From Rhizobacter sp. OV335 (GTDB lineage Bacteria; Pseudomonadota; Gammaproteobacteria; Burkholderiales; Burkholderiaceae_C), in assembly GCF_900142965.1 (NCBI RefSeq), contig NZ_FRCQ01000010.1:1-64000 (forward strand): 64,000 nt of DNA. The letters run 5' to 3'. Position numbers and translations under genes: made by a program. Of the stretch, positions 1 to 64,000 are shown in pieces. The notes below the pieces were generated by a model that made no database searches, was not told the origin of the DNA, and saw only the letters and a program-made list of their open reading frames with translations. Positions within the stretch are counted from its first letter, which is position 1. Each line of letters begins with the position of its first letter.

Positions 1-171
1 AGCGCGATCGTGAACTGACTGTCGCCGACTGTTTGACCACAACGAACGAAGTGAGTGACGGGAGTTTCGGCGACGGGCCATCAAACCAGTCAGCGGAGGG
101 GAGTCTTCGCCCCGAGAGGGGCGAAGACCGCACCGTCCGGCGAGCCACAGCCTCCCCACCCGCGCCTTTGC
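1..171. repeat. Palindromic intergenic element, copy 1 (cut by window start)
   Basis: This stretch closely matches 32,656-32,827 over its whole length, with scattered substitutions. It is the right part of an element whose full copy at 32,575-32,827 has 27-bp inverted ends. The conserved right end (cctcccc...cgcgcctttgc) finishes at 171, 20 bp after the stop codon of the leftward membrane fusion gene. It contains an 11-bp hairpin and a second pairing of gtcgccga (21-28) with tcggcgac (67-74). No protein-coding content is apparent. The left end lies outside the window. Confidence 0.8.
103..128. terminator. 11-bp GC-rich hairpin with GAGA loop inside the repeat element
   Basis: gtcttcgcccc pairs perfectly with ggggcgaagac around a 4-nt loop. 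It lies downstream of the leftward type I secretion operon but has no T-tract, so a role as a factor-independent terminator is uncertain. The equivalent hairpin in copy 2 (32,759-32,784) keeps the pairing with changed bases. Confidence 0.4.
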
Positions 172-190
172 CGCGGAGCACCACCAAGCG

Positions 191-1618
191 TCACCGTTCT
201 CGCATGCTCTCGCCGGCGTGCTCGATCAGCGGCGACAGCAGGAAGTCGATCACGCGGCGCGTGCCGATCTTCACCTCGGCCGACACCGCCATCCCGGGAC
301 TCAACGCCACCGTGCGCCCGTCGACCTCGATCGTTCCCTTGTCCAGCCGCACCCGCGTCGAGTAGACCAGCCCGCGCTTGTCGTCGTTGATCGCATCGCT
401 CGACACCGACGCCACGCGCGCATGCAGCACGCCGTAGCGCGTGTACGGAAACGTCTCCACCTTCACCTCGGCCGACTGGCCCGGCGTGATGAAGCCGACG
501 TCGCGGTTCTCGATCATCGCCTCGACTTCCAGCGGCATGTCGCGCGGCACCACCAGCATCAGCGGTTGCGCCGCCGTCACGACGCCACCCACCGTGTGCA
601 CCGCCAACTGCTGCACCGTGCCGTCGACCGGTGCGAGCAGCCGCTGGGCATCGCGGCGCGCGGCCGCCTTGCGCAGGTCTTGTTCCAGCGCCGCCGCCTT
701 CTGCTGCGCCACGGTGATGCCGTCGAGCGCGACGCGCCGCGCCTCGGCGATCAGCTGCTCGCGCTGCCGGCGCGATTGCAGCAGGCTGGCATCGACCTCG
801 GTCACGCGGCTGGTCAGCGCGGCCAGGTCGGCCTCCTGCTCGATGCGCGCCTGTTCGCGGTCGAGGTACCCATGCCGCGAAACGAAGTTCCTGTCGACCA
901 GGTCCTTCAGGTCGGCCGCACGCTGGCGCGCGAGCGGCACGGTCTGCTCCAGCTTGTGCACCGATTCGAGCGTCGAGCGGCGGCTCGCCTCGCGCTGCGC
1001 CATCTCGGCGTCCAGCCGGGCCAGCCGCGCGAAGTGCTCGCCGATCTGGCCGGCCAGCATGCGGCGGGCCTCGTCGAAATCGCCGTTGCCGACCGACGGC
1101 GGGCGCTGCAGCGGCGTGTCATGCCCGCCGGCCACCGCGTCGAGCAGCGCCTGTCCGCGCGCGATCTGCAGCCGCGCCGCGGCCAGGTCGCCTTCGGTGC
1201 GGTCGAGGTCGGCCTGGGTGGCCGTCAGGTCCAGCTCGATCAGCAGGTCGCCGGCATGCACCACCTGCCCCTCGGTCACGCGGATCGCGCGCACCGTGCC
1301 GGGCTCGAGCGATTGCACCAGCTTGCTGCCTTCGGCCGGCACCACCTTGCCGGACGCGACCGCGACGATGTCGAGCCGCCCGATGCAGGCCCAGGCCACC
1401 GCCAGCGCGGCGAAGCCGAGCAGCAGCCCGATCGCGACATGCGGCGCCGGCGACAGCGGTGTCTCCTGCAGCGATTGCGCGGCCGGCAGGAACTGCAGTT
1501 CGTGCGGCAGCCGGCGCGGCGGCGCCAGCTCGGCGCGGGCGCCCCACGCGAGCCGCGACGCGCGGCCGTAGCGGCGCAGCAGGTCGCCGAAGGCCAGCAG
1601 GCGGACGGGCGTCTTCAT
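191..1618 (-). CDS. Type I secretion membrane fusion protein, HlyD family
   Basis: 475-aa periplasmic adaptor that would join the inner-membrane ABC exporter to a TolC-type channel. After a cytoplasmic N-terminus of about 60 residues comes one membrane segment (about 61-79), then a biotinyl/lipoyl-like half (VRAIRVTEGQVVHAGD), a long Gln/Arg/Glu-rich coiled-coil hairpin, and the returning barrel half (LLAPVDGTVQQL). This is the usual HlyD/PrtE layout and length. The start at 1618 is preferred over an upstream in-frame ATG at 1717 because aaggag lies 8 nt before it and the upstream choice would overlap the ABC gene. It is the last gene of the leftward RTX-ABC-HlyD operon, 34 bp after the ABC stop. 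Confidence 0.93.
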   Translation of the reverse strand: MKTPVRLLAFGDLLRRYGRASRLAWGARAELAPPRRLPHELQFLPAAQSLQETPLSPAPHVAIGLLLGFAALAVAWACIGRLDIVAVASGKVVPAEGSKLVQSLEPGTVRAIRVTEGQVVHAGDLLIELDLTATQADLDRTEGDLAAARLQIARGQALLDAVAGGHDTPLQRPPSVGNGDFDEARRMLAGQIGEHFARLARLDAEMAQREASRRSTLESVHKLEQTVPLARQRAADLKDLVDRNFVSRHGYLDREQARIEQEADLAALTSRVTEVDASLLQSRRQREQLIAEARRVALDGITVAQQKAAALEQDLRKAAARRDAQRLLAPVDGTVQQLAVHTVGGVVTAAQPLMLVVPRDMPLEVEAMIENRDVGFITPGQSAEVKVETFPYTRYGVLHARVASVSSDAINDDKRGLVYSTRVRLDKGTIEVDGRTVALSPGMAVSAEVKIGTRRVIDFLLSPLIEHAGESMRER

Positions 1619-1652
1619 GGTCGGCACTCCTTCATGCGCAGGGAGCGGGGCG

Positions 1653-3833
1653 TCATCCGCGCTGCAGCCGGTGCAGCCGCGCGTAGTGCCCGGCCTCCCG
1701 CTGCAGCAGCTCGGCATGCGGGCCGGCTTCGACGATGCGGCCTTCGTCCATCACGACGATGCGGTGGGCATCGCGCACCGCCGACAAGCGGTGCGCAATG
1801 ATGATCACGGTGCGGCCGCGGCAGATCGCCTTCATGTTGTCGTGCACGATGCGCTCGGATTCGACATCCAGCGCGCTGGTCGCCTCGTCGAACACCAGGA
1901 TGCGCGGGTTGCCCATCAGCGCGCGCGCGATCGCCAGCCGCTGCCGCTGCCCGCCCGACAGCGTCGAGCCATGCTCGCCGACCAGCGTGTCATAGCCCTC
2001 GGGCAGCGCGGTGATGAACTCGTGCGCGCCGGCCAGCGTCGCGGCCTGGATCACCGCGTCGAGCGGCGCGCCGGCATCGGCCAGCGCGATGTTCTCGCGG
2101 ATGCTGCGGTTGAACAGCATGTTGTCCTGCAGCACCACGCCGATCTGGCGGCGCAGCGAACTCGATTCGATGGTCGACAGGTCGATGCCGTCGATCAGCA
2201 CGCGCCCGCGCTCGGCCACGTACAGCCGCTGCAGCAGCTTCGCGAGCGTGCTCTTGCCCGAGCCGGAGCGGCCGACGATGCCGATCACCTCGCCGGCGGC
2301 GATGTCGATCGACAGGCTCTCGATCACCGGCGCGCGGTCGGGCCGGTAGCGGAACTGCACGTCGTCGAAGGTGATGCGCCCCGCCACCCGCGGCAGGCTG
2401 CCGCGCGCGCCGCCGCTTTCGGTGTGGGTGTCGAGGATGTCGCCCAGGCGCTGCATCGACACGCCGGTCTGCTGGAAATCGGTCCACAGCTGGGCCAGCC
2501 GCATCACCGGCAGCGCGACCTGCCCGGCCAGCATGTTGAACACGACGAGCTGGCCGACCGACATGCTGCCGTCGATGACCAGCCGCGCGCCGACGTACAG
2601 CGTCGCGAGCGTCACCGCCTTCGACACCATCGAGACGCCGCCCTGCGCGAGGCTCGCGATCGTCGTGGTGCGGAAGCTCGCCGACACGTAGGCGGCAAGC
2701 TGCTGGTCCCAGCGGCGCGTCCACTGCGGCTCCACCGCCATCGACTTGACGGTGTCGATGCCGTTCACCGTCTCGACCAGGAAGGCCTGGTTCTCGGCAC
2801 CGCGGTTGAACTTCTCGGCCAGGCGCGCGCGCAGCAGCGGCGTGAGGGCCAGCGACAGCAGCAGATAGCAGGGCAGCGAGGCCAGCACGATCAGCGTCAG
2901 CCAGCCGCTGTAGCACAGCATCACCGCGATGAAGACGACCGAGAACAGCAGGTCGAGCACCACGGTGATCGCATTGCCGGTCAGGAAGCTGCGGATGTTC
3001 TCGAGCTCGCGCACGCGTGCCACCGAATCGCCGACGCGCCGTGCCTGGAAGTAGGCGAGCGGCAGCGCCAGCAGGTGGCGGAACAGCCGCGCGCCGAGTT
3101 CGACGTCGATGCGGCTGGTGGTGTGCGCGAACACGTAGCTGCGCAAGGCCGTCAGCGCGACCTCGAACACCATCACCGTGCCCAGCCCGATCGCGATCAC
3201 GTCGAGCGTCGTGAAGCCGCGGTGCACCAGCACCTTGTCCATCACCACCTGGAAGAACAACGGCGTGACCAGCGCGAACAGCTGCAGCGCGAGGCTGACC
3301 AGCAGCACCTGGCCGAGCAGCCGGCGGTGGCGCACGACCGACGGGATGAACCAGGTGAAGTCGAACTTGCCCCATTCGCGGCCGGCCGAAACGCGCGACG
3401 CGAACAGGATCAGCTCGCCGGACCAGCGGGCACGCAACTCGTCGTGGCTCAGCAGTTCCGGGCGGCCGACCGCGGGGTCGTGGATCAGCACCCGGTCGCC
3501 GTCGACCTTCGCGATGATGAAGTAGTGCGGCGAGGCGGCGCCGGCGGTGTCTGCTGCAGGGGCCGCACAGGCGACGGCCGGCAGCGCGGTGGTGGCCAGC
3601 CGCTCGGGCGTGGTTCGGACGGCCTTGGCCTTCAGCTGCAGCTGCGCCGCGGCCTGCAGGATGTCGGCCGTGCCGAAGCAGCGGCCGCTGTCGACGAACT
3701 CGTGCGCGAGCTGCTCGCCGTCGGCGGCCACGCCGTGCAGGCGGGCCATCATCAGCAGGCAGGCGAGGCCGCTGTCGGCGGGGCGGGCGGGGGAGGGCAG
3801 CTGCGCCGGTGCGGCGTCGTGGGCCAGGGTCAT
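1653..3833 (-). CDS. Type I secretion ABC transporter with degenerate C39-like domain (HlyB type)
   Basis: 726-aa inner-membrane exporter ATPase. Residues 1-140 are a C39 peptidase-like domain in which the catalytic Cys position is Ser21 (ADSGLACLL), while the His (H103) and Asp (D119, HDPAVG) positions remain. This matches the non-cleaving HlyB-type domain that binds RTX substrates rather than a bacteriocin leader peptidase. The transmembrane domain spans about 165-440. The nucleotide-binding domain shows Walker A GRSGSGKST (521-529), signature LSGGQRQ (625-631), Walker B ILVFDE (645-650) and H681. It starts 12 bp after the RTX stop codon with no good ribosome-binding site, so its translation may depend on the upstream gene. 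Confidence 0.95.
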   Translation of the reverse strand: MTLAHDAAPAQLPSPARPADSGLACLLMMARLHGVAADGEQLAHEFVDSGRCFGTADILQAAAQLQLKAKAVRTTPERLATTALPAVACAAPAADTAGAASPHYFIIAKVDGDRVLIHDPAVGRPELLSHDELRARWSGELILFASRVSAGREWGKFDFTWFIPSVVRHRRLLGQVLLVSLALQLFALVTPLFFQVVMDKVLVHRGFTTLDVIAIGLGTVMVFEVALTALRSYVFAHTTSRIDVELGARLFRHLLALPLAYFQARRVGDSVARVRELENIRSFLTGNAITVVLDLLFSVVFIAVMLCYSGWLTLIVLASLPCYLLLSLALTPLLRARLAEKFNRGAENQAFLVETVNGIDTVKSMAVEPQWTRRWDQQLAAYVSASFRTTTIASLAQGGVSMVSKAVTLATLYVGARLVIDGSMSVGQLVVFNMLAGQVALPVMRLAQLWTDFQQTGVSMQRLGDILDTHTESGGARGSLPRVAGRITFDDVQFRYRPDRAPVIESLSIDIAAGEVIGIVGRSGSGKSTLAKLLQRLYVAERGRVLIDGIDLSTIESSSLRRQIGVVLQDNMLFNRSIRENIALADAGAPLDAVIQAATLAGAHEFITALPEGYDTLVGEHGSTLSGGQRQRLAIARALMGNPRILVFDEATSALDVESERIVHDNMKAICRGRTVIIIAHRLSAVRDAHRIVVMDEGRIVEAGPHAELLQREAGHYARLHRLQRG

Positions 3834-3845
3834 GGTGCGATGCGC

Positions 3846-6800
3846 CTAGCTTTTCCAGTATTTGTTCATGGCTGTCAGCACGGCGTCGTAGCCGTCAGTC
3901 GTGGACAAATCGCCGGCTGTAGCCGGCAGGTCGAAATCTGCCATCGCGGTCACCAGAGACGCCACATCGGTGGAACTCAAGGTCACGGTCCCGCCGGAGG
4001 CCTTGGCAAGAATGCTCTCGATCTGGTGAGCGGCACCCAGGTACCAATCTTCGATCCGCAGGATCTCCGCGGTGGAGTCGGTCGCGCCACCGTAAACGTA
4101 GACTTCCAGATCGTTGCCGTCCTGCTTGAAAAACACTTGGCGTTTCGACACGTCGGTGTCGAAGGTGTCATCGCCACCGCTGTCGACGAGGACGTCGTCC
4201 CCATCCCCAGGCGTGAAGTTGTAGGTGTCATCGCCGTCGCCGCCGTTGATCAGGTCATTGCCGCTGCTGCCCCACAGAACATCATTGCCGCCATAGCCGA
4301 ACAGGGTGTCGTCGCCCTTTCCGCCCGAGAGCGTGTCATTCAGGTCTCCGCCGCGCAGGGTGTTCGCGCTATCGGTGCCGATGCGATCAAGCCCGGAGAC
4401 CTCGGTGCGGATCTTGGCGAGGTTCCAGTCGGAGCCGTGGCCGCTCCATTGGATGATCTGCAGTGGGTTCGAGGTGTTGCCGTCGTCGGCGCTGAAGCTG
4501 AAGTCCTCCACCGTGATCTGGTTGGTGTCATCAAGGTCGTCCTTGTCCATGTAGATCACCAGCGACGTTCCTTTCCTGGTCACCAGCACGCTGCTGCTGC
4601 TGATGCTGTTGTTTGAGATGCCCAGCGTATTGACCTCGTCGGTCGTGTCGCCGCTGGCGGCCAGCGTGTCCTGCCCGTCGCCGAAGTAAAAATATTGGTC
4701 ATTGCCCTTGCCACCGTCGAGGACGTCGTTCCCCCCCTGACCCAACAGCGTGTCGTTGCCATCGCCTCCGTACATCACATCGTCGCCGGCTCCGCCGATC
4801 AACGTGTCTTTGCCGTCGTACCCGAACAGCGTGTCGTCGCCCGCGCCCCCGTAGAGCGAGTCGTTCAGGTCCGCGCCCCGCACCGTGTCGTCGCCGTCGG
4901 TGCCGGTGAGCGTGAGCCCGCCGACCTTGCCGCGGATCGTGGCGAGATCCCAGGTGGCACCGCCCACCGTGATGGCCTGCAGCGGGCTCGAGGTGTTGCC
5001 GTCGCCGGCGCTGAAGCTGAAGTCCTCCACCGTGATCTGGTCGGTGTTGTCGGTGTCGGTCTTGTTCAGGTAGATGACCAGCGAGGTTCCCATCCGGGTG
5101 AACGCCAGGTCGCTGCTGGCGACGTCCGATCCGAACGCGAGCGTGTTGGTGTCGGTCGCGTTCCCGCCCGCGGCCAGGGTGTCCTGCCCATCACCCTTGT
5201 TGAACGCGTAGGTGTCGTCGCCCAGGCCGCCGTTGATGGAGTCGTCCCCGAGGCCGCCGGTCAGCAGGTCCTTGCCGGCCAGTCCGGTCAGCGTGTCGTC
5301 GCCGTCCAGCCCGGTCAGCGTGTCGTTGCCCACCGTGCCGCCCAGCCGGTTGTCGTCCTCGTCGCCGGTCGACGCGACGCCGGTGATGTGGTCGAGGATG
5401 TCGGCCATGCCCCAGGGGGTGGTCGAACCGCTGAAGGCGATGTTCTGCACCGGGCTGTAGTCGCTGCCGCTGCCGGTGAAGTCGAAATTGTTCACCGTGA
5501 TCTTGTCGGTGTTGCTCTTGTCGACCTTGTTGAACTCGACGATCAGAGCACCCTTCAACTGCGTCAGCACGATGTCGTCGGTGGTGTAGTCGTCGAGCTG
5601 CAAGCTGCTGTTCTTGCCCGGCGCGGTGTCGCGGTAGCCCATCAGCGAATCCTGGCCGTCGCCGTTCGCGAACTCGTAGGTGTTGTCGCCGGTGCCGCCG
5701 GTGAGGGTGTCGTTGCCCGCCCCGCCGTTCAAGGTGTCGTTGCCGGCGCGGCCGTCCAGCGTGTCGTTGCCGTAGCTGCCGCTGATGCTGTCGGCGTCGA
5801 CGGTGCCGCGCAGGATGTCCGTCCCCGAGGTGCCGCCATACAGCTTCGCCAGGATGCCGCTGAGGTCGAGGCTGAACTTGCCGTGGCTGTCGGCGCTGTC
5901 GAAGCTGATGGTCTGCAGCGGGTTGTACGGATTGGACGCCGTGTCGCCGTACAGGAAGTTCTCGACGGTGATCTGGTCGGTGGCGTCTCCGCTGAGGCCG
6001 ATGATCAGCGAGGTCCCCGAGGTTTCGAGCACCAGCTTGTCGGCCGACAGGAGCGGGTCGACGATGTGCAAGGTGTCGTTGCGGCCGACGGTGTTGTCCG
6101 ACGCATCGACGGTGATCACGTCCAGGCCGTCGCCGACGCTGAACTGGTAGACGTCGTCGCCCTTGCCGCCGATCAGGGTGTCGTTGCCCTTGCCGCCGAT
6201 CAGCGTGTCGGAGCCGGTGGTGCCGACCAGCTTGTCGCTGCCGCCCGTGCCGGTGTTGGTCTGCTTGACGATCCAGGCGATGTCCTTGGTCGCGTCATTG
6301 AAGGCGATGGATTGCAGCGGGTTGTAGGCGTTGTACGGATTGTTGAGCAGGAAGAAGCCCTTCACGGTGACCTGGTCGCCGGAGGTGGGCGTGCCGATGA
6401 CGAGGTCGGAGCCGCTGCGCGTGAGCGTGGCCTCGCTGCTCTGGAGGTACTTCAGCTCGAGCGTGTCGGTCCGGCCGACCGTGGTGTCGCGGCTGAGCGA
6501 GAGCGTGTCCGAGCCGTCGCCTTGCTCGAACACGCAGGTGTCGTTGCCCTTGCCGCCGTCGATGGTGTCGTTGCCCTTGCCGCCGTCGATCCGGTCGTCG
6601 GCATCGGTGCCCTTGAGGGTCTGGGCGCTGTCGTCGCCGGAGGTCGAACCCGTGCTGCCCGAGGCGACGACCTTGCCCTGGATGTCGGCGAGGGTCCAGC
6701 TGGCCTTGATGGGGTTGCCCTTCGCATCGGTCCCCGTCGTGACGCCGTCGAAGGTGATGGCCTGCAGCGGGTTGTAGGTCGAATCGCTGTTCAGTGCGAA

Positions 6801-9323
6801 CGAGAAGTTCTTGACGGTGAACGACTCCTTGTTCGTCGCGGTGAACGCGTTCAGCGTGATGACCAGGTCCGAGCCCGAGCGGGTCAGCTTGACGTCGCTC
6901 TCCACGATGCCCGCCCTGAAGACCAGCGTGTTGCTCTTGCCGCTGGCGTCGTCGTAGACCCCCAGCAGCGTGTCCGCGCCCTCGCCCAGCCCGAACCAGT
7001 AGCTGTCGTTGCCCTTGCCGCCGTCGATCAGGTCGTTGCCGGCACCGCCCTCGATCCGGTCGTCGCCGCCGCGGCCATCGATGGTGTCGTTGCCCGCCAG
7101 CGCGGTGATGGTGTCGGCGCCGGCGGTGCCGCGCAGCGTGTCGGCGCTGCTGCTGCCTTTGTACAGCTGCGCGAGGATCCCGGCGACGCTGAGACTGGTT
7201 CCGTCGTCGAACTTGATCTCCTGCAACGGGTTGTAGCCGTTGCCGGTGTCGTCCTGGTAGAGGAACTTGTCGACCGTGATCTGGTCGCCGTTCGTGCCGA
7301 CCTTGATCACGAGCGAGGTGCCCGAGGTGCCGAAGGTCAGCGAGTTGGCGGTGACCTTCGAGGCGCCCACGACGGGGGACGTGTGGATCTCCAGCACGTC
7401 CGTCCGGTCGGCTTGCGTGTCCTGCGTCAGCGAGGTGATCAGGTCCCGGCCGTCGCCGACGGTGAACTCGATCGTGTCGTTGCCCTTGCCGCCGATGAGG
7501 GTGTCGTTGCCGAGGCCGCCGGACATCACGTCGTCGCCGGAGGTGCCCACCAGCCGGTCGTTGCCGGTGCCGCCGGTGTTCATCTTCGTGATCAGCTCGG
7601 CAATGTCGTAGTCGGCGATCGGCGTCTGGGGCGTCTTGCCGTCCGCGCTCATGAAGGTGATCTTCTGCAGCGGGTTGTAGTCGTTGTACGGATCGTCGTT
7701 GAAGAAGAAGAGCTTCGCCGTGATGCTGTCGCCGGGCTTGCCGCTGAAACCGATCACGAGGTCGCTGCCGCTGCGGCTCAGCAGCAGGTCCGTGGCCGCT
7801 ATGCCGTTCAGCTGCAGCGTGTTGCTGGGCGTGCTGTCGTGGGTCGAGAGGAGCGTGTCCTGCCCGTCGCCCGCGCGGTAGACACAGGTGTCGTCGCCCA
7901 GGCCGCCGGTGATCGTGTCGTTGCCGGTGCCGCCGGTCAGGGTGTCGGCCCCGGTGGTGCCGGTGAGCTGGTCGGCCCCGGTGGTGGGGCTGTTGCTGGT
8001 GCCGCCGGAGCCGGCCGCGGCCACGGCGGCCTGCAGCATCGCGAAGGTCCAGGTGGTCTGCGTGCCGTCGAAGATGATCTGCTGCAGCGGGTTGTAGCCG
8101 TTGTCGGTGCCGGCGGTGAAGGAGAAGCCTTCGACGGTGATCGTGCTCGCCGGGATCGTGCCGGCGCCCTTGATGCCGATGAGCAGTGAGCTGCCCGAGC
8201 GGGTGAGCGAGACGTCGTCGGCCGTGATGCCCGAGGCGAAGTGCAGGATGTTGTTCTTGTTGGCGTTGCTGTCGCTCTGCAGCTTGATCAGGTCGTTGCC
8301 GTTGCCGCGGGTGTAGTCGTACGCGTCGTTGCCGGTGCCGCCGTTGAGCGTGTCGTCGCCCGCGCCACCCACCAGGGTGTCGTCGCCGGCGCGCCCATCG
8401 ATCAGGTCGCCGCCGGCCAGGCCGGTGATCGAGTCGTTGCCGGCGGTGCCGTGCTGGTTGTCCGCGCCGGCGGTGCCGGTGTACAGCGCCTTCAGGATGG
8501 CGGCGACGTCCATCGGGGCCGTCGAGTCGCCTTTCAGCGTGGTGACCTTGTCGTCGGCGAAGGTGATGGACTGCAACGGGCCGTAGGTGTTGACCGCGTT
8601 GTCGTTGTAGAGGAACTTCTCGACGGTGATCTCGTCGGTCGAGCCGGCGAAGCGGATCAACAGCGAGGTTCCCCCGCTGCCGGTGCTCGCGAAGCTGAGG
8701 TCGTTGCGCGACAGGCCGGTGCCGAGCGCCAGCGTGTCGGTGTGGGCGCTGCTCAAGTCGTACGATGCGGCGATCAGGTCCTTGCTGTCGCCGCGGTTGA
8801 ACCGGTATTCGTCGTTGCCGGCGCCGCCGGTGAGGGTGTCGTTGCCAGCGCCGCCGATCAGCGTGTCGGCGCCGGCGGTGCCGCGCAGGTCGTCGTCGCC
8901 GCTGCCGCCGGTGGTCAGGGCCGTGATGATCGACGCGATCGAGAGCCCGTCGAGCGGGTCTTGCGCGGTGCTGCCGTTCGCGCTCATGAAGGTGATGCGC
9001 TGCAGCGGGTTGAAATCGTTGTACGGATCGTTGCCGAGGAAGAAGAGCTTCACCGTGATGCTGTCGCTCGTCGTGCCCTTGAAGCCGATCACCAGGTCGT
9101 TGCCGGAGCGGCTGAACTGCAGGTCGGCGGACGCGATGCCGTCGAGCTGCAGCGTGTCGACCTTGTTGCCCGCGGTGTCGTAGGTGGCGGCGATGGTGTC
9201 CTGGCCACCGCCCGCCGCGTAGATATAGGTGTCGCTGCCCTTGCCGCCGTCGAACTGCTCGCTGCCTGCGGTGCCGGTCAGGGTGTTGTCGCCGGCATCG
9301 CCTTCTGTGTTCCTGGTGCTCAT
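3846..9323 (-). CDS. RTX-type calcium-binding protein, predicted type I secretion substrate
   Basis: 1825-aa acidic Gly/Asp-rich protein made almost wholly of repeated modules. Each module has a block of GGxGxDxLx nonapeptides (for example LIGGAGNDTLTGGAGND) that fold into a Ca2+-binding parallel beta-roll, then a segment ending in a motif like YNPLQxITF, which resembles the haemolysin-type calcium-binding related domain. The PLQ motif occurs 11 times (once as PVQ), spaced 400-520 bp apart in the DNA. A last degenerate module (about 1700-1825) ends in NKYWKS and probably carries the uncleaved C-terminal secretion signal. There is no N-terminal signal peptide, pore-forming or enzymatic domain, and no HlyC-type acyltransferase gene nearby, so a structural or adhesive role is more likely than cytolysis. 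First gene of the operon with its exporter. Confidence 0.93.
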   Translation of the reverse strand: MSTRNTEGDAGDNTLTGTAGSEQFDGGKGSDTYIYAAGGGQDTIAATYDTAGNKVDTLQLDGIASADLQFSRSGNDLVIGFKGTTSDSITVKLFFLGNDPYNDFNPLQRITFMSANGSTAQDPLDGLSIASIITALTTGGSGDDDLRGTAGADTLIGGAGNDTLTGGAGNDEYRFNRGDSKDLIAASYDLSSAHTDTLALGTGLSRNDLSFASTGSGGTSLLIRFAGSTDEITVEKFLYNDNAVNTYGPLQSITFADDKVTTLKGDSTAPMDVAAILKALYTGTAGADNQHGTAGNDSITGLAGGDLIDGRAGDDTLVGGAGDDTLNGGTGNDAYDYTRGNGNDLIKLQSDSNANKNNILHFASGITADDVSLTRSGSSLLIGIKGAGTIPASTITVEGFSFTAGTDNGYNPLQQIIFDGTQTTWTFAMLQAAVAAAGSGGTSNSPTTGADQLTGTTGADTLTGGTGNDTITGGLGDDTCVYRAGDGQDTLLSTHDSTPSNTLQLNGIAATDLLLSRSGSDLVIGFSGKPGDSITAKLFFFNDDPYNDYNPLQKITFMSADGKTPQTPIADYDIAELITKMNTGGTGNDRLVGTSGDDVMSGGLGNDTLIGGKGNDTIEFTVGDGRDLITSLTQDTQADRTDVLEIHTSPVVGASKVTANSLTFGTSGTSLVIKVGTNGDQITVDKFLYQDDTGNGYNPLQEIKFDDGTSLSVAGILAQLYKGSSSADTLRGTAGADTITALAGNDTIDGRGGDDRIEGGAGNDLIDGGKGNDSYWFGLGEGADTLLGVYDDASGKSNTLVFRAGIVESDVKLTRSGSDLVITLNAFTATNKESFTVKNFSFALNSDSTYNPLQAITFDGVTTGTDAKGNPIKASWTLADIQGKVVASGSTGSTSGDDSAQTLKGTDADDRIDGGKGNDTIDGGKGNDTCVFEQGDGSDTLSLSRDTTVGRTDTLELKYLQSSEATLTRSGSDLVIGTPTSGDQVTVKGFFLLNNPYNAYNPLQSIAFNDATKDIAWIVKQTNTGTGGSDKLVGTTGSDTLIGGKGNDTLIGGKGDDVYQFSVGDGLDVITVDASDNTVGRNDTLHIVDPLLSADKLVLETSGTSLIIGLSGDATDQITVENFLYGDTASNPYNPLQTISFDSADSHGKFSLDLSGILAKLYGGTSGTDILRGTVDADSISGSYGNDTLDGRAGNDTLNGGAGNDTLTGGTGDNTYEFANGDGQDSLMGYRDTAPGKNSSLQLDDYTTDDIVLTQLKGALIVEFNKVDKSNTDKITVNNFDFTGSGSDYSPVQNIAFSGSTTPWGMADILDHITGVASTGDEDDNRLGGTVGNDTLTGLDGDDTLTGLAGKDLLTGGLGDDSINGGLGDDTYAFNKGDGQDTLAAGGNATDTNTLAFGSDVASSDLAFTRMGTSLVIYLNKTDTDNTDQITVEDFSFSAGDGNTSSPLQAITVGGATWDLATIRGKVGGLTLTGTDGDDTVRGADLNDSLYGGAGDDTLFGYDGKDTLIGGAGDDVMYGGDGNDTLLGQGGNDVLDGGKGNDQYFYFGDGQDTLAASGDTTDEVNTLGISNNSISSSSVLVTRKGTSLVIYMDKDDLDDTNQITVEDFSFSADDGNTSNPLQIIQWSGHGSDWNLAKIRTEVSGLDRIGTDSANTLRGGDLNDTLSGGKGDDTLFGYGGNDVLWGSSGNDLINGGDGDDTYNFTPGDGDDVLVDSGGDDTFDTDVSKRQVFFKQDGNDLEVYVYGGATDSTAEILRIEDWYLGAAHQIESILAKASGGTVTLSSTDVASLVTAMADFDLPATAGDLSTTDGYDAVLTAMNKYWKS

Positions 9324-9509
9324 CCGCGGGTCCTGGGGCTGAATTGATCGCGCAGCTTAGGAGGCGGCTCTTCGGCCCGTCTACGGTCCAAAGCGACAGG
9401 CGAACGGAACTGGCCGCGAAAGCCGGTCATTTTCCGGACATCGCTCACGGGCCTGCCGCGGTGTACTTCCAGGGTGCCGCAGCTGCGGTCGTTCCTGGAG
9501 TCCCGTGTC

Positions 9510-10853
9510 ATGACCGTCCGCCTGTCCTACACCCTGCGCCTTGCCGGCGTGCTGGTGGCCACCGCTGTCGCGCTGCCTGCGGTTGCCCGCTGCATCGATG
9601 ACGAAGGTGTGGAGTCCAGCGTCAGCTACGGCGGCAGGCCCGTGGCGGGCGATGCCGGCGGGCCGCGCGCGTCGCTGCAATCGATGGTCCAGGAGGCCGT
9701 GCGGCGCAGCCAGTCGATCGGCGCGGCCAAGCTGCTGGCCGAGGCGGCCGCGGCCGATGTCGACGAGACCCGCATGTCCAGCCGCCCGCAGGCCGGCTTG
9801 ACCGGCACGCTGGGCCGCGTCGGCACGTCGGCCCCCAACACCGAATCCCTCAGCGGCAACCAGGCTCGCCTGGGCGTCAGCATCAGCGCGCCGCTGTTCG
9901 ACGGCGGCCGCATCACCCAGCTGACCGACTGGCGCAGCCACCTGGCCGAGGCCGCGCGCCAGGGCCAGCTGAGCGCGCAGGAGCAGGTCGCGCTGACGAC
10001 CGTGTCGCTCGCGCTCGACCGCAGCCGCTACCGCATGCAGGCGCAGGTCTACCAGCAGTACTCGCGCAAGATGAGCTGCCTGGTCGAGGCACTCGAAACC
10101 ATCGTGCGCGCCGACAAGGGCCGCACCAGCGAGCTGGTGCAGGCGCAGAAGAACCAGCAGCAGGCCGACCTGCAGCAGGTGCAGACGCTGTCGATGGTGC
10201 GCCAGATCGAGGTCAAGCTGCGCCGCTTCGTCGGCGACGGGTTGCCGCCGACCGAAGGCCTGTCGTCGGTGCTGCTCGACGTGCCCAAGCTCGACGAGCT
10301 GCTGGCCCAGGCCGACCGCGCCGCCGAGATCGCCCAGCTCGACCAGCAGGCCGAGGCGGCCGACAGCTACGCCCGCGCGGTGGTGGCCGGCCAGAAGCCG
10401 CAGGTCAACTGGACGGTGGGCGGCAGCAAGGCCAAGGGCGCCGGCGACGGCACCAACTGGTCGGCCGGCGTCAGCTTCAACATCCCGCTCTACAACGCCA
10501 GCAACGACTACTCCAGTGCCGCCGCGCGCAAGCGTGCCGAGGCCGCCAGACTGCAGCGCGCCGACGCGCTGGAAGGCCGGCGCTTCCGCATGAGCGAGGT
10601 GCACGAGCAGGCCACCTCCGCCTTCGACCGCGCGCAGCGTGTGATCTCGGTGCTGCGCGACAGCGACCGGGTGCGCAACTTCACGCTGCAGCAATGGCAG
10701 CAGCTGGGCCGCCGTTCGCTGTTCGACGTGATGGCCGCCGAGGGCGACCACTACGGCCTGCGCGTCGCCTACGTCAATGCGCTGTACGACGGCGAGCAGG
10801 CGAATGCGCTGCTGCGCTCGCTGGGGCTGGGCATCGGCGCCTGGCTCCAGTGA
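9510..10853 (+). CDS. TolC-family outer-membrane channel protein
   Basis: 447-aa outer-membrane efflux protein expected to complete the type I secretion system with the divergent ABC and HlyD genes. The start at 9510 is chosen because MTVRLSYTLRLAGVLVAT begins a clear signal peptide ending near AVARC, with ggag about 9 nt upstream; an in-frame ATG at 9474 would spoil the signal. The body is rich in Ala/Gln/Arg helices with the two internally similar halves of the family (LGVSISAPLFDGGR near 130 and WSAGVSFNIPLYNAS near 325). It is the first gene of a rightward run that continues into sugar-modification genes after a 40-bp gap. Confidence 0.9.
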   Translation: MTVRLSYTLRLAGVLVATAVALPAVARCIDDEGVESSVSYGGRPVAGDAGGPRASLQSMVQEAVRRSQSIGAAKLLAEAAAADVDETRMSSRPQAGLTGTLGRVGTSAPNTESLSGNQARLGVSISAPLFDGGRITQLTDWRSHLAEAARQGQLSAQEQVALTTVSLALDRSRYRMQAQVYQQYSRKMSCLVEALETIVRADKGRTSELVQAQKNQQQADLQQVQTLSMVRQIEVKLRRFVGDGLPPTEGLSSVLLDVPKLDELLAQADRAAEIAQLDQQAEAADSYARAVVAGQKPQVNWTVGGSKAKGAGDGTNWSAGVSFNIPLYNASNDYSSAAARKRAEAARLQRADALEGRRFRMSEVHEQATSAFDRAQRVISVLRDSDRVRNFTLQQWQQLGRRSLFDVMAAEGDHYGLRVAYVNALYDGEQANALLRSLGLGIGAWLQ

Positions 10854-10893
10854 CCTTCTTCTGATCCGGACCACACGGAAAGACACCGACACC

Positions 10894-11733
10894 ATGGGAA
10901 CCAACGACACCAGCCTGCTGGCCCCGCTCGCACTGCATCCGCAGGCCTTCATCGACCCGGAAGCCCACGTGCATGGCGACTGCGTCGTCAAGAGCGGCGC
11001 CCACATCTGCCGCGGCGTGGTCATCGAGGCCGGCTGCCAGATCGGCGCCAACGTCGTGTTCGTCGAGGCCGAAGGCCACGAGCCGGTCGGCACGACGGTG
11101 CGGCGCCAGGCCTGGATCGGCGCCAACTCGACGGTCTACGGCGGCCTGACGATCGCCGCGAAGGCGGTGGTGCGCCCCGGCTCGGTGGTCACGCGCTCGG
11201 TGCCCCCGGGCGCGATCGTCGAAGGCAACCCGGCCGCGATCGTCGGCTATGTCGACACCGACAAGGGCCCGGCGAGCGCGCTGCACCTGCCGAGCGCCGC
11301 CAACGGCTTCAAGATCGAGACTACGCCGGTGCACGGCGTCACGGTGCACCACTTCCCGGTGATCCACGACCTGCGCGGCGACCTGACGGTCGGCGAGTTC
11401 GACCGCCACGTGCCGTTCAAGCCGCTGCGCTACTTCATGGTGTTCGGCGTGCCCAGCCGCGAGATCCGCGGCGAGCATGCGCACCACCGCTGCCACCAGT
11501 TCCTGATCTGCCTGCGCGGCAGCTGCGCGGTGGTGGCCGACGACGGCAAGCGCCGCGTCGAGGTGGTGCTCGATTCGCCGCAGCGCGGCCTGTACCTGCC
11601 GCCGATGACCTGGGGCGTGCAGTACAAGTACTCGCCGGACGCGATGCTGATGGTGTTCGCCTCCGACTACTACGACGCGGCGGACTACATCCGCGACTAC
11701 GGCGTCTTCACCGATCTGGTTGCTGCGCAATGA
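10894..11733 (+). CDS. Fused hexapeptide acetyltransferase / dTDP-4-keto-6-deoxyhexose 3,4-ketoisomerase (FdtD/WxcM type)
   Basis: 279-aa two-domain protein. Residues about 15-120 form a left-handed beta-helix acyltransferase (repeats such as AHICRGVVIEAGCQIGANV, ending VEGNPAAIVG). Residues about 138-279 form a cupin with the ketoisomerase signature RGEHAH (192-197), His195 and His197 being the expected catalytic residues, followed by QFL and WGVQYKY. In the FdtD/WxcM family the cupin converts a dTDP-4-keto-6-deoxyhexose to the 3-keto sugar, and the acyltransferase N-acetylates the 3-amino sugar made by an FdtB aminotransferase, which is encoded two genes downstream. RmlA/RmlB, needed for the precursor, are not in the window. 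The exact sugar stereochemistry cannot be read from sequence. Confidence 0.88.
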   Translation: MGTNDTSLLAPLALHPQAFIDPEAHVHGDCVVKSGAHICRGVVIEAGCQIGANVVFVEAEGHEPVGTTVRRQAWIGANSTVYGGLTIAAKAVVRPGSVVTRSVPPGAIVEGNPAAIVGYVDTDKGPASALHLPSAANGFKIETTPVHGVTVHHFPVIHDLRGDLTVGEFDRHVPFKPLRYFMVFGVPSREIRGEHAHHRCHQFLICLRGSCAVVADDGKRRVEVVLDSPQRGLYLPPMTWGVQYKYSPDAMLMVFASDYYDAADYIRDYGVFTDLVAAQ

Positions 11734-12302
11734 GCGTGGCTCGGCTGGGCAAGGCGGCGCGGCTGCAGGGCAAGACGCTGGTGTTCCGCGATGCCGCGGT
11801 CGCCGACGCCGAATTCATCCTCGGGCTGCGCACCGACGAGGCGAAGTCCCGCCACCTGTCGCGCACCTCCGGCGCGCTGGCCGACCAGCAGGCCTGGCTG
11901 GCCGCCTATGCCCAGCGCGACGGCGAGGCCTACTTCGTGATCGAGAGCCTGGCCGGCGACAGGCTCGGCACCGTGCGGCTCTACGACGCCCGCATGGTCG
12001 ACGGCCACGCCAGCTTCTGCTGGGGCAGCTGGATCCTGTCTGACGCGGCACCGTCGTCGGCCGCGATCGAGTCGGCGCTGATGGTCTACGCGTATGCCCT
12101 CGATACCCTGGGCTTTACGAATGCGCACTTTCAGGTCAACCTCGCGAATGAGCGCGTCTGCGCCTTCCACGAGCGCTTCGGCGCCCAGCGGGTCTCGCAG
12201 GACGATGTCGAGATCGAGTACACGCTGGCGAACGCGGCGATCCGTGAGGCGATGAAGCGCTATGCCCGTTTCCTGCCCGACCCTCTCAAGGTGAGCATCT
12301 GA
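11730..12302 (+). CDS. GNAT-family N-acetyltransferase (RimJ/RimL-like)
   Basis: 190-aa acetyltransferase of the GNAT fold. The N-terminus ([18 protein letters not shown]) is the typical strand-helix start, [11 protein letters not shown] the central strands, and [26 protein letters not shown] the acetyl-CoA-binding and C-terminal motif. It overlaps the previous stop by ATGA, so it is translationally coupled to the FdtD-like gene. By context it may acetylate an amino sugar or a nucleotide-linked intermediate in the same pathway, as PseH-type enzymes do. The substrate is inferred from neighbours only. Confidence 0.82.
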
Positions 12303-12303
12303 C

Positions 12304-13410
12304 ATGGTTCCCTTCCTCGACCTGAAGTCCGTGCAGCTGCAGCAGCGTGCCGAGCTGGTGGCTGCCTTCGAGCGCGTGCTCGATTCGGGCTGGTACATCA
12401 TGGGCGACGAGCTGAAGCGCTTCGAGCAGGAGTACGCGGCCTACTGCGGCGCGGCGCACTGCGTGGGCGTGGCCAACGGGCTCGATGCGCTGAGCCTCGC
12501 GCTGCGCGCGCTGGACGTGGGCGCGGGCGACGAAGTGATCGTGCCGTCCAACACCTACATCGCGACCTGGCTCGCCGTGACGCACGTCGGCGCGACGCCG
12601 GTGCCGGTCGAGCCCGACGAGCGCACGCACAACATCGACCCGGCGCGGCTCGAGGCGGCCATCACGCCGCGCACCAAGGCCATCATGCCGGTGCACCTGT
12701 ACGGCCAGCCGGCCGACATGGGCCCCATTCTGGAGATCGCGCGCCGTCACGGCCTGAAGGTCGTCGAGGACGGTGCGCAAGCGCATGCCGCGCGTTACAA
12801 GGGCGAGCGCCTGGGCGCGCACGGTGATGCGGTGGCCTGGAGCTTCTACCCCGGCAAGAACCTGGGCGCGCTCGGCGACGGCGGTGCCGTCACGACGCAC
12901 GACGAAGGCCTGGCCACCCGGCTGCGCGAGCTGCGCAACTACGGCTCGAAGGTCAAGTACCACAACGAGGTGATCGGCTGGAACTCGCGGCTCGACGAGC
13001 TGCAGGCCGCGCTGCTGCGCGTCAAGCTGCCGAAGCTGGCCGCCGACAACAAGCACCGCGCCGCGATCGCGCAACGCTACCTGCAAGGCCTGGCCGGGCT
13101 CGACCTGGTGCTGCCGGTGGTGCCGGCCTGGGCCGAGCCGGCCTGGCACCTGTTCGTCGTGCGGCACCGCCAGCGCGATGCGCTGGCGAAGCGGCTGGCC
13201 GATGCCGGCATCGGCACGGTGATCCACTACCCGGTCGCGCCGCACCTGCAGCCGGCGTATGCCTCACTCGGCATCGCGCGCGGTGCGCTGCCGATTTCCG
13301 AGGCGATGCACGCGCAGGTGCTGAGCCTGCCGATCGGGCCGACCCAGAGCGTCGAGCAGACCGAGCAGGTGATCCACGCGGTGCGCGACGCCGTGGCGGC
13401 ACTGGGCTGA
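12304..13410 (+). CDS. DegT/DnrJ/EryC1-family sugar aminotransferase (FdtB-like)
   Basis: 368-aa PLP-dependent nucleotide-sugar aminotransferase. Features seen: N-terminal VPFLDLKS, the [10 protein letters not shown] loop, [20 protein letters not shown] with the PLP-facing Asp, and the Schiff-base lysine K185 in [14 protein letters not shown]. Length is normal for the family. Next to a 3,4-ketoisomerase it most likely aminates C3 of a dTDP-3-keto-6-deoxyhexose, giving a Quip3N/Fucp3N-type sugar. It starts 2 bp after the GNAT stop, in the same operon. Assignment to 3-amination rather than 4-amination rests on the neighbouring isomerase. Confidence 0.92.
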
Positions 13411-13415
13411 ACGCG

Positions 13416-14372
13416 ATGAACATCACGACGCTGATCCCCGCCTACAAGACCCGCTACATCCTCGACCTGCTGAACTCGCTGCGCTACCAGACGCGGCCGT
13501 CGCAGAAGGTCATCATTTCCGACGACAGCCCGCACGGCGAGTTTCGCGAGGTCTTCTTCTCCGAGCCCTACAAGCCGCTGCTGGCGGGCCTGGACATCGA
13601 GTTCCACGAAGGCCCGCGCAACGGCGCGTACGAGAACCTGAAGCAGCTGGTGCGGCTGTGGGACGGCCGCTCCGAGCTGGTGCACGTGATGCTCGACGAC
13701 GACGTGATGTACCCCGAGTTCTACGAGCGCCACCTGGTGGCGCATGCGTCGGCCAACTTCTCGTGCTCGGTGAGCCGCCGCTGGGTGGCCAACGAGCTCG
13801 GCCATCCGATGACCGGGCAGCCGGTGCCGGCGGCGATCGCCCACAACGCCAGCCGCATGATCGCGCTGAGCGACGACGTGATGTTCATGAGCACGGTGGC
13901 CGAGTGCAAGAACTACTTCGGCGAGTTCTCGAACGCGATCTTTCGCGCCGACTGCGCCGACCTGTTGCTGAAGCCGGCGCTCGGCGATGTGTCGTACGCC
14001 GGGCTGTGGGACCTGGGCGCGTTCGTCGCGGCCAGCATCCGCCGCCCGCTGTGCCACATCCAGGACCACCTCGGCTACTTCCGCATCAGCGCGGGGCAAA
14101 ACTCGTCGAACGTCAACAGCCCGTTCATGAAGGGCGCGCACCTGGGCTTCGTCGCGCTGGCGGTCGGCGGGCACCGCATCGGCCGCCTGAGCACCGAACT
14201 GCTGCAGCAGTGCTGCCGCATCATCCAGCCGGCGCTGAACGTGCGCTACGGCAGCCAGCCCGACATGCAGCCGTTCTGCGCGCTGCTGCCCGAGCTGGCG
14301 GCGGGCACGGCCGGCGCCGAAGAGCGCTTCATCGCCGCGTGGAACGACTTCCTCGCGACGCACGGTTTCTGA
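13416..14372 (+). CDS. Glycosyltransferase, family 2-like (GT-A)
   Basis: 318-aa predicted cytoplasmic glycosyltransferase. The N-terminus MNITTLIPAYKTRYIL and KVIISDDSP are the GT-A nucleotide-sugar-binding strands, and LDDDVMYPEF (DDD at 94-96) is the metal-binding DXD region. No membrane segment is evident. It starts 5 bp after the aminotransferase stop, so it probably transfers the amino sugar made by the operon, or another sugar of the same glycan. Donor and acceptor are unknown. The C-terminal half has no motif I recognise. Confidence 0.83.
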   Translation: MNITTLIPAYKTRYILDLLNSLRYQTRPSQKVIISDDSPHGEFREVFFSEPYKPLLAGLDIEFHEGPRNGAYENLKQLVRLWDGRSELVHVMLDDDVMYPEFYERHLVAHASANFSCSVSRRWVANELGHPMTGQPVPAAIAHNASRMIALSDDVMFMSTVAECKNYFGEFSNAIFRADCADLLLKPALGDVSYAGLWDLGAFVAASIRRPLCHIQDHLGYFRISAGQNSSNVNSPFMKGAHLGFVALAVGGHRIGRLSTELLQQCCRIIQPALNVRYGSQPDMQPFCALLPELAAGTAGAEERFIAAWNDFLATHGF

Positions 14373-14406
14373 GGTCGTCCCTGAGGTCGCCCCTGCGCAC
14401 GCCGCG

Positions 14407-15057
14407 ATGATGCTGAAGCTCGATCGCTACAAGACCTGGATCTCGAAGAGCAACCCGTTCGAGCTCGAGACCTGGGTGCGGGCGCTGCTGGTGCACTACT
14501 TCTTCCATGTGTCGGACAAGGCGGCCGTCGAGGTCACCGCGGCGCAGGACGGCGCCGCGCGCGTCGTCAACCTGCTGACGCCGACCGTCTTCAAGGGCGC
14601 GGGCCGCATCCGCCTGGCGCCCACCGTGGTGTTCGGCGTGCCGCGTTCGCCGGGCAGTTATTCGTGCAGCTACATCGAGGCGCGCACGCCGCAATCGCTG
14701 ATCGAGATCGGCGACGGCACGACGATCAACAACCGGGCGGTGATCGTGTCCGAGGGCGCGTCCATCCACATCGGCCAGCGCTGCCTGATCGGCTCGGAGT
14801 TCCAGGTGATGGACTCCAACGCGCACCAGCTGGCGCTCGGCCAGCGGCACCTGCCGGACCAGCAGCCGCGGCCGGTGGTGATCGAGGACGAGGTGTTCAT
14901 CGGCAGCCGCGTGACGCTGCTGAAAGGCTGCCGCATCGGGCGCGGCAGCGTGATCGCGGCCGGCACGGTGGTGCCGCCGAAGTTCGATGCACCGCCGCTG
15001 TCGGTGATCGCCGGGAACCCGGCGGTGATCGTCGGGCAGGTGCAGGCACCCGCTTGA
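14407..15057 (+). CDS. Hexapeptide-repeat acyltransferase (left-handed beta-helix, O-acetyltransferase-like)
   Basis: 216-aa protein whose C-terminal two thirds are hexapeptide repeats: LIEIGDGTTINNRAVIVSEG, IHIGQRCLIGSEF, then VVIEDEVFIGSRVTLLKGC, ending VIAGNPAVIVG as in the maltose/galactoside acetyltransferase group. SNAH near residue 139 is a candidate for the catalytic-His loop. The N-terminal 60 residues are not recognisable. It is the second such enzyme in the operon and probably O- or N-acylates the glycan. A second in-frame ATG directly follows the first. Confidence 0.85.
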   Translation: MMLKLDRYKTWISKSNPFELETWVRALLVHYFFHVSDKAAVEVTAAQDGAARVVNLLTPTVFKGAGRIRLAPTVVFGVPRSPGSYSCSYIEARTPQSLIEIGDGTTINNRAVIVSEGASIHIGQRCLIGSEFQVMDSNAHQLALGQRHLPDQQPRPVVIEDEVFIGSRVTLLKGCRIGRGSVIAAGTVVPPKFDAPPLSVIAGNPAVIVGQVQAPA

Positions 15058-15094
15058 ACCAAGCAGCCTTTCCAACAAACCAGGAGACGAGAAC

Positions 15095-16048
15095 ATGCAC
15101 GACGAACTCATCGCATCGGTGGCCAACGACTGGTGGTACTACAACGTCGAACTGGCGCCGGGGCTGATCACCAAGGGCACGCACATGCCGCGCGTGCCGA
15201 TGATGCCGCGCATGCTGCTGCGCAACGCGAACCTGCAAGGCATGGACTGCCTGGACATCGGCAGCATGGAGGGCCTGATCCCGACGCTGATGACGCGCCA
15301 GGGTGCGAAGCGGGTGCTGGCGACCGACGCGCTGCCGCACTGCGAGAAGAAGATGAACGCGATCAAGACGATCTACGGCGTCAACTTCGACTTCAAGCAG
15401 ATCGGGCTGCTGTACGACCTGAGCGTGAAGCTGAAGGACGAAGGCGGCTTCGACTTCATCAACCTGTCGGGCGTGCTGTACCACGTGTTCTCGCCGATGC
15501 ACGTGCTGGCGGGGATCCGGCCGTTGCTGAAGAAGAACGGGCTGATGATCGTGTCGACCAACGTGATGCGCCGCGAAGGCCACACGCTGGAATACAACCA
15601 CCGCGGCAACCTGCAGCGCGAGACCAACACCTTCTGGTACCACTCGGTGCCGATGCTCGAATCGCTGATCCGCCTCTTCAAGATGGTGCCGATCGACTGC
15701 TACTACTGCCCGCATTCGGATGTGAACCCGGCGAACTTCGCGCCGGGGGTCGACAGCGGCTACATGTCGGTGATGTGCAGGGCGGTGGATGACGGCGACA
15801 TCCAGGACGGCGACGCGTGGGCCGCCGGGGCGCGGATGGCGTCGTGGGAGTTCCTGTCGCTGTGCAACGGCGAGATGATGAACGGGCAACCCCGCTCGAC
15901 CATCTCGTACCGCGGCGACCAGGATTCAGGCGGCAAGGCGACCAAGGGCATCGACCTGTTCCAGACCATTGCCGACGAGCGGCATGTGGTGCGGGCGGTG
16001 GATGATTCGCGCAATGCGCATACCTTGCGGTTGGCGGACATGTACTGA
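15095..16048 (+). CDS. Class I SAM-dependent methyltransferase, DUF1698/CmoB-like fold
   Basis: 317-aa protein with the SAM-binding motif LDIGSMEG (53-60), an acidic second strand end (LATDAL) and FDFINLSGVLYHVFSPMHVL resembling the CmoB/DUF1698 group. It lacks the rest of the CmoB architecture, and its place at the end of a sugar operon suggests methylation of a glycan residue or lipid-linked intermediate. An RBS-like caggaga lies before the start. It is the last rightward gene of the run, converging on the chemoreceptor gene with 22 bp between them. A capping role in glycan synthesis is possible but inferred. Confidence 0.82.
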   Translation: MHDELIASVANDWWYYNVELAPGLITKGTHMPRVPMMPRMLLRNANLQGMDCLDIGSMEGLIPTLMTRQGAKRVLATDALPHCEKKMNAIKTIYGVNFDFKQIGLLYDLSVKLKDEGGFDFINLSGVLYHVFSPMHVLAGIRPLLKKNGLMIVSTNVMRREGHTLEYNHRGNLQRETNTFWYHSVPMLESLIRLFKMVPIDCYYCPHSDVNPANFAPGVDSGYMSVMCRAVDDGDIQDGDAWAAGARMASWEFLSLCNGEMMNGQPRSTISYRGDQDSGGKATKGIDLFQTIADERHVVRAVDDSRNAHTLRLADMY

Positions 16049-16070
16049 GTACGCTGCTGCACGCGGTGCC

Positions 16071-17606
16071 TCAAGCCACCGCCGGCAACCGAAACACCGC
16101 CACTGCGTCCACCAGCCGCTGCGCCTGCAGCTTCAGGCTCTCCGCCGCCGCGGCGCTTTCTTCGACCAGCGCCGCGTTCTGCTGCGTCGCCTGGTCCATC
16201 TGCGTGATCGCGCTGCCCACCTGGGCGACGCCGGTGCTCTGCTCGCCGGTGGCGGTGCTGATCTCGCCCATCAGCACCGTCACGCGGCGGATCGCATCGA
16301 CCACCTCGTTCATCGTCGTCCCTGCCTGATCGACCAGCGCGCTGCCCTGCGCCACGCGGTCGACGCTCGCGCCGATCAGGGCCGAGATCTCCTTGGCCGC
16401 TGCCGCGCTGCGCTGCGCCAGCGCACGCACCTCGCCGGCCACCACCGCGAAGCCGCGCCCCTGCTCGCCGGCGCGAGCCGCCTCCACCGCGGCATTCAGC
16501 GCGAGGATGTTGGTCTGGAACGCGATGCCGTCGATCGTGTCGATGATCGCGGCGATCCGGTTCGAGCTGTCGTGGATGCCCCGCATCGTCTGCACGACGT
16601 TCGCCACCACCTCGCCGCCCTTCATCGCCACCGAACTCGCGCCGTTGGCCAGCTGGTTCGCCTGCACCGCGTTGTCGGCGTTCTGCCGCACCGCGGCCCC
16701 CAGCTCGTCCATCGACGCGGCTGTTTCTTCCAGCGCCGCCGCCTGCTGCTCGGTGCGCAGGCTCAGGTCGTTGTTGCCGTGCGCGATCTCGGCACTGGCG
16801 GTCGCCACGCCCTCGGCATTGGCGCGTACGCCCCGCACCAGGTCGGTCAGCCGGCGTTGCATCTCGGCCAGCGCCAGCAGCAGCAGGCCCGTCTCGTCGC
16901 GGCTGCGCGCCTGCACCGCCACCGTCAGGTCGCCAGATGCCACCGCCTGCGCCACCTGCACCGCCTGGTCGAGCGGCCTGACGATCGTGCGGCTCACGCC
17001 GATGCCGACCACGATGCCCAGCAGCGTCACGCCGAACATCACCGCCAGGCTCAGCCGGATCGCATGCCGCCCATCGGATGCGGCCTGCGCCGCGATCTGC
17101 GCGCTCTCGGCGGCGATGCGCTGCGCCGCCTCGCCGAGCAACTTCACCGGCTCGCGGTCCATGCCCTTCACGCCGTTGTCGCCGGCCGCGGGGTCGAAGC
17201 CCGCCGCGGTGAAGGCGGCGTAGCCCTGCCGGTAGCCTTCGCCCATGCGGGCATGCGCCTGCGCGAACTTCTCCACCAGCGTTCGGCTTTCGCCGTCGGT
17301 CAGCGCCTCCTGCAGGCGTGCGGCGCCCTCGGACACCGACCGGTCTTCCTTCTGGAACGCGCCCCAGTAACGCTCGAGCTGCTGCGGATCCTTGCCGCGC
17401 AGCAGCGTGTTCTTCCACTCCTGGACCTGGGTCTTGAAGCTGTTCTCCAGCGCGGCCGCCGCGCGCTCGTGCGCCACGTAGGTCTGCACGACGGTGTCGT
17501 AGGCGGTGAGGGAGCGGTCGAGCTGGCGGATGCCGAACAGCGCCGCGATCAGCAGCAAGGCAAGCGTGAATCCGAAGGCCAGGGGAAGTTTCAGATTCAG
17601 CTTCAT
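16071..17606 (-). CDS. Methyl-accepting chemotaxis protein
   Basis: 511-aa chemoreceptor. N-terminal membrane segment (LPLAFGFTLALLLIAALFG), a periplasmic four-helix-bundle-type sensor of about 150 residues, a second membrane segment (LSLAVMFGVTLLGIVVGIGV), HAMP, then a cytoplasmic signalling hairpin with the invariant tip FQTNILALNAAVEAARAGE and EVRALAQRSA. No C-terminal CheR-binding pentapeptide is present. The start at 17606 has ggag 7 nt upstream and gives a normal N-terminus; an upstream ATG at 17636 is less likely. Ligand unknown. It is separate from the convergent sugar operon and follows the small octapeptide-repeat gene on the same strand after 61 bp. Confidence 0.95.
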   Translation of the reverse strand: MKLNLKLPLAFGFTLALLLIAALFGIRQLDRSLTAYDTVVQTYVAHERAAAALENSFKTQVQEWKNTLLRGKDPQQLERYWGAFQKEDRSVSEGAARLQEALTDGESRTLVEKFAQAHARMGEGYRQGYAAFTAAGFDPAAGDNGVKGMDREPVKLLGEAAQRIAAESAQIAAQAASDGRHAIRLSLAVMFGVTLLGIVVGIGVSRTIVRPLDQAVQVAQAVASGDLTVAVQARSRDETGLLLLALAEMQRRLTDLVRGVRANAEGVATASAEIAHGNNDLSLRTEQQAAALEETAASMDELGAAVRQNADNAVQANQLANGASSVAMKGGEVVANVVQTMRGIHDSSNRIAAIIDTIDGIAFQTNILALNAAVEAARAGEQGRGFAVVAGEVRALAQRSAAAAKEISALIGASVDRVAQGSALVDQAGTTMNEVVDAIRRVTVLMGEISTATGEQSTGVAQVGSAITQMDQATQQNAALVEESAAAAESLKLQAQRLVDAVAVFRLPAVA

Positions 17607-17667
17607 GGCGCGCTCCGTGCTGCTGGGGCGCGACAAGCATAGACCCGCGGGTTGACCGGCGGGGGAT

Positions 17668-20487
17668 TTAAATCAACGGGCCGTTGCGCTGGGCGTCTTC
17701 GGCGAGCAGCCGGTGCTGCTCGGCGCTGAGGGCCGGGTTGGGCAGGTGGGCGGCCGGTGCCGAGGCGACCGCGGTCGCCGGGTGCGCGGCGTCATGCGCC
17801 AGTACCTCGCCGGCCGGGGCCGCCAACAACTCGTTCAACTGCACGGTCGGCGTCGAGAGCTTCTCCTTCGCGAACCACACATCCGCCATCTGGTGCTGCG
17901 AGCCGTCGCTCATCGTCACGCTCGACACCAACCCCAGCAGGTTTCCGTGGTCCACCTGGCTGCCCGTGAGCGCATGCAGGTCCAGCGACACCACACCCAC
18001 GTCCGCCAGCGATTTCAGCTCGCCGGCATCCGTCTTGCCGTCGTGGTTCGCGTCGACCCATAGCCGCAGGTCCTTGAAAGCGGCATCGGCGGCGTTGATT
18101 GCGCCGTCGTGGTTGCCATCCAGCTGTGCCAGTGCGGCATAGCCGTTCGCCGCCCGCGTGCCGTCGGCCATCCGCGTGCCGATGCCGAACAGCTCACTGC
18201 CGTCGTTGATCACGCCGTCGTGGTTGCGGTCCAGCGCCAGCAGCGCCGAGCCTTCCGCGACCCAGCCGGTGCGCGACGCACTGCCGGTGGCCGCGATGTC
18301 GAAGCTCACGCCCTGGCTCGCCGCACTCGTGTGGATGCCGGTGCCGGCCAGGTCGAGCACGATCGGCGTCACCGACAGCAGCGCCGAGATCTGCGCGCCC
18401 GTCATCACGCCGAGATCTTCCGGCGTGATCGCGGCCACCTGCTGCAGCGACATCGCGGCGATGTCGGCCGTCTCCAGCGCCACCGTCTGCGCGGTCGTCA
18501 GCGCGGCGATGTGGTCGGTGCTCAACCCGGCGATCTGGTCGGTGCCCAGCGCCACGATTTGCGCCGTCGACAGTGCGGCGAACTGGTGGGTGCTCAAGAC
18601 CCCGAGCTGGTCGCTGCCGAGGGCATGGAAGGCGGCGGTGCTGAGGGCCCGCAGGTCCTGCGTCTCCATCGCCGCCACCTGGGTGGCGTCGAGCCCGGCT
18701 GCCTGCGCGCTGGTCAATGCGGCGAACTGGGCGGAGCTCATCGCGACGATCTCGTCGGTCGTCAGCGCGGCAACGGCCGCGGCGCCGAGCGCCCGCACCG
18801 CGCCGCTGCTCAGCGCGGCCAGGTCGGCCGTCTCCAGCGCCGCCACCTGGGCCGGCGTCAGCGCCGCGGCCTGCGCGGTCGACAGCGCCGCGAACTGCGT
18901 GGTCGTCAGCGCGTTCAGGTAGTCGGTCGGCAGTGCTGCAAGCTGCGGACCGGTCAGCGATGCGATCTGCGCCGTCGTCAGCGCGGCGAACTGGTCCGAG
19001 CCGAGCGCCTCCATCTGCGCGGGCGTCAGCGCGCGGAACGCGGCCGAGCTCAGCGCGCGCAGGTCGGCGGTCTCCAGCGCCAGCATCTGATCCGTCGTCA
19101 GCGCGGCGGCCTGCGTCGCGGTGAGCGCCGCGGCCTGGGCCGTCGTCAGGGCGGCTATCTCGCCGGTCGTCAGCGCGGCGACCGAGGCCGCGCTCAGCGC
19201 CTTGATCGCCGCGGTGTTCAGCGCCGCCCAATCGGCCGTCTCAAGGCTCGCCACCTGGGTCGGCGACAAGGCCGCCACCTGCGCTGACGTCAGCGCGGCG
19301 AACTGCGCGGTGCCGAGCGCCTGCAGGTCGTCGCTGTTGAAAGAGGCCACCTGCGCCGGCGTCAGCGACGCGATCTGCGCGGTGGTCAGCACCGCCAGCT
19401 GTGTCGGGGTCAGCGCGTCGATCTGCGACGCGCTCAGTGCGCGGAACGCGGCCGAACTCAGCGCGCGCAGGTCGGCCGTCTCCAGCGCCGCGATCTGCGC
19501 GTCGCTCAATGCAGTGATCTGCGCCGAGCTCAGCGCCGCAGCCTGCGCGGTGGTCAATGCGGCGATCTCGTCCGTCGTCACCGCGGCCAGCGCCAGCGGG
19601 TCGATGCCGCGGATCGCGGCCGTCGACAACGCCGCCCAGTCGGCCGTGGGCAGCGCGGCCAGCTGTGCCGGGCTCAGCCCCGCGGCCTGCGCCGAGGTGA
19701 GGGCGGCGAACTGCTGTGTCGACATCTGCTGCAGGTCGTCGGTGCCGAGCGTCGCCACCTGCGCTGCTGTCAGCGCGGCGATCTGGGCGGTGCTCAACGC
19801 GCCGATCTGCGTCGGCAGCAGCCCGTCGAACTGCGTGGTCGTCAGCGCACCCAGCTGGGCCGTGCTCAACAGCGCGATCTGCGCGGTGGTCAAGGCATCG
19901 AGCTGCGCGGCCGACAGCCCGCGCAGCGCGGCCGTCGTCAGCGCGCGCAGGTCGGCGCTCTCCAGGTGCGAGATCTGCTGCGTGGTCAGCGCCGCGGCCT
20001 GCGCGCTGTTCAGCGCCGCGAACTCGGCGGTTGTCATCGCGTTCAGCGCCGCGGTCGCCAGCGCGGCGAGCGCGGCCGGCGACAGCGCGGCCACCTGCTG
20101 CGTGGTCAGCAGCACGATCTCCTGCGTCGTCAGCGCGGCCAGTTGCGCACTGCTCCAGCCGCGGATCGCCGCGGTGGTCAGCGCGCGCAGGTCGGCCGTC
20201 TCCAGGTTCGTGGCCTGCTGCGCGGTGATCGCGCCGGCCTGCACCGGCGTCAGCATGCCGAACTGCGCGGTCGTCAGCGCGTTCAGCTCGCTGGTCGTCA
20301 TGCCGGCGATCTGCTGCGTCGTCAGCGCCTGCACCTGGGCGTCGGTGAGCCCGGTGGTGTTGGAGGTGGTGACCGGCGGCGCCGGCGTGGCCGACGCGCT
20401 CGCGGTGTTGCCGTCGGACGAGAACAGGTCCCGCCAGGCCGAAGGCAGCAGCTTGCCGACCAACCACTTGACGAAGCCGAATTTCAT
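17668..20487 (-). CDS. Octapeptide-repeat protein with C-terminal FrpC-type calcium-binding module (smaller paralogue)
   Basis: 939-aa protein of unknown function. Residues 1-45 include a short amphipathic start and an Ala/Thr/Pro linker, with no signal peptide. Residues about 46-706 are about 82 tandem octads of the pattern small-L-[ST]-[ST]-x-Q-hydrophobic-x. Octads carrying ETADLR, SDDLQ and ETADWA recur with spacing 6, 4 and 7, a 17-octad cycle of 136 aa; the matching DNA sites at 18,655, 19,063 and 19,471 are exactly 408 bp apart. Residues 707-939 hold EF-hand-like loops (DRNHDGVINDGSE, DGNHDGAINAAD, DANHDGKTDAGE) and end in NGPLI. Clear ribosome-binding bases are missing before the ATG. 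It lies 81 bp downstream of the giant paralogue. Confidence 0.85.
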   Translation of the reverse strand: MKFGFVKWLVGKLLPSAWRDLFSSDGNTASASATPAPPVTTSNTTGLTDAQVQALTTQQIAGMTTSELNALTTAQFGMLTPVQAGAITAQQATNLETADLRALTTAAIRGWSSAQLAALTTQEIVLLTTQQVAALSPAALAALATAALNAMTTAEFAALNSAQAAALTTQQISHLESADLRALTTAALRGLSAAQLDALTTAQIALLSTAQLGALTTTQFDGLLPTQIGALSTAQIAALTAAQVATLGTDDLQQMSTQQFAALTSAQAAGLSPAQLAALPTADWAALSTAAIRGIDPLALAAVTTDEIAALTTAQAAALSSAQITALSDAQIAALETADLRALSSAAFRALSASQIDALTPTQLAVLTTAQIASLTPAQVASFNSDDLQALGTAQFAALTSAQVAALSPTQVASLETADWAALNTAAIKALSAASVAALTTGEIAALTTAQAAALTATQAAALTTDQMLALETADLRALSSAAFRALTPAQMEALGSDQFAALTTAQIASLTGPQLAALPTDYLNALTTTQFAALSTAQAAALTPAQVAALETADLAALSSGAVRALGAAAVAALTTDEIVAMSSAQFAALTSAQAAGLDATQVAAMETQDLRALSTAAFHALGSDQLGVLSTHQFAALSTAQIVALGTDQIAGLSTDHIAALTTAQTVALETADIAAMSLQQVAAITPEDLGVMTGAQISALLSVTPIVLDLAGTGIHTSAASQGVSFDIAATGSASRTGWVAEGSALLALDRNHDGVINDGSELFGIGTRMADGTRAANGYAALAQLDGNHDGAINAADAAFKDLRLWVDANHDGKTDAGELKSLADVGVVSLDLHALTGSQVDHGNLLGLVSSVTMSDGSQHQMADVWFAKEKLSTPTVQLNELLAAPAGEVLAHDAAHPATAVASAPAAHLPNPALSAEQHRLLAEDAQRNGPLI

Positions 20488-20518
20488 GCGGGCAGGGGGG
20501 CGGGTGACGGGCGTGAGC

Positions 20519-20552
20519 GCGCGGCACGCACTTCAGGGAGTGCGTGCCGCGC
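20519..20552. terminator. 14-bp perfect hairpin between the two octapeptide-repeat genes
   Basis: gcgcggcacgcact pairs perfectly with agtgcgtgccgcgc around the loop tcaggg. It lies 16 bp after the stop of the giant gene and 31 bp before the start of the smaller one. With no T-tract it may attenuate transcription or protect the upstream mRNA 3' end rather than fully terminate. Confidence 0.5.
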
Positions 20553-20568
20553 CATCATCGGTTGCCGC

Positions 20569-23500
20569 TCAGATCAGCGGGCCGATGTTCTTCAGGTGCT
20601 CTTCATCGGCCAGCAGCTTGTGGTCGATGTGCACCGCGGCGTGCGCCGTCGGTTGCGTCGCCGCCACCGTCGGGGCACTGCTGCCACCGGCCAGCACGTC
20701 GCTGGTCGGCGCGGCCAGCACGTCGGCCAGTTGCACCGGCAGTTCCTTGGCTGCCGCCGCATCGGTCGTCGGCGCCTTGCCGAACCACACGTCCGCCATG
20801 TCGTGCTTGGCGCCGTCCGCCGTCGTGTAGCTCGACACCAGGCCCAGCAGGTTGCCGTTCTGCACCGTCGCGCCGCTCGCGGCATGCAGGTCCAGAGAGA
20901 CGATCCCGAAGTCGGCCAGGCCGTGCAGCTCGCCCTTCTCGGAGATGCCGTCCTGGTTGGCATCGACCCACACCTTCAGCTTGTCGAAGTTCACGTCCGC
21001 GGCGGTCAGCTTGCCGTCGTGGTTCGTGTCCTCGATCTTCATCGCTTCGTAACCGTTGCCGGCGCGGGTGCCGTCGGCCTTCACGGTCGCGACGCCGAAC
21101 AGCTCGGTGCCGTCGTTGATCTTGCCGTCGCCGTTGCGGTCCATCACCAGGATGCCGTCGGTCGCGGCCGCCCAGCCCACCTTGTTGGCATGGCCGGTGG
21201 CGTTCAGGTCGAAGTTGACCCCGTGCGCCGCCGACACCGTCGAGACGCCGTCACCGTTCAGGTCCAGCACGATCGGCGAGGCCGCCATGAAGGCATCCAG
21301 CTGCGGCGACGACATCACCGCGATGTCCTGCCCTTCGAAGGCCGAGATCTGCGTCATCGACATCGCCGCGATGTCCTGGGTCTCCAGGGCCATCGTCTGC
21401 GTGGTCGTCAGCGCGATCACCTGGTCGGTCGTCAGCGAATGCACCTGGGCGGTCGTGAAGGCCGCGATCTGGGCACCGCTCAACGCCTGGAAGGTGTCGG
21501 TCGTGATGGCCTGGATCTGGTCGGTCGTCAGCGACTGGATCGCGGCCGTGCTCAGCGCATGGATGTCCGCGGTTTCCAGGTTGCCGATCTGCGTGGCCGT
21601 CAGCGACTGGATCTGCGCCGTGTTCATCACCAGGAACTGCGAGGCGGTGAACGCGTTCAGGTCGTCGGTCGCCAGGTGCGAGAGCTGCGAGGTCGTCAGG
21701 TTGCTCACCTGGCCGCCCAGCGACGACAGCTGCGTCGTGGTCAGTTCACCCAGTTGCGCATCCGTCAGGGCACGCAGCGAGGTCGAGGTCAGTGAGCGCA
21801 GGTCCTGCGTCTCGATCACCGAGATCTGGTCGGTCGTGATGCCGAGCACCTGGGTCGCCGACAGCGACGCGTAGTGCGCCGTGGTCAGGGCCTGCAGGTC
21901 ATCGGTCGCCATCGTGCCGATCTGCGACGCGGTCAGCGAGGCCGACTGTGCCGTGGTCAGCGCCGCGAACTGCGTGCCCGTCAGCGCGTTCAGGTCGTCA
22001 CTCGACAGGCTGGAGATCTGCGTCGTCGTCAGCGAAGCCACCTGGGCCGTCGTCAAGGCACCGAACTGGTCGGAACCCATCGCGTCCAGCTGCGCGGTGC
22101 TCAGCGAACGCAGTGCCGCGGTGCTCAGCGCACGCAGGTCGTCGGTCTGCAGGGCCGCCATCTGGTCGGACGTGAAGGACTGCACCTGGGCCGTCGAGAA
22201 GACCGCGAACTGGCTGGTGGTCAGCGCGTTCAGGTCATCGGTGGTCAGCGTGCCGACCTGGCTGGCCGACAGGGCCGCCACCTGGCCGGTGGTCAGGGCC
22301 GCCATCTGGTCGGAGGTCAACGCCTCCAGCTGGGCGGAGTCCAGCGCGCGGATCGCGTTGGTGCTCAGCGCGCGCAGGTCGGAAGACTCCAGGTTCGGCA
22401 TCTGGTCGGTCGTCAGCGCATGCGCCTGGGCCGTGGTCAGTGCCGCGTACTGCGCCGTCGTCAGTGCACGCAGGTCGTCGGATTGCAGGCCGGCGATCTG
22501 GGTGACCGTCAGCGATGCCACCTGGGCCGTCGTCATCGCCGCGAACTGCGCGGTGCCGAAGGCGTTCAGGTCGTCGGTGACCAGGTTGCTCAGTTGCGCG
22601 GTCGTCAACGCCGTCACCTGGGCCACCGTGAGCTGGCCCATCTGGTCGGAGCTCAGCGCATCGATCTGCGCGGTGCTCATGTTGGCGATGGCCGAGGTGC
22701 TGAGGGCACGCAGGTCCGACGATTCCAGGTGCGGGATCTGGTCGGAGGTCAGCGAAGCCACCTGCGCGGTCGACAGGATCGCGAACTGCGTGGTGCTCAG
22801 CGCGTTCAGCGAGTCGGAGCTCAGCGACGACAGCTGGGTGGTCGTCAGCGCGCCCACTTGCGCCGTCGTCAGCGACGCGACCTGGTCCGAGGTCAGCGCA
22901 GCGAACTGGTCGCTGTTCAGGCCACGGATGCCGGCGGTGCTGATGGCACGCAGGTCAGCCGATTCCAGGTGCGGGATCTGGTCGCTGGTCAGCGCGCCGA
23001 CTTGCGCGGTGCTGAGCGCAGCGTAGTGCGCCGTGGTCATCGCACGCAGGTCGTCGGTTTCCAGGCCAGCCACCTGGCCGACCGTCAGCGAAGCGACCTG
23101 GGCGGTCGACAGCGCGGCGAAGTCGGCGGTGTTCAGCGCGTTCAGGTCGGTGCTGGTCAGGTTGCTCAGCTGCGAGGTGGTCAGTGCGGCCACTTGCGCG
23201 GTCGTCAGCTGGCCCATCTGGTCCGAGGTCAGCGCATCGATCTGCGCCGTGGTCCAGTTGCGGATCGCGGCGGTGCTCAGGGCACGCAGGTCGGCCGATT
23301 CCAGCGTCGGGATCTGGTCGGTGGTCAGCGCGGCGGCCTGGGCGGTCGACAGCGTCGCGAACTGCGTCGTCGTCAGCGCGTTCAGGTCGTCGGTGCCCAG
23401 CTGCGACAGCTGGGTCGTCGTCAGCGCGGCCACTTGCGCGGTCGTCAGCGCGGCGAACTGGTCGCTGGTCAGCGAACCGAGCTGCGCCGAGTCGAGCTGG

Positions 23501-26500
23501 CGCAGCGCCGTCGTGCTGATCGCACGCAGGTCGCTGGATTCGAGGTTCGGCAGCTGGTCGGTCGTCAGTGCGGCGACTTGCGTGGTCGACAGCGCGGCGA
23601 AGTGCGCCGTCGTCATCGCACGCAGGTCGTCCGACTGCAGGCCGGCGATCTGGCCGGCCGTCAGCGATGCGACCTGGGCGGTCGACAGCGCGGCGAAGTC
23701 AGCCGTGTTCAGCGCGTTCAGGTCGTCGCTGACCAGGTTGCTCAGCTGGGCGGTCGTCAGGCCGGCGACTTGCGCGGTCGTCAGCTGGCCCATCTGGTCG
23801 GAGGTCAGCGCATCGATCTGCGCGGTGCTCCAGTTGCGGATCGCGGCGGTGCTCAAGGCGCGCAGGTCCGACGATTCGAGGTGCGGGATCTGGTCGGTCG
23901 TCAGCGACGCGGCTTGCGCGGTCGACAGGATCGCGAACTGGGCGGTGCTCAGTGCGTTCAGCGAGTCGGAGGTCAGCGACGACAGCTGGGTCGTCGTCAG
24001 CGCGGCGACTTGGGCGGTCGTCAGCGAAGCCACCTGGTCCGAGGTCAGCGCAGCGAACTGGTCGCTGTTCAGGCCGCGGATGCCGGCGGTGCTGATGGCA
24101 CGCAGGTCAGCCGATTCCAGGTGCGGGATCTGGTCGCTGGTCAGCGCGCCGACTTGCGCGGTGCTGAGCGCGGCGAACTGCGCCGTCGTCATCGCACGCA
24201 GGTCGTCGGTCTCGAGGCCAGCCACCTGGCCGACCGTCAGCGCAGCGACCTGGGCGGTCGACAGCGCAGCGAAGTCCGCGGTGTTCAGCGCATTCAGGTC
24301 GGTGCTGGTCAGGTTGGCCAGCTGGGTGGTCGTCAGGCCGGCCACTTGCGCGGTCGTCAGCTGGCCCATCTGGTCGGAGCTCAGCGCGTTCAGCTGGTCG
24401 GTGTTCCACGAGCGCAGGGCAGCGGTGCTCAGCGCACGCAGGTCCGAAGACTCCAGGTGCGGGATCTGGTCGGTCGTCAGCGACGCGACTTGCGCGGTCG
24501 ACAGGATCGCGAACTGGGTGGTGCTCAGTGCGTTCAGCGAGTCGGAGGTCAGCGAGGACAGCTGGGTCGTCGTCAGTGCGGCGACTTGCGCGGTCGTCAG
24601 CGAAGCCACTTGATCCGAGGTGAGGGCCGCGAACTGGTCGCTGTTCAGGCCGCGGATGCCGGCGGTGCTGATGGCACGCAGGTCAGCCGATTCCAGGTGC
24701 GGGATCTGGTCGCTGGTGAGGGCACCGACTTGCGCGGTCGACAGCGCGGCGAAGTGCGCCGTCGTCATTGCACGCAGGTCGTCGGTTTCCAGTCCGGCAA
24801 TCTGGCTGACCTTCAGCGCGGCGACCTGGGCGGTCGTCAGCGCGGCGAAGTCAGCGGTGTTCAGCGCGTTCAGGTCCTCGGTCGTCAGGTTCGCCAGTTG
24901 GGTGGTCGTCAGGCCGGCCACTTGCGCGGTCGTCAGCTGGCCCATCTGGTCGGAGCTCAGCGCGTTCAGCTGGTCGGTGCTCCACGAACGCAGCGCCGCG
25001 GTGCTCAGCGTGCGCAGGTCGGACGATTCGAGCACCGGGATCTGGTCGGTGGTCAGCGACGCGACTTGCGTGGTCGACAGCGCGGCGTACTGCTGCGTCG
25101 TCAGCGCGCGCAGGTCGTCGCTGTTCAGCGTCGACAGCTGGGTGGTCGTCAGCGCGGCGACCTGGCCGGTCGTCAGTGCGCCGATCTGGCCCGAGTCGAG
25201 GGCGGCCAGCTGGTCGCTGTTCAGCGCGCGGATGGCCGTCGTGCTGATGGCGCGCAGGTCGGCCGATTCGAGGTTCGGGATCTGGTCGGTCGTCAACGCA
25301 CCGACTTGCGCCGAGTTCATCGCGGCGTATTGCGCGGTGGTCAGGGCACGCAGGTCATCGGATTGCAGGCCGGCGATCTGGGTCGGCGTCAGCGACGCGA
25401 CTTGCGCGGTGGACAGCGCAGCGAACTGCGCGGTGTTCATCGCGTTCAGGTCGTCGGTGACCAGGTTCGACAGCTGGGCGGTCGTCAGGCCGGCCACTTG
25501 CGCGGTCGTCAGCTGGCCCATCTGGTCGGAGCTCAGCGCGTCGATCTGCGCGGTGGTCCAGTTGCGCAGCGCGGCGGTGCTCAGCGAGCGCAGGTCCGAC
25601 GACTCCAGGTGCGGGATCTGGTCGGTCGTCAGCGCAGCGGCCTGGGCGGTCGACAGGATCGCGAACTGGTTGGTCGTCAGCGCGTTCAGGTCATCGGAGC
25701 CGAGGCCGGCGAGTTGCGCCGGCGTCAGCGCAGCGACCTGGCCGGTCGTCAGCGCAGCGAACTGGTCGCTGGTCAAGGCACCGAGCTGGTCGGAGTTCAG
25801 CTGGCGCAGCGCGGCGGTGCTGATGGCGCGCAGGTCGGCGGATTCGAGGTTCGGCAGCTGGTCGGTGGTCAGCGCGGCGACTTGCGCGGTGTTCAGCGCG
25901 GCGTACTGGGCCGTCGTCAGGGCACGCAGGTCATCGGATTGCAGGCCGGCGATCTGCGTCGCGGTCAGGCCGGCGACTTGCGCGGTCGACAGCGCGACGA
26001 ACTGCGCGGTGTTCATCGCGTTCAGGTCGTCGGTCACCAGGTTGCTCAGCTGGGCGGTCGTCAGGGCGGCCACTTGCGCGGTCGTCAGCTGGCCCATCTG
26101 GTCGGAGGTCAGTGCATCGACTTGCGCGGTGGTCCAGTTGCGGATCGCGGCGGTGCTCAGCGAGCGCAGGTCCGACGACTCCAGGTGCGGGATCTGGTCG
26201 GTCGTCAGCGCAGCGGCCTGGGCGGTCGACAGCGTCGCGAACTGGTTGGTCGTCAGCGCGTTCAGGTCGTCGGTGCCGAGCGTCGACAGCTGGGTCGTGG
26301 TCAGCGCGGCAATCTGGCCGGTCGTCAGCGCAGCGAACTGGTCGCTGGTCAGGGCGCCGAGCTGGCTGGAGTCGAGCTGGCGCAGCGCCGTCGTGCTGAT
26401 CGCACGCAGGTCGGCTGATTCGAGGTTCGGCAGCTGGTCGGTCGTCAGCGCGGCGACCTGGGCGGTCGTCAGCGCTGCGAACTGGGCGGTGCTCAGTGCG

Positions 26501-29500
26501 CGCAGGTCATCGGATTGCAGGCCGGCGATCTGGGTCGGCGTCAGCGACGCGACCTGGGCGGTGGACAGCGCGGCGAACTGCGCGGTGTTCATCGCGTTCA
26601 GGTCGTCGGTGACCAGGTTCGACAGCTGGGCGGTCGTCAGGCCGGCGACTTGCGCGGTCGTCAGCTGGCCCATCTGGTCGGAGCTCAGCGCATCGACCTG
26701 CGCGGTGCTCCAGTTGCGGATCGCGGCGGTGCTCAGCGCACGCAGGTCCGACGATTCGAGGTGCGGGATCTGGTCGGTGGTCAGCGCGGCGGCCTGGGCG
26801 GTCGACAGGATCGCGAACTGGGCGGTGCTCAGCGCGTTCAGCGAGTCGGAGCTCAGCGAGGCCAGCTGGGTCGTCGTCAACGCGGCGACCTGGGCGGTCG
26901 TCAGCGAAGCCACCTGGTCCGAGGTCAGCGCAGCGAACTGGTCGCTGTTCAGGCCGCGGATGCCGGCGGTGCTGATGGCACGCAGGTCGGCGGATTCGAG
27001 GTGCGGGATCTGGTCGCTGGTGAGGGCGCCGACTTGCGCGGTGCTGAGCGCGGCGAACTGCGCCGTCGTCATCGCACGCAGGTCATCGGTCTCGAGGCCG
27101 GCCACCTGGCTGACCTTCAGCGCGGCGACCTGGGCGGTCGACAGCGCGGCGAAGTCGGCGGTGTTCAGCGCGTTCAGGTCTTCGGTCGTCAGGTTGGCGA
27201 CCTGGGTGGTCGACAGCGCGGCAACCTGGGCCGTGCTCAGCGCGCCCATGTGGTCGGAGTTCAGCGCGGCCAGCTGGTCGCTGTTCAGCGCGCGGATCGC
27301 GGCGGTGCTCAGCGCACGCAGATCCTGCGTCTCCAGGTTCGACATCTGCGTCGTCGTGATGGCGGCGGCCTGGGCGGTCGTCATCGCGGCGAACTGCGCA
27401 GTGGTCAGCGCGTTCAGGTTGTTGGTGTTCAGGCCGTCGACCTGCGGCGTCGAGGTCAGCGCGGCGACCTGGGCGGTCGTCAGCTGGGCCATCTGGTCGG
27501 AGGTCAGCGCATTGATCTGGTCGGTGTTCAGCGCGCGGATCGCGGCGGTGCTGAGCGCGCGCAGGTCGGCCGATTCGAGGTTCGGGATCTGGTCGGTCGT
27601 CAGCGCGCCGACCTGGGCCGAGTTCATCGCGGCGTATTGCGCGGTGCTCAGCGCACGCAGGTCATCGGACACCAGTCCGGCGATCTGGGCGGTGGTCAGC
27701 GACGCGACCTGGGCGGTGGACAGCGCGGCGAACTGCGCGGTGTTCATCGCGTTCAGGTCGGCGGTGTTCAGGCTCGTCAGCTGGGTGGTGGTCAGGCCGG
27801 CCACTTGCGCGGTCGTCAACTGGCCCATCTGGTCGGAGCTCAGCGCGTCGATCTGGGCGGTGGTCCAGCTGCGCAGCGCGGCGGTGCTCAGCGTGCGCAG
27901 GTCCGACGATTCCAGGTGCGGGATCTGGTCGGTGGTCAGCGCGGCGGTCTGCGCGCTCGACATCGCGGTGAATTGCGCGGTGCTCAGTGCGTTCAGGTCG
28001 TCCGAGGCCAGCGAGGCGATCTGCGTGGTCGTCAGCGCGGCCACCTGCGTGGTCGTCAGCGACGCGATCTGGTCGGAGGTGAGGGCGGCGAACTGGTCGC
28101 TGTTGAGGCCGCGGATGCCGGCGGTGCTGATCGCACGCAGGTCCGAGGACTCGATGTTGGGCATCTGGTCGCTGGTCAGCGCGGCGACTTGCGCCGTCGT
28201 CATCGCGGCGTATTGCCCGGTGGTCAGCGCGCGCAGGTCATCGGATTGCAGGCCGGCGATCTGCGTCGGGGTCAGCGCGGCGACTTGCGCGGTCGACAGC
28301 GCGACGAACTGCGCGGTGTTCATCGCGTTCAGGTCGTCGGTGCTCAGGTTGGCCAGTTGGGACGTGGTCAGTGCGGCGACCTGGGCGGTCGTCAGCTGGC
28401 CCATCTGGTCGGAGGTCAGCGCGTCGACTTGCGCGGTGGTCCAGTTGCGCAGCGCGGCGGTGCTCAGCGCGCGCAGGTCGGACGATTCGAGCGTCGGGAT
28501 CTGATCGGTGGTCAGCGAGGCGGCTTGCGCGGTCGACAGCGTCGCGAACTGCGTGGTCGTCAGCGCGTTCAGGTCGTCGGTGCCGAGGGTCGACAGCTGG
28601 GTCGTCGTCAGCGCGGCGACCTGGCCGGTGGTCAGCGCGGCCATCTGGTCGCTGGTCAGCGAGCCGAGCTGGTCGGAGTTCAGCTGGCGCAGCGCGGCGG
28701 TGCTGATGGCACGCAGGTCGCTCGATTCGAGGTTCGGGATCTGGTCGGTGGTCAGTGCGGCGACCTGGGCGGTCGTCAGCGCCGCGAACTGGGCGGTGCT
28801 CAGCGCACGCAGGTCATCGGACTGCAGGCCGGCGATCTGCGTCGGCGTCAGCGCGGCGACTTGCGCGGTGGACAGCGCGGCGAACTGGTTCGTCGTCAGC
28901 GCGTTCAGGTCGTCGGTGACCAGGTTGGCCAGCTGTGCGGTGGTCAGCGCAGCGACTTGCGAGGTCGTCAGCTGGGCCATCTGGTCGCTGGTCAGCGCGT
29001 CGACCTGGGCGGTGGTCCAGTTGCGGATCGCGGCGGTGCTCAGGGCACGCAGGTCCGACGATTCGAGGTGCGGGATCTGGTCGGAGGTCAGCGCGGCGGC
29101 CTGGGCCGTCGACAGCACGCCGAACTGCGTGGTGCTCAGCGCGTTCAGCGAATCGGAGGTCAGCGACGACAGCTGGCCGGTCGTCAGCGCGGAGATCTGG
29201 CCGGTGGTCAGCGAGCCGACCTGGTCGGAGGTCAGTGCGCCGAACTGGTCGCTGTTCAGGCCGCGGATGCCGGCGGTGCTGATGGCACGCAGGTCGGACG
29301 ATTCGAGCTTCGGGATCTGGTCGCTGGTCAGCGCGCCGACTTGCGCGGTGGTCAGTGCAGCGTACTGGGCGGTGCTCAGGGCGCGCAGGTCATCGGATTG
29401 CAGTCCGGCGATCTGCGTCGGGGTCAGGGCCACGACTTGCGCGGTGGACAGTGCGGCGAATTGCGCGGTGTTCAGCGCGTTCAGGTCGTCGGTGGTCAGG

Positions 29501-30648
29501 TTGGCCAGTTGCGCGGTGGTCAGGCCGGCGACCTGGGCGGTCGTCAGCGCGCCCATCTGGTCGGAGGTCAGCGCGTCGATCTGCGCGGTGGTCCAGCCCT
29601 TCAGCGCGGCGGTGCTCAGCGCGCGCAGGTCGTTGGTTTCCAGCGTCGGGATCTGGTCGGTGGTCAGCGCAGCGGCCTGGGCGGTCGACAGCGCGGCGAA
29701 CTGCGTGGTCGTCAGCGCGTTCAGGTCGTCGGTGCCCAGCGTCGACAGCTGGGTGGTCGTCAGCGCGGCGACCTGGCCGGTGGTGAGGGCGGCGAACTGG
29801 TCGCTGGTCAGCGAGCCGAGCTGGTCGGAATTGAGCTGGCGCAGCGCGGCGGTGCTGATCGCACGCAGGTCGCTGGATTCGAGGTTGGGCAGCTGGTCGG
29901 TCGTCAGCGCGGCGACCTGGGCGGTCGTCATCGCGGCGTACTGGGCGGTGCTCAGGGCACGCAGGTCATCGGACTGCAGGCCGGCGACTTGCGTCGGCGT
30001 CAGCGCCACGACTTGCGCGGTGGACAGCGCGGCGAACTGCGCGGTGTTCATCGCGTTCAGGTCGTCGGTGACCAGGTTGGCCAGCTGGGCGGTCGTCATG
30101 GCGGCCACCTGCGAGGTGGTCAGCTGGCCCATCTGGTCGGAGGTCAGCGCATCGATCTGCGCGGTCGACAGGTTGCGGATCGCGGCCGAGCTCAGCGAGC
30201 GCAGGTCCGACGATTCGAGCGTCGGGATCTGGTCGGAGGTCAGCGCCGCGGCCTGCGCGGTGGTCAGCGCGGCGAACTGGTTGGTCGTCAGCGCGTTCAG
30301 GTCGTCGGTGCCGAGGTGCGCGATCTGCGTGGTCGTCAGCGATGCGACCTGGGCGGTTGTCAGCGCGGCGAACTGGTCGGAGTTGAAAGCGCCCAGCTGG
30401 TCGGAGTTCAGTGCGCGCAGCGCGGTGGAGCTCAGCGCCCGCAGGTCTTGCGTCTCCATCACGGCGAGTTCGGCGGTGCCGATCGCGGAGATGTTGGTCG
30501 ACGGGATCGCGGCGACCTGCGTCGTCGTCAGTGCCTGGAACTGCGCGGTGTTGAACGCGGCCCAGTCCTCGGTCGTCAGCCCGGCAATGGACTTCGTCGA
30601 CAAGCCGGCGATCTGAGCGGTCGTCAGGAACTGAATGATGCTGGCCAT
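20569..30648 (-). CDS. Giant octapeptide-repeat protein with C-terminal FrpC-type calcium-binding module
   Basis: 3359-aa protein of unknown function. Residues 7-3123 are about 390 tandem octads with the consensus A-L-[TS]-[TS]-[AD]-Q-[VIMF]-[AGP]. Every 24 octads the order repeats, marked by five acidic octads (TDDLN, ESSDLR, TDDLN, QSDDLR, ESSDLR types) at spacing 4-6-4-4-6, giving a 192-aa unit present 14 times plus diverged ends. Residues 3124-3359 are a calcium-binding module starting SPIVLDLNGDG, with loops DRNGDGKINDGTE, DTNHDGKLTAAD and DANQDGISEKGE, and the tail NIGPLI shared with the smaller paralogue. There is no signal peptide or membrane anchor, which fits type I export. The start at 30,648 has aaagga 8 nt upstream. 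Probably a surface fibre, layer or adhesin, but this is inference. Confidence 0.87.
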   Translation of the reverse strand: MASIIQFLTTAQIAGLSTKSIAGLTTEDWAAFNTAQFQALTTTQVAAIPSTNISAIGTAELAVMETQDLRALSSTALRALNSDQLGAFNSDQFAALTTAQVASLTTTQIAHLGTDDLNALTTNQFAALTTAQAAALTSDQIPTLESSDLRSLSSAAIRNLSTAQIDALTSDQMGQLTTSQVAAMTTAQLANLVTDDLNAMNTAQFAALSTAQVVALTPTQVAGLQSDDLRALSTAQYAAMTTAQVAALTTDQLPNLESSDLRAISTAALRQLNSDQLGSLTSDQFAALTTGQVAALTTTQLSTLGTDDLNALTTTQFAALSTAQAAALTTDQIPTLETNDLRALSTAALKGWTTAQIDALTSDQMGALTTAQVAGLTTAQLANLTTDDLNALNTAQFAALSTAQVVALTPTQIAGLQSDDLRALSTAQYAALTTAQVGALTSDQIPKLESSDLRAISTAGIRGLNSDQFGALTSDQVGSLTTGQISALTTGQLSSLTSDSLNALSTTQFGVLSTAQAAALTSDQIPHLESSDLRALSTAAIRNWTTAQVDALTSDQMAQLTTSQVAALTTAQLANLVTDDLNALTTNQFAALSTAQVAALTPTQIAGLQSDDLRALSTAQFAALTTAQVAALTTDQIPNLESSDLRAISTAALRQLNSDQLGSLTSDQMAALTTGQVAALTTTQLSTLGTDDLNALTTTQFATLSTAQAASLTTDQIPTLESSDLRALSTAALRNWTTAQVDALTSDQMGQLTTAQVAALTTSQLANLSTDDLNAMNTAQFVALSTAQVAALTPTQIAGLQSDDLRALTTGQYAAMTTAQVAALTSDQMPNIESSDLRAISTAGIRGLNSDQFAALTSDQIASLTTTQVAALTTTQIASLASDDLNALSTAQFTAMSSAQTAALTTDQIPHLESSDLRTLSTAALRSWTTAQIDALSSDQMGQLTTAQVAGLTTTQLTSLNTADLNAMNTAQFAALSTAQVASLTTAQIAGLVSDDLRALSTAQYAAMNSAQVGALTTDQIPNLESADLRALSTAAIRALNTDQINALTSDQMAQLTTAQVAALTSTPQVDGLNTNNLNALTTAQFAAMTTAQAAAITTTQMSNLETQDLRALSTAAIRALNSDQLAALNSDHMGALSTAQVAALSTTQVANLTTEDLNALNTADFAALSTAQVAALKVSQVAGLETDDLRAMTTAQFAALSTAQVGALTSDQIPHLESADLRAISTAGIRGLNSDQFAALTSDQVASLTTAQVAALTTTQLASLSSDSLNALSTAQFAILSTAQAAALTTDQIPHLESSDLRALSTAAIRNWSTAQVDALSSDQMGQLTTAQVAGLTTAQLSNLVTDDLNAMNTAQFAALSTAQVASLTPTQIAGLQSDDLRALSTAQFAALTTAQVAALTTDQLPNLESADLRAISTTALRQLDSSQLGALTSDQFAALTTGQIAALTTTQLSTLGTDDLNALTTNQFATLSTAQAAALTTDQIPHLESSDLRSLSTAAIRNWTTAQVDALTSDQMGQLTTAQVAALTTAQLSNLVTDDLNAMNTAQFVALSTAQVAGLTATQIAGLQSDDLRALTTAQYAALNTAQVAALTTDQLPNLESADLRAISTAALRQLNSDQLGALTSDQFAALTTGQVAALTPAQLAGLGSDDLNALTTNQFAILSTAQAAALTTDQIPHLESSDLRSLSTAALRNWTTAQIDALSSDQMGQLTTAQVAGLTTAQLSNLVTDDLNAMNTAQFAALSTAQVASLTPTQIAGLQSDDLRALTTAQYAAMNSAQVGALTTDQIPNLESADLRAISTTAIRALNSDQLAALDSGQIGALTTGQVAALTTTQLSTLNSDDLRALTTQQYAALSTTQVASLTTDQIPVLESSDLRTLSTAALRSWSTDQLNALSSDQMGQLTTAQVAGLTTTQLANLTTEDLNALNTADFAALTTAQVAALKVSQIAGLETDDLRAMTTAHFAALSTAQVGALTSDQIPHLESADLRAISTAGIRGLNSDQFAALTSDQVASLTTAQVAALTTTQLSSLTSDSLNALSTTQFAILSTAQVASLTTDQIPHLESSDLRALSTAALRSWNTDQLNALSSDQMGQLTTAQVAGLTTTQLANLTSTDLNALNTADFAALSTAQVAALTVGQVAGLETDDLRAMTTAQFAALSTAQVGALTSDQIPHLESADLRAISTAGIRGLNSDQFAALTSDQVASLTTAQVAALTTTQLSSLTSDSLNALSTAQFAILSTAQAASLTTDQIPHLESSDLRALSTAAIRNWSTAQIDALTSDQMGQLTTAQVAGLTTAQLSNLVSDDLNALNTADFAALSTAQVASLTAGQIAGLQSDDLRAMTTAHFAALSTTQVAALTTDQLPNLESSDLRAISTTALRQLDSAQLGSLTSDQFAALTTAQVAALTTTQLSQLGTDDLNALTTTQFATLSTAQAAALTTDQIPTLESADLRALSTAAIRNWTTAQIDALTSDQMGQLTTAQVAALTTSQLSNLTSTDLNALNTADFAALSTAQVASLTVGQVAGLETDDLRAMTTAHYAALSTAQVGALTSDQIPHLESADLRAISTAGIRGLNSDQFAALTSDQVASLTTAQVGALTTTQLSSLSSDSLNALSTTQFAILSTAQVASLTSDQIPHLESSDLRALSTSAIANMSTAQIDALSSDQMGQLTVAQVTALTTAQLSNLVTDDLNAFGTAQFAAMTTAQVASLTVTQIAGLQSDDLRALTTAQYAALTTAQAHALTTDQMPNLESSDLRALSTNAIRALDSAQLEALTSDQMAALTTGQVAALSASQVGTLTTDDLNALTTSQFAVFSTAQVQSFTSDQMAALQTDDLRALSTAALRSLSTAQLDAMGSDQFGALTTAQVASLTTTQISSLSSDDLNALTGTQFAALTTAQSASLTASQIGTMATDDLQALTTAHYASLSATQVLGITTDQISVIETQDLRSLTSTSLRALTDAQLGELTTTQLSSLGGQVSNLTTSQLSHLATDDLNAFTASQFLVMNTAQIQSLTATQIGNLETADIHALSTAAIQSLTTDQIQAITTDTFQALSGAQIAAFTTAQVHSLTTDQVIALTTTQTMALETQDIAAMSMTQISAFEGQDIAVMSSPQLDAFMAASPIVLDLNGDGVSTVSAAHGVNFDLNATGHANKVGWAAATDGILVMDRNGDGKINDGTELFGVATVKADGTRAGNGYEAMKIEDTNHDGKLTAADVNFDKLKVWVDANQDGISEKGELHGLADFGIVSLDLHAASGATVQNGNLLGLVSSYTTADGAKHDMADVWFGKAPTTDAAAAKELPVQLADVLAAPTSDVLAGGSSAPTVAATQPTAHAAVHIDHKLLADEEHLKNIGPLI
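22252..30318. repeat. Tandem DNA array: 14 units of 576 bp (one with an extra codon), built of 24-bp sub-repeats
   Basis: The TDDLN-encoding site at 30,295-30,318 and its equivalent at 22,228-22,251 are 8067 bp apart, which is 14 x 576 + 3. The site ggcccatctgg and its variants recur at this spacing throughout (for example 22,635 and 23,211). The extra 3 bp is near 27,440, where one octad has nine residues (ALTSTPQVD). Units are very similar and mostly differ at single bases, implying recent duplication or gene conversion. Copy number may be affected by assembly error. Confidence 0.93.
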
Positions 30649-30738
30649 GAAGGGCGTCCTTTGTGTGGAATTCGTTTGCGGGGTCGGTGGGTGTGCGTGC
30701 ACCTGCTCCAAACCGGACCCAGTCAAACGGGAATATCG

Positions 30739-30767
30739 GATACATGTGTCGAACCCTTAAGGTGCAA
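30739..30767 (-). promoter_or_regulatory. Candidate promoter of the giant octapeptide-repeat gene
   Basis: Reading leftward, TTGCAC (30,767-30,762), a 17-bp spacer and TGTATC (30,744-30,739) resemble a sigma-70 promoter; the -35 box is good and the -10 box poor. It lies about 90 bp before the start codon, in the 198-bp gap shared with the divergent exonuclease gene. Confidence 0.3.
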
Positions 30768-30846
30768 ATGAGGCGGGGATACGGCGCTGTTTGCGCAATC
30801 CGTCTGGTTTGGGTCCGCATCGGCCGGTGCTGGTAGATTGCGCGCC

Positions 30847-32295
30847 ATGACCGATTTCACGTTTCTCTGGCACGACTACGAAACCTTCGGCCGCGTGCCG
30901 CGCCATGACCGGCCGGCCCAGTTCGCCGGCATCCGCACCGATGCCGAGCTGAACGAGCTGCCGGGAGGCGAGCTGATGGTGTATTGCCAGCCGGCGCCCG
31001 ATTACCTGCCCGATCCGGAGTCCTGCCTGCTGACCGGCATCCTTCCGCAGGCCTGCCTGGAACGCGGCGTGCCGGAGCACGCGTTCGCCGACGCGATCGA
31101 GGCGCAGCTGGCGCAGCCCGGCACGGTGGGTGTCGGCTACAACACGATCCGCTTCGACGACGAGGTCACGCGCCACCTGTTCTGGCGCAACCTGATCGAC
31201 CCGTACGCGCGCGAGTGGCAGAACCAGTGCGGGCGCTGGGATTTGCTCGATGTCGTGCGGCTGACCTGGGCGCTGCGGCCGGAGGGCATCACCTGGCCGA
31301 CGCACGACGACGGCCGGCCGTCCTTCAAGCTGGAGCACCTGACGGCCGCGAACGGGTTGTCGCACGAGGCGGCGCACGATGCCTTGTCGGACGTGCGGGC
31401 GACGATTGCGCTGGCGAAGCTGATCAAGTCACGCCAGCCGCGGCTGTGGGATTTCGCACTGAAGCTGCGCAAGAAGGACGAGGTGCTCCAGGAGATGGGC
31501 GTCGGCCGGCCGTTTTTGCACATCTCGGGCATGTACGGCGTCGAGCGCGGCTGCATGGCGCTGGTGTGGCCGCTGGCGCCGCACCCGAGCAACAAGAATG
31601 AAGTGATCGTGTGGGACCTGGCCCACGACCCTGCGGAATTGTTCACGCTGGACGTCGAGACGATCCGGCTGCGCATGTTCAGCAAGGCGGACGACCTGCC
31701 TGACGGCGTGGCGCGCCTGCCGATCAAGACGATCCACATCAACAAGTCGCCGATGGTGATCGGCAACCTGAAGACGCTGAGCGATGCGGTGGCGGCGAAG
31801 TGGGGCGTCGACGTGCCGCTGGCGATGGCGCATGCGGAGCTCGCTGCGAAGCAGGGGCATCTGCTGGCAGGGATGTGGCCGGCGGTGTTCGAGCGGCCGG
31901 CACCGAGCGCGAAGCCGGACGTCGACGAGGATTTGTACGGCGGCTTCGTCGGCAACGAGGACCGCAAGGCGCTGCAGCGGCTGCGCGGCTTGTCGCCGCA
32001 GCAGCTGGCCGACAAGCGGCCGGCGTTTGCTGATCCGCGGCTGGCGGAGATTTTGTTCCGCTACCGGGCGAGGAATTTTCCGCAGACCCTCAGCGAGGCC
32101 GAGCAGGCGCAATGGCTGGAGCACCGGGTGCACAAGCTGCACGATGGGGCGGGGGGGGCGCTGACGCTGCAGGCCTTCTTCGACCGGATCGATGCGCTGC
32201 AGGAATCGGAAGCGCTGGCGGAGGATGAGCGGGCGCAGGATATTCTGGGTGCGCTGGTCGACTACGCCACCGAGATAGCGCCTGAGCGGGATTGA
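30847..32295 (+). CDS. sbcB: Exodeoxyribonuclease I
   Basis: 482-aa single-strand 3'-5' exonuclease of the DEDDh superfamily, acting in recombination and mismatch repair. The first acidic motif is WHDYETFGR near the N-terminus, YNTIRFDDEV holds the second, and HDALSDVRAT the third with its catalytic His. The middle and C-terminal part (NKSPMVIGNL, YRARNFPQTL) matches the SH3-like and C-terminal domains of ExoI, and the length is typical. The ATG at 30,847 gives the conserved start MTDFTFLWHDYET; an ATG 9 bp earlier is less likely. A stand-alone gene between the accessory region and the TCA genes. Confidence 0.95.
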   Translation: MTDFTFLWHDYETFGRVPRHDRPAQFAGIRTDAELNELPGGELMVYCQPAPDYLPDPESCLLTGILPQACLERGVPEHAFADAIEAQLAQPGTVGVGYNTIRFDDEVTRHLFWRNLIDPYAREWQNQCGRWDLLDVVRLTWALRPEGITWPTHDDGRPSFKLEHLTAANGLSHEAAHDALSDVRATIALAKLIKSRQPRLWDFALKLRKKDEVLQEMGVGRPFLHISGMYGVERGCMALVWPLAPHPSNKNEVIVWDLAHDPAELFTLDVETIRLRMFSKADDLPDGVARLPIKTIHINKSPMVIGNLKTLSDAVAAKWGVDVPLAMAHAELAAKQGHLLAGMWPAVFERPAPSAKPDVDEDLYGGFVGNEDRKALQRLRGLSPQQLADKRPAFADPRLAEILFRYRARNFPQTLSEAEQAQWLEHRVHKLHDGAGGALTLQAFFDRIDALQESEALAEDERAQDILGALVDYATEIAPERD

Positions 32296-32370
32296 TTCCC
32301 GCCGCGAAGCACCACCTGTTCCTGCTGAGCAAAGCAGATCCCCGACGGAATCCGGCGGTTGCAAAGAAAC

Positions 32371-32508
32371 CCGTTCGCCCTGAGCCTGTCGAAGGGTCGG
32401 ACTGAGCTTGTCGAAGGCCTGGCTCGCTTCGGGCACAACCCTTCGACGGACGCGCCCTCGACAAGCTCGGTCGCTGCTCGGGCCCTTCGACAGGCTCAGG
32501 GCGAACGG
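32371..32508. repeat. REP-like inverted repeat with nested second pair
   Basis: A 26-bp sequence at 32,371-32,396, containing cgccctgagcctgtcgaagg, has its exact reverse complement at 32,483-32,508. Inside it, actgagcttgtcgaagg (32,401-32,417) pairs imperfectly with ccctcgacaagctcggt (32,455-32,471). Such gagcctgtcgaagg repeats look like dispersed intergenic palindromes of GC-rich proteobacteria. It lies in the 546-bp gap after sbcB, where no gene was found. It could form a long stem in RNA read from either side. Confidence 0.8.
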
Positions 32509-32574
32509 GATGCTGCCCGCGCCCGCTCGTCGGTCACTTCAATCTTTTCCCCCCAAACACAGCGCGGCGGTTCC

Positions 32575-32827
32575 GCAAAGGCGCGGGCGGGGAGGCTGGG
32601 GAGCGCCAATCAGGGCGGGGCGCCGGAGCTGGCTGGTTTCTTGGCCCGCGTGCGCAGCACGCTTCGTGAACTGACTGTCGCCGACTGTTTGACCACAACG
32701 AACGAAGTGAGTGGAGGGAGTTTCGGCGACGGGCCATGAAACCAGCCAGCGTAGGGGAGTCATCGCCCCCCAGGGGGCGGTGACCGCACCGACCGGCGAG
32801 CCCCAGCCTCCCCGCCCGCGCCTTTGC
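32575..32827. repeat. Palindromic intergenic element, complete copy 2 (MITE-like)
   Basis: A 27-bp end at 32,575-32,601 (starting gcaaaggcgcgggcgg) is the exact reverse complement of 32,801-32,827. An inner pair, gctggctggtttcttggccc (32,628-32,647) and 32,731-32,750, matches at 19 of 20 positions. A third hairpin lies at 32,759-32,784. The right 172 bp are shared with positions 1-171. It encodes nothing recognisable, has no transposase, and no target-site duplication was identified. It ends 15 bp after the acnB stop codon. Confidence 0.85.
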
Positions 32828-32841
32828 CGCGCAGAAAGACC

Positions 32842-35421
32842 TCAAGCCTCCGAATATTCCTTGATCCGATCGAAGTTCAGGTACTGGTAGACCTTGTCGG
32901 ACGCCGCCGTCAGCACCCCCATGTCCGCCATGTACTCGTCCTTCGTCGGAATGCGCCCGAGCTTCGAGCAGATCGACGCCAGCTCGGCCGAACCCAGGTA
33001 GACGTTGCTGTTCTTGCCCAGCCGGTTCGGGAAGTTGCGCGTGCTGGTCGAGAACACCGTCGCGCCTTCCTTCACCTGTGCCTGGTTGCCCATGCACAGG
33101 CTGCAGCCCGGCATCTCCATGCGCGCGCCCGCCGTGCCGAGCACGCCGTAATGGCCTTCCTCGGTCAGCTGGTGCGCATCCATCTTGGTGGGCGGTGCCA
33201 CCCACAGCTTCACTGGAATGTCGCGCTTGCCCTCGAGCAGCTTGCTGGCCGCCCGGAAGTGGCCGATGTTCGTCATGCACGAACCGATGAACACCTCGTC
33301 GATCTTCGCGCCCGACACCTCGGCCAGCGTCTTCACGTCGTCCGGGTCGTTCGGGCAGGCGACGATCGGCTCGTGCACGTCGGCCAGGTCGATCTCGATC
33401 ACGGCCGCGTAGTCGGCATCGGCATCGCCCTTCAGCAACTGCGGGTTCGCGAGCCAGGCCTCTTGCGCGGCAATGCGACGCTCCAGCGTGCGCGCATCGG
33501 CATACCCCTGCGCGATCATCCACTTCATCAGCGTGATGTTGCTGTTGATGTACTCGATGATCGGTTCCTTGTTCAGGTGCACCGTGCAGCCGGCGGCCGA
33601 ACGCTCGGCCGACGCATCGCTCAGCTCGAAAGCCTGCTCCACCTTCAGCTCGGGCAGCCCCTCGATCTCGAGGATGCGGCCCGAGAAGATGTTCTTCTTG
33701 CCCTTCTTCTCGACCGTCAGCAGCCCCTGCTTGATCGCATACAGCGGGATCGCGTTGACCAGGTCGCGCAGCGTGACGCCCGGCTGCATCGTGCCCTTGA
33801 AGCGCACCAGCACGCTCTCCGGCATGTCCAGCGGCATCACGCCGGTGGCCGCGGCGAACGCGACCAGCCCCGAGCCCGCCGGGAAGCTGATGCCGATCGG
33901 GAAGCGGGTGTGGCTGTCGCCACCGGTGCCGACCGTATCCGGCAGCAGGAAACGGTTCAGCCAGCTGTGGATCACACCGTCACCCGGGCGCAGCGAGATG
34001 CCGCCCCGCGTGCTGATGAAGTCCGGCAGCTCGTGGTGCATCTTCACGTCGACCGGCTTCGGGTAGGCCGCGGTGTGGCAGAAGCTCTGCATCACCAGGT
34101 CGGCGCTGAAGCCCAGGCAGGCCAGGTCCTTCAGCTCGTCGCGCGTCATCGGGCCGGTGGTGTCCTGCGACCCGACGCTGGTCATGCGCGGCTCGCAGTA
34201 CGTGCCGGGGCGCACGCCCTGCTGCTGGCCGTTGACGACCGGCAGGCCGCAGGCCTTGCCGACCATCTTCTGCGCCAGCGAGTAACCCTTCTTGGTATCG
34301 ACCGGGCTCTGCGGCAGGCGGAACAGCGTCGACGGCGCCAGGCCCAGTGCCTCGCGCGCCTTCGCGGTCAGGCCGCGGCCGACGATCAGCGGAATGCGGC
34401 CGCCGGCGCGCACCTCGTCGAACAGCACCTCGCTCTTGACCTTGAACTCGGCGATCACCTGGCCGTTCTTCAGCGCCTTGCCTTCATACGGGCGCAGCTC
34501 GACCACGTCGCCCATCGCCATCTGGCTCACGTCGAGCTCGATCGGCAGCGCGCCGGCGTCTTCCATCGTGTTGTAGAAGATCGGCGCGATCTTGTTGCCC
34601 AGGCACACGCCGCCGAAACGCTTGTTCGGCACGTACGGAATGTCTTCACCGGTGAACCACAGCACCGAGTTGGTGGCCGACTTGCGGCTGGAGCCGGTGC
34701 CGACCACGTCGCCGACGTAGGCCACCAGGTTGCCCTTGGCACGCAGGTCCTCGATGAACTTGATCGGGCCGCGCTTGCCGTCTTCTTCCGGGGTGATTCC
34801 CGGGCGCGCGTTCTTCAGCATCGCCAGCGCGTGCAGCGGGATGTCGGGGCGGCTCCAGGCGTCGGGCGCCGGCGACAGGTCGTCGGTGTTGGTTTCGCCA
34901 CCCACCTTGAAGACGCTGACGGTGATCGACGCCGGCACCTCGGGGCGCGAGGTGAACCATTCGGCATCGGCCCAGCTCTGCAGCACCGCGCGGGCGTGGT
35001 CGTTGCCCTTGTCGGCCTTCAGCTTCACGTCGTGGAACTGGTCGAACATCAGCAAGGTGCCCTTCAGGCCCTTGGCGGCGACGGCGCCGACCGCGGCGTC
35101 GTCCAGCAGGTCGATCAGCGGGCTGATGTTGTAGCCGCCGAGCATCGTGCCCAGCAGCTCGGTCGCCAGCTCGCGGGAAATCAGCGAATTGGATTCGGTG
35201 CCATGCGCGACGGCGGCGAGGTACGAGGCCTTCACCTTGGCCGCATCGTCCACGCCCGCGGGCACGCGGTGCGTCAGCAGGTAGACCAGGTTGGCGCCTT
35301 CACCGGCCGGCGGAGCCTTCAGCAGCTCGATCAGTTCGGCGGTCTGCGCGGCCGACAGCGGCAGCGGCGGAATGCCGAGGGTGGCGCGTTCGGCAACGTG
35401 TTGGCGATAGGCTTGAAGCAT
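32842..35421 (-). CDS. acnB: Aconitate hydratase B
   Basis: 859-aa bifunctional aconitase 2 / 2-methylisocitrate dehydratase of the TCA cycle. The N-terminus [24 protein letters not shown] is the conserved AcnB start (HEAT-like domain), followed by the swivelling domain ([12 protein letters not shown]) and the [4Fe-4S]-binding core with cysteines in [10 protein letters not shown] and PGCSLCMGN. Length is normal for AcnB. The start at 35,421 has ggag 8 nt upstream; an in-frame ATG at 35,439 is rejected because it adds six non-conserved residues. The gene is leftward, 161 bp after the small periplasmic gene, and the palindromic element follows its stop. Confidence 0.97.
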
Positions 35422-35582
35422 GCGGTTCTCCGGGGGCAATGACGTTCAGGGAAAGGAAAGCCCTGCAGCCGCATTGCGCGGATCTGCCAGGCGCCGGCCG
35501 CCGGTCGTCGTCGCGACCCGAGGCACAGGGAACGAAAAAACGGGGGCAGGGCGCTGGCTCGATCTCCGGAGACCGTCGGCGT

Positions 35583-36056
35583 TTACTTGCCGGCGGCCGC
35601 AGCGGCAGCGCGTTGCTTCTCGTGGACGCAGCCGTCGACCAGGCGCTGGCCGACCTTGGTGTCCATCAGCATCGACTTGTTGGCGATCTGCAGCAGCAGC
35701 GCGACGCCCTTGACGTCTTCCAGGCGCAGCGCGCCCGTCGACGACGACACCGGCTTCATCGTGAACAGCTTCTTGCCGAAGGCCACGTCGACGTAACCGG
35801 GGAATTTCGGGTTGATCGAGACGTCGATCTTCTGGTTGAACTCGCATTCGTACGGGCCGTACAGCGTGCGCTCGGCGGCGTCGAGCTGGGCCTGGTCGGC
35901 TTGCGCCAGCGTGGCTTCGACCTTCTTGGGCGGCGCCTTCTTCGCGGCGGCGGCTGCCGGCTTCGCGGCCGGCTTGGCCGGGGTGGCGGGATCGGCGGCC
36001 ATCGCAGCGGCCGAGGTCAGGCCGAAGGCCAGGGCAAGAATCAGATTGCGGGACAT
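35583..36056 (-). CDS. Small secreted protein of unknown function
   Basis: 157-aa predicted periplasmic protein. MSRNLILALAFGLTSAAAMA is a clear signal peptide, followed by an Ala/Lys/Pro-rich linker (about 22-47) and a conserved-looking domain of about 100 residues with two cysteines (YECEF and DGCVH) that could form a disulfide. GALRLEDVKGVALLLQIANK faintly recalls MliC-type lysozyme inhibitors, but I do not assign that. The start at 36,056 has ggag 7 nt upstream. It is leftward, between the CoA-ester lyase and acnB genes. Function unknown. Confidence 0.8.
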   Translation of the reverse strand: MSRNLILALAFGLTSAAAMAADPATPAKPAAKPAAAAAKKAPPKKVEATLAQADQAQLDAAERTLYGPYECEFNQKIDVSINPKFPGYVDVAFGKKLFTMKPVSSSTGALRLEDVKGVALLLQIANKSMLMDTKVGQRLVDGCVHEKQRAAAAAAGK

Positions 36057-36188
36057 CGTGTCGCTCCAACAGGTTGTGAGAAGGAGCGATTGTGGAGGTG
36101 GGTGGTGGCACACATCGGCGGCCAACCCGCGTCTTTGAAACAATTTGATGGCTTGTTGCGCACTTGCCGCGCGCAGGCGTGGAAAACA

Positions 36189-37184
36189 TCACGACCCCTC
36201 CGCGAAGAAGGCCTGCCGCACCTCGATCGGCAGCGGCTGTCCGGTGCGGGCGGCGCGTTCCAGCACGTGCCAGTAGTAGCGGTAGCTGGCCCGGTCGTGC
36301 AGCGTGTCGCGGTGGCTGGTCGGCGCCCAGCGGGCGGCCTGCGCCGCCATCAGGATCTCGGTCGCGAGGTCGGTTTCGGCGGCGGTCGGCGCGAACGCGT
36401 CGACGATGGTGCGGATCTGGTCGGGGTGGATGCTCCACATGCGCAGGTAGCCGAGCTGGCGTGAAGCCTTGGCCGCAGCGTTTTGCAGCAGATCGAGCTT
36501 GCGGAATTCGGTGACCACGCAGTGCGACGGCACCTTGCCGTGGCCGTGGCAGGCGGCCGAGATCTCCAGCTTGGCGCGCAGCACCAGCGGGTGCTCGAAC
36601 TGGCCGGTGGCGCTCATCGCCTGGTGGCCGATCGCGCCGCGGTGGGCCGAGACGAAATCCATCAGCCCGAACGACAGCGACTCGATGCGCGGGTGCGCGG
36701 CGATCGCGTCGACCTCGCGCAGCGCGCCGTGCGTCTCGACCAGCGCATGGACCGGGATCTGCCGTTCCAGCCCGTGGCGCACGCCGGCGGCGTCGATCGA
36801 CGAGATCGCCGCCTGCAGCTGCGCGAGGCTGTCGACCTTGGGCACCATCAGGTAGGCCAGCCGGGCGCCGGCCTGCTTCACCAGCGTGTCGACGTCGGCA
36901 TCGAAGGCCGCATCGTCCGGCGCGTGCACGCGGGCGCCGACGCGGCCATGGCGGTTGGCGGCCGACATCACGAACGACGCGACCATCTGCGCATGCTCGG
37001 CCTCGCCGCCGACCGGCGCGCCGTCTTCGCAATCGAGCGTGATGTCGAACACCGGGCCGAGCTCGGCCTGCAGCGCGAGGCTCTTGTGCATGCGGGCCTC
37101 GACGCCGGCGTAGTGGTCGCAGACGGGCAGGGCGGGCGTGCGGTCGCCGGCGCCGAACAGGATGTCACGCGGGTGGATGGTCAT
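36189..37184 (-). CDS. HpcH/HpaI (citrate lyase beta-like) CoA-ester lyase family protein
   Basis: 331-aa TIM-barrel protein related to CitE and malyl-CoA lyases. It shows the metal-binding acidic motif FDITLDCEDGAP near residue 50, LMVPKVDSLAQL, and ALVETHGALREVDAI with a conserved Glu, then MWSIHPDQI typical of the family C-terminus. The reaction is probably cleavage or condensation of a beta-hydroxyacyl-CoA such as malyl- or citramalyl-CoA; the substrate cannot be read. It overlaps tam by ATGA and so is translationally coupled to it, which puts it beside aconitase and malate dehydrogenase genes. Confidence 0.87.
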   Translation of the reverse strand: MTIHPRDILFGAGDRTPALPVCDHYAGVEARMHKSLALQAELGPVFDITLDCEDGAPVGGEAEHAQMVASFVMSAANRHGRVGARVHAPDDAAFDADVDTLVKQAGARLAYLMVPKVDSLAQLQAAISSIDAAGVRHGLERQIPVHALVETHGALREVDAIAAHPRIESLSFGLMDFVSAHRGAIGHQAMSATGQFEHPLVLRAKLEISAACHGHGKVPSHCVVTEFRKLDLLQNAAAKASRQLGYLRMWSIHPDQIRTIVDAFAPTAAETDLATEILMAAQAARWAPTSHRDTLHDRASYRYYWHVLERAARTGQPLPIEVRQAFFAEGS

Positions 37185-37972
37185 CAGGCGGCCTTCTTCG
37201 CGACGATGAACAACCGCGGGAACGCCAGCAGCAGCCGGCCGTCCGCATGCGCCGGGTAGGCCTCGGCGATGCGGCGGGTGTAGGCCTCGAGGAACGAGGC
37301 GCGCAGCGGGGGCGACAGCGGGTCGATGAACGGCTTCAGCCCGGTGGCGCGCACCCATTCGACGATCGCAGCGGCGTCGGCCATCGGATGCTGGTAGGCG
37401 GTGCGCCACACCTGCACCCGTGCGGCCAGCGGTGCCAGCAGGTCGTAGTAGCCGCCCACGCCGAGCATCGGCGTGCGCTTGCGGTCCGCATCGCCGATCG
37501 GCTCGGCCCAGGGCGCGAGCGCGGCGGTCTCGCGCATCAGCCGGTGGGTCGGCTCGTCGCGGTTGTCGGGCATCTGGATTGCGAGCGTGCCGCCCGGCGC
37601 GAGTTCGGCAAACAGCCGCGGCAGCAGCGCCGCGTGGTCGGGCACCCATTGCAGCGAGGCGTTCGCGTAGATCAGCGCCGCGGGTGATGTGGCGGATGAG
37701 GCCGCGCGCCACGCCGAGATGTCGCTGAGCTCGAAGCGGCTGCCCGGCAGGCGCTCGCGCGCGCTGGCGAGCATCGCCTCGGAGGTGTCGGTGCCGACGA
37801 CCTGCGCACCAGGGAAGCGCCGGACCAGCAGCTCGGTCGAGTTGCCCGGCCCGCAGCCGAGGTCGAACACCGGGCCGGACGGAATGGAATCCACCTGCGC
37901 CAGCAGATCGCGCGCCGGGCGCGTGCGCTCGTCCTCGAATTGCTTGTACAGGTCGGGATTCCAGTCGCTCAT
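37184..37972 (-). CDS. tam: Trans-aconitate 2-methyltransferase
   Basis: 262-aa SAM-dependent methyltransferase. It opens with [20 protein letters not shown], the conserved Tam start, and has the SAM motif [15 protein letters not shown]. Tam esterifies trans-aconitate, a by-product of aconitase that inhibits the TCA cycle, so its place between acnB and mdh makes sense. The start at 37,972 has ggag 6 nt upstream. A strong terminator separates it from mdh upstream, so it is expected to have its own promoter together with the coupled lyase gene. Confidence 0.93.
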
Positions 37973-37997
37973 CGCTTGCTCCATCCATCGCGGGTCG

Positions 37998-38023
37998 AAA
38001 AAAAGGCCGGATGGAGTCCGGCC
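37998..38023 (-). terminator. Factor-independent terminator of mdh
   Basis: Reading leftward, ggccgga, loop ctcca, tccggcc, then seven T residues. It lies 24 bp after the mdh stop and before the tam start, a textbook intrinsic terminator. Confidence 0.92.
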
Positions 38024-38046
38024 TTCTCTCGGGCCCGCAGCCGTGC

Positions 38047-39033
38047 TCACAGCAGGTGCTTGACGCCTTCTTGTTCCTCTTGGAGTTCCTTGAGGGTCAG
38101 GTTGATGCGCTCTTGCGAGAACGCATCGATCGCCAGGCCTTCGACCAGCTTGTATTCGCCGCCGGCGGTGGTCACCGGGAAGCCGAACATCGTGTCCTTC
38201 GGGATGCCGTACTGGCCGTCAGAGGCAATGCCCATCGTGACCCACTTGCCGTTGCTGCCCAGCGCCCAGTCGCGCATGTGGTCGATCGCGGCGTTGGCGG
38301 CCGACGCGGCAGAACTGAGGCCGCGCGCTTCGATGATCGCGGCGCCGCGCTTGCCGACGGTCGGCAGGAACGTGTCCTTGTTCCACACGTCGTCGTTGAT
38401 CAGCTCCTTGACCGGCTTGCCGTCGATCGTCGCGAAGCGGTAGTCGGCGTACATCGTCGGCGAGTGGTTGCCCCACACGGTCAGCTTCTCGATGCTCGAC
38501 ACCGGCTTGCCGGTCTTGGCGGCGATCTGCGACGCAGCGCGGTTGTGGTCCAGGCGCAGCATCGCGGTGAAGTTCTTGCGCGGCAGGTCGGGCGCGCTCT
38601 TCATCGCGATGTAGGCGTTGGTGTTGGCCGGGTTGCCGACCACCAGCACCTTGACGTTGCGCGACGCGACGGCGTTCAGCGCCTTGCCTTGCGCGGTGAA
38701 GATCTGCGCGTTGGCGGCCAGCAGGTCCTTGCGCTCCATGCCCGGGCCGCGCGGGCGGGCGCCGACCAGCAGCGCGTAATCGGTGTCCTTGAAGGCGGTG
38801 TTGGCATCGCCGTGCGCTTCCATGCCGGCCAGCAGCGGGAACGCGCAATCGTCGAGTTCCATCATCACGCCCTTCAGCGCTTTCTGGGCTTTTTCATCGG
38901 GGATCTCGAGCAGCTGCAGGATCACCGGCTGGTCCTTGCCCAGCATCTCGCCCGAGGCGATACGGAACAGCAGGGCATAGCCGATCTGGCCGGCGGCACC
39001 GGTGACGGCAACGCGAACGGGTTTCTTGCTCAT
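38047..39033 (-). CDS. mdh: Malate dehydrogenase
   Basis: 328-aa NAD-dependent enzyme oxidising malate to oxaloacetate. The Rossmann motif is [12 protein letters not shown] (about 10-21). [14 protein letters not shown] carries substrate-binding arginines and [13 protein letters not shown] the catalytic histidine. This is the group of bacterial MDH (about 330 aa) usual in Burkholderiales, distinct from the 312-aa enterobacterial type. ggag lies 7 nt before the ATG. Transcribed leftward from a promoter at 39,077-39,106, divergent from the GntR gene, and ended by its own terminator. Confidence 0.97.
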
Positions 39034-39076
39034 GAGAGGTCTCCGCAGGGTTCAGTGGTGCCTGAAGTGTAGGGCG

Positions 39077-39106
39077 AGTCTAGGTGGCGACCCTGCCTTC
39101 TGTCAA
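39077..39106 (-). promoter_or_regulatory. Sigma-70 type promoter of mdh
   Basis: Reading leftward, a perfect -35 TTGACA (39,106-39,101), an 18-bp spacer and the -10 TAGACT (39,082-39,077, 4 of 6 matches) lie about 45 bp before the mdh start codon. The 18-bp palindrome ends 7 bp upstream of the -35 box. Confidence 0.65.
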
Positions 39107-39113
39107 GGATCTT

Positions 39114-39131
39114 ATGTCTTATATAAGACAT
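39114..39131. promoter_or_regulatory. Perfect 18-bp palindromic operator, probably for the GntR regulator
   Basis: ATGTCTTATATAAGACAT equals its own reverse complement. It sits between the divergent mdh and gntR genes, just upstream of the mdh -35 box and 52 bp before the gntR start, with a possible gntR -10 (TATATA) inside it. Size, symmetry and place fit the operator of a dimeric GntR/HutC regulator encoded next door. No second copy was found before sdhC or gltA. Confidence 0.7.
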
Positions 39132-39183
39132 CTTCCATCAGTCGTGGACGGCGAGGGCCGAGCTGTGCTGCAATCGCGCACTC

Positions 39184-39969
39184 ATGGCCACTTCGATCCC
39201 TTCTTCCTCTGCTGTTGCATCTGCCGGCGAAGCGCCGCCCGCCGAATCCGGCGGGGCCGCTTTCAGCCCGCTGTACCAGCAGATCAAGGGGCTGATCACG
39301 CGCAGCCTGCAAAGCGGCGAGTGGAAGCCCGGCGAGGCGATCCCGAGCGAGATGGAGCTGGCCGCGCGCTACAAGGTGAGCCAGGGCACGGTGCGCAAGG
39401 CGATCGACGCGATGGCCGACGAGAACCTGCTGGTGCGCCGCCAGGGCAAGGGCACCTTCGTCGCGACGCATGCGGAAGAGAAGATCCAGTACCGCTTCCT
39501 GCGGCTGATGCCCGACGACGGCGAGATCGGCGGCGCGACACGCCATGTCATCGATTGCCGCCGCCAGCGGCCGGGCGCCGAGATCGCCCGCGCGCTCGAG
39601 CTGAAGGCCGGCGACGCGGCGATCCAGATCCGCCGGCTGCTGCAGTTCAAGCGCGTGCCGGTGGTGCTGGACGACATCTGGCTGCCGGCGTCGCTGTTCA
39701 AGGGGCTGACGGCGGAGCGTCTCACCGACTACCGCGGGCCGCTGTACGGCCTGTTCGAAACCGAGTTCGGCGTGCGCATGATCCGCGCCGAGGAGCAGTT
39801 GCGGGCGGTGGCGGCCGATGCCGGCGCGGCCGAACTGCTGGGCGTGCCGGTCGGCGAGCCGCTGCTCAGCGTGGAGCGGCTGTCGCGCACCTATGGCGAC
39901 AAGCCGGTCGAGCTGCGGCGCGGCCTCTACAACACGCGCTCGCATTACTACAGGAACGAGCTCAGCTAG
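39184..39969 (+). CDS. GntR-family (HutC/UTRA) transcriptional regulator
   Basis: 261-aa DNA-binding regulator. After a Ser/Ala-rich leader of about 26 residues comes the winged helix-turn-helix (28-95: PLYQQIKGLI, IPSEMELAARYKVSQGTVRKA, RRQGKGTFVA), then a UTRA ligand-binding domain (about 105-255: RRLLQFKRVPVVLDDIWLP, VERLSRTYGDKPVELRRG). It lies between mdh and sdhCDAB, so it probably controls these TCA genes in response to a TCA or related metabolite, and itself through the adjoining palindrome. An in-frame start further inside the leader cannot be excluded. The ligand is unknown. Confidence 0.92.
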   Translation: MATSIPSSSAVASAGEAPPAESGGAAFSPLYQQIKGLITRSLQSGEWKPGEAIPSEMELAARYKVSQGTVRKAIDAMADENLLVRRQGKGTFVATHAEEKIQYRFLRLMPDDGEIGGATRHVIDCRRQRPGAEIARALELKAGDAAIQIRRLLQFKRVPVVLDDIWLPASLFKGLTAERLTDYRGPLYGLFETEFGVRMIRAEEQLRAVAADAGAAELLGVPVGEPLLSVERLSRTYGDKPVELRRGLYNTRSHYYRNELS

Positions 39970-40082
39970 CCGCGAAGGCGCATCATTCGGCCGCGGTTGC
40001 TTTGCCGACCCGCACGCGAACGTGCTGCGTTGCAATAAAATCTTTCGATTCGACTCGCACACAACATGCAAACAAGGTGGGT

Positions 40083-40511
40083 ATGACCGATCTCTCCAAG
40101 CCAATCTCCTCACGGAGGCCAGGAACGATGCGTCTGATCGACGCCACCCAATACCGGCTGCCCCTTGCGGGCTGGGTGTCCATCCTCCACCGCGTCAGCG
40201 GCCTGCTGATGTTCGTGCTGCTCCCGTTCATCATCTGGATGTTCGACACCAGCCTGACCTCCGAAGTCTCGTACACGCAGTTCACCGGCGTCTTCATGGG
40301 CGGCTACGGCTTCATCCCGGCCTGGTTCATCAAGCTGGTGACGCTCGCGCTGATCTGGTCCTACCTGCACCACTTCATCGCCGGCGTGCGCCACCTGTGG
40401 ATGGACGCGACGCACTCGGTCAGCAAGGAATTCGGCCGCCAGTCGGCCCTCGTCACGCTGGTGCTGAGTGTCCTGCTGACCCTCGTGCTCGGCTGGAAGC
40501 TGTTCTTCTGA
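40083..40511 (+). CDS. sdhC: Succinate dehydrogenase cytochrome b556 subunit
   Basis: 142-aa membrane anchor of complex II. RRPGTMRLIDATQYRLPLAGWVSILHRVSG is a variant of the family start, with three membrane helices (about 35-55, 75-97 and 122-140). The His-rich LHHFIAGVRHLW of helix 2 supplies the haem b ligand. The start at 40,083 follows aaggtgggt. The gene heads sdhCDABE and lies 113 bp after gntR. A TAAAAT at 40,036-40,041 could be its -10 box, but no good -35 matches it. Confidence 0.94.
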   Translation: MTDLSKPISSRRPGTMRLIDATQYRLPLAGWVSILHRVSGLLMFVLLPFIIWMFDTSLTSEVSYTQFTGVFMGGYGFIPAWFIKLVTLALIWSYLHHFIAGVRHLWMDATHSVSKEFGRQSALVTLVLSVLLTLVLGWKLFF

Positions 40512-40524
40512 GGCGCGCCACACC

Positions 40525-40887
40525 ATGACACAAAACTTTGGTTCGAAGCGCCTGGTCGTCGGCGCGCACTACGGCCTGCGCGACTGGATGGCCCAGCGCG
40601 CCACCGCGCTGGTGATGGCGCTGTTCACGGTCGCGCTGATCGTGCAGGTGCTGCTGCCGGGCCCGATGGGCTACGACAAGTGGGCGAACATCTTCTCGCG
40701 CCAGTGGATGAAGGTGCTGACCTTCGTCGTGATCGTCTCGCTGGCCTACCACGTGTGGGTCGGCGTGCGCGACGTGCTGATGGACTACGTGAAGCCGGTC
40801 GGCGTGAAGCTGGCGCTGCAGGTGTTCACGCTGGTGTGGCTGGTCGGCTGTGCCGGCTGGGCGATTCAAGTGCTCTGGAGACTCTGA
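40525..40887 (+). CDS. sdhD: Succinate dehydrogenase membrane anchor subunit
   Basis: 120-aa second membrane anchor of complex II. GAHYGLRDWMAQRATALVMALF is the conserved start, with three predicted helices and a His-bearing second helix (VSLAYHVWVGVRDVLMDYV) that helps bind haem b and ubiquinone. It follows sdhC by 13 bp, and the sdhA GTG start lies one base after its stop. Confidence 0.94.
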   Translation: MTQNFGSKRLVVGAHYGLRDWMAQRATALVMALFTVALIVQVLLPGPMGYDKWANIFSRQWMKVLTFVVIVSLAYHVWVGVRDVLMDYVKPVGVKLALQVFTLVWLVGCAGWAIQVLWRL

Positions 40888-40888
40888 C

Positions 40889-42688
40889 GTGAGCTTTTCC
40901 TCTTCCTCGATCTCCAAGCGCAAGTTCGACGTCGTCATCGTCGGCGCCGGCGGCTCGGGCATGCGCGCCTCGCTGCAGCTGGCCCGCGCCGGCCTGAACG
41001 TCGCCGTGCTGTCCAAGGTGTTCCCGACCCGTTCGCACACGGTGGCCGCGCAAGGCGGCATCGGCGCGTCGCTCGGCAACATGTCGGAAGACAACTGGCA
41101 CTACCACTTCTTCGACACCGTGAAGGGCTCCGACTGGCTCGGTGACCAGGACGCGATCGAATTCATGTGCCGCGAGGCGCCGAAGGTCGTCTACGAGCTC
41201 GAACACTTCGGCATGCCGTTCGACCGCAACCCCGACGGCACCATCTACCAGCGCCCGTTCGGCGGCCACACCGCCAACTACGGCGAGAAGCCGGTGCAGC
41301 GCGCCTGCGCCGCGGCCGACCGCACCGGCCACGCGATGCTGCACACGCTGTACCAGCAGAACATCAAGGCGCGCACCCACTTCTTCGTCGAGTGGATGGC
41401 GCTCGACCTGATCCGCGACGCCGATGGCGACGTGGTCGGCGTCACCGCGCTCGAGATGGAAACCGGCGAGCTGCACATCCTCGAAGCCAAGACGGTGCTG
41501 CTGGCCACCGGCGGGGCAGGGCGCATCTTCGCGGCCTCGACCAATGCCTTCATCAACACCGGCGACGGCCTGGGCATGGCGGCGCGTGCCGGCATCCCGC
41601 TGGAAGACATGGAGTTCTGGCAGTTCCACCCGACCGGCGTGGCCGGTGCCGGCGTGCTGCTGACCGAAGGCTGCCGCGGCGAAGGCGCGATCCTGCGCAA
41701 CAGCGATGGCGAACGCTTCATGGAACGCTATGCGCCGACGCTGAAAGACCTGGCGCCGCGCGATTTCGTCTCGCGCTGCATGGACCAGGAGATCAAGGAA
41801 GGGCGCGGCTGCGGTCCGAACAAGGACTACGTCGTGCTCGACATGACCCACCTCGGCACCGAGACGATCATGAAGCGCCTGCCCAGCGTGCTGGAGATCG
41901 GCCACAACTTCGCGAACGTCGACATCACGAAGGAGCCGATCCCGGTCGTGCCGACCATCCACTACCAGATGGGCGGCATCCCGACCAACATCCACGGCCA
42001 GGTGGTCGTGCCGAAGGACGGCGACCCGAACGCGGTGGTCAACGGGCTGTACGCGGTCGGCGAATGCTCCTGCGTCAGCGTGCACGGCGCGAACCGCCTG
42101 GGCACCAACTCGCTGCTCGACCTGCTGGTGTTCGGCCGCGCGGCCGGCAACCACATCGTCGACGCGGCGCTGAAGACGCAAGCCCACAAGCCGCTGCCGG
42201 CCGATGCCGCCGAGCGCACGCTGGCCCGCCTGAACAAGTACGAGGCCAGCAGCGGCGGCGAGTACGCGCAAGACGTGGCCAACGACCTGCGCAACTCGAT
42301 GCAGAAGCATGCCGGCGTGTTCCGCACGCAGGCCACGATGGACGAAGGCGTCGAGCAGGTCAAGGCGATCGCCGAGCGCGTGAAGAACATCCACCTGGCC
42401 GACAAGTCCAAGGTGTTCAACACCGCCCGCATCGAGGCGCTGGAGGTCGAGAACCTGATCGAGGCGGCCATGGCCACGATGATCTCGGCTGCAGCCCGCC
42501 ATGAAAGCCGCGGCGCGCACACCGTCAACGACTATGCCGATTCGCCGGAATTCCCGAATGGGCGCAACGACAAGGTCTGGATGAAGCACTCGCTGTGGTA
42601 CAGCGAAGGCAACCGCCTCGACTACAAGCCCGTCAAGCTCACGCCGCTGACAGCGGAATCCATCCCGCCGAAGGTCCGCTCGTTCTGA
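40889..42688 (+). CDS. sdhA: Succinate dehydrogenase flavoprotein subunit
   Basis: 599-aa FAD-containing catalytic subunit. FDVVIVGAGGSGMRAS is the dinucleotide-binding motif, SHTVAAQGGI includes the histidine that binds FAD covalently, and HGANRLGTNSLLDLLVFGRAAG is the conserved C-terminal FAD contact. Start choice: GTG at 40,889 with ggag 8 nt before it gives the short leader MSFSSSSISKRK; an ATG at 40,850 would overlap sdhD by 38 bp and has no such site. FAD attachment probably needs SdhE, encoded downstream. Confidence 0.96.
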   Translation: MSFSSSSISKRKFDVVIVGAGGSGMRASLQLARAGLNVAVLSKVFPTRSHTVAAQGGIGASLGNMSEDNWHYHFFDTVKGSDWLGDQDAIEFMCREAPKVVYELEHFGMPFDRNPDGTIYQRPFGGHTANYGEKPVQRACAAADRTGHAMLHTLYQQNIKARTHFFVEWMALDLIRDADGDVVGVTALEMETGELHILEAKTVLLATGGAGRIFAASTNAFINTGDGLGMAARAGIPLEDMEFWQFHPTGVAGAGVLLTEGCRGEGAILRNSDGERFMERYAPTLKDLAPRDFVSRCMDQEIKEGRGCGPNKDYVVLDMTHLGTETIMKRLPSVLEIGHNFANVDITKEPIPVVPTIHYQMGGIPTNIHGQVVVPKDGDPNAVVNGLYAVGECSCVSVHGANRLGTNSLLDLLVFGRAAGNHIVDAALKTQAHKPLPADAAERTLARLNKYEASSGGEYAQDVANDLRNSMQKHAGVFRTQATMDEGVEQVKAIAERVKNIHLADKSKVFNTARIEALEVENLIEAAMATMISAAARHESRGAHTVNDYADSPEFPNGRNDKVWMKHSLWYSEGNRLDYKPVKLTPLTAESIPPKVRSF

Positions 42689-42719
42689 GCCATCGCCACA
42701 AGAACGTCGAAAGCATTTC

Positions 42720-43424
42720 ATGACCAAGCGTGTTTTTCAGATTTACCGCTACGACCCGGACACCGACACCAAGCCGCGCATGCAGACGATCGAGGTCGAA
42801 CTCGACGGCAGCGAGCGCATGCTGCTCGATGCGCTGATGAAGCTGAAGGCGGTCGACCCGACCATCAGCTTCCGCCGCTCGTGCCGCGAAGGCGTCTGCG
42901 GTTCGGACGCGATGAACATCAACGGCAAGAACGGCCTCGCGTGCCTGACCAACATGCGCACGCTGCCCGACGTCGTCGTGCTGAAGCCGCTGCCCGGCCT
43001 GCCGGTGGTGCGCGACCTGATCGTCGACATGACGCAGTTCTTCACGCAGTACAACTCGATCAAGCCTTACCTCGTCAACGACATGCCGCCGCCCGAGAAG
43101 GAGCGCCTGCAGTCGCCGGAAGAGCGCGAGGAGCTGAACGGCCTGTACGAGTGCATCCTGTGCGCCAGCTGCTCGACCAGCTGCCCGAGCTTCTGGTGGA
43201 ACCCCGACAAGTTCGTCGGCCCCGCCGGGCTGCTGCAGGCCTACCGCTTCATCGCCGACAGTCGCGACCAGGACACCGCCGGCCGCCTCGACAACCTCGA
43301 GGACCCGTACCGCCTGTTCCGCTGCCACACCATCATGAATTGCGTCGACGTCTGCCCGAAGGGCCTGAACCCGACCAAGGCGATCGGCAAGATCAAGGAA
43401 CTGATGGTGCGCCGCGCCGTCTGA
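42720..43424 (+). CDS. sdhB: Succinate dehydrogenase iron-sulfur subunit
   Basis: 234-aa electron-transfer subunit. The [2Fe-2S] ligands are C55, C60 and C75 (CREGVCGSDAM, NGLAC) plus a fourth acidic or other residue. The [4Fe-4S]/[3Fe-4S] ligands are C145, C148, C151, C155 (CILCASCSTSC) and C202, C208, C212 (CHTIMNCVDVCPKG). It passes electrons from the SdhA FAD to ubiquinone at SdhCD. It starts 31 bp after sdhA. Confidence 0.97.
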   Translation: MTKRVFQIYRYDPDTDTKPRMQTIEVELDGSERMLLDALMKLKAVDPTISFRRSCREGVCGSDAMNINGKNGLACLTNMRTLPDVVVLKPLPGLPVVRDLIVDMTQFFTQYNSIKPYLVNDMPPPEKERLQSPEEREELNGLYECILCASCSTSCPSFWWNPDKFVGPAGLLQAYRFIADSRDQDTAGRLDNLEDPYRLFRCHTIMNCVDVCPKGLNPTKAIGKIKELMVRRAV

Positions 43425-43431
43425 TCTCGAC

Positions 43432-43701
43432 ATGACCGACACGCTGCTCGACGAACGTGCCCTCAGCAAGCTGCGCTGGCGTTGCCGGCGCGGCCTGCTC
43501 GAGAACGACCTGTTCGTCGAGCGGTTCTTCGCACGTCATGAGTCCGCGCTGACGGTCCGGCAGGCAGAAGGCCTCGCGCTGCTGATGGACTTGTCCGACA
43601 ACGACCTGCTCGACCTGCTGCTCGCCCGCAAGGAGCCCGATGGTGACCTGCACCGGGCCGATGTGCTGGAAGTGCTTCAGCTGATGCGCGCCCGGCACTA
43701 G
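43432..43701 (+). CDS. sdhE: FAD assembly factor SdhE
   Basis: 89-aa small helical protein of the SdhE/Sdh5 (YgfY) family that promotes covalent flavinylation of SdhA. The hallmark RRGLLENDLF contains the RGxxE motif. The length and the place directly after sdhB (7 bp) fit. It is followed 44 bp later by gltA, so the run probably continues into it. Confidence 0.93.
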   Translation: MTDTLLDERALSKLRWRCRRGLLENDLFVERFFARHESALTVRQAEGLALLMDLSDNDLLDLLLARKEPDGDLHRADVLEVLQLMRARH

Positions 43702-43745
43702 ATGGCGCGTGCGTATAAAGTCTTACTACCTCTGAAGGAACGCTC

Positions 43746-45059
43746 ATGACCCCGTCCGACGTGAAAGCCACCCTGTCGTTCTCCGATGGCAGCCCTGCGA
43801 TGGACCTGCCGGTCTACAAGGGCACGATCGGTCCGGACGTGATCGACATCCGCAAGCTGTACGCGCAGACCGGCAAGTTCACCTACGACCCGGGCTTCCT
43901 GTCGACCGCCGCCTGCCAGTCGAGCATCACCTACATCGACGGCGACAAGGGCGAGCTGCTGTACCGCGGCTACCCGATCGAGCAGCTCGCGACCAACTGC
44001 GACTACCTCGAGACCTGCTACCTGCTGCTGAACGGCGAACTGCCGAACGAGACCGAGAAGACCGACTTCGTCAAGCTGGTGACCAACCACACGATGGTCA
44101 ACGAGCAGATGCAGTTCTTCCTGCGCGGCTTCCGCCGCGACGCGCACCCGATGGCGGTGCTGACCGGCCTGGTGGGCGGGCTGTCGGCCTTCTATCACGA
44201 CAGCACCGACATCAACAACCCGAAGCACCGCGAGATCTCGGCGATCCGCCTGATCGCGAAGATGCCGACGCTGGTGGCGATGGCCTACAAGTACGGCATC
44301 GGCCAGCCCTACATCTACCCGAAGAACGACCTGTCGTACTCGAGCAACTTCATGCGCATGATGTTCGCGACGCCGTGCGAGGACTACGAGCCGAACGAGG
44401 TGCTGGTGCGCGCGATGGACCGCATCTTCATCCTGCATGCCGACCACGAGCAGAACGCCTCCACCTCGACCGTGCGCCTGTGCGGCTCGTCGGGCACCAA
44501 CCCGTTCGCCGCGATCGCGGCCGGCGTGGCCTGCCTGTGGGGCCCCGCGCACGGCGGCGCCAACGAGGCGGCGCTGAACATGCTGGAAGACGTGCAGAAG
44601 ATGGGCGGCGTCGAGAAGATCGGCGAGTTCATCAAGCAGGTCAAGGACAAGAATTCCGGCATCAAGCTGATGGGCTTCGGCCACCGCGTCTACAAGAACT
44701 ACGACCCGCGTGCCAAGCTGATGCGCGAGACCTGCCACGAGGTGCTGAACGCGCTGGGCCTGCAGAACGACCCGCTGTTCAAGCTCGCGATGGAACTCGA
44801 GAAGATCGCGCTGGAAGACGAGTACTTCGTCGCCCGCAAGCTGTACCCGAACGTCGACTTCTACTCGGGCATCGTGCAGCGCGCGATCGGCATCCCGGTC
44901 AGCCTGTTCACCGCCGTGTTCGCGCTGGCGCGCACCGTCGGCTGGATCGCCCAGCTGAACGAGATGATCGGCGACCCGGAGTACAAGATCGGCCGTCCGC
45001 GCCAGCTATTCCACGGTGCCACGCAGCGCAACGTCAAACCGATTGCACAGCGAAACTGA
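43746..45059 (+). CDS. gltA: Citrate synthase
   Basis: 437-aa type II (hexameric, NADH-sensitive type) citrate synthase condensing acetyl-CoA and oxaloacetate. Active-site elements seen: [31 protein letters not shown] and [13 protein letters not shown], with the N-terminal beta domain (TFDPGF-like [21 protein letters not shown]) of Gram-negative enzymes. gaagga precedes the ATG. Last gene of the sdh-gltA run; a strong terminator follows at 45,096. Confidence 0.97.
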
Positions 45060-45095
45060 GCCCCGCCGGCAAAGCAGCCTGAACTCACCCCTGCG

Positions 45096-45123
45096 AAAAC
45101 CCCGGCCTGGCGCCGGGGTTTTT
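45096..45123 (+). terminator. Factor-independent terminator of the sdh-gltA run
   Basis: aaaaccccggc, loop ctggc, gccggggtttt, then another T: an 11-bp stem with a T-run, 37 bp after the gltA stop. The A/T stem base allows it to act on both strands. Confidence 0.93.
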
Positions 45124-45179
45124 CGTTGTTCAGCGCCTAAAATCCGCAATTCGCCAGAGTTTTCCACCGGAAGCGCCCC

Positions 45180-46589
45180 ATGGCACGAACGCTCTACGAC
45201 AAGATCTGGGACGAACACGTCGTCCACACCGAAGACGACGGCACCGCCGTCCTCTACATCGATCGCCACCTGGTGCATGAAGTCACCAGCCCGCAGGCGT
45301 TCGAGGGCCTGGACCTGGCGCACCGCAAGGTGTGGCGCCTGTCGGCCAACCTGGCGGTCAGCGACCACAACGTGCCGACCACCGACCGCTCGCACGGCAT
45401 CGCCGACCCGATCTCGAAGCTGCAGGTCGACACGCTGGACGCCAACTGCGACCGCGTCGGCATCACGCAGTTCAAGATGAACGACAAGCGCCAGGGCATC
45501 GTCCACGTGATCGGCCCGGAGCAGGGCGCCACGCTGCCCGGCATGACAGTGGTCTGCGGCGATTCGCACACCTCCACGCACGGCGCATTCGGCGCGCTCG
45601 CGCACGGCATCGGCACCAGCGAGGTCGAGCATGTGCTGGCCACGCAGACGCTGCTGGCGCGCAAGGCGAAGAACATGCTCGTCAAGGTGGACGGCACGCT
45701 GGCGCGCGGCTGCAGCGCGAAGGACATCGTGCTGGCCATCATCGGCAAGATCGGCACCGCCGGCGGCACCGGCTACACCATCGAGTTCGCCGGCAGCGCG
45801 ATCCGTGCGCTGAGCATGGAAGGCCGCATGACGGTGTGCAACATGGCGATCGAGGCGGGTGCGCGCGCCGGCCTGGTCGGCGTCGACGACACCACCATCG
45901 CCTACGTGAAGGGCCGCCCGTTCACGCCGGCCGGCCTCGAATGGGACCATGCGGTCGCCTACTGGCGCACGCTGCACACCGAGCCGGGCGCGCACTTCGA
46001 TGCCGTCGTCGAGCTCGACGCGTCGACCATCCGCCCGCAGGTCACCTGGGGCACCTCGCCCGAGATGGTGCTGTCCATCGACGACCGCGTGCCCGATCCG
46101 GACCGCGAGAAAGACAGCGGCAAGCGCGGCGCGATGGAGCGCGCGCTGCAGTACATGGCGCTGGAGCCGAACAAGCCGATCGCCGACATCCTGATCGACA
46201 AGGTGTTCATCGGCTCGTGCACCAACTCGCGCATCGAAGACCTGCGCGAAGCGGCGGCCATCGTGCGCCGCATCGGTGGCAAGCTGGCGAAGAACGTCAA
46301 GCTCGCGCTGGTGGTGCCGGGTTCGGGCCTCGTGAAGGAGCAGGCCGAGCGCGAAGGGCTGGACGTGATCTTCCGTGGCGCCGGCTTCGAATGGCGCGAG
46401 CCGGGCTGCTCGATGTGCCTGGCGATGAACGCCGACCGGCTCGAGCCGGGCGAGCGTTGCGCCTCCACCTCGAACCGCAACTTCGAAGGCCGCCAGGGTG
46501 CCGGTGGGCGCACCCACCTGGTCAGTCCGGCGATGGCGGCGGCTGCCGCGATGCAGGGCCATTTCGTCGACGTGCGGCGCTTGACCTGA
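45180..46589 (+). CDS. leuC: 3-isopropylmalate dehydratase large subunit
   Basis: 469-aa aconitase-family subunit of leucine biosynthesis, isomerising 2- to 3-isopropylmalate with LeuD. It begins [15 protein letters not shown], has [15 protein letters not shown] and the [4Fe-4S] cysteines in [12 protein letters not shown] and [10 protein letters not shown]. Length is normal. TAAAAT at 45,138-45,143 may be part of its promoter, between the gltA terminator and the start. It heads the leu operon. Confidence 0.97.
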
Positions 46590-46603
46590 AGGAGAGACTG
46601 ACC

Positions 46604-47248
46604 ATGCAAGCCTTTCGCATCCACACCGGCCTGGTCGCTCCGCTCGACCGCGAGAACGTCGACACCGACGCGATCATCCCGAAGCAGTTCCTGAAGTCGA
46701 TCAAGAAGTCGGGGTTCGGTCCCAACCTGTTCGACGAATGGCGCTACCTCGACCACGGCGAGCCCGGCCAGGACCCGGCCAGTCGCAAGCGCAACCCCGA
46801 TTTCGTGCTGAACCAGCCGCGCTACCAGGGTGCGTCGGTGCTGGTCACGCGCAAGAACTTCGGCTGCGGCTCGTCGCGCGAGCACGCGCCGTGGGCGCTC
46901 GACCAGTACGGCTTCCGCGCCATCATCGCGCCGAGCTATGCCGACATCTTCTTCAACAACTGCTTCAAGAACGGCCTGCTGCCGATCGTGCTGCCCGAGC
47001 ACGAGGTGAGCCGCCTGTTCGACGAGGTGAACGCCTTCGTCGGCTACCAGCTGACGATCGACCTGGACCGCCAGGTCGTCGAACGGGCGGGCGGAGAGGC
47101 GATCCCTTTCGACGTCCAGCCGTTCCGGAAATTCTGCCTGCTCAACGGCTTTGACGACATCGGCCTGACGCTGCGCCATGCCGACAAGATCCGCGCGTTC
47201 GAAGCAGAGCGCCTGTTGCAGAAGCCCTGGCTGGCCCAGCGCGTGTGA
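46604..47248 (+). CDS. leuD: 3-isopropylmalate dehydratase small subunit
   Basis: 214-aa partner of Leu[21 protein letters not shown] and [16 protein letters not shown] are the swivel-domain hallmarks. The start at 46,604 follows aaggagagactgacc, 14 bp after the leuC stop. No entericidin-type small gene was found between leuC and leuD. Confidence 0.97.
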
Positions 47249-47261
47249 AGGAGTGGCCGCC

Positions 47262-47564
47262 ATGCCCTACAGCCGCCTCTATCTCCTGCTGTCGCGGCGC
47301 TGGTGGCTGGCCTTCCTGCTGATGGGCATCAGCTTCGTGGTCTTCGGGCTCGCGTCGCTGGACCTGCTGCACACCTTCAGCGCGAACCTGGAGTTCCTGA
47401 CGACCTATCGCTGGGACGCCGTTCGCGAAGGGGCGCTCTGGCAACTGGGCCAGCTGATCCTGGCGGGGTATGCAGCGGCGGCGTCGTACGTGGTGTTCAA
47501 GCTGTGTGAGAAGGTTCTCGTCGAACGGCTGGCCGTCGACAAACGCAAAGGAACTGATTCGTGA
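47262..47564 (+). CDS. Small membrane protein encoded between leuD and leuB
   Basis: 100-aa predicted inner-membrane protein with two hydrophobic segments (about 14-35, [20 protein letters not shown], and about 64-82, [20 protein letters not shown]), a hydrophilic loop and a Lys/Arg-rich C-terminus. aaggag lies 8 nt before the ATG. Its stop overlaps the leuB GTG start (GTGA), so it is translationally coupled to leuB. Function unknown; its position suggests it is kept with the leucine genes. Confidence 0.82.
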
Positions 47565-48640
47565 AGATTGCGATCCTGCCGGGTGACGGCATCGGGGTGG
47601 AGATCATGGCCGAGGCCGTCAAGGTGCTCGGCTGCCTCGACCTGCGCTTCGAGACCGAGAGCGCCGAGGTCGGCGGCGCGGCCTATGCCGCCCACGGCCT
47701 TCCGCTGCCCGAGGCGACGCTCGCGCTGGCGAAGTCGGCCGACGCGGTGCTGTTCGGCGCCGTCGGCGACTGGAAGTACGACAAGCTCGAACGCCACCTG
47801 CGGCCCGAGCAGGCCATCCTCGGGCTGCGCAAGAACCTGGAGCTGTTCGCCAACTTCCGCCCGGCGATCTGCTACGAGGAACTGACCCATGCGTCGACGC
47901 TGAAGCCCGAGATCGTGGCCGGCCTCGACCTGCTGATCATCCGCGAGCTGACCGGCGACATCTACTTCGGCCAGCCACGCGGCCGGCGCCAGTCGCCCGA
48001 CGGCGCGTTCGCCGGCGCCGACGAGGCCTTCGACACGATGCGCTACTCGCGCCCCGAGATCGAGCGCATCGCGCACGTCGCGTTCCAGGCCGCGCGCAAG
48101 CGCCGCAAGAAGCTGCTGAGCGTCGACAAGGCCAACGTGCTGGAGACCTTCCAGTTCTGGCGCGACGTCGTCACCGAGGTGCATGCGCAGTACCCCGACG
48201 TGGCGCTCGAGCACATGTACGTCGACAACGCGGCGATGCAGCTGGTGAAGGACCCGAAGCGGCTCGACGTGATCGTCACCGGCAACATGTTCGGCGACAT
48301 CCTCAGCGACGAGGCGGCGATGCTGACCGGCTCGATCGGCATGCTGCCTTCCGCCTCGCTGAACGCGAAGAACCAGGGGCTGTACGAGCCCAGCCACGGC
48401 TCGGCGCCCGACATCGCCGGCAAGGGCATCGCGAACCCGCTGGCCACCATCCTGTCGGCCGCGATGATGCTGCGCTTCAGCCTGAACCAGGAAGCCGCGG
48501 CGCAGCGCATCGAGGCGGCCGTCAAGGCGGTGCTGGCAAAGGGCCTGCGCACCGCCGATATTCACAGTGAAGGCACCACCAAGGTGGGCACGAAGGAGAT
48601 GGGCGACGCTGTTGTCGCCCACCTGAAAGCGAACGGCTGA
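47561..48640 (+). CDS. leuB: 3-isopropylmalate dehydrogenase
   Basis: 359-aa NAD-dependent enzyme that oxidatively decarboxylates 3-isopropylmalate. It begins [15 protein letters not shown] and shows the substrate loop [28 protein letters not shown] and the metal/NAD region [17 protein letters not shown] and [15 protein letters not shown]. It uses a GTG start overlapping the preceding stop. Last gene of the leuC-leuD-ORF-leuB run. Confidence 0.97.
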
Positions 48641-48704
48641 TCCCTTCGAATCAAACCCTTCACGACACGACGTCGACGACACGAATTCAAAGACAGGAAT
48701 CAAG

Positions 48705-49835
48705 ATGGCTACGAGATTGGTCGGCCTGGTGGGCTGGCGCGGCATGGTGGGGTCGGTGCTGATCGACCGCATGGCGCAAGAGAACGACTTCGAACTGATC
48801 GAGCCGGTGTTCTTCAGCACCAGCAACGCCGGTGGCAAGGCGCCTGCCTACGCGAAGAACGAGACCACGCTGCAGGACGCGAACGACATCGAGGCGCTGA
48901 AGCGCTGCGAGATCGTCATCACCTGCCAGGGCGGCGACTACACCAACGAGGTCTACCCGAAGCTGCGCAATGCCGGCTGGAACGGCCACTGGATCGATGC
49001 GGCCTCGTCGCTGCGCATGAAGGACAACGCCGTCATCGTGCTCGACCCGGTCAACATGCCGGTCATCAAGAACGCGCTGGCCGCGGGGCAGCGCGACTGG
49101 ATCGGCGGCAACTGCACCGTCAGCTGCATGCTGATGGGCGTGGGCGCGCTCTACAAGGCGGGCCTCGTCGAGTGGATGAGCACGCAGACCTACCAGGCCG
49201 CCTCGGGCGGCGGCGCGCAGCACATGCGCGAGCTGCTGACGCAGTTCGGCACGCTGAACGCCGAGGTGCGCTCGCTGCTCGACGACCCGAAGAGCGCGAT
49301 CCTCGAGATCGACCGCAAGGTCGCCGCGAAGCAGCGCTCACTCTCCGACGCCGAGACCGCCAACTTCGGAGCACCACTGGCCGGCAGCCTGATTCCCTGG
49401 ATCGACAAGGACCTGGGCAACGGCATGAGCAAGGAAGAGTGGAAGGGCGAGGCCGAGACCAACAAGATCCTCGGCCAGGGCGCGGGCTTCGGCACGCCGG
49501 CCGTGCCGGTCGACGGCTTCTGCGTGCGCATCGGCGCGATGCGCTGCCACAGCCAGGCGCTGACGTTCAAGCTCAAGAAAGACGTGCCTTTGGCCGACAT
49601 CGAAGCGTTGATCGCCAACGACAACGCCTGGGTCAAGGTCGTGCCGAACACGCGCGAGGCGACGCTTGCGGACCTGACGCCGGTGTCCGTGACCGGCACG
49701 ATGACGATTCCGGTCGGGCGTTTGCGCAAGATGGCGATGGGGCCGGAGTACCTCGGCGCCTTCACCATCGGCGATCAGCTGTTGTGGGGTGCGGCCGAAC
49801 CGCTGCGCCGCATGCTGAGAATTCTGCTGGCGTGA
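48705..49835 (+). CDS. asd: Aspartate-semialdehyde dehydrogenase
   Basis: 376-aa enzyme making aspartate semialdehyde for lysine, threonine, methionine and cell-wall synthesis. [19 protein letters not shown] binds NADP, the catalytic cysteine is C137 in [10 protein letters not shown], and the active-site region continues with [12 protein letters not shown]. This is the Gram-negative long form. It lies 64 bp after leuB with no clear terminator between, so it may be cotranscribed or have its own promoter. Confidence 0.96.
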
Positions 49836-49948
49836 CAGGAAGTTACCAATGAAGACGGGGTGTCCAGTTGCGTTGCCACGCTGCAACAGGACACTCCCGA
49901 GAAGCGCCGAATCCCCGCCCCGGCGGGAATGTCAGCCATTGCATGAGC

Positions 49949-49977
49949 TTGTCTTCGTATCTAGTTGATGTTATTGT
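49949..49977 (+). promoter_or_regulatory. Candidate sigma-70 promoter before fimV
   Basis: TTGTCT, a 17-bp spacer and TATTGT (each 4 of 6 matches) lie in an unusually A/T-rich stretch of the 265-bp gap between asd and fimV. It would drive the fimV-truA-trp run. The rest of the gap holds no gene that I can support. Confidence 0.35.
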
Positions 49978-50100
49978 GTTTTCTACTGCGCCTGGGGTGC
50001 GTGCTTAAAAAACGGCCGTCCGAATGCGGTTGTCCATAAGAACTATGCCAATCGACGGGAGCCCTTGCACACTGCCCGCCACCTCCACTTGGGAGACGCC

Positions 50101-52776
50101 TTGAAAAGAAATTCGCTGTTCGCTCGCCGCTTTGCACTGACCGGCGTGGCCATCGCTGCCATGTGCCTGTCTGCCACCAACGCCTGGGCGCTCGGCCTCG
50201 GCCGCTTGGCGGTCCAGTCGGCGCTTGGTGAAACCCTGCGCGCGGAAATCGACGTCACGAGCCTGACGCCCGAAGAAGCGTCGAACCTGAACGTGCGCAT
50301 CGCGCCGCCGGAGTCGTACCGCGCCGCCGGCGTCGACTACAACCAGGTGCTGCCGGCCACGCAGGTCGTGCTGCAACGCCGCCCCGACGGCCGCTCCTTC
50401 CTGAAGGTCACGAGCGATCGCGCGGTGCAGGAGCCCTTCGTCGACGTGATCCTCGAGATCACCTGGTCGACCGGCCGCCTGGTGCGCGAATACACGATGC
50501 TGTTCGACCCGCCGTCGACACGCACGCTGGCCGCCGCGCCGCCGGCCACGTCGCCGGCACTGTCGTCGTCCACCGAAACTGCTGCGGCCGCCGCGCCCGC
50601 GTCGGCGCCGCGTGCGACCCGCCCGGCACCGGTGCCGCGCCCCGCCGTCACTGGCGATGCGCCGCCGGCACCTGCCCGCAACACGCCGCGCGTCGCCGCT
50701 GCACCGTCCGCCGACACCGGCGTCGAGGCTGGCTCGGGTGCCGACGAGTACAAGGTCAAGCCAGGCGACACGCTGTCGCGCATCGCCGGCAACACCAAGC
50801 GTCCGGGCGTCTCGCTCGACCAGATGCTGGCGTCGCTGTACCAGGGCAATCCGGACGCCTTCCTGAACAACAACATGAACCGGCTGAAGGCCGGTGCCGT
50901 GCTGGCCGTGCCGTCCGCCGAGACCGCGAAGGCCATCACGCCGACCGAAGCGCGCCAGCTGATCCAGGCCCAGAGCGCCGACTTCGGTGCCTATCGCCAG
51001 CGTCTGGCCAGCGGCGTGGCACCGTCGAAGGTCGAAGGCGCATCGCGCCAGACCAGCGGCACCGTGCAGGCCGAGGTCGACGACCGCAAGAAGGCGGCCG
51101 CCCCGACGCCGGACAAGCTGACGCTGAGCAAGGGCACCGCGTCGACGCCGGAAGCGAAGGTTGCGAAGGAACGCGAGGCGAAGGCAAACTCGTCGCGTGT
51201 CGCCGAACTGTCGAAGAACGTCGAAGAGCTGAAGAAGCTCGGCCAGGCTTCGGCCGGTGCCAAGGCGGGCTCGCCGGCGCAAGCCCCGGCCCCGGCCGCG
51301 GTGAACGTGCCGGTCAAGCCGCCCGTCGTCACGCCGCCGCCCCCGCCGGCTCCGGTGCCCCCGCCGCCGCCTCCTCCCCCGCCGCCGCCCCCGCCGGCTC
51401 CCGCACCGGCGCCTGTCGCTCCGGCACCGGTTCCGGCACCCGCCCCGGTGATCGAGACCCCGGCCTCGGCGCCTGCCGAAGCCGTGCCGCCGATCGCTGC
51501 CGCTTCGGCACCCGAGACGGTGGCCAGCGCGCCGGCCGTGGTCGTCCCGCCGCCGCCGAAGCCCGCTCCGGCGCCTGCGCCGGCGCCCGAACCCAGCTTC
51601 CTGTCGTCGCTGTTCGATGACAACCTGCCGGCGCTGCTCGGCGGCATCGCCGTGCTGCTGCTCGGCGGTTTCGCGGCGTGGCGCTTCAGCAAGCGCGCCA
51701 AGCGCGACAGCGGCGAAACCTCGTTCCTCGAAAGCCGTCTTCAACCGGACTCTTTCTTCGGGGCGAGCGGCGGCCAGCGCATCGACACGCGTGACGCCGG
51801 CGGTGCATCGTCGTCGATGAGCTATTCGCTGAGCCAGCTCGACGCCATCGGTGACGTCGACCCGGTCGCCGAGGCCGATGTCTACCTGGCCTACGGCCGC
51901 GACCTGCAGGCCGAAGAGATCCTGAAGGAAGCCATGCGCGCGAGCCCCGAGCGCCTGGCGATCCGCACCAAGCTGCTCGAGGTCTATGCGAAGCGCCGCG
52001 ACACCAAGGGCTTCGAACTGCTCGCGACCCAGCTGTTCGGCCTGACCGGCGGCCAGGGCGAAGACTGGGCCAAGGCGCAAGAGATCGGCCAGCAGATCGA
52101 TCCGGAAAATCCGATGTACCGCCCGGGCGGTGGACCGTCGACCGGCCATGGCGAGCCGCGTCCGTCGGCCGAGGTGCTGGGCGCGAGCACGATGCCGCAA
52201 TCGGTGCTGCCGTCGCCGTCCGAGTTCGGCGCCAGCGGCTCGCACGGCAGTGGTTTCGACACCACCGGCGGCGGCATGGACCTCGACCTCGACCTGGCCC
52301 TGCCGAGCGGCTCGGCCGTGTCGGCGCCGCACCTGCCGGAAGAAACCCAGCCGCTGCCCACCGGCGAGGTCGGCCACTCGCTGGACGACATGAGCTTCGA
52401 CCTGCCGCTGGATCCGCCGCCTCCGCCGCCACGCGCCGCGCCGGCCCCGGCGCGCAGTGCACCGGCCAGCGCGCCGATGGATTTCGACCTGTCCAGCATC
52501 TCGCTGGACCTTGGCGATTCAACGATCCCCGCACCGGCCGCCCCGCGCGCCGCCGCTGCCGCACCGGCTTCGTCGAGGAACGAATTCGGTGACATCGACC
52601 TCGGCGACGCGCCGGACGATGGCTCCGACCCGATCGCGCGCAAGCTCGAACTGGCCGAAGAATTCCGCCAGATCGGCGACATGGAAGGCGCCCGCGACCT
52701 GCTGCAGGAAGTGGTGGCCAAGGCGAGCGGTGCGACCAAGACGCGCGCTCAAGCCATGCTCAGCGACCTGGGGTGA
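50101..52776 (+). CDS. fimV: FimV-family LysM-domain inner-membrane protein
   Basis: 891-aa polar scaffold-type protein (FimV/TspA family), linked in other bacteria to type IV pili and twitching. Signal peptide (about 1-32, ending NAWA), conserved FimV N-domain (LGLGRLAVQSALGETLRAEID), LysM (about 215-260: YKVKPGDTLSRIAGNTKRPG), a long Pro/Ala linker, one membrane helix (LPALLGGIAVLLLGGFAAW), and an acidic cytoplasmic tail ending in the FimV C-domain (KLELAEEFRQIGDMEGARDLL). TTG at 50,101 with gggag 5 nt before it is preferred; a TTG at 50,065 is the alternative. truA overlaps its stop. Confidence 0.9.
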   Translation: MKRNSLFARRFALTGVAIAAMCLSATNAWALGLGRLAVQSALGETLRAEIDVTSLTPEEASNLNVRIAPPESYRAAGVDYNQVLPATQVVLQRRPDGRSFLKVTSDRAVQEPFVDVILEITWSTGRLVREYTMLFDPPSTRTLAAAPPATSPALSSSTETAAAAAPASAPRATRPAPVPRPAVTGDAPPAPARNTPRVAAAPSADTGVEAGSGADEYKVKPGDTLSRIAGNTKRPGVSLDQMLASLYQGNPDAFLNNNMNRLKAGAVLAVPSAETAKAITPTEARQLIQAQSADFGAYRQRLASGVAPSKVEGASRQTSGTVQAEVDDRKKAAAPTPDKLTLSKGTASTPEAKVAKEREAKANSSRVAELSKNVEELKKLGQASAGAKAGSPAQAPAPAAVNVPVKPPVVTPPPPPAPVPPPPPPPPPPPPPAPAPAPVAPAPVPAPAPVIETPASAPAEAVPPIAAASAPETVASAPAVVVPPPPKPAPAPAPAPEPSFLSSLFDDNLPALLGGIAVLLLGGFAAWRFSKRAKRDSGETSFLESRLQPDSFFGASGGQRIDTRDAGGASSSMSYSLSQLDAIGDVDPVAEADVYLAYGRDLQAEEILKEAMRASPERLAIRTKLLEVYAKRRDTKGFELLATQLFGLTGGQGEDWAKAQEIGQQIDPENPMYRPGGGPSTGHGEPRPSAEVLGASTMPQSVLPSPSEFGASGSHGSGFDTTGGGMDLDLDLALPSGSAVSAPHLPEETQPLPTGEVGHSLDDMSFDLPLDPPPPPPRAAPAPARSAPASAPMDFDLSSISLDLGDSTIPAPAAPRAAAAAPASSRNEFGDIDLGDAPDDGSDPIARKLELAEEFRQIGDMEGARDLLQEVVAKASGATKTRAQAMLSDLG

Positions 52777-53588
52777 ACGAGCCGAAACTGGCCCTCGGTA
52801 TCAGCTACCAGGGCCAGGCCTACCGAGGCTGGCAGAGCCAGCCGGGCGGGCAGACGATCCAGGACCATCTCGAACGGGCGTTGTCGCAATTCGCGGCCAC
52901 GCCCGTTCGCACGATGTGCGCCGGCCGCACCGATGCCGGCGTGCATGCGCTGAACCAGGTGGTGCACCTGCACGCACCGGTGCCGCGCGAGACCGAATCG
53001 TGGATGCGCGGCACCAACCGCTTCCTGCCGCTCGACATCGCGGTGCAGTGGTGCCAGCCGGTGCCCGATGACTTCCACGCCCGCAACAGTGCGCACGGCC
53101 GCCGCTACGCCTACCTGCTGCTCGAATCGCGCGTGCGCGCGGCGATCGGCGCCGGTGCGGCCGGCTGGGTGTTCCGCCCGCTCGATGGCGATGCGATGCG
53201 CGAGGCCGCCGCAGTGCTGATCGGCGAGCATGATTTCAGCGCCTTCCGCGCCGCCGAATGCCAGTCGCCGACGCCGGTGAAGACGCTGCGCGAGATCCGC
53301 ATCCGGCGCTTCGGCGCGTACTGGCGCTTCGATTTCGACGGCAATGCCTTCTTGCACCACATGGTGCGCAACATCATGGGCTGCCTGGTGGCGATCGGCG
53401 CGGGGCAGCGCGCGCCGGGCTGGATGGGCGAGGTGCTGGCGTCGCGCTCGCGCAGCGTGGCGGCGCCGACCTTTGCCCCCGACGGGCTGTACTTCGTCGG
53501 CCCGTACTACGATGCGCGCTTCGAGATTCCGTCCCACACGCCGCCGATGGACTGGCTCCCCGGCGGCGCTGGTCTGATCAGTCCCTGA
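52773..53588 (+). CDS. truA: tRNA pseudouridine synthase A
   Basis: 271-aa enzyme modifying U38-U40 of tRNA anticodon stems. GISYQGQAYRGWQSQP starts the fold, and the catalytic aspartate is D54 in CAGRTDAGVHA. NAFLHHMVRNIMGCLV is the conserved C-terminal motif. The GTG start overlaps the fimV stop (GTGA). Confidence 0.96.
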   Translation: MNEPKLALGISYQGQAYRGWQSQPGGQTIQDHLERALSQFAATPVRTMCAGRTDAGVHALNQVVHLHAPVPRETESWMRGTNRFLPLDIAVQWCQPVPDDFHARNSAHGRRYAYLLLESRVRAAIGAGAAGWVFRPLDGDAMREAAAVLIGEHDFSAFRAAECQSPTPVKTLREIRIRRFGAYWRFDFDGNAFLHHMVRNIMGCLVAIGAGQRAPGWMGEVLASRSRSVAAPTFAPDGLYFVGPYYDARFEIPSHTPPMDWLPGGAGLISP

Positions 53589-53592
53589 CCCG

Positions 53593-54252
53593 ATGAGCGT
53601 TCGCACCCGAATCAAGATCTGCGGCCTGACGCGCGAGGCCGACGTCGACGCGGCCGTCGAGGCCGGCGCCGACGCGGTCGGCTTCGTGCTGTACGAGCGC
53701 AGCCCGCGGCACGTCAGCGTCGAGCGCGCGGCCGCATTGGCGCGCCGCCTGCCGCCCTTCGTCACGCCGGTCACGCTGTTCGTCAACGCGGCGCCGGCGC
53801 TGATCGCGAGTGCGGTCGGCGCGATCCCGAACCTGCTGCTGCAGTTCCACGGCGACGAGACGCCCGCCGACTGCGCCGCGCCGGGCCGCCCGTTCCTGCG
53901 CGCTGCCCGCATGGCAGGGGATTTCGATTTGCTAGACTTCGCGGCTCAGTTCCCGCTCGCCCAGGGGCTGTTGCTCGACGCCCATGTCGACGGGTATGGC
54001 GGAGGCGGAAAGGTCTTTGATTGGTCACTCATTCCTCGAAACGTGCGCTCTCCAGTCGTTTTGTCTGGTGGATTGCATGCCGGAAATGTGATCGAAGGAA
54101 TTCTTCGGGTGCGGCCCTGGGCCGTTGACGTGAGTTCCGGCGTTGAAAGTGCCAAGGGCATCAAGGATGCCGAGGCGATCCGCCGTTTCTGCTCCGCGGT
54201 GCGCGAAGCCGATGCACTGGCATCCACCACCGCAGCCAGCACCCCGACCTGA
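53593..54252 (+). CDS. trpF: Phosphoribosylanthranilate isomerase
   Basis: 219-aa TIM-barrel enzyme of tryptophan synthesis. [27 protein letters not shown] holds the catalytic Cys, LQFHGDETP and [16 protein letters not shown] the catalytic Asp region, and [12 protein letters not shown] binds phosphate. It follows truA by 4 bp and precedes trpB by 13 bp, so translation is closely linked. Confidence 0.96.
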
Positions 54253-54265
54253 AGCGAGTCAATCC

Positions 54266-55510
54266 ATGTCGAATTATCAGCAACCCGATGCCAGCGGGCA
54301 TTTCGGGCCCTATGGCGGCACCTTCGTCGCCGAGACCCTGATCCACGCGCTCGATGAACTGAAAGCGGCCTATGCCGAGGCGCAGCGCGACCCGGCCTTC
54401 CAGGCCGAGTACGAGTACGAACTGAAGCACTTCGTCGGCCGGCCGAGCCCGGTCTACCACGCGGCGCGCATGAGCCGCGAACTGGGCGGCGCGCAGATCT
54501 ACCTGAAGCGCGAAGACCTCAACCACACCGGCGCGCACAAGATCAACAACACCATCGGCCAGGCGCTGCTCGCGCGCCGCATGGGCAAGCCGCGCGTGAT
54601 CGCCGAGACCGGCGCCGGCCAGCACGGCGTGGCCACCGCCACCATCTGCGCGCGCTACGGCATGGAGTGCGTCGTCTACATGGGCAGCGAAGACGTGAAG
54701 CGCCAGTCGCCCAACGTCTACCGCATGAAGCTGCTCGGCGCGAGCGTGGTGCCGGTGGAGAGCGGCTCGAAGACGCTGAAAGACGCGCTGAACGAGGCGC
54801 TGCGCGACTGGGTCACCAACGTCGAGAACACCTTCTACATCATCGGCACGGTGGCCGGCCCGCACCCGTACCCGACGATGGTGCGCGATTTCCAGCGCGT
54901 GATCGGCGACGAGTGCCTGCTGCAGATGCCCGAGTTGGCCGGCCGCCAGCCCGATGCGGTGATCGCCAGCGTGGGCGGCGGCAGCAACGCGATGGGCATC
55001 TTCTATCCCTACATCGAGCATGCCGGCACGCGGCTGATCGGCGTCGAGGCGGCGGGGCAGGGACTTGATTCCGGCAAGCATGCCGCGAGCCTCAGCGCCG
55101 GTTCGCCCGGCGTGCTGCACGGCAACCGCACCTACCTGCTGCAGGACGAGAACGGCCAGATCATCGAGACGCACTCGATCTCCGCCGGCCTCGACTACCC
55201 GGGCGTCGGCCCTGAGCACGCGTACCTGAAGGACACCGGCCGCGCCGAATACGTCGGCATCACCGACGCCGAGGCGCTGAAGGCCTTCCACTACCTGTGC
55301 CGCACCGAGGGCATCATCCCGGCGCTGGAGTCGTCGCATGCCGTCGCGTACGCGATGAAGCTCGCGCCGACGATGCGGCCCGACCAGCACCTGCTCGTCA
55401 ACCTGTCCGGCCGCGGCGACAAGGACATCGGCACGGTGGCCGACCTGTCGGGCGAGAAGGTCCATGCCCAGCCGTCCCAGGCGGGCCAGACGGTGAAGGG
55501 GCTGTCATGA
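54266..55510 (+). CDS. trpB: Tryptophan synthase beta chain
   Basis: 414-aa PLP enzyme joining indole and serine. It begins [18 protein letters not shown]. The PLP lysine is K92 in HTGAHKINN, with [11 protein letters not shown] and [12 protein letters not shown] for phosphate binding. The ATG at 54,266 gives the family start; an ATG at 54,143 inside trpF is rejected. trpA overlaps by ATGA. Confidence 0.97.
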
Positions 55511-56342
55511 GCCGCATCGCCACGCGTTTCGCCGCGCTGAAGAAAGAGGGCCGCAAGGCGCTGATCCCGTACATCACTGCCGGCGATCCGTACCCGGATG
55601 CGACGGTCGAGCTGCTGCTCGCGATGGCCGACGCAGGCGCCGACGTGATCGAACTCGGCGTGCCGTTCTCCGACCCGATGGCCGACGGCCCGGTGATCCA
55701 GAAGGCCGCCGAACGCGCCCTCGCGAAGAACATCGGCATGGTGCAGGTGCTCGACTACGTGCGGGGCTTCCGGGCCCGCAACACGACCACGCCGCTGGTG
55801 CTGATGGGCTATGCGAACCCGGTCGAGCGCTACGACCAGCGCCACGCCGCAGGCGCCGGTGAGAGCGCCTTCGTGCGCGATGCCGCCGAGGCCGGCGTCG
55901 ACGGCGTGCTGATCGTCGACTACCCGCCCGAGGAGTGCGAAGCCTTCGCGGCCCGCTTGAAGGCGAAGCAGCTCGACCCGATCTTCCTGCTCGCACCGAC
56001 CTCGACCGAACAGCGCATGAAAGAGGTCGGCCGAATCGCGACCGGCTACGTCTACTACGTCTCGCTGAAGGGCGTGACCGGTGCCGGCCACCTCGACACC
56101 GACGCGGTGGCCCGGATGGTGCCGCGGATCCAGGCCCATGTGCAGGTGCCAGTGGGTGTAGGCTTCGGAATCCGCGACGCCCAGACCGCCATCGCGGTCG
56201 CCAGGGTGTCGGATGCGGTGGTCATCGGATCCCGCATCGTGCAATTGCTTGAAACCCAGACGCGCGACAATGTCGTCCCCGCGGCCGCGGCGTTCATCGC
56301 CGAGATCCGCGCCGCCCTCGATACCTTGAAAGGAGCTCCCGC

Positions 56343-56346
<4 letters not shown>
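55507..56346 (+). CDS. trpA: Tryptophan synthase alpha chain
   Basis: 279-aa TIM-barrel subunit that cleaves indole-3-glycerol phosphate and channels indole to TrpB. The catalytic residues E49 ([11 protein letters not shown]) and D60 (DPMADGP) are both present, and GVTGAGHLD and GFGIRDAQ bind phosphate. It overlaps trpB at its start and accD at its end, each by ATGA. Confidence 0.97.
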
Positions 56347-57215
<869 letters not shown>

Positions 57216-57235
57216 GGCGCGCCACCTCCCCACGG

Positions 57236-57264
57236 AAGGCGGCCTCGGCCGCCTTTCCTTCTTT
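57236..57264 (+). terminator. Probable terminator or attenuating hairpin after accD
   Basis: aaggcggcc, a 2-nt loop and ggccgcctt form a 9-bp stem followed by tccttctttc. The tail is only partly T-rich, so leaky termination before folC is likely. Confidence 0.6.
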
Positions 57265-57275
57265 CTGAAACCACC

Positions 57276-58577
57276 ATGGCCACACCGACCACCCTCGCCG
57301 AATGGCTCGCTCACTGCGAGCAGCTGCACTCCAAGGACATCGACATGGGCCTCGAGCGCAGCCTGCTGATCAAGCAGCGGCTGGGCATCGATTTCCAGGT
57401 GCCGGTGATCACGGTGGCGGGCACCAACGGCAAGGGCTCGACCTGCGCGATGCTCGAGTCGATCGGGCTGCAGGCCGGCTACCGCGTCGGGCTCTACATC
57501 AAGCCGCATTTCGTGCACTTCGAGGAGCGTTGCCGCGTGAACGGCCGCAGCGTCGACGCGGCCGATCTGATCCCGCACTTCCAAGCCGTCGAGGAGGCCC
57601 GGGCCGGCATGCCGCTGACCTACTTCGAGTTCACGACGATGGCGATCCTGCGGCTGCTCGCGAGCGCGCCGCTCGACATGGTGATCCTCGAGGTCGGCCT
57701 CGGCGGCCGGCTCGACACCGTCAACGCGATCGACACCGATTGCGCGGTGATCACCAGCATCGACATCGACCACACCGCCTTCCTCGGCACCGACCGCGAG
57801 TCGATCGGCCGCGAGAAGGCCGGCATCATGCGCACCGGCAAGCCGGTGGTGGTCGGCGACCCGATGGTGCCGGCCAGCATCGTCGCGCGTGCCGCCGAGA
57901 TCGGCGCCGACCTGCGGCTGCTCGGCCGCGATTTCAACTACGCCGGCGACAAGCAGCAATGGGGCTGGGGCGGGCGCGACAAGCGCTTCAACGGCCTCGC
58001 GTACCCCGCGCTGCGCGGCGCGAACCAGCTGCTGAATGCGTCGGCCGCGCTGGCCGCGTTCGAGACGCTGCGCGACCGCTTGCCGATCACCGCGCAGGCG
58101 GTGCGCAACGGCTTCGCGTCGGTCGAGCTGACCGGCCGCTTCCAGATCGTGCCGGGGCAGCCGACGCTGGTGCTCGACGTCGCGCACAACCCGCACGCGG
58201 TCGGCGCGCTGGCCGAGAACCTCGACCAGATGGGCTTCTTCCCGCGCACGCACGCGGTGTTCGGCGCGATGGCCGACAAGGACCTCGAAGCGATCATCCG
58301 CCGCATGGCACCGCTGGTCGACGCGTGGCATTTCACCGACCTGCCGATCGCGCGGGCAACCAGTGCGGCCGAGTTGCAGCAACTGCACGAACGCCTCGCG
58401 CTGAGAGGCCCCGGCCCGGTGACTACATTCCGTCACGCGAGCCCCGACGACGCACTGCGCGCGACGATGGCGACCGCAGACCCGGCTGATAGAATCGTGG
58501 TCTTCGGCTCGTTCTTCACCGTGGGCGGCGTGCTGAAGGACGGCATCCCCCGTCTCTCTGCCAAGCACCTGAGCTGA
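57276..58577 (+). CDS. folC: Folylpolyglutamate / dihydrofolate synthase
   Basis: 433-aa Mur-ligase-fold enzyme that adds glutamate to dihydropteroate and folates. The P-loop is GTNGKGST (49-56), with KPHFVHFEERCRVNG, EVGLGGRLDTVNAID and DVAHNPHAVGALAENL of the ligase core. Starts 60 bp after accD, past the hairpin. The SPOR gene follows after 31 bp. Confidence 0.96.
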   Translation: MATPTTLAEWLAHCEQLHSKDIDMGLERSLLIKQRLGIDFQVPVITVAGTNGKGSTCAMLESIGLQAGYRVGLYIKPHFVHFEERCRVNGRSVDAADLIPHFQAVEEARAGMPLTYFEFTTMAILRLLASAPLDMVILEVGLGGRLDTVNAIDTDCAVITSIDIDHTAFLGTDRESIGREKAGIMRTGKPVVVGDPMVPASIVARAAEIGADLRLLGRDFNYAGDKQQWGWGGRDKRFNGLAYPALRGANQLLNASAALAAFETLRDRLPITAQAVRNGFASVELTGRFQIVPGQPTLVLDVAHNPHAVGALAENLDQMGFFPRTHAVFGAMADKDLEAIIRRMAPLVDAWHFTDLPIARATSAAELQQLHERLALRGPGPVTTFRHASPDDALRATMATADPADRIVVFGSFFTVGGVLKDGIPRLSAKHLS

Positions 58578-58608
58578 TCGCTCGCTGCTCACCTGGAATC
58601 AGCTCTTC

Positions 58609-59445
58609 ATGGGTCTGCTGTCCTTCCTGAAGCGCACGCCGGGCAACACGCCCAACAGCGCGTCCAAGGCCACCTCCAAGGCGAAGGCGCCCCCGGTCGC
58701 CGAATCCCCCGACACCGACACCGTCGCGCAGGCCCGCACCCGTGCGCGCCAGCGGCTCATCGGCGCGGCCGTGTTGGTGATCGCCGGCGTGATCGGCTTC
58801 CCGTTGTTGTTCGAGACGCAGCCGCGCCCGCTGCCGGTGGACACGCCGGTGGAGTTGCGGCGCGACACCGCGGCCGCGCCCACACCAGCGCCCGCCACGA
58901 CCGGCGCGCGAGCCGCCGCGCCCAAGCCCGCGACGCTGCCGCCGAGCGTGATCGCCGAGAACGTCGCCGATGCGGGCCGCGAACCGGCTGCCTCGGCGCC
59001 TGCACCCGTGGCGCCGCCGCCGGCCACCGTGGCAACACCGCCGGCTGTGGCGCCCGTCACGCCGAAGCCGACGCCCGCGCCGGTCGCCGCACCGGTCGAG
59101 CGCAAGCCGGTCGAGAAGCCTGCCGACAAACCCTCTGACAAGCCGACCCCGAAGCCCACCGACAGCGCCCGCGCGCAGGCCTTGCTCGACGGCAAGCCGG
59201 CCTCGCCCGAGGCCGCCGGCCGCTTCGTCGTGCAGGTCGGCGCGTTCGCCGAGGTCAACGCCGCCCGCGATGCCCGCCACAAGGTCGAGAAGCTCGGCCT
59301 GAAGACCTACACGCAGGTCGTCGAGACCTCGGCGGGCAACCGCATCCGCGTGCGCGTCGGCCCGTTCGCGTCGCGAGACGAGGCCGACAGGGCTGCTGCG
59401 AAGATCAAGACCGCCGGCCTGCCGTCGGCCATCCTGACGCTGTGA
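58609..59445 (+). CDS. SPOR-domain inner-membrane protein (DedD-like)
   Basis: 278-aa protein: a cytoplasmic N-terminus of about 45 residues, one membrane helix (LIGAAVLVIAGVIGFPLLF), a long Ala/Pro/Thr/Lys linker in the periplasm, and a C-terminal SPOR domain (about 200-278, FVVQVGAFAEVNAARDARHKV...RVRVGPFASRDEA) that binds denuded peptidoglycan at the division site. Position between folC and cvpA matches dedD of other proteobacteria. The cvpA GTG overlaps its stop. Confidence 0.92.
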   Translation: MGLLSFLKRTPGNTPNSASKATSKAKAPPVAESPDTDTVAQARTRARQRLIGAAVLVIAGVIGFPLLFETQPRPLPVDTPVELRRDTAAAPTPAPATTGARAAAPKPATLPPSVIAENVADAGREPAASAPAPVAPPPATVATPPAVAPVTPKPTPAPVAAPVERKPVEKPADKPSDKPTPKPTDSARAQALLDGKPASPEAAGRFVVQVGAFAEVNAARDARHKVEKLGLKTYTQVVETSAGNRIRVRVGPFASRDEADRAAAKIKTAGLPSAILTL

Positions 59446-59942
59446 CGGCGCCGATGGGCTGGGTCGATGGACTTTTTCTCGGCATCCTGGGCATCTCGGT
59501 GCTGGTGGGCCTCGTGCGCGGCCTGGTGTTCGAGCTGCTGTCGCTGGTCGGCTGGTTCGCGGCCTGGTTCGCCGCGCAATGGCTGACGCCGATGGTCGCG
59601 CCGCACATTCCGGTCGGTCGCATCGGCTCCGGCATCAACCATGCGGCCGCGTTCGCGCTGACCTTCATCGCGGCGCTGATCGTCTGGGGCATCCTGGCCC
59701 GGTTGCTGCGCTTCCTGATCCACGTGACGCCGCTGAGCATCATCGACCGCCTGCTGGGCGGCTTCTTCGGCCTGCTGCGCGGCGTGGTCGTGCTGCTGGC
59801 CATCGGCATGGTGGTCGGCATGACGCCGATGGTGACTTCGCCGGCCTGGACCAGCTCGGTGGGCGCGCCGTGGCTCAATGCCACCCTGGCGGCCTTGAAG
59901 CCCGTGCTTCCGCCTCAACTCTCTTCCCACTTGCCCGCATGA
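59442..59942 (+). CDS. cvpA: CvpA-family membrane protein
   Basis: 166-aa inner-membrane protein with four hydrophobic segments (for example GLFLGILGISVLVGLVRG and HAAAFALTFIAALIVWGI), typical of CvpA. The family is needed for colicin V production and envelope homeostasis in enterics; its biochemical role is unclear. The GTG start overlaps the previous stop by 4 bp, and purF follows after 32 bp as in many proteobacteria. Confidence 0.94.
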   Translation: MTAPMGWVDGLFLGILGISVLVGLVRGLVFELLSLVGWFAAWFAAQWLTPMVAPHIPVGRIGSGINHAAAFALTFIAALIVWGILARLLRFLIHVTPLSIIDRLLGGFFGLLRGVVVLLAIGMVVGMTPMVTSPAWTSSVGAPWLNATLAALKPVLPPQLSSHLPA

Positions 59943-59974
59943 CGCGGCCAGGTTGAACAAGCAAGGACTCTCCC

Positions 59975-61504
59975 ATGTGCGGCATCGTTGGCGTGATCTC
60001 GAAAACGCCGGTCAACCAGCTGATCTACGACGCGCTGCTGCTGCTGCAGCACCGCGGCCAGGATGCCGCCGGCATCGTCACGATGCTGGGCACCAAGTGC
60101 TTCATGCACAAGGCGCGCGGCATGGTGCGCGACGTGTTCCGCACCCGCAACATGCGCGGCCTGCCGGGCACCGTGGGCCTGGGCCAGGTGCGCTACCCGA
60201 CCGCCGGCAATGCCTACAACGAGGAAGAGGCGCAGCCCTTCTACGTGAACGCGCCGTTCGGCATCGTGCTGGTGCACAACGGCAACCTGACCAATGCGCA
60301 CTCGCTGAAGCAGGAGCTGTTCGATATCGACCGCCGCCACATCAACACCGAGAGCGACACCGAGGTGCTGATCAACATCCTGGCGCACGAGCTCGAGATG
60401 GCCGCGCGCGACCTGCCGCTGACCACCGAAGAGATCTTCAAGGCGGTCGGCGCGGTGCACAAGCGCATCAAGGGCTCGTACGCGGTGGTCGCGCTGATCG
60501 CCGGCTACGGGCTGCTGGCCTTTCGCGACCCATACGGCATCCGCCCGCTGTGCTTCGGCGAGGTGATGACGCCGAACGGCCCCGAGGTGATGGTGGCCAG
60601 CGAATCGGTCGCGCTCGAAGGCACCGGCCACAAGCTGGTCCGCGACGTGGCGCCGGGCGAGGCCGTCTTCATCGACCTGGACGGCAAGATCCACACCCAG
60701 CAGTGCGCCGAGAACCCGACGCTGAACCCGTGCATGTTCGAGTTCGTGTACCTGGCGCGGCCCGATTCGGTGATGGACGGCGTGTCGGTCTACCAGGCGC
60801 GCCTGAACATGGGCGAGACGCTCGCGCAGCGCCTGATCTCGACGATGCCGCCGAACGAGATCGACGTGGTGATCCCGATCCCCGAATCGAGCCGCCCGTC
60901 GGCGATGCAGCTCGCGCAGAAGATCGGCAAGCCCTACCGCGAGGGCTTCGTGAAGAACCGCTACGTGGGCCGCACCTTCATCATGCCGGGGCAGGGCGTG
61001 CGCAAGAAGTCGGTGCGCCAGAAGCTCAATGCGATCGCGGTCGAGTTCAAGGGCCGCAACGTGCTGCTGGTCGATGATTCCATCGTGCGCGGCACCACCT
61101 CGAAAGAGATCGTGCAGATGGCGCGCGACGCCGGTGCGCGCAAGGTCTACATGGCCTCGGCCGCGCCGCCGGTGCGCTTTCCGAATGTCTACGGCATCGA
61201 CATGCCGACCAGCGAGGAGCTGATTGCGCACAACCGCAGCATCGAGGAGATCCGCCAGTTCATCGGCGCCGACGCGCTGATCTACCAGGACGTGGCCGCG
61301 ATGAAGAAGGTGGTCGGCGCGCTGAACCCGTCGCTGAACGGCTTCGAGGCCTCGTGCTTCGACGGCTACTACGTGACGGGCGACGTGACGGCCGCCGATT
61401 TCGACGCGATCGCGGCGCAGCGCAAGTCGCAGGGCGGCGAAGAGGAAGAGGGCGCCGACCGCTCGCGCCTCGCACTGCAGAGCGCGACGACGGAGCGCGG
61501 CTGA
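59975..61504 (+). CDS. purF: Amidophosphoribosyltransferase
   Basis: 509-aa first committed enzyme of purine synthesis, forming phosphoribosylamine from PRPP and glutamine. MCGIVGV exposes the catalytic Cys after Met removal (N-terminal nucleophile glutaminase), LLLQHRGQDAAGI follows, and VLLVDDSIVRGTTSKE is the PRPP loop of the C-terminal domain. No propeptide, as in enterobacteria. Its stop overlaps the metZ start by one base. Confidence 0.97.
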   Translation: MCGIVGVISKTPVNQLIYDALLLLQHRGQDAAGIVTMLGTKCFMHKARGMVRDVFRTRNMRGLPGTVGLGQVRYPTAGNAYNEEEAQPFYVNAPFGIVLVHNGNLTNAHSLKQELFDIDRRHINTESDTEVLINILAHELEMAARDLPLTTEEIFKAVGAVHKRIKGSYAVVALIAGYGLLAFRDPYGIRPLCFGEVMTPNGPEVMVASESVALEGTGHKLVRDVAPGEAVFIDLDGKIHTQQCAENPTLNPCMFEFVYLARPDSVMDGVSVYQARLNMGETLAQRLISTMPPNEIDVVIPIPESSRPSAMQLAQKIGKPYREGFVKNRYVGRTFIMPGQGVRKKSVRQKLNAIAVEFKGRNVLLVDDSIVRGTTSKEIVQMARDAGARKVYMASAAPPVRFPNVYGIDMPTSEELIAHNRSIEEIRQFIGADALIYQDVAAMKKVVGALNPSLNGFEASCFDGYYVTGDVTAADFDAIAAQRKSQGGEEEEGADRSRLALQSATTERG

Positions 61505-62751
61505 TGGCGGACGCGCCGGCGAAGCGAGGCATTCCGCGCGTCGAGCTGCCGGCCGACGTGCGGCGTGACACGCTGGCCGTGCGCGAGGGCCTGCCGCCGA
61601 GCGCCTGGGGCGAGAACTCGGAGGCGCTGTTCCTGACCAGCAGCTTCGTGCAGCCCGATGCGGCGAGTGCCGCCGCGCGCTTCGCCAACGAAGAAGAAGC
61701 CTTCATCTACTCGCGCTTCAGCAACCCGACGGTGACGATGTTCGAGCGGCGCCTGGCCGCGCTCGAAGGCGCGCAGGCCTGCATCGGCACCGCCAGCGGC
61801 ATGAGCGCGATCCTGCTGCTGGGCATGGCGCTGCTGAAGGCCGGTGACCACGTGATCTGCTCGCGCAGCGTGTTCGGCTCGACCATCATGCTGTTCGGCC
61901 GCGAGTTCGCGAAGTTCGGCGTCGAGACGACGTTCGTCTCGCAGACCGATCCCGACGACTGGCGGCGCGCGCTCAAGCCGAACACGAAGCTGCTGTTTGC
62001 CGAGTCGCCGACCAACCCGTTGACCGAGGTGTGCGACATCCGCGCGCTGGCGCAGGTCGCGCACGAAGCGGGCGCATTGCTCGCGGTCGACAACTGCTTC
62101 TGCTCGCCGGCGCTGCAGCGGCCGATCGAGTATGGCGCCGACCTGGTCGTGCACTCCGGCACCAAGTACCTCGATGGCCAGGGCCGCGTGATCGCCGGCG
62201 CCGTGTGCGGCCCCGAACAACTGATCAACGACAAGTTCGTGCCGGTGATGCGCAGCGCGGGGATGTCGCTGTCGCCGTTCAACGCCTGGGTGGTGCTGAA
62301 GGGGCTCGAGACGCTGTCGATCCGGATGCAGGCGCAAGGGGACCGTGCGCTGCAGCTGGCCGGCTGGCTCGAGCAGCAGCCGCAAGTGGCGCGCGTCTTC
62401 TACCCAGGCCTGCGTTCGCACCCGCAGCACGAACTGGCGATGGCGCAGCAATCGGGCTCGGGCGGCGCGGTCGTGTCGTTCACCGTGAAGAGCACCGACG
62501 CCACCGGCGCGCGCAAGAATGCCTTCCATGTGATCGACCAGACGCAGGTGTGCTCGATCACCGCCAACCTCGGCGACACCAAGAGCACGATCACGCACCC
62601 GGCCAGCACCTCGCACGGCCGGCTCACCGAAGACCAGCGCCAGGCCGCCGGCATCACGCAGGGCCTGATCCGCGTGGCGGTGGGCCTGGATGACGTGCAG
62701 GACCTGAAGGCCGACCTGCTGCGTGGGTTGGCCGGCCTCGATTCCCTTTGA
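61504..62751 (+). CDS. metZ: O-succinylhomoserine sulfhydrylase
   Basis: 415-aa PLP enzyme of the Cys/Met metabolism family that makes homocysteine from O-succinylhomoserine and sulfide. [26 protein letters not shown] and ASGMSAILL are typical of MetZ, and the PLP lysine lies in [12 protein letters not shown]. MetZ rather than MetB or MetY is chosen from length, the RFSNPT motif and the usual place next to purF. The start at 61,504 (TGATG overlap) is preferred to an in-frame ATG inside purF. Confidence 0.92.
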
Positions 62752-62761
62752 TCCCCACATC

Positions 62762-64000
62762 ATGACCCGACCGATCCGCACCCGCATCGCCCCGTCGCCC
62801 ACCGGCTTCCTGCACCTGGGCACGGCCCGCACCGCGCTGTATTCGTGGGCCTTCGCGCGCCACTTCGGCGGCGAGTTCGTGCTGCGCATCGAAGACACCG
62901 ACGTCGCCCGCTCGACGCAGGATTCGGTCGACCAGATCCTCGCGTCGATGCGCTGGCTCGGGCTCGACTACAACGAAGGTCCGATCTACCAGATGCAGCG
63001 GCTCGAGCGCTACCGCGCGGTGGTCGACCAGATGCTCGCCGAAGGCAGCGCCTACCGCTGCTACACGACGCCCGAAGAACTCGACGTGATGCGCGAGGAA
63101 CAGCGCACGCGTGGCGAGAAAACCCACTACGACGGCCGCTGGCGTCCGGCGCCCGGCAAGACACTGCCGGCACCGCCGGCCGGCGTGGAACCGGTGATCC
63201 GCTTCGCGAACCCGCACGACGGCATCGTCACCTGGGACGACCTGGTGAAGGGCCCGATCAGCATCGCGAACAAGGAGATCGACGACCTGATCATCATGCG
63301 CGCCGACGGCGTGCCGACGTACAACTTCGCGGTGGTCGTCGACGACTGGGACATGGCGATCAGCCACGTGTTCCGCGGCGACGAGCATGTGAACAACACG
63401 CCGTGGCAGATCAACATCTTCAACGCGCTGAAGGCGCCGCTGCCGCTGTTCGGCCACGTGCCGGTGATCCTCGGCGACGACGGGCAGAAGCTGTCGAAGC
63501 GGCGCGGCGCGGTCAGCGTGACGGCGTACGAAGAGAACGGCTTCCTGCCCGAGGCGATGCTGAACTACCTGGCGCGCCTGGGCTGGAGCCATGGCGACGA
63601 AGAGCTGTTCACGAGCGAGCAGCTGGTGTCGTGGTTCGACGGCAGCCACCTGTCGAAGAGCCCCGCGCAATGGGATGCGGCGAAGCTCGCGTGGGTCAAT
63701 GCGCACTACCTGAAGACCATCGACGAGCGGCGGCTGGCCGCGCTGGTGGTGGAGCAGTTCGCGCGCCGCGGCATCAGCGTGTCGGAAGACGAGGTGGCCG
63801 CGCGCTGCGGATTGTTCAAGGACCGCTGCTCGACGACGGTGGAACTGGCGGACTGGCTGCAGATGTATTTCGCCGACGTGGCGCCGAGCGCCGAAGACCT
63901 CGCGGCGCACGTGACCGATGCGGTCAAGCCGGCGCTCGCGACGCTGCGCGACAAGCTGGCCGCACTCAGCGAGTGGACCAAGCCCGCGATCGCGGCCGCG
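62762..64000 (+). CDS. gltX: Glutamyl-tRNA synthetase (C-terminus cut by window end)
   Basis: 413 codons are present and the frame is open at the window end; full enzymes have about 465-490 residues, so the anticodon-binding tail is missing. It starts [20 protein letters not shown] with the HIGH-type motif, then RIEDTD, and the KMSKS-type loop is [12 protein letters not shown] near residue 243. It charges tRNA-Glu. No clear ribosome-binding site precedes the ATG, which follows metZ by 10 bp. Confidence 0.96.

What the first reader, a model, noticed from the sequence alone, without database searches (positions are those of the whole stretch)
20569..30648. A 3359-aa protein built from about 390 octapeptides with a 24-octad super-cycle
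Apart from its last 236 residues, the whole protein is an 8-residue repeat (small-L-T/S-T/S-x-Q-hydrophobic-x). The octads are not equal: five acidic octads (TDDLN, ESSDLR, QSDDLR types) recur at spacing 4-6-4-4-6, so the true unit is 24 octads (192 aa). I know no named fold with this period. T/S before x-Q-hydrophobic looks like repeated helix N-caps, so a tight helical solenoid or a fibre is possible. The gene's size and lack of a signal peptide suggest a type I-exported surface fibre or layer.
Basis: partly seen in the sequence, partly recalled or inferred. Interest (0 to 1): 0.88.

Follow-up and report, generated by a model that had tools for sequence, protein, structure and literature searches.

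The report
Giant secreted screw of octapeptide repeats
A soil bacterium carries a 3,359-residue protein that seems to fold into one long screw of about 385 tiny helices and is probably exported to the cell surface and sugar-coated; the repeat itself is already known, but its hidden geometry and its linked sugar-and-export genes look new.

Summary
In detail: a minus-strand gene (20569-30648, genus Rhizobacter) encodes 3359 aa of octads with a 24-octad cycle, under purifying selection. 'No named family' is wrong: it is Pfam PF20080 (ALTTAQ). The C-terminal 236 aa are a FrpC-like calcium-folding module whose Asp-Pro cleavage site is Ser/Thr-Pro in 78 of 78 named relatives, so clip-and-link is probably lost.

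Two findings go further. (1) The super-cycle looks like whole turns of a superhelix: relatives use 17, 24, 27 or 44 octads, yet acidic residues peak at about 0.294 cycles per octad (3.4 octads per turn) in 61 of 72 proteins, and like octads line up in stripes. AlphaFold2 gives one short helix per octad (pLDDT 95). Twist could not be measured on coordinates. (2) The gene family lies near an operon of an O-GlcNAc-transferase-like enzyme (GT41) and a type I secretion system (18 of 20 fetched regions; 0 of 20 control GT41 regions have that secretion set). A family of another class shows the same triad with a different transporter.

Best reading: a Ser/Thr-rich helical screw, O-glycosylated in the cytoplasm and exported by type I secretion as a surface fibre or adhesin. 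Glycosylation, export and function are inferred.

The parts
20569..30648 (-). ALTTAQ-repeat gene, 3359 aa
   Evidence: dN/dS 0.13-0.16
21277..30627 (-). octad tract, 385 octads found by segmentation; 24-octad (192-aa) super-cycle
   Evidence: PF20080 110 stretches
20767..21276 (-). FrpC SPM-like calcium-folding module; residue before its first Pro is Ser, not Asp
   Evidence: 6sjw E 6.2e-33; TM-score 0.82 by target length
20572..20766 (-). low-confidence C-terminal tail ending GPLI, candidate type I secretion signal
   Evidence: pLDDT under 50 over most of it; 46 of 78 named relatives end PLI
17668..20487 (-). second ALTTAQ gene, 939 aa, same C-terminal module (Thr-Pro) and GPLI end
9474..10853 (+). 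outer membrane efflux protein (TolC-like, OEP)
   Evidence: PF02321; relatives in 18 of 20 fetched ALTTAQ-linked GT41 regions
10777..16048 (+). sugar genes: FdtA/hexapeptide, GNAT, DegT aminotransferase, GT2, hexapeptide transferase, methyltransferase
191..1717 (-). HlyD of the RTX-linked type I system (HlyD1)
   Evidence: PF13437
1653..3833 (-). ABC transporter with C39-like domain (ABC1)

Best explanation
The protein is a giant Ser/Thr-rich alpha-helical screw. Each octad forms one short helix capped by T/S, and successive octads turn by about 106 degrees, so about 3.4 octads make one turn. The 24-octad cycle is 7 turns; other lineages use 17 (5 turns), 27 (8) or 44 (13). Each face of the screw therefore carries its own octad type, including one acidic face. 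The chain is O-glycosylated on Ser/Thr in the cytoplasm by a dedicated GT41 (OGT-like) enzyme, possibly with a sugar made by the neighbouring Fdt-type genes, then exported C-terminus first by the GT41-linked ABC2/HlyD2/OEP type I system, and folds outside, where a calcium-folding FrpC-like module caps its C-terminus. It probably serves as a surface fibre or adhesin. Shown: repeats, selection, family, sequence periodicity, gene linkage, absence of the Asp-Pro site. Predicted: a helix per octad. Inferred: twist in three dimensions, glycosylation, export, surface role.
For: Acidic residues per octad: mean spectrum of 72 proteins peaks at 0.295 cycles per octad, power 32.3 against at most 1.50 in 20 octad shuffles; 61 of 72 single peaks at 0.288-0.300. 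40 proteins with at least 150 octads: 0.2944, sd 0.0012. At 105 degrees per octad like octads become neighbours. Six of ten proteins of another class (f40) peak at 0.291-0.294 above three shuffles. AlphaFold2 pLDDT 95.4, helix per octad. GT41-ABC2-HlyD2 run in the own genome. ABC2, HlyD2 and OEP relatives in 18 of 20 ALTTAQ-linked GT41 regions against 0 of 20 control regions with HlyD2 or OEP. Linked GT41s form two clades, each 100/100, free of controls. The same triad in 5 of 7 fetched f40 regions, with an ABC closer to ABC1.
Against: Rotation per octad and handedness were not measured: coordinates could not be read. The window's multi-feature spectrum has a second peak at 0.208 nearly as strong (20.9 against 24.6), and in L189 it is the stronger. 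Four of ten f40 proteins show no peak near 0.294 above shuffles, and in L186 the top peak is 0.499. GT41 lies within 30 kb in 21 of 39 ALTTAQ-positive family genomes by truncated lists, and is absent in families f44 (0 of 3) and f32 (0 of 2) that have ALTTAQ matches. No direct evidence of glycosylation, export or expression. In the own genome the GT41 operon lies on another contig; adjacency is by synteny with G004.
Confidence: 0.6

Rival explanations
1. The screw is exported by type I secretion but is not glycosylated; the neighbouring GT41 modifies another protein, and the Fdt genes serve lipopolysaccharide or capsule.
For: GT41 occurs in 91 of 150 family genomes, ALTTAQ in 39 of 150; DegT relatives were listed in only 6 of 20 fetched regions; f44 and f32 have ALTTAQ without GT41.
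Against: The linked GT41s form two clades of their own, lie with the type I genes in 18 of 20 regions, and the link recurs in f40 with a different ABC.
Confidence: 0.22
2. The common 3.4-octad frequency is inherited from one ancestral 7+10 octad block and says little about the fold.
For: Most tested proteins are related Burkholderiales sequences; any large number of octads can be written as sums of 7 and 10; four of ten f40 proteins lack the peak.
Against: The same frequency appears with cycles of 17, 24, 27 and 44 octads, and in six of ten proteins of another class; like octads are neighbours in angle.
Confidence: 0.2
3. The C-terminal module cleaves itself and cross-links the fibre by an Asp-Lys isopeptide bond, as in FrpC.
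For: Clear SPM fold and sequence match.
Against: The scissile Asp is Ser or Thr in 78 of 78 named relatives; the place of FrpC Asp478 is not Asp in 15 of 15 rows; the repeat part has only 5 Lys.
Confidence: 0.04
4. The gene is an unexpressed by-product of repeat expansion.
For: Neighbouring cycles are most alike, as expected from tandem duplication; the G003 copy is split over several frames.
Against: dN/dS 0.13-0.16; module in 11 of 11 genus genomes; long open frames in most of them.
Confidence: 0.02

Closest known systems
Pfam PF20080, ALTTAQ repeat
   Same: Same octad; E 0, 2871 bits, 110 stretches.
   Different: The Pfam model covers 38 positions and describes no super-cycle, turn number, GT41 link or SPM-like cap (as far as the listing shows).
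HeliScrew4, PDB 9zem (120 aa)
   Same: Octad register aligns without gaps over 107 residues, E 3.6e-19.
   Different: Only 15 octads, no long cycle; its coordinates and origin were not seen; no paper found.
Mesothelin (7ued, 8fsl, 8cx3, 8cxc)
   Same: Compact solenoid of short helices (PMC10035497, abstract and passages); the only five PDB matches at E 0.001 or less.
   Different: TM-scores only 0.25-0.37; 24 helices in nine layers, no octad cycle.
FrpC self-processing module (6sjw, 6sjx)
   Same: C-terminal domain, calcium loops largely kept.
   Different: Ser/Thr-Pro in place of Asp-Pro; at the end of a helical screw, not inside an RTX protein.
HMW1 adhesin with HMW1C glycosyltransferase
   Same: Large exported protein with a dedicated cytoplasmic GT41-family enzyme (PMC3012730, PMC2877744: abstract starts in listings).
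   Different: Two-partner secretion and Asn sites there; type I secretion and an OGT-like GT41 here.

Membership tests
PF20080 ALTTAQ repeat | Profile score over the curated cut-off (26.4 bits) | tested here: met
   2871 bits, 110 stretches
FrpC-type clip-and-link SPM | SPM sequence and fold | tested here: met
   E 6.2e-33; TM-score 0.82 by target length
FrpC-type clip-and-link SPM | Scissile Asp-Pro bond | tested here: not met
   Ser-Pro here; Thr 42, Ser 36, Asp 0 of 78 named relatives
RTX protein | Glycine- and aspartate-rich nonapeptide repeats (PF00353) | tested here: not met
   No PF00353 match in the protein at E up to 1
Type I secretion substrate | No N-terminal signal, C-terminal signal, linked ABC/HlyD/OEP | tested here: inconclusive
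   Linkage met; shared PLI end in 46 of 78; secretion itself not testable here
GT41 (OGT/SPINDLY) for the linked enzyme | PF13844 over the cut-off plus TPRs | tested here: met
   L097:4126-5973, PF13844 E 4.3e-76 plus TPRs; XcOGT E 1.4e-77
O-glycosylated surface protein | Sugar on Ser/Thr | not testable with these tools
   Inferred from linkage and 817 Ser+Thr in 3100 residues
Mesothelin/ARM-like solenoid | Same fold over the full length | tested here: inconclusive
   Foldseek E 9.3e-5 but TM 0.25-0.37

The most novel reading that the evidence does not exclude
Octads behave like the residues of a higher-order helix with a nearly fixed ~3.4 octads per turn. Super-cycles of 17, 24, 27 and 44 octads are its whole-turn approximants, as heptads and hendecads are for the alpha-helix, giving a giant barber-pole fibre. 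This fibre is the substrate of a 'glyco-type I' secretion system with a dedicated GT41, assembled with different transporters in at least two classes of Pseudomonadota.
Probability: 0.55. Interest if true: 0.82.

Novelty: new variant of a known kind. Interest (0 to 1): 0.66.

Why it matters
If the 3.4-octad geometry holds, the surface of one of the longest helical solenoids in bacteria can be read octad by octad, because position in the sequence fixes the face. If the GT41 link holds, type I secretion joins the export routes with a dedicated cytoplasmic glycosylation step, and the system supplies natural candidate substrates, with hundreds of possible sites, for bacterial OGT-like enzymes.

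Tried and rejected
Rejected as cross-matches of an L-rich octad: Pfam Phage_TAC_7, LRR_EndoS, CAAP1 and AbiEi_4 and the leucine-rich-repeat PDB chains. Rejected: the NCBIfam T9SS match (20.6 bits, cut-off 40); clip-and-link cross-linking and RTX membership (see tests). Plasmid collection: no match for the C-terminal 932 bases. ARAGORN found no tRNA in the window.

Literature: all 10 searches used. 'HeliScrew' and 'ALTTAQ' gave 0 papers. The searches listed no title on this system; only listings were seen for these, and only the open-licence library was searched. Opened, by passages: PMC7078468, PMC10035497, PMC2628672. PMC11795689 (abstract start in listing) warns that AlphaFold2 can be overconfident on repeats (beta-solenoids); that caution stands here.

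Not done: twist and handedness (model coordinates not readable), coordinates of 9zem, expression data, the name of family f40.

My own errors: searches failed on coordinates, strand or frame; the question was answered, that of 29, 36 and 42; one search was dropped.

Full report
What is there. The window (68% G+C) lies in a Rhizobacter genome: genus relatives G005 and G004 have contigs of the same lengths (578053 and 183152) as the named records Rhizobacter sp. SG703 and Root1238. The ORF is on the minus strand, 20569-30648, 3359 aa. Self-identity is 0.355 at lag 8 and 0.696 at lag 192, falling with distance, as expected if the tract grew by tandem duplication of 192-aa units. Segmentation finds 385 octads with two irregular steps. 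dN/dS is 0.162 and 0.127 against G005 and G004. The first 3100 residues hold 817 Ser+Thr, 5 Lys and no Cys.

Family. The repeat is Pfam PF20080, ALTTAQ (2871 bits, 110 stretches). A PDB chain named HeliScrew4 (9zem) shares the octad (E 3.6e-19); I found no paper on either name in the library held and did not see its coordinates. A second ALTTAQ gene of 939 aa follows at 17668-20487.

C-terminal module. It matches the self-processing module of FrpC (6sjw, E 6.2e-33; TM-score 0.82 by target length). In FrpC calcium folding strains and cuts the Asp414-Pro415 bond (PMC7078468, passages). Here the residue before that proline is Ser; in 78 named relatives it is Thr in 42 and Ser in 36. The place of FrpC Asp478 is not Asp in any of the 15 rows of A1. 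So the fold is kept and the chemistry is probably lost (inference). The tail is predicted with low confidence and ends GPLI; 46 of 78 relatives end PLI.

Superhelix. For the 61 loci with enough repeats, the strongest self-similarity lag is 136 aa in 27, 216 in 10, 192 in 6, 272 in 6, 408 in 2, and 352, 488 and 544 in 1 each; in 7 it is not a multiple of 8 (355, 386, 491 or 574 aa) (my count). In octads these are 17, 27, 24, 34, 51, 44, 61 and 68, all sums of 7 and 10 (for the large ones this is weak, since most large numbers are). I then took the number of acidic residues per octad as a series. Of 80 sequences (78 loci, two window proteins) 7 had under 300 aa of repeats and 1 under 40 octads; 72 remained. 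Their mean spectrum peaks at 0.295 cycles per octad (power 32.3; at most 1.50 in 20 octad shuffles), and 61 of 72 peak at 0.288-0.300. Of the other 11, six peak at 0.407-0.418, the alias of the second harmonic; L156 (0.470) and L121 (0.184) lie near other harmonics; L155 is at 0.300; L120 and L122, both short, are unexplained. Forty proteins with at least 150 octads give 0.2944, sd 0.0012: 3.40 octads per turn, 106 degrees per octad.

With 105 degrees per octad the window's 24 positions fall into stripes: DLR octads at 315, 345 and 15 degrees, DLN at 255 and 285, DQIP at 240 and 270, AAIR at 90 and 120, and nearly all acidic octads from 195 to 15 (positions 0 and 2 differ in detail). Octads far apart in sequence but alike become neighbours in angle. 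Against a unique reading, the window's multi-feature spectrum has a second peak at 0.208 (20.9 against 24.6 at 0.292), and in L189 it is the stronger. Of ten ALTTAQ proteins from f40, a family of another class, six have a peak at 0.291-0.294 above the maximum of three shuffles (L181, L182, L183, L178, L185, and L186, whose top peak is 0.499); four do not (L176, L177, L179, L184). With acidic residues alone most of the f40 proteins do not show it clearly. The f44 locus L180 gave no tract that passed the filters.

Structure. AlphaFold2 on two cycles (384 aa, 42 rows) gives mean pLDDT 95.4, pTM 0.83 and a short helix in nearly every octad; the acidic ESSDLR-type octads have the shortest. The only PDB matches at E 0.001 or less are five mesothelin chains, TM 0.25-0.37. 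Mesothelin is a compact right-handed solenoid of 24 short helices in nine layers (PMC10035497, abstract and passages). Rotation per octad and handedness are untested. The C-terminal model (472 aa, pLDDT 83) shows helices running directly into the SPM-like domain.

Neighbourhood in the genus. I fetched flanks of 8 relatives. In one search, exonuclease I (sbcB), which adjoins the gene in the window, is listed near the large ALTTAQ gene in 4 of 8 (G001, G002, G003, G009); the others do not list it or do not cover it. An ABC/HlyD pair about 30% identical to the window's pair is listed in 6 of 8 (G001, G002, G003, G004, G007, G010), and a DegT relative in 5 of 8. The window's own RTX/ABC1 set is shared with G004 and G005 only. 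Next to the other ABC in G007 is a GT41 gene with TPRs (PF13844, E 2.7e-78). In the own genome contig C23 opens with HlyD, ABC and GT41-TPR genes on one strand, 2 and 20 bases apart (L097); by synteny with G004 this adjoins the start of contig C31, the window's first base (inference). The GT41 is closest among solved structures to XcOGT (E 1.4e-77). GT41 occurs in 11 of 11 genus genomes, within about 31 kb of an ALTTAQ gene in 8 of 11 by my count; in the other three (G000, G006, G008) they lie on different contigs.

How general. PF20080 matches 39 of 150 family genomes (36 over the cut-off) and 25 of 299 phylum genomes (22 over). GT41 matches 91 of 150 family genomes. From the listed rows, which are truncated, 21 of the 39 ALTTAQ-positive genomes have a GT41 within 30 kb of an SPM-module or ALTTAQ gene on one contig; the own genome, broken there, is not counted. 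I fetched 20 of these 21 regions and, as controls, 20 GT41 regions not near ALTTAQ, picked by me from the listed rows. ABC2, HlyD2 and OEP relatives are present in 18 of 20 (15 in the order GT41-ABC2-HlyD2-OEP, 3 with GT41 after OEP; the two misses are L193 and L207, the latter only 11 kb). In controls HlyD2 and OEP were found in 0 of 20 and a partial ABC in 2. The sets were chosen by nearness to ALTTAQ, so this tests the link of GT41 to type I genes. In a tree of 41 GT41s the linked ones form two clades (17 rows with the own one, and 4), each 100/100 and free of controls.

Another class. Of 16 f40 genomes with ALTTAQ I searched 12; 12 of 12 have GT41. Of 7 regions fetched, 5 hold GT41 with HlyD and an ABC closer to ABC1 than to ABC2 (36-37% against 28-29%) beside ALTTAQ genes; L233 has GT41 beside an octad frame without type I genes in view; L236 shows only GT41. 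GT41 is absent from the f44 (0 of 3) and f32 (0 of 2) genomes searched, so the link is common but not universal.

Reading. The simplest account is a surface screw glycosylated before export, comparable in logic to HMW1/HMW1C (listings) but with type I secretion and an OGT-like enzyme. That the Fdt-type genes make the sugar donor is a guess from recalled FdtA/FdtB pathways. Adhesin, sheath or layer cannot be told apart from sequence.

Verdict. Observation confirmed; fold and export guess supported; 'unknown family' not supported. The 24-octad cycle fits 7 turns of a ~3.4-octad superhelix, and the gene belongs to a recurring GT41-type I secretion neighbourhood.

Noticed in passing
window 3846-9323 (-): RTX protein of 1825 aa with 15 PF00353 stretches between ABC1 and OEP; relatives only 62-66% identical in G004 and G005 while its ABC is about 95%.
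   Followed up: no
L233:5254-16596 (-): In an f40 genome one 3781-aa frame holds several GT41 domains in a row, beside an octad-repeat frame.
   Followed up: no
L104, L108, L112, L114, L134, L144, L160: Super-cycles that are not multiples of 8 aa (355, 386, 491, 574), so the octad register is broken once or more per cycle.
   Followed up: no
L045:5333-16392: In G003 the ALTTAQ gene is split over several overlapping frames, by mutation or assembly error.
   Followed up: no
G000:C14:38050-38535 (-) and G000:C69:8133-8612 (-): Two more SPM-like modules in the own genome, in frames of 1738 and 4037 aa.
   Followed up: no
window 16071-17636 (-): A methyl-accepting chemotaxis protein sits between the ALTTAQ genes and the sugar genes, 94-95% identical in G004 and G005.
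   Followed up: no
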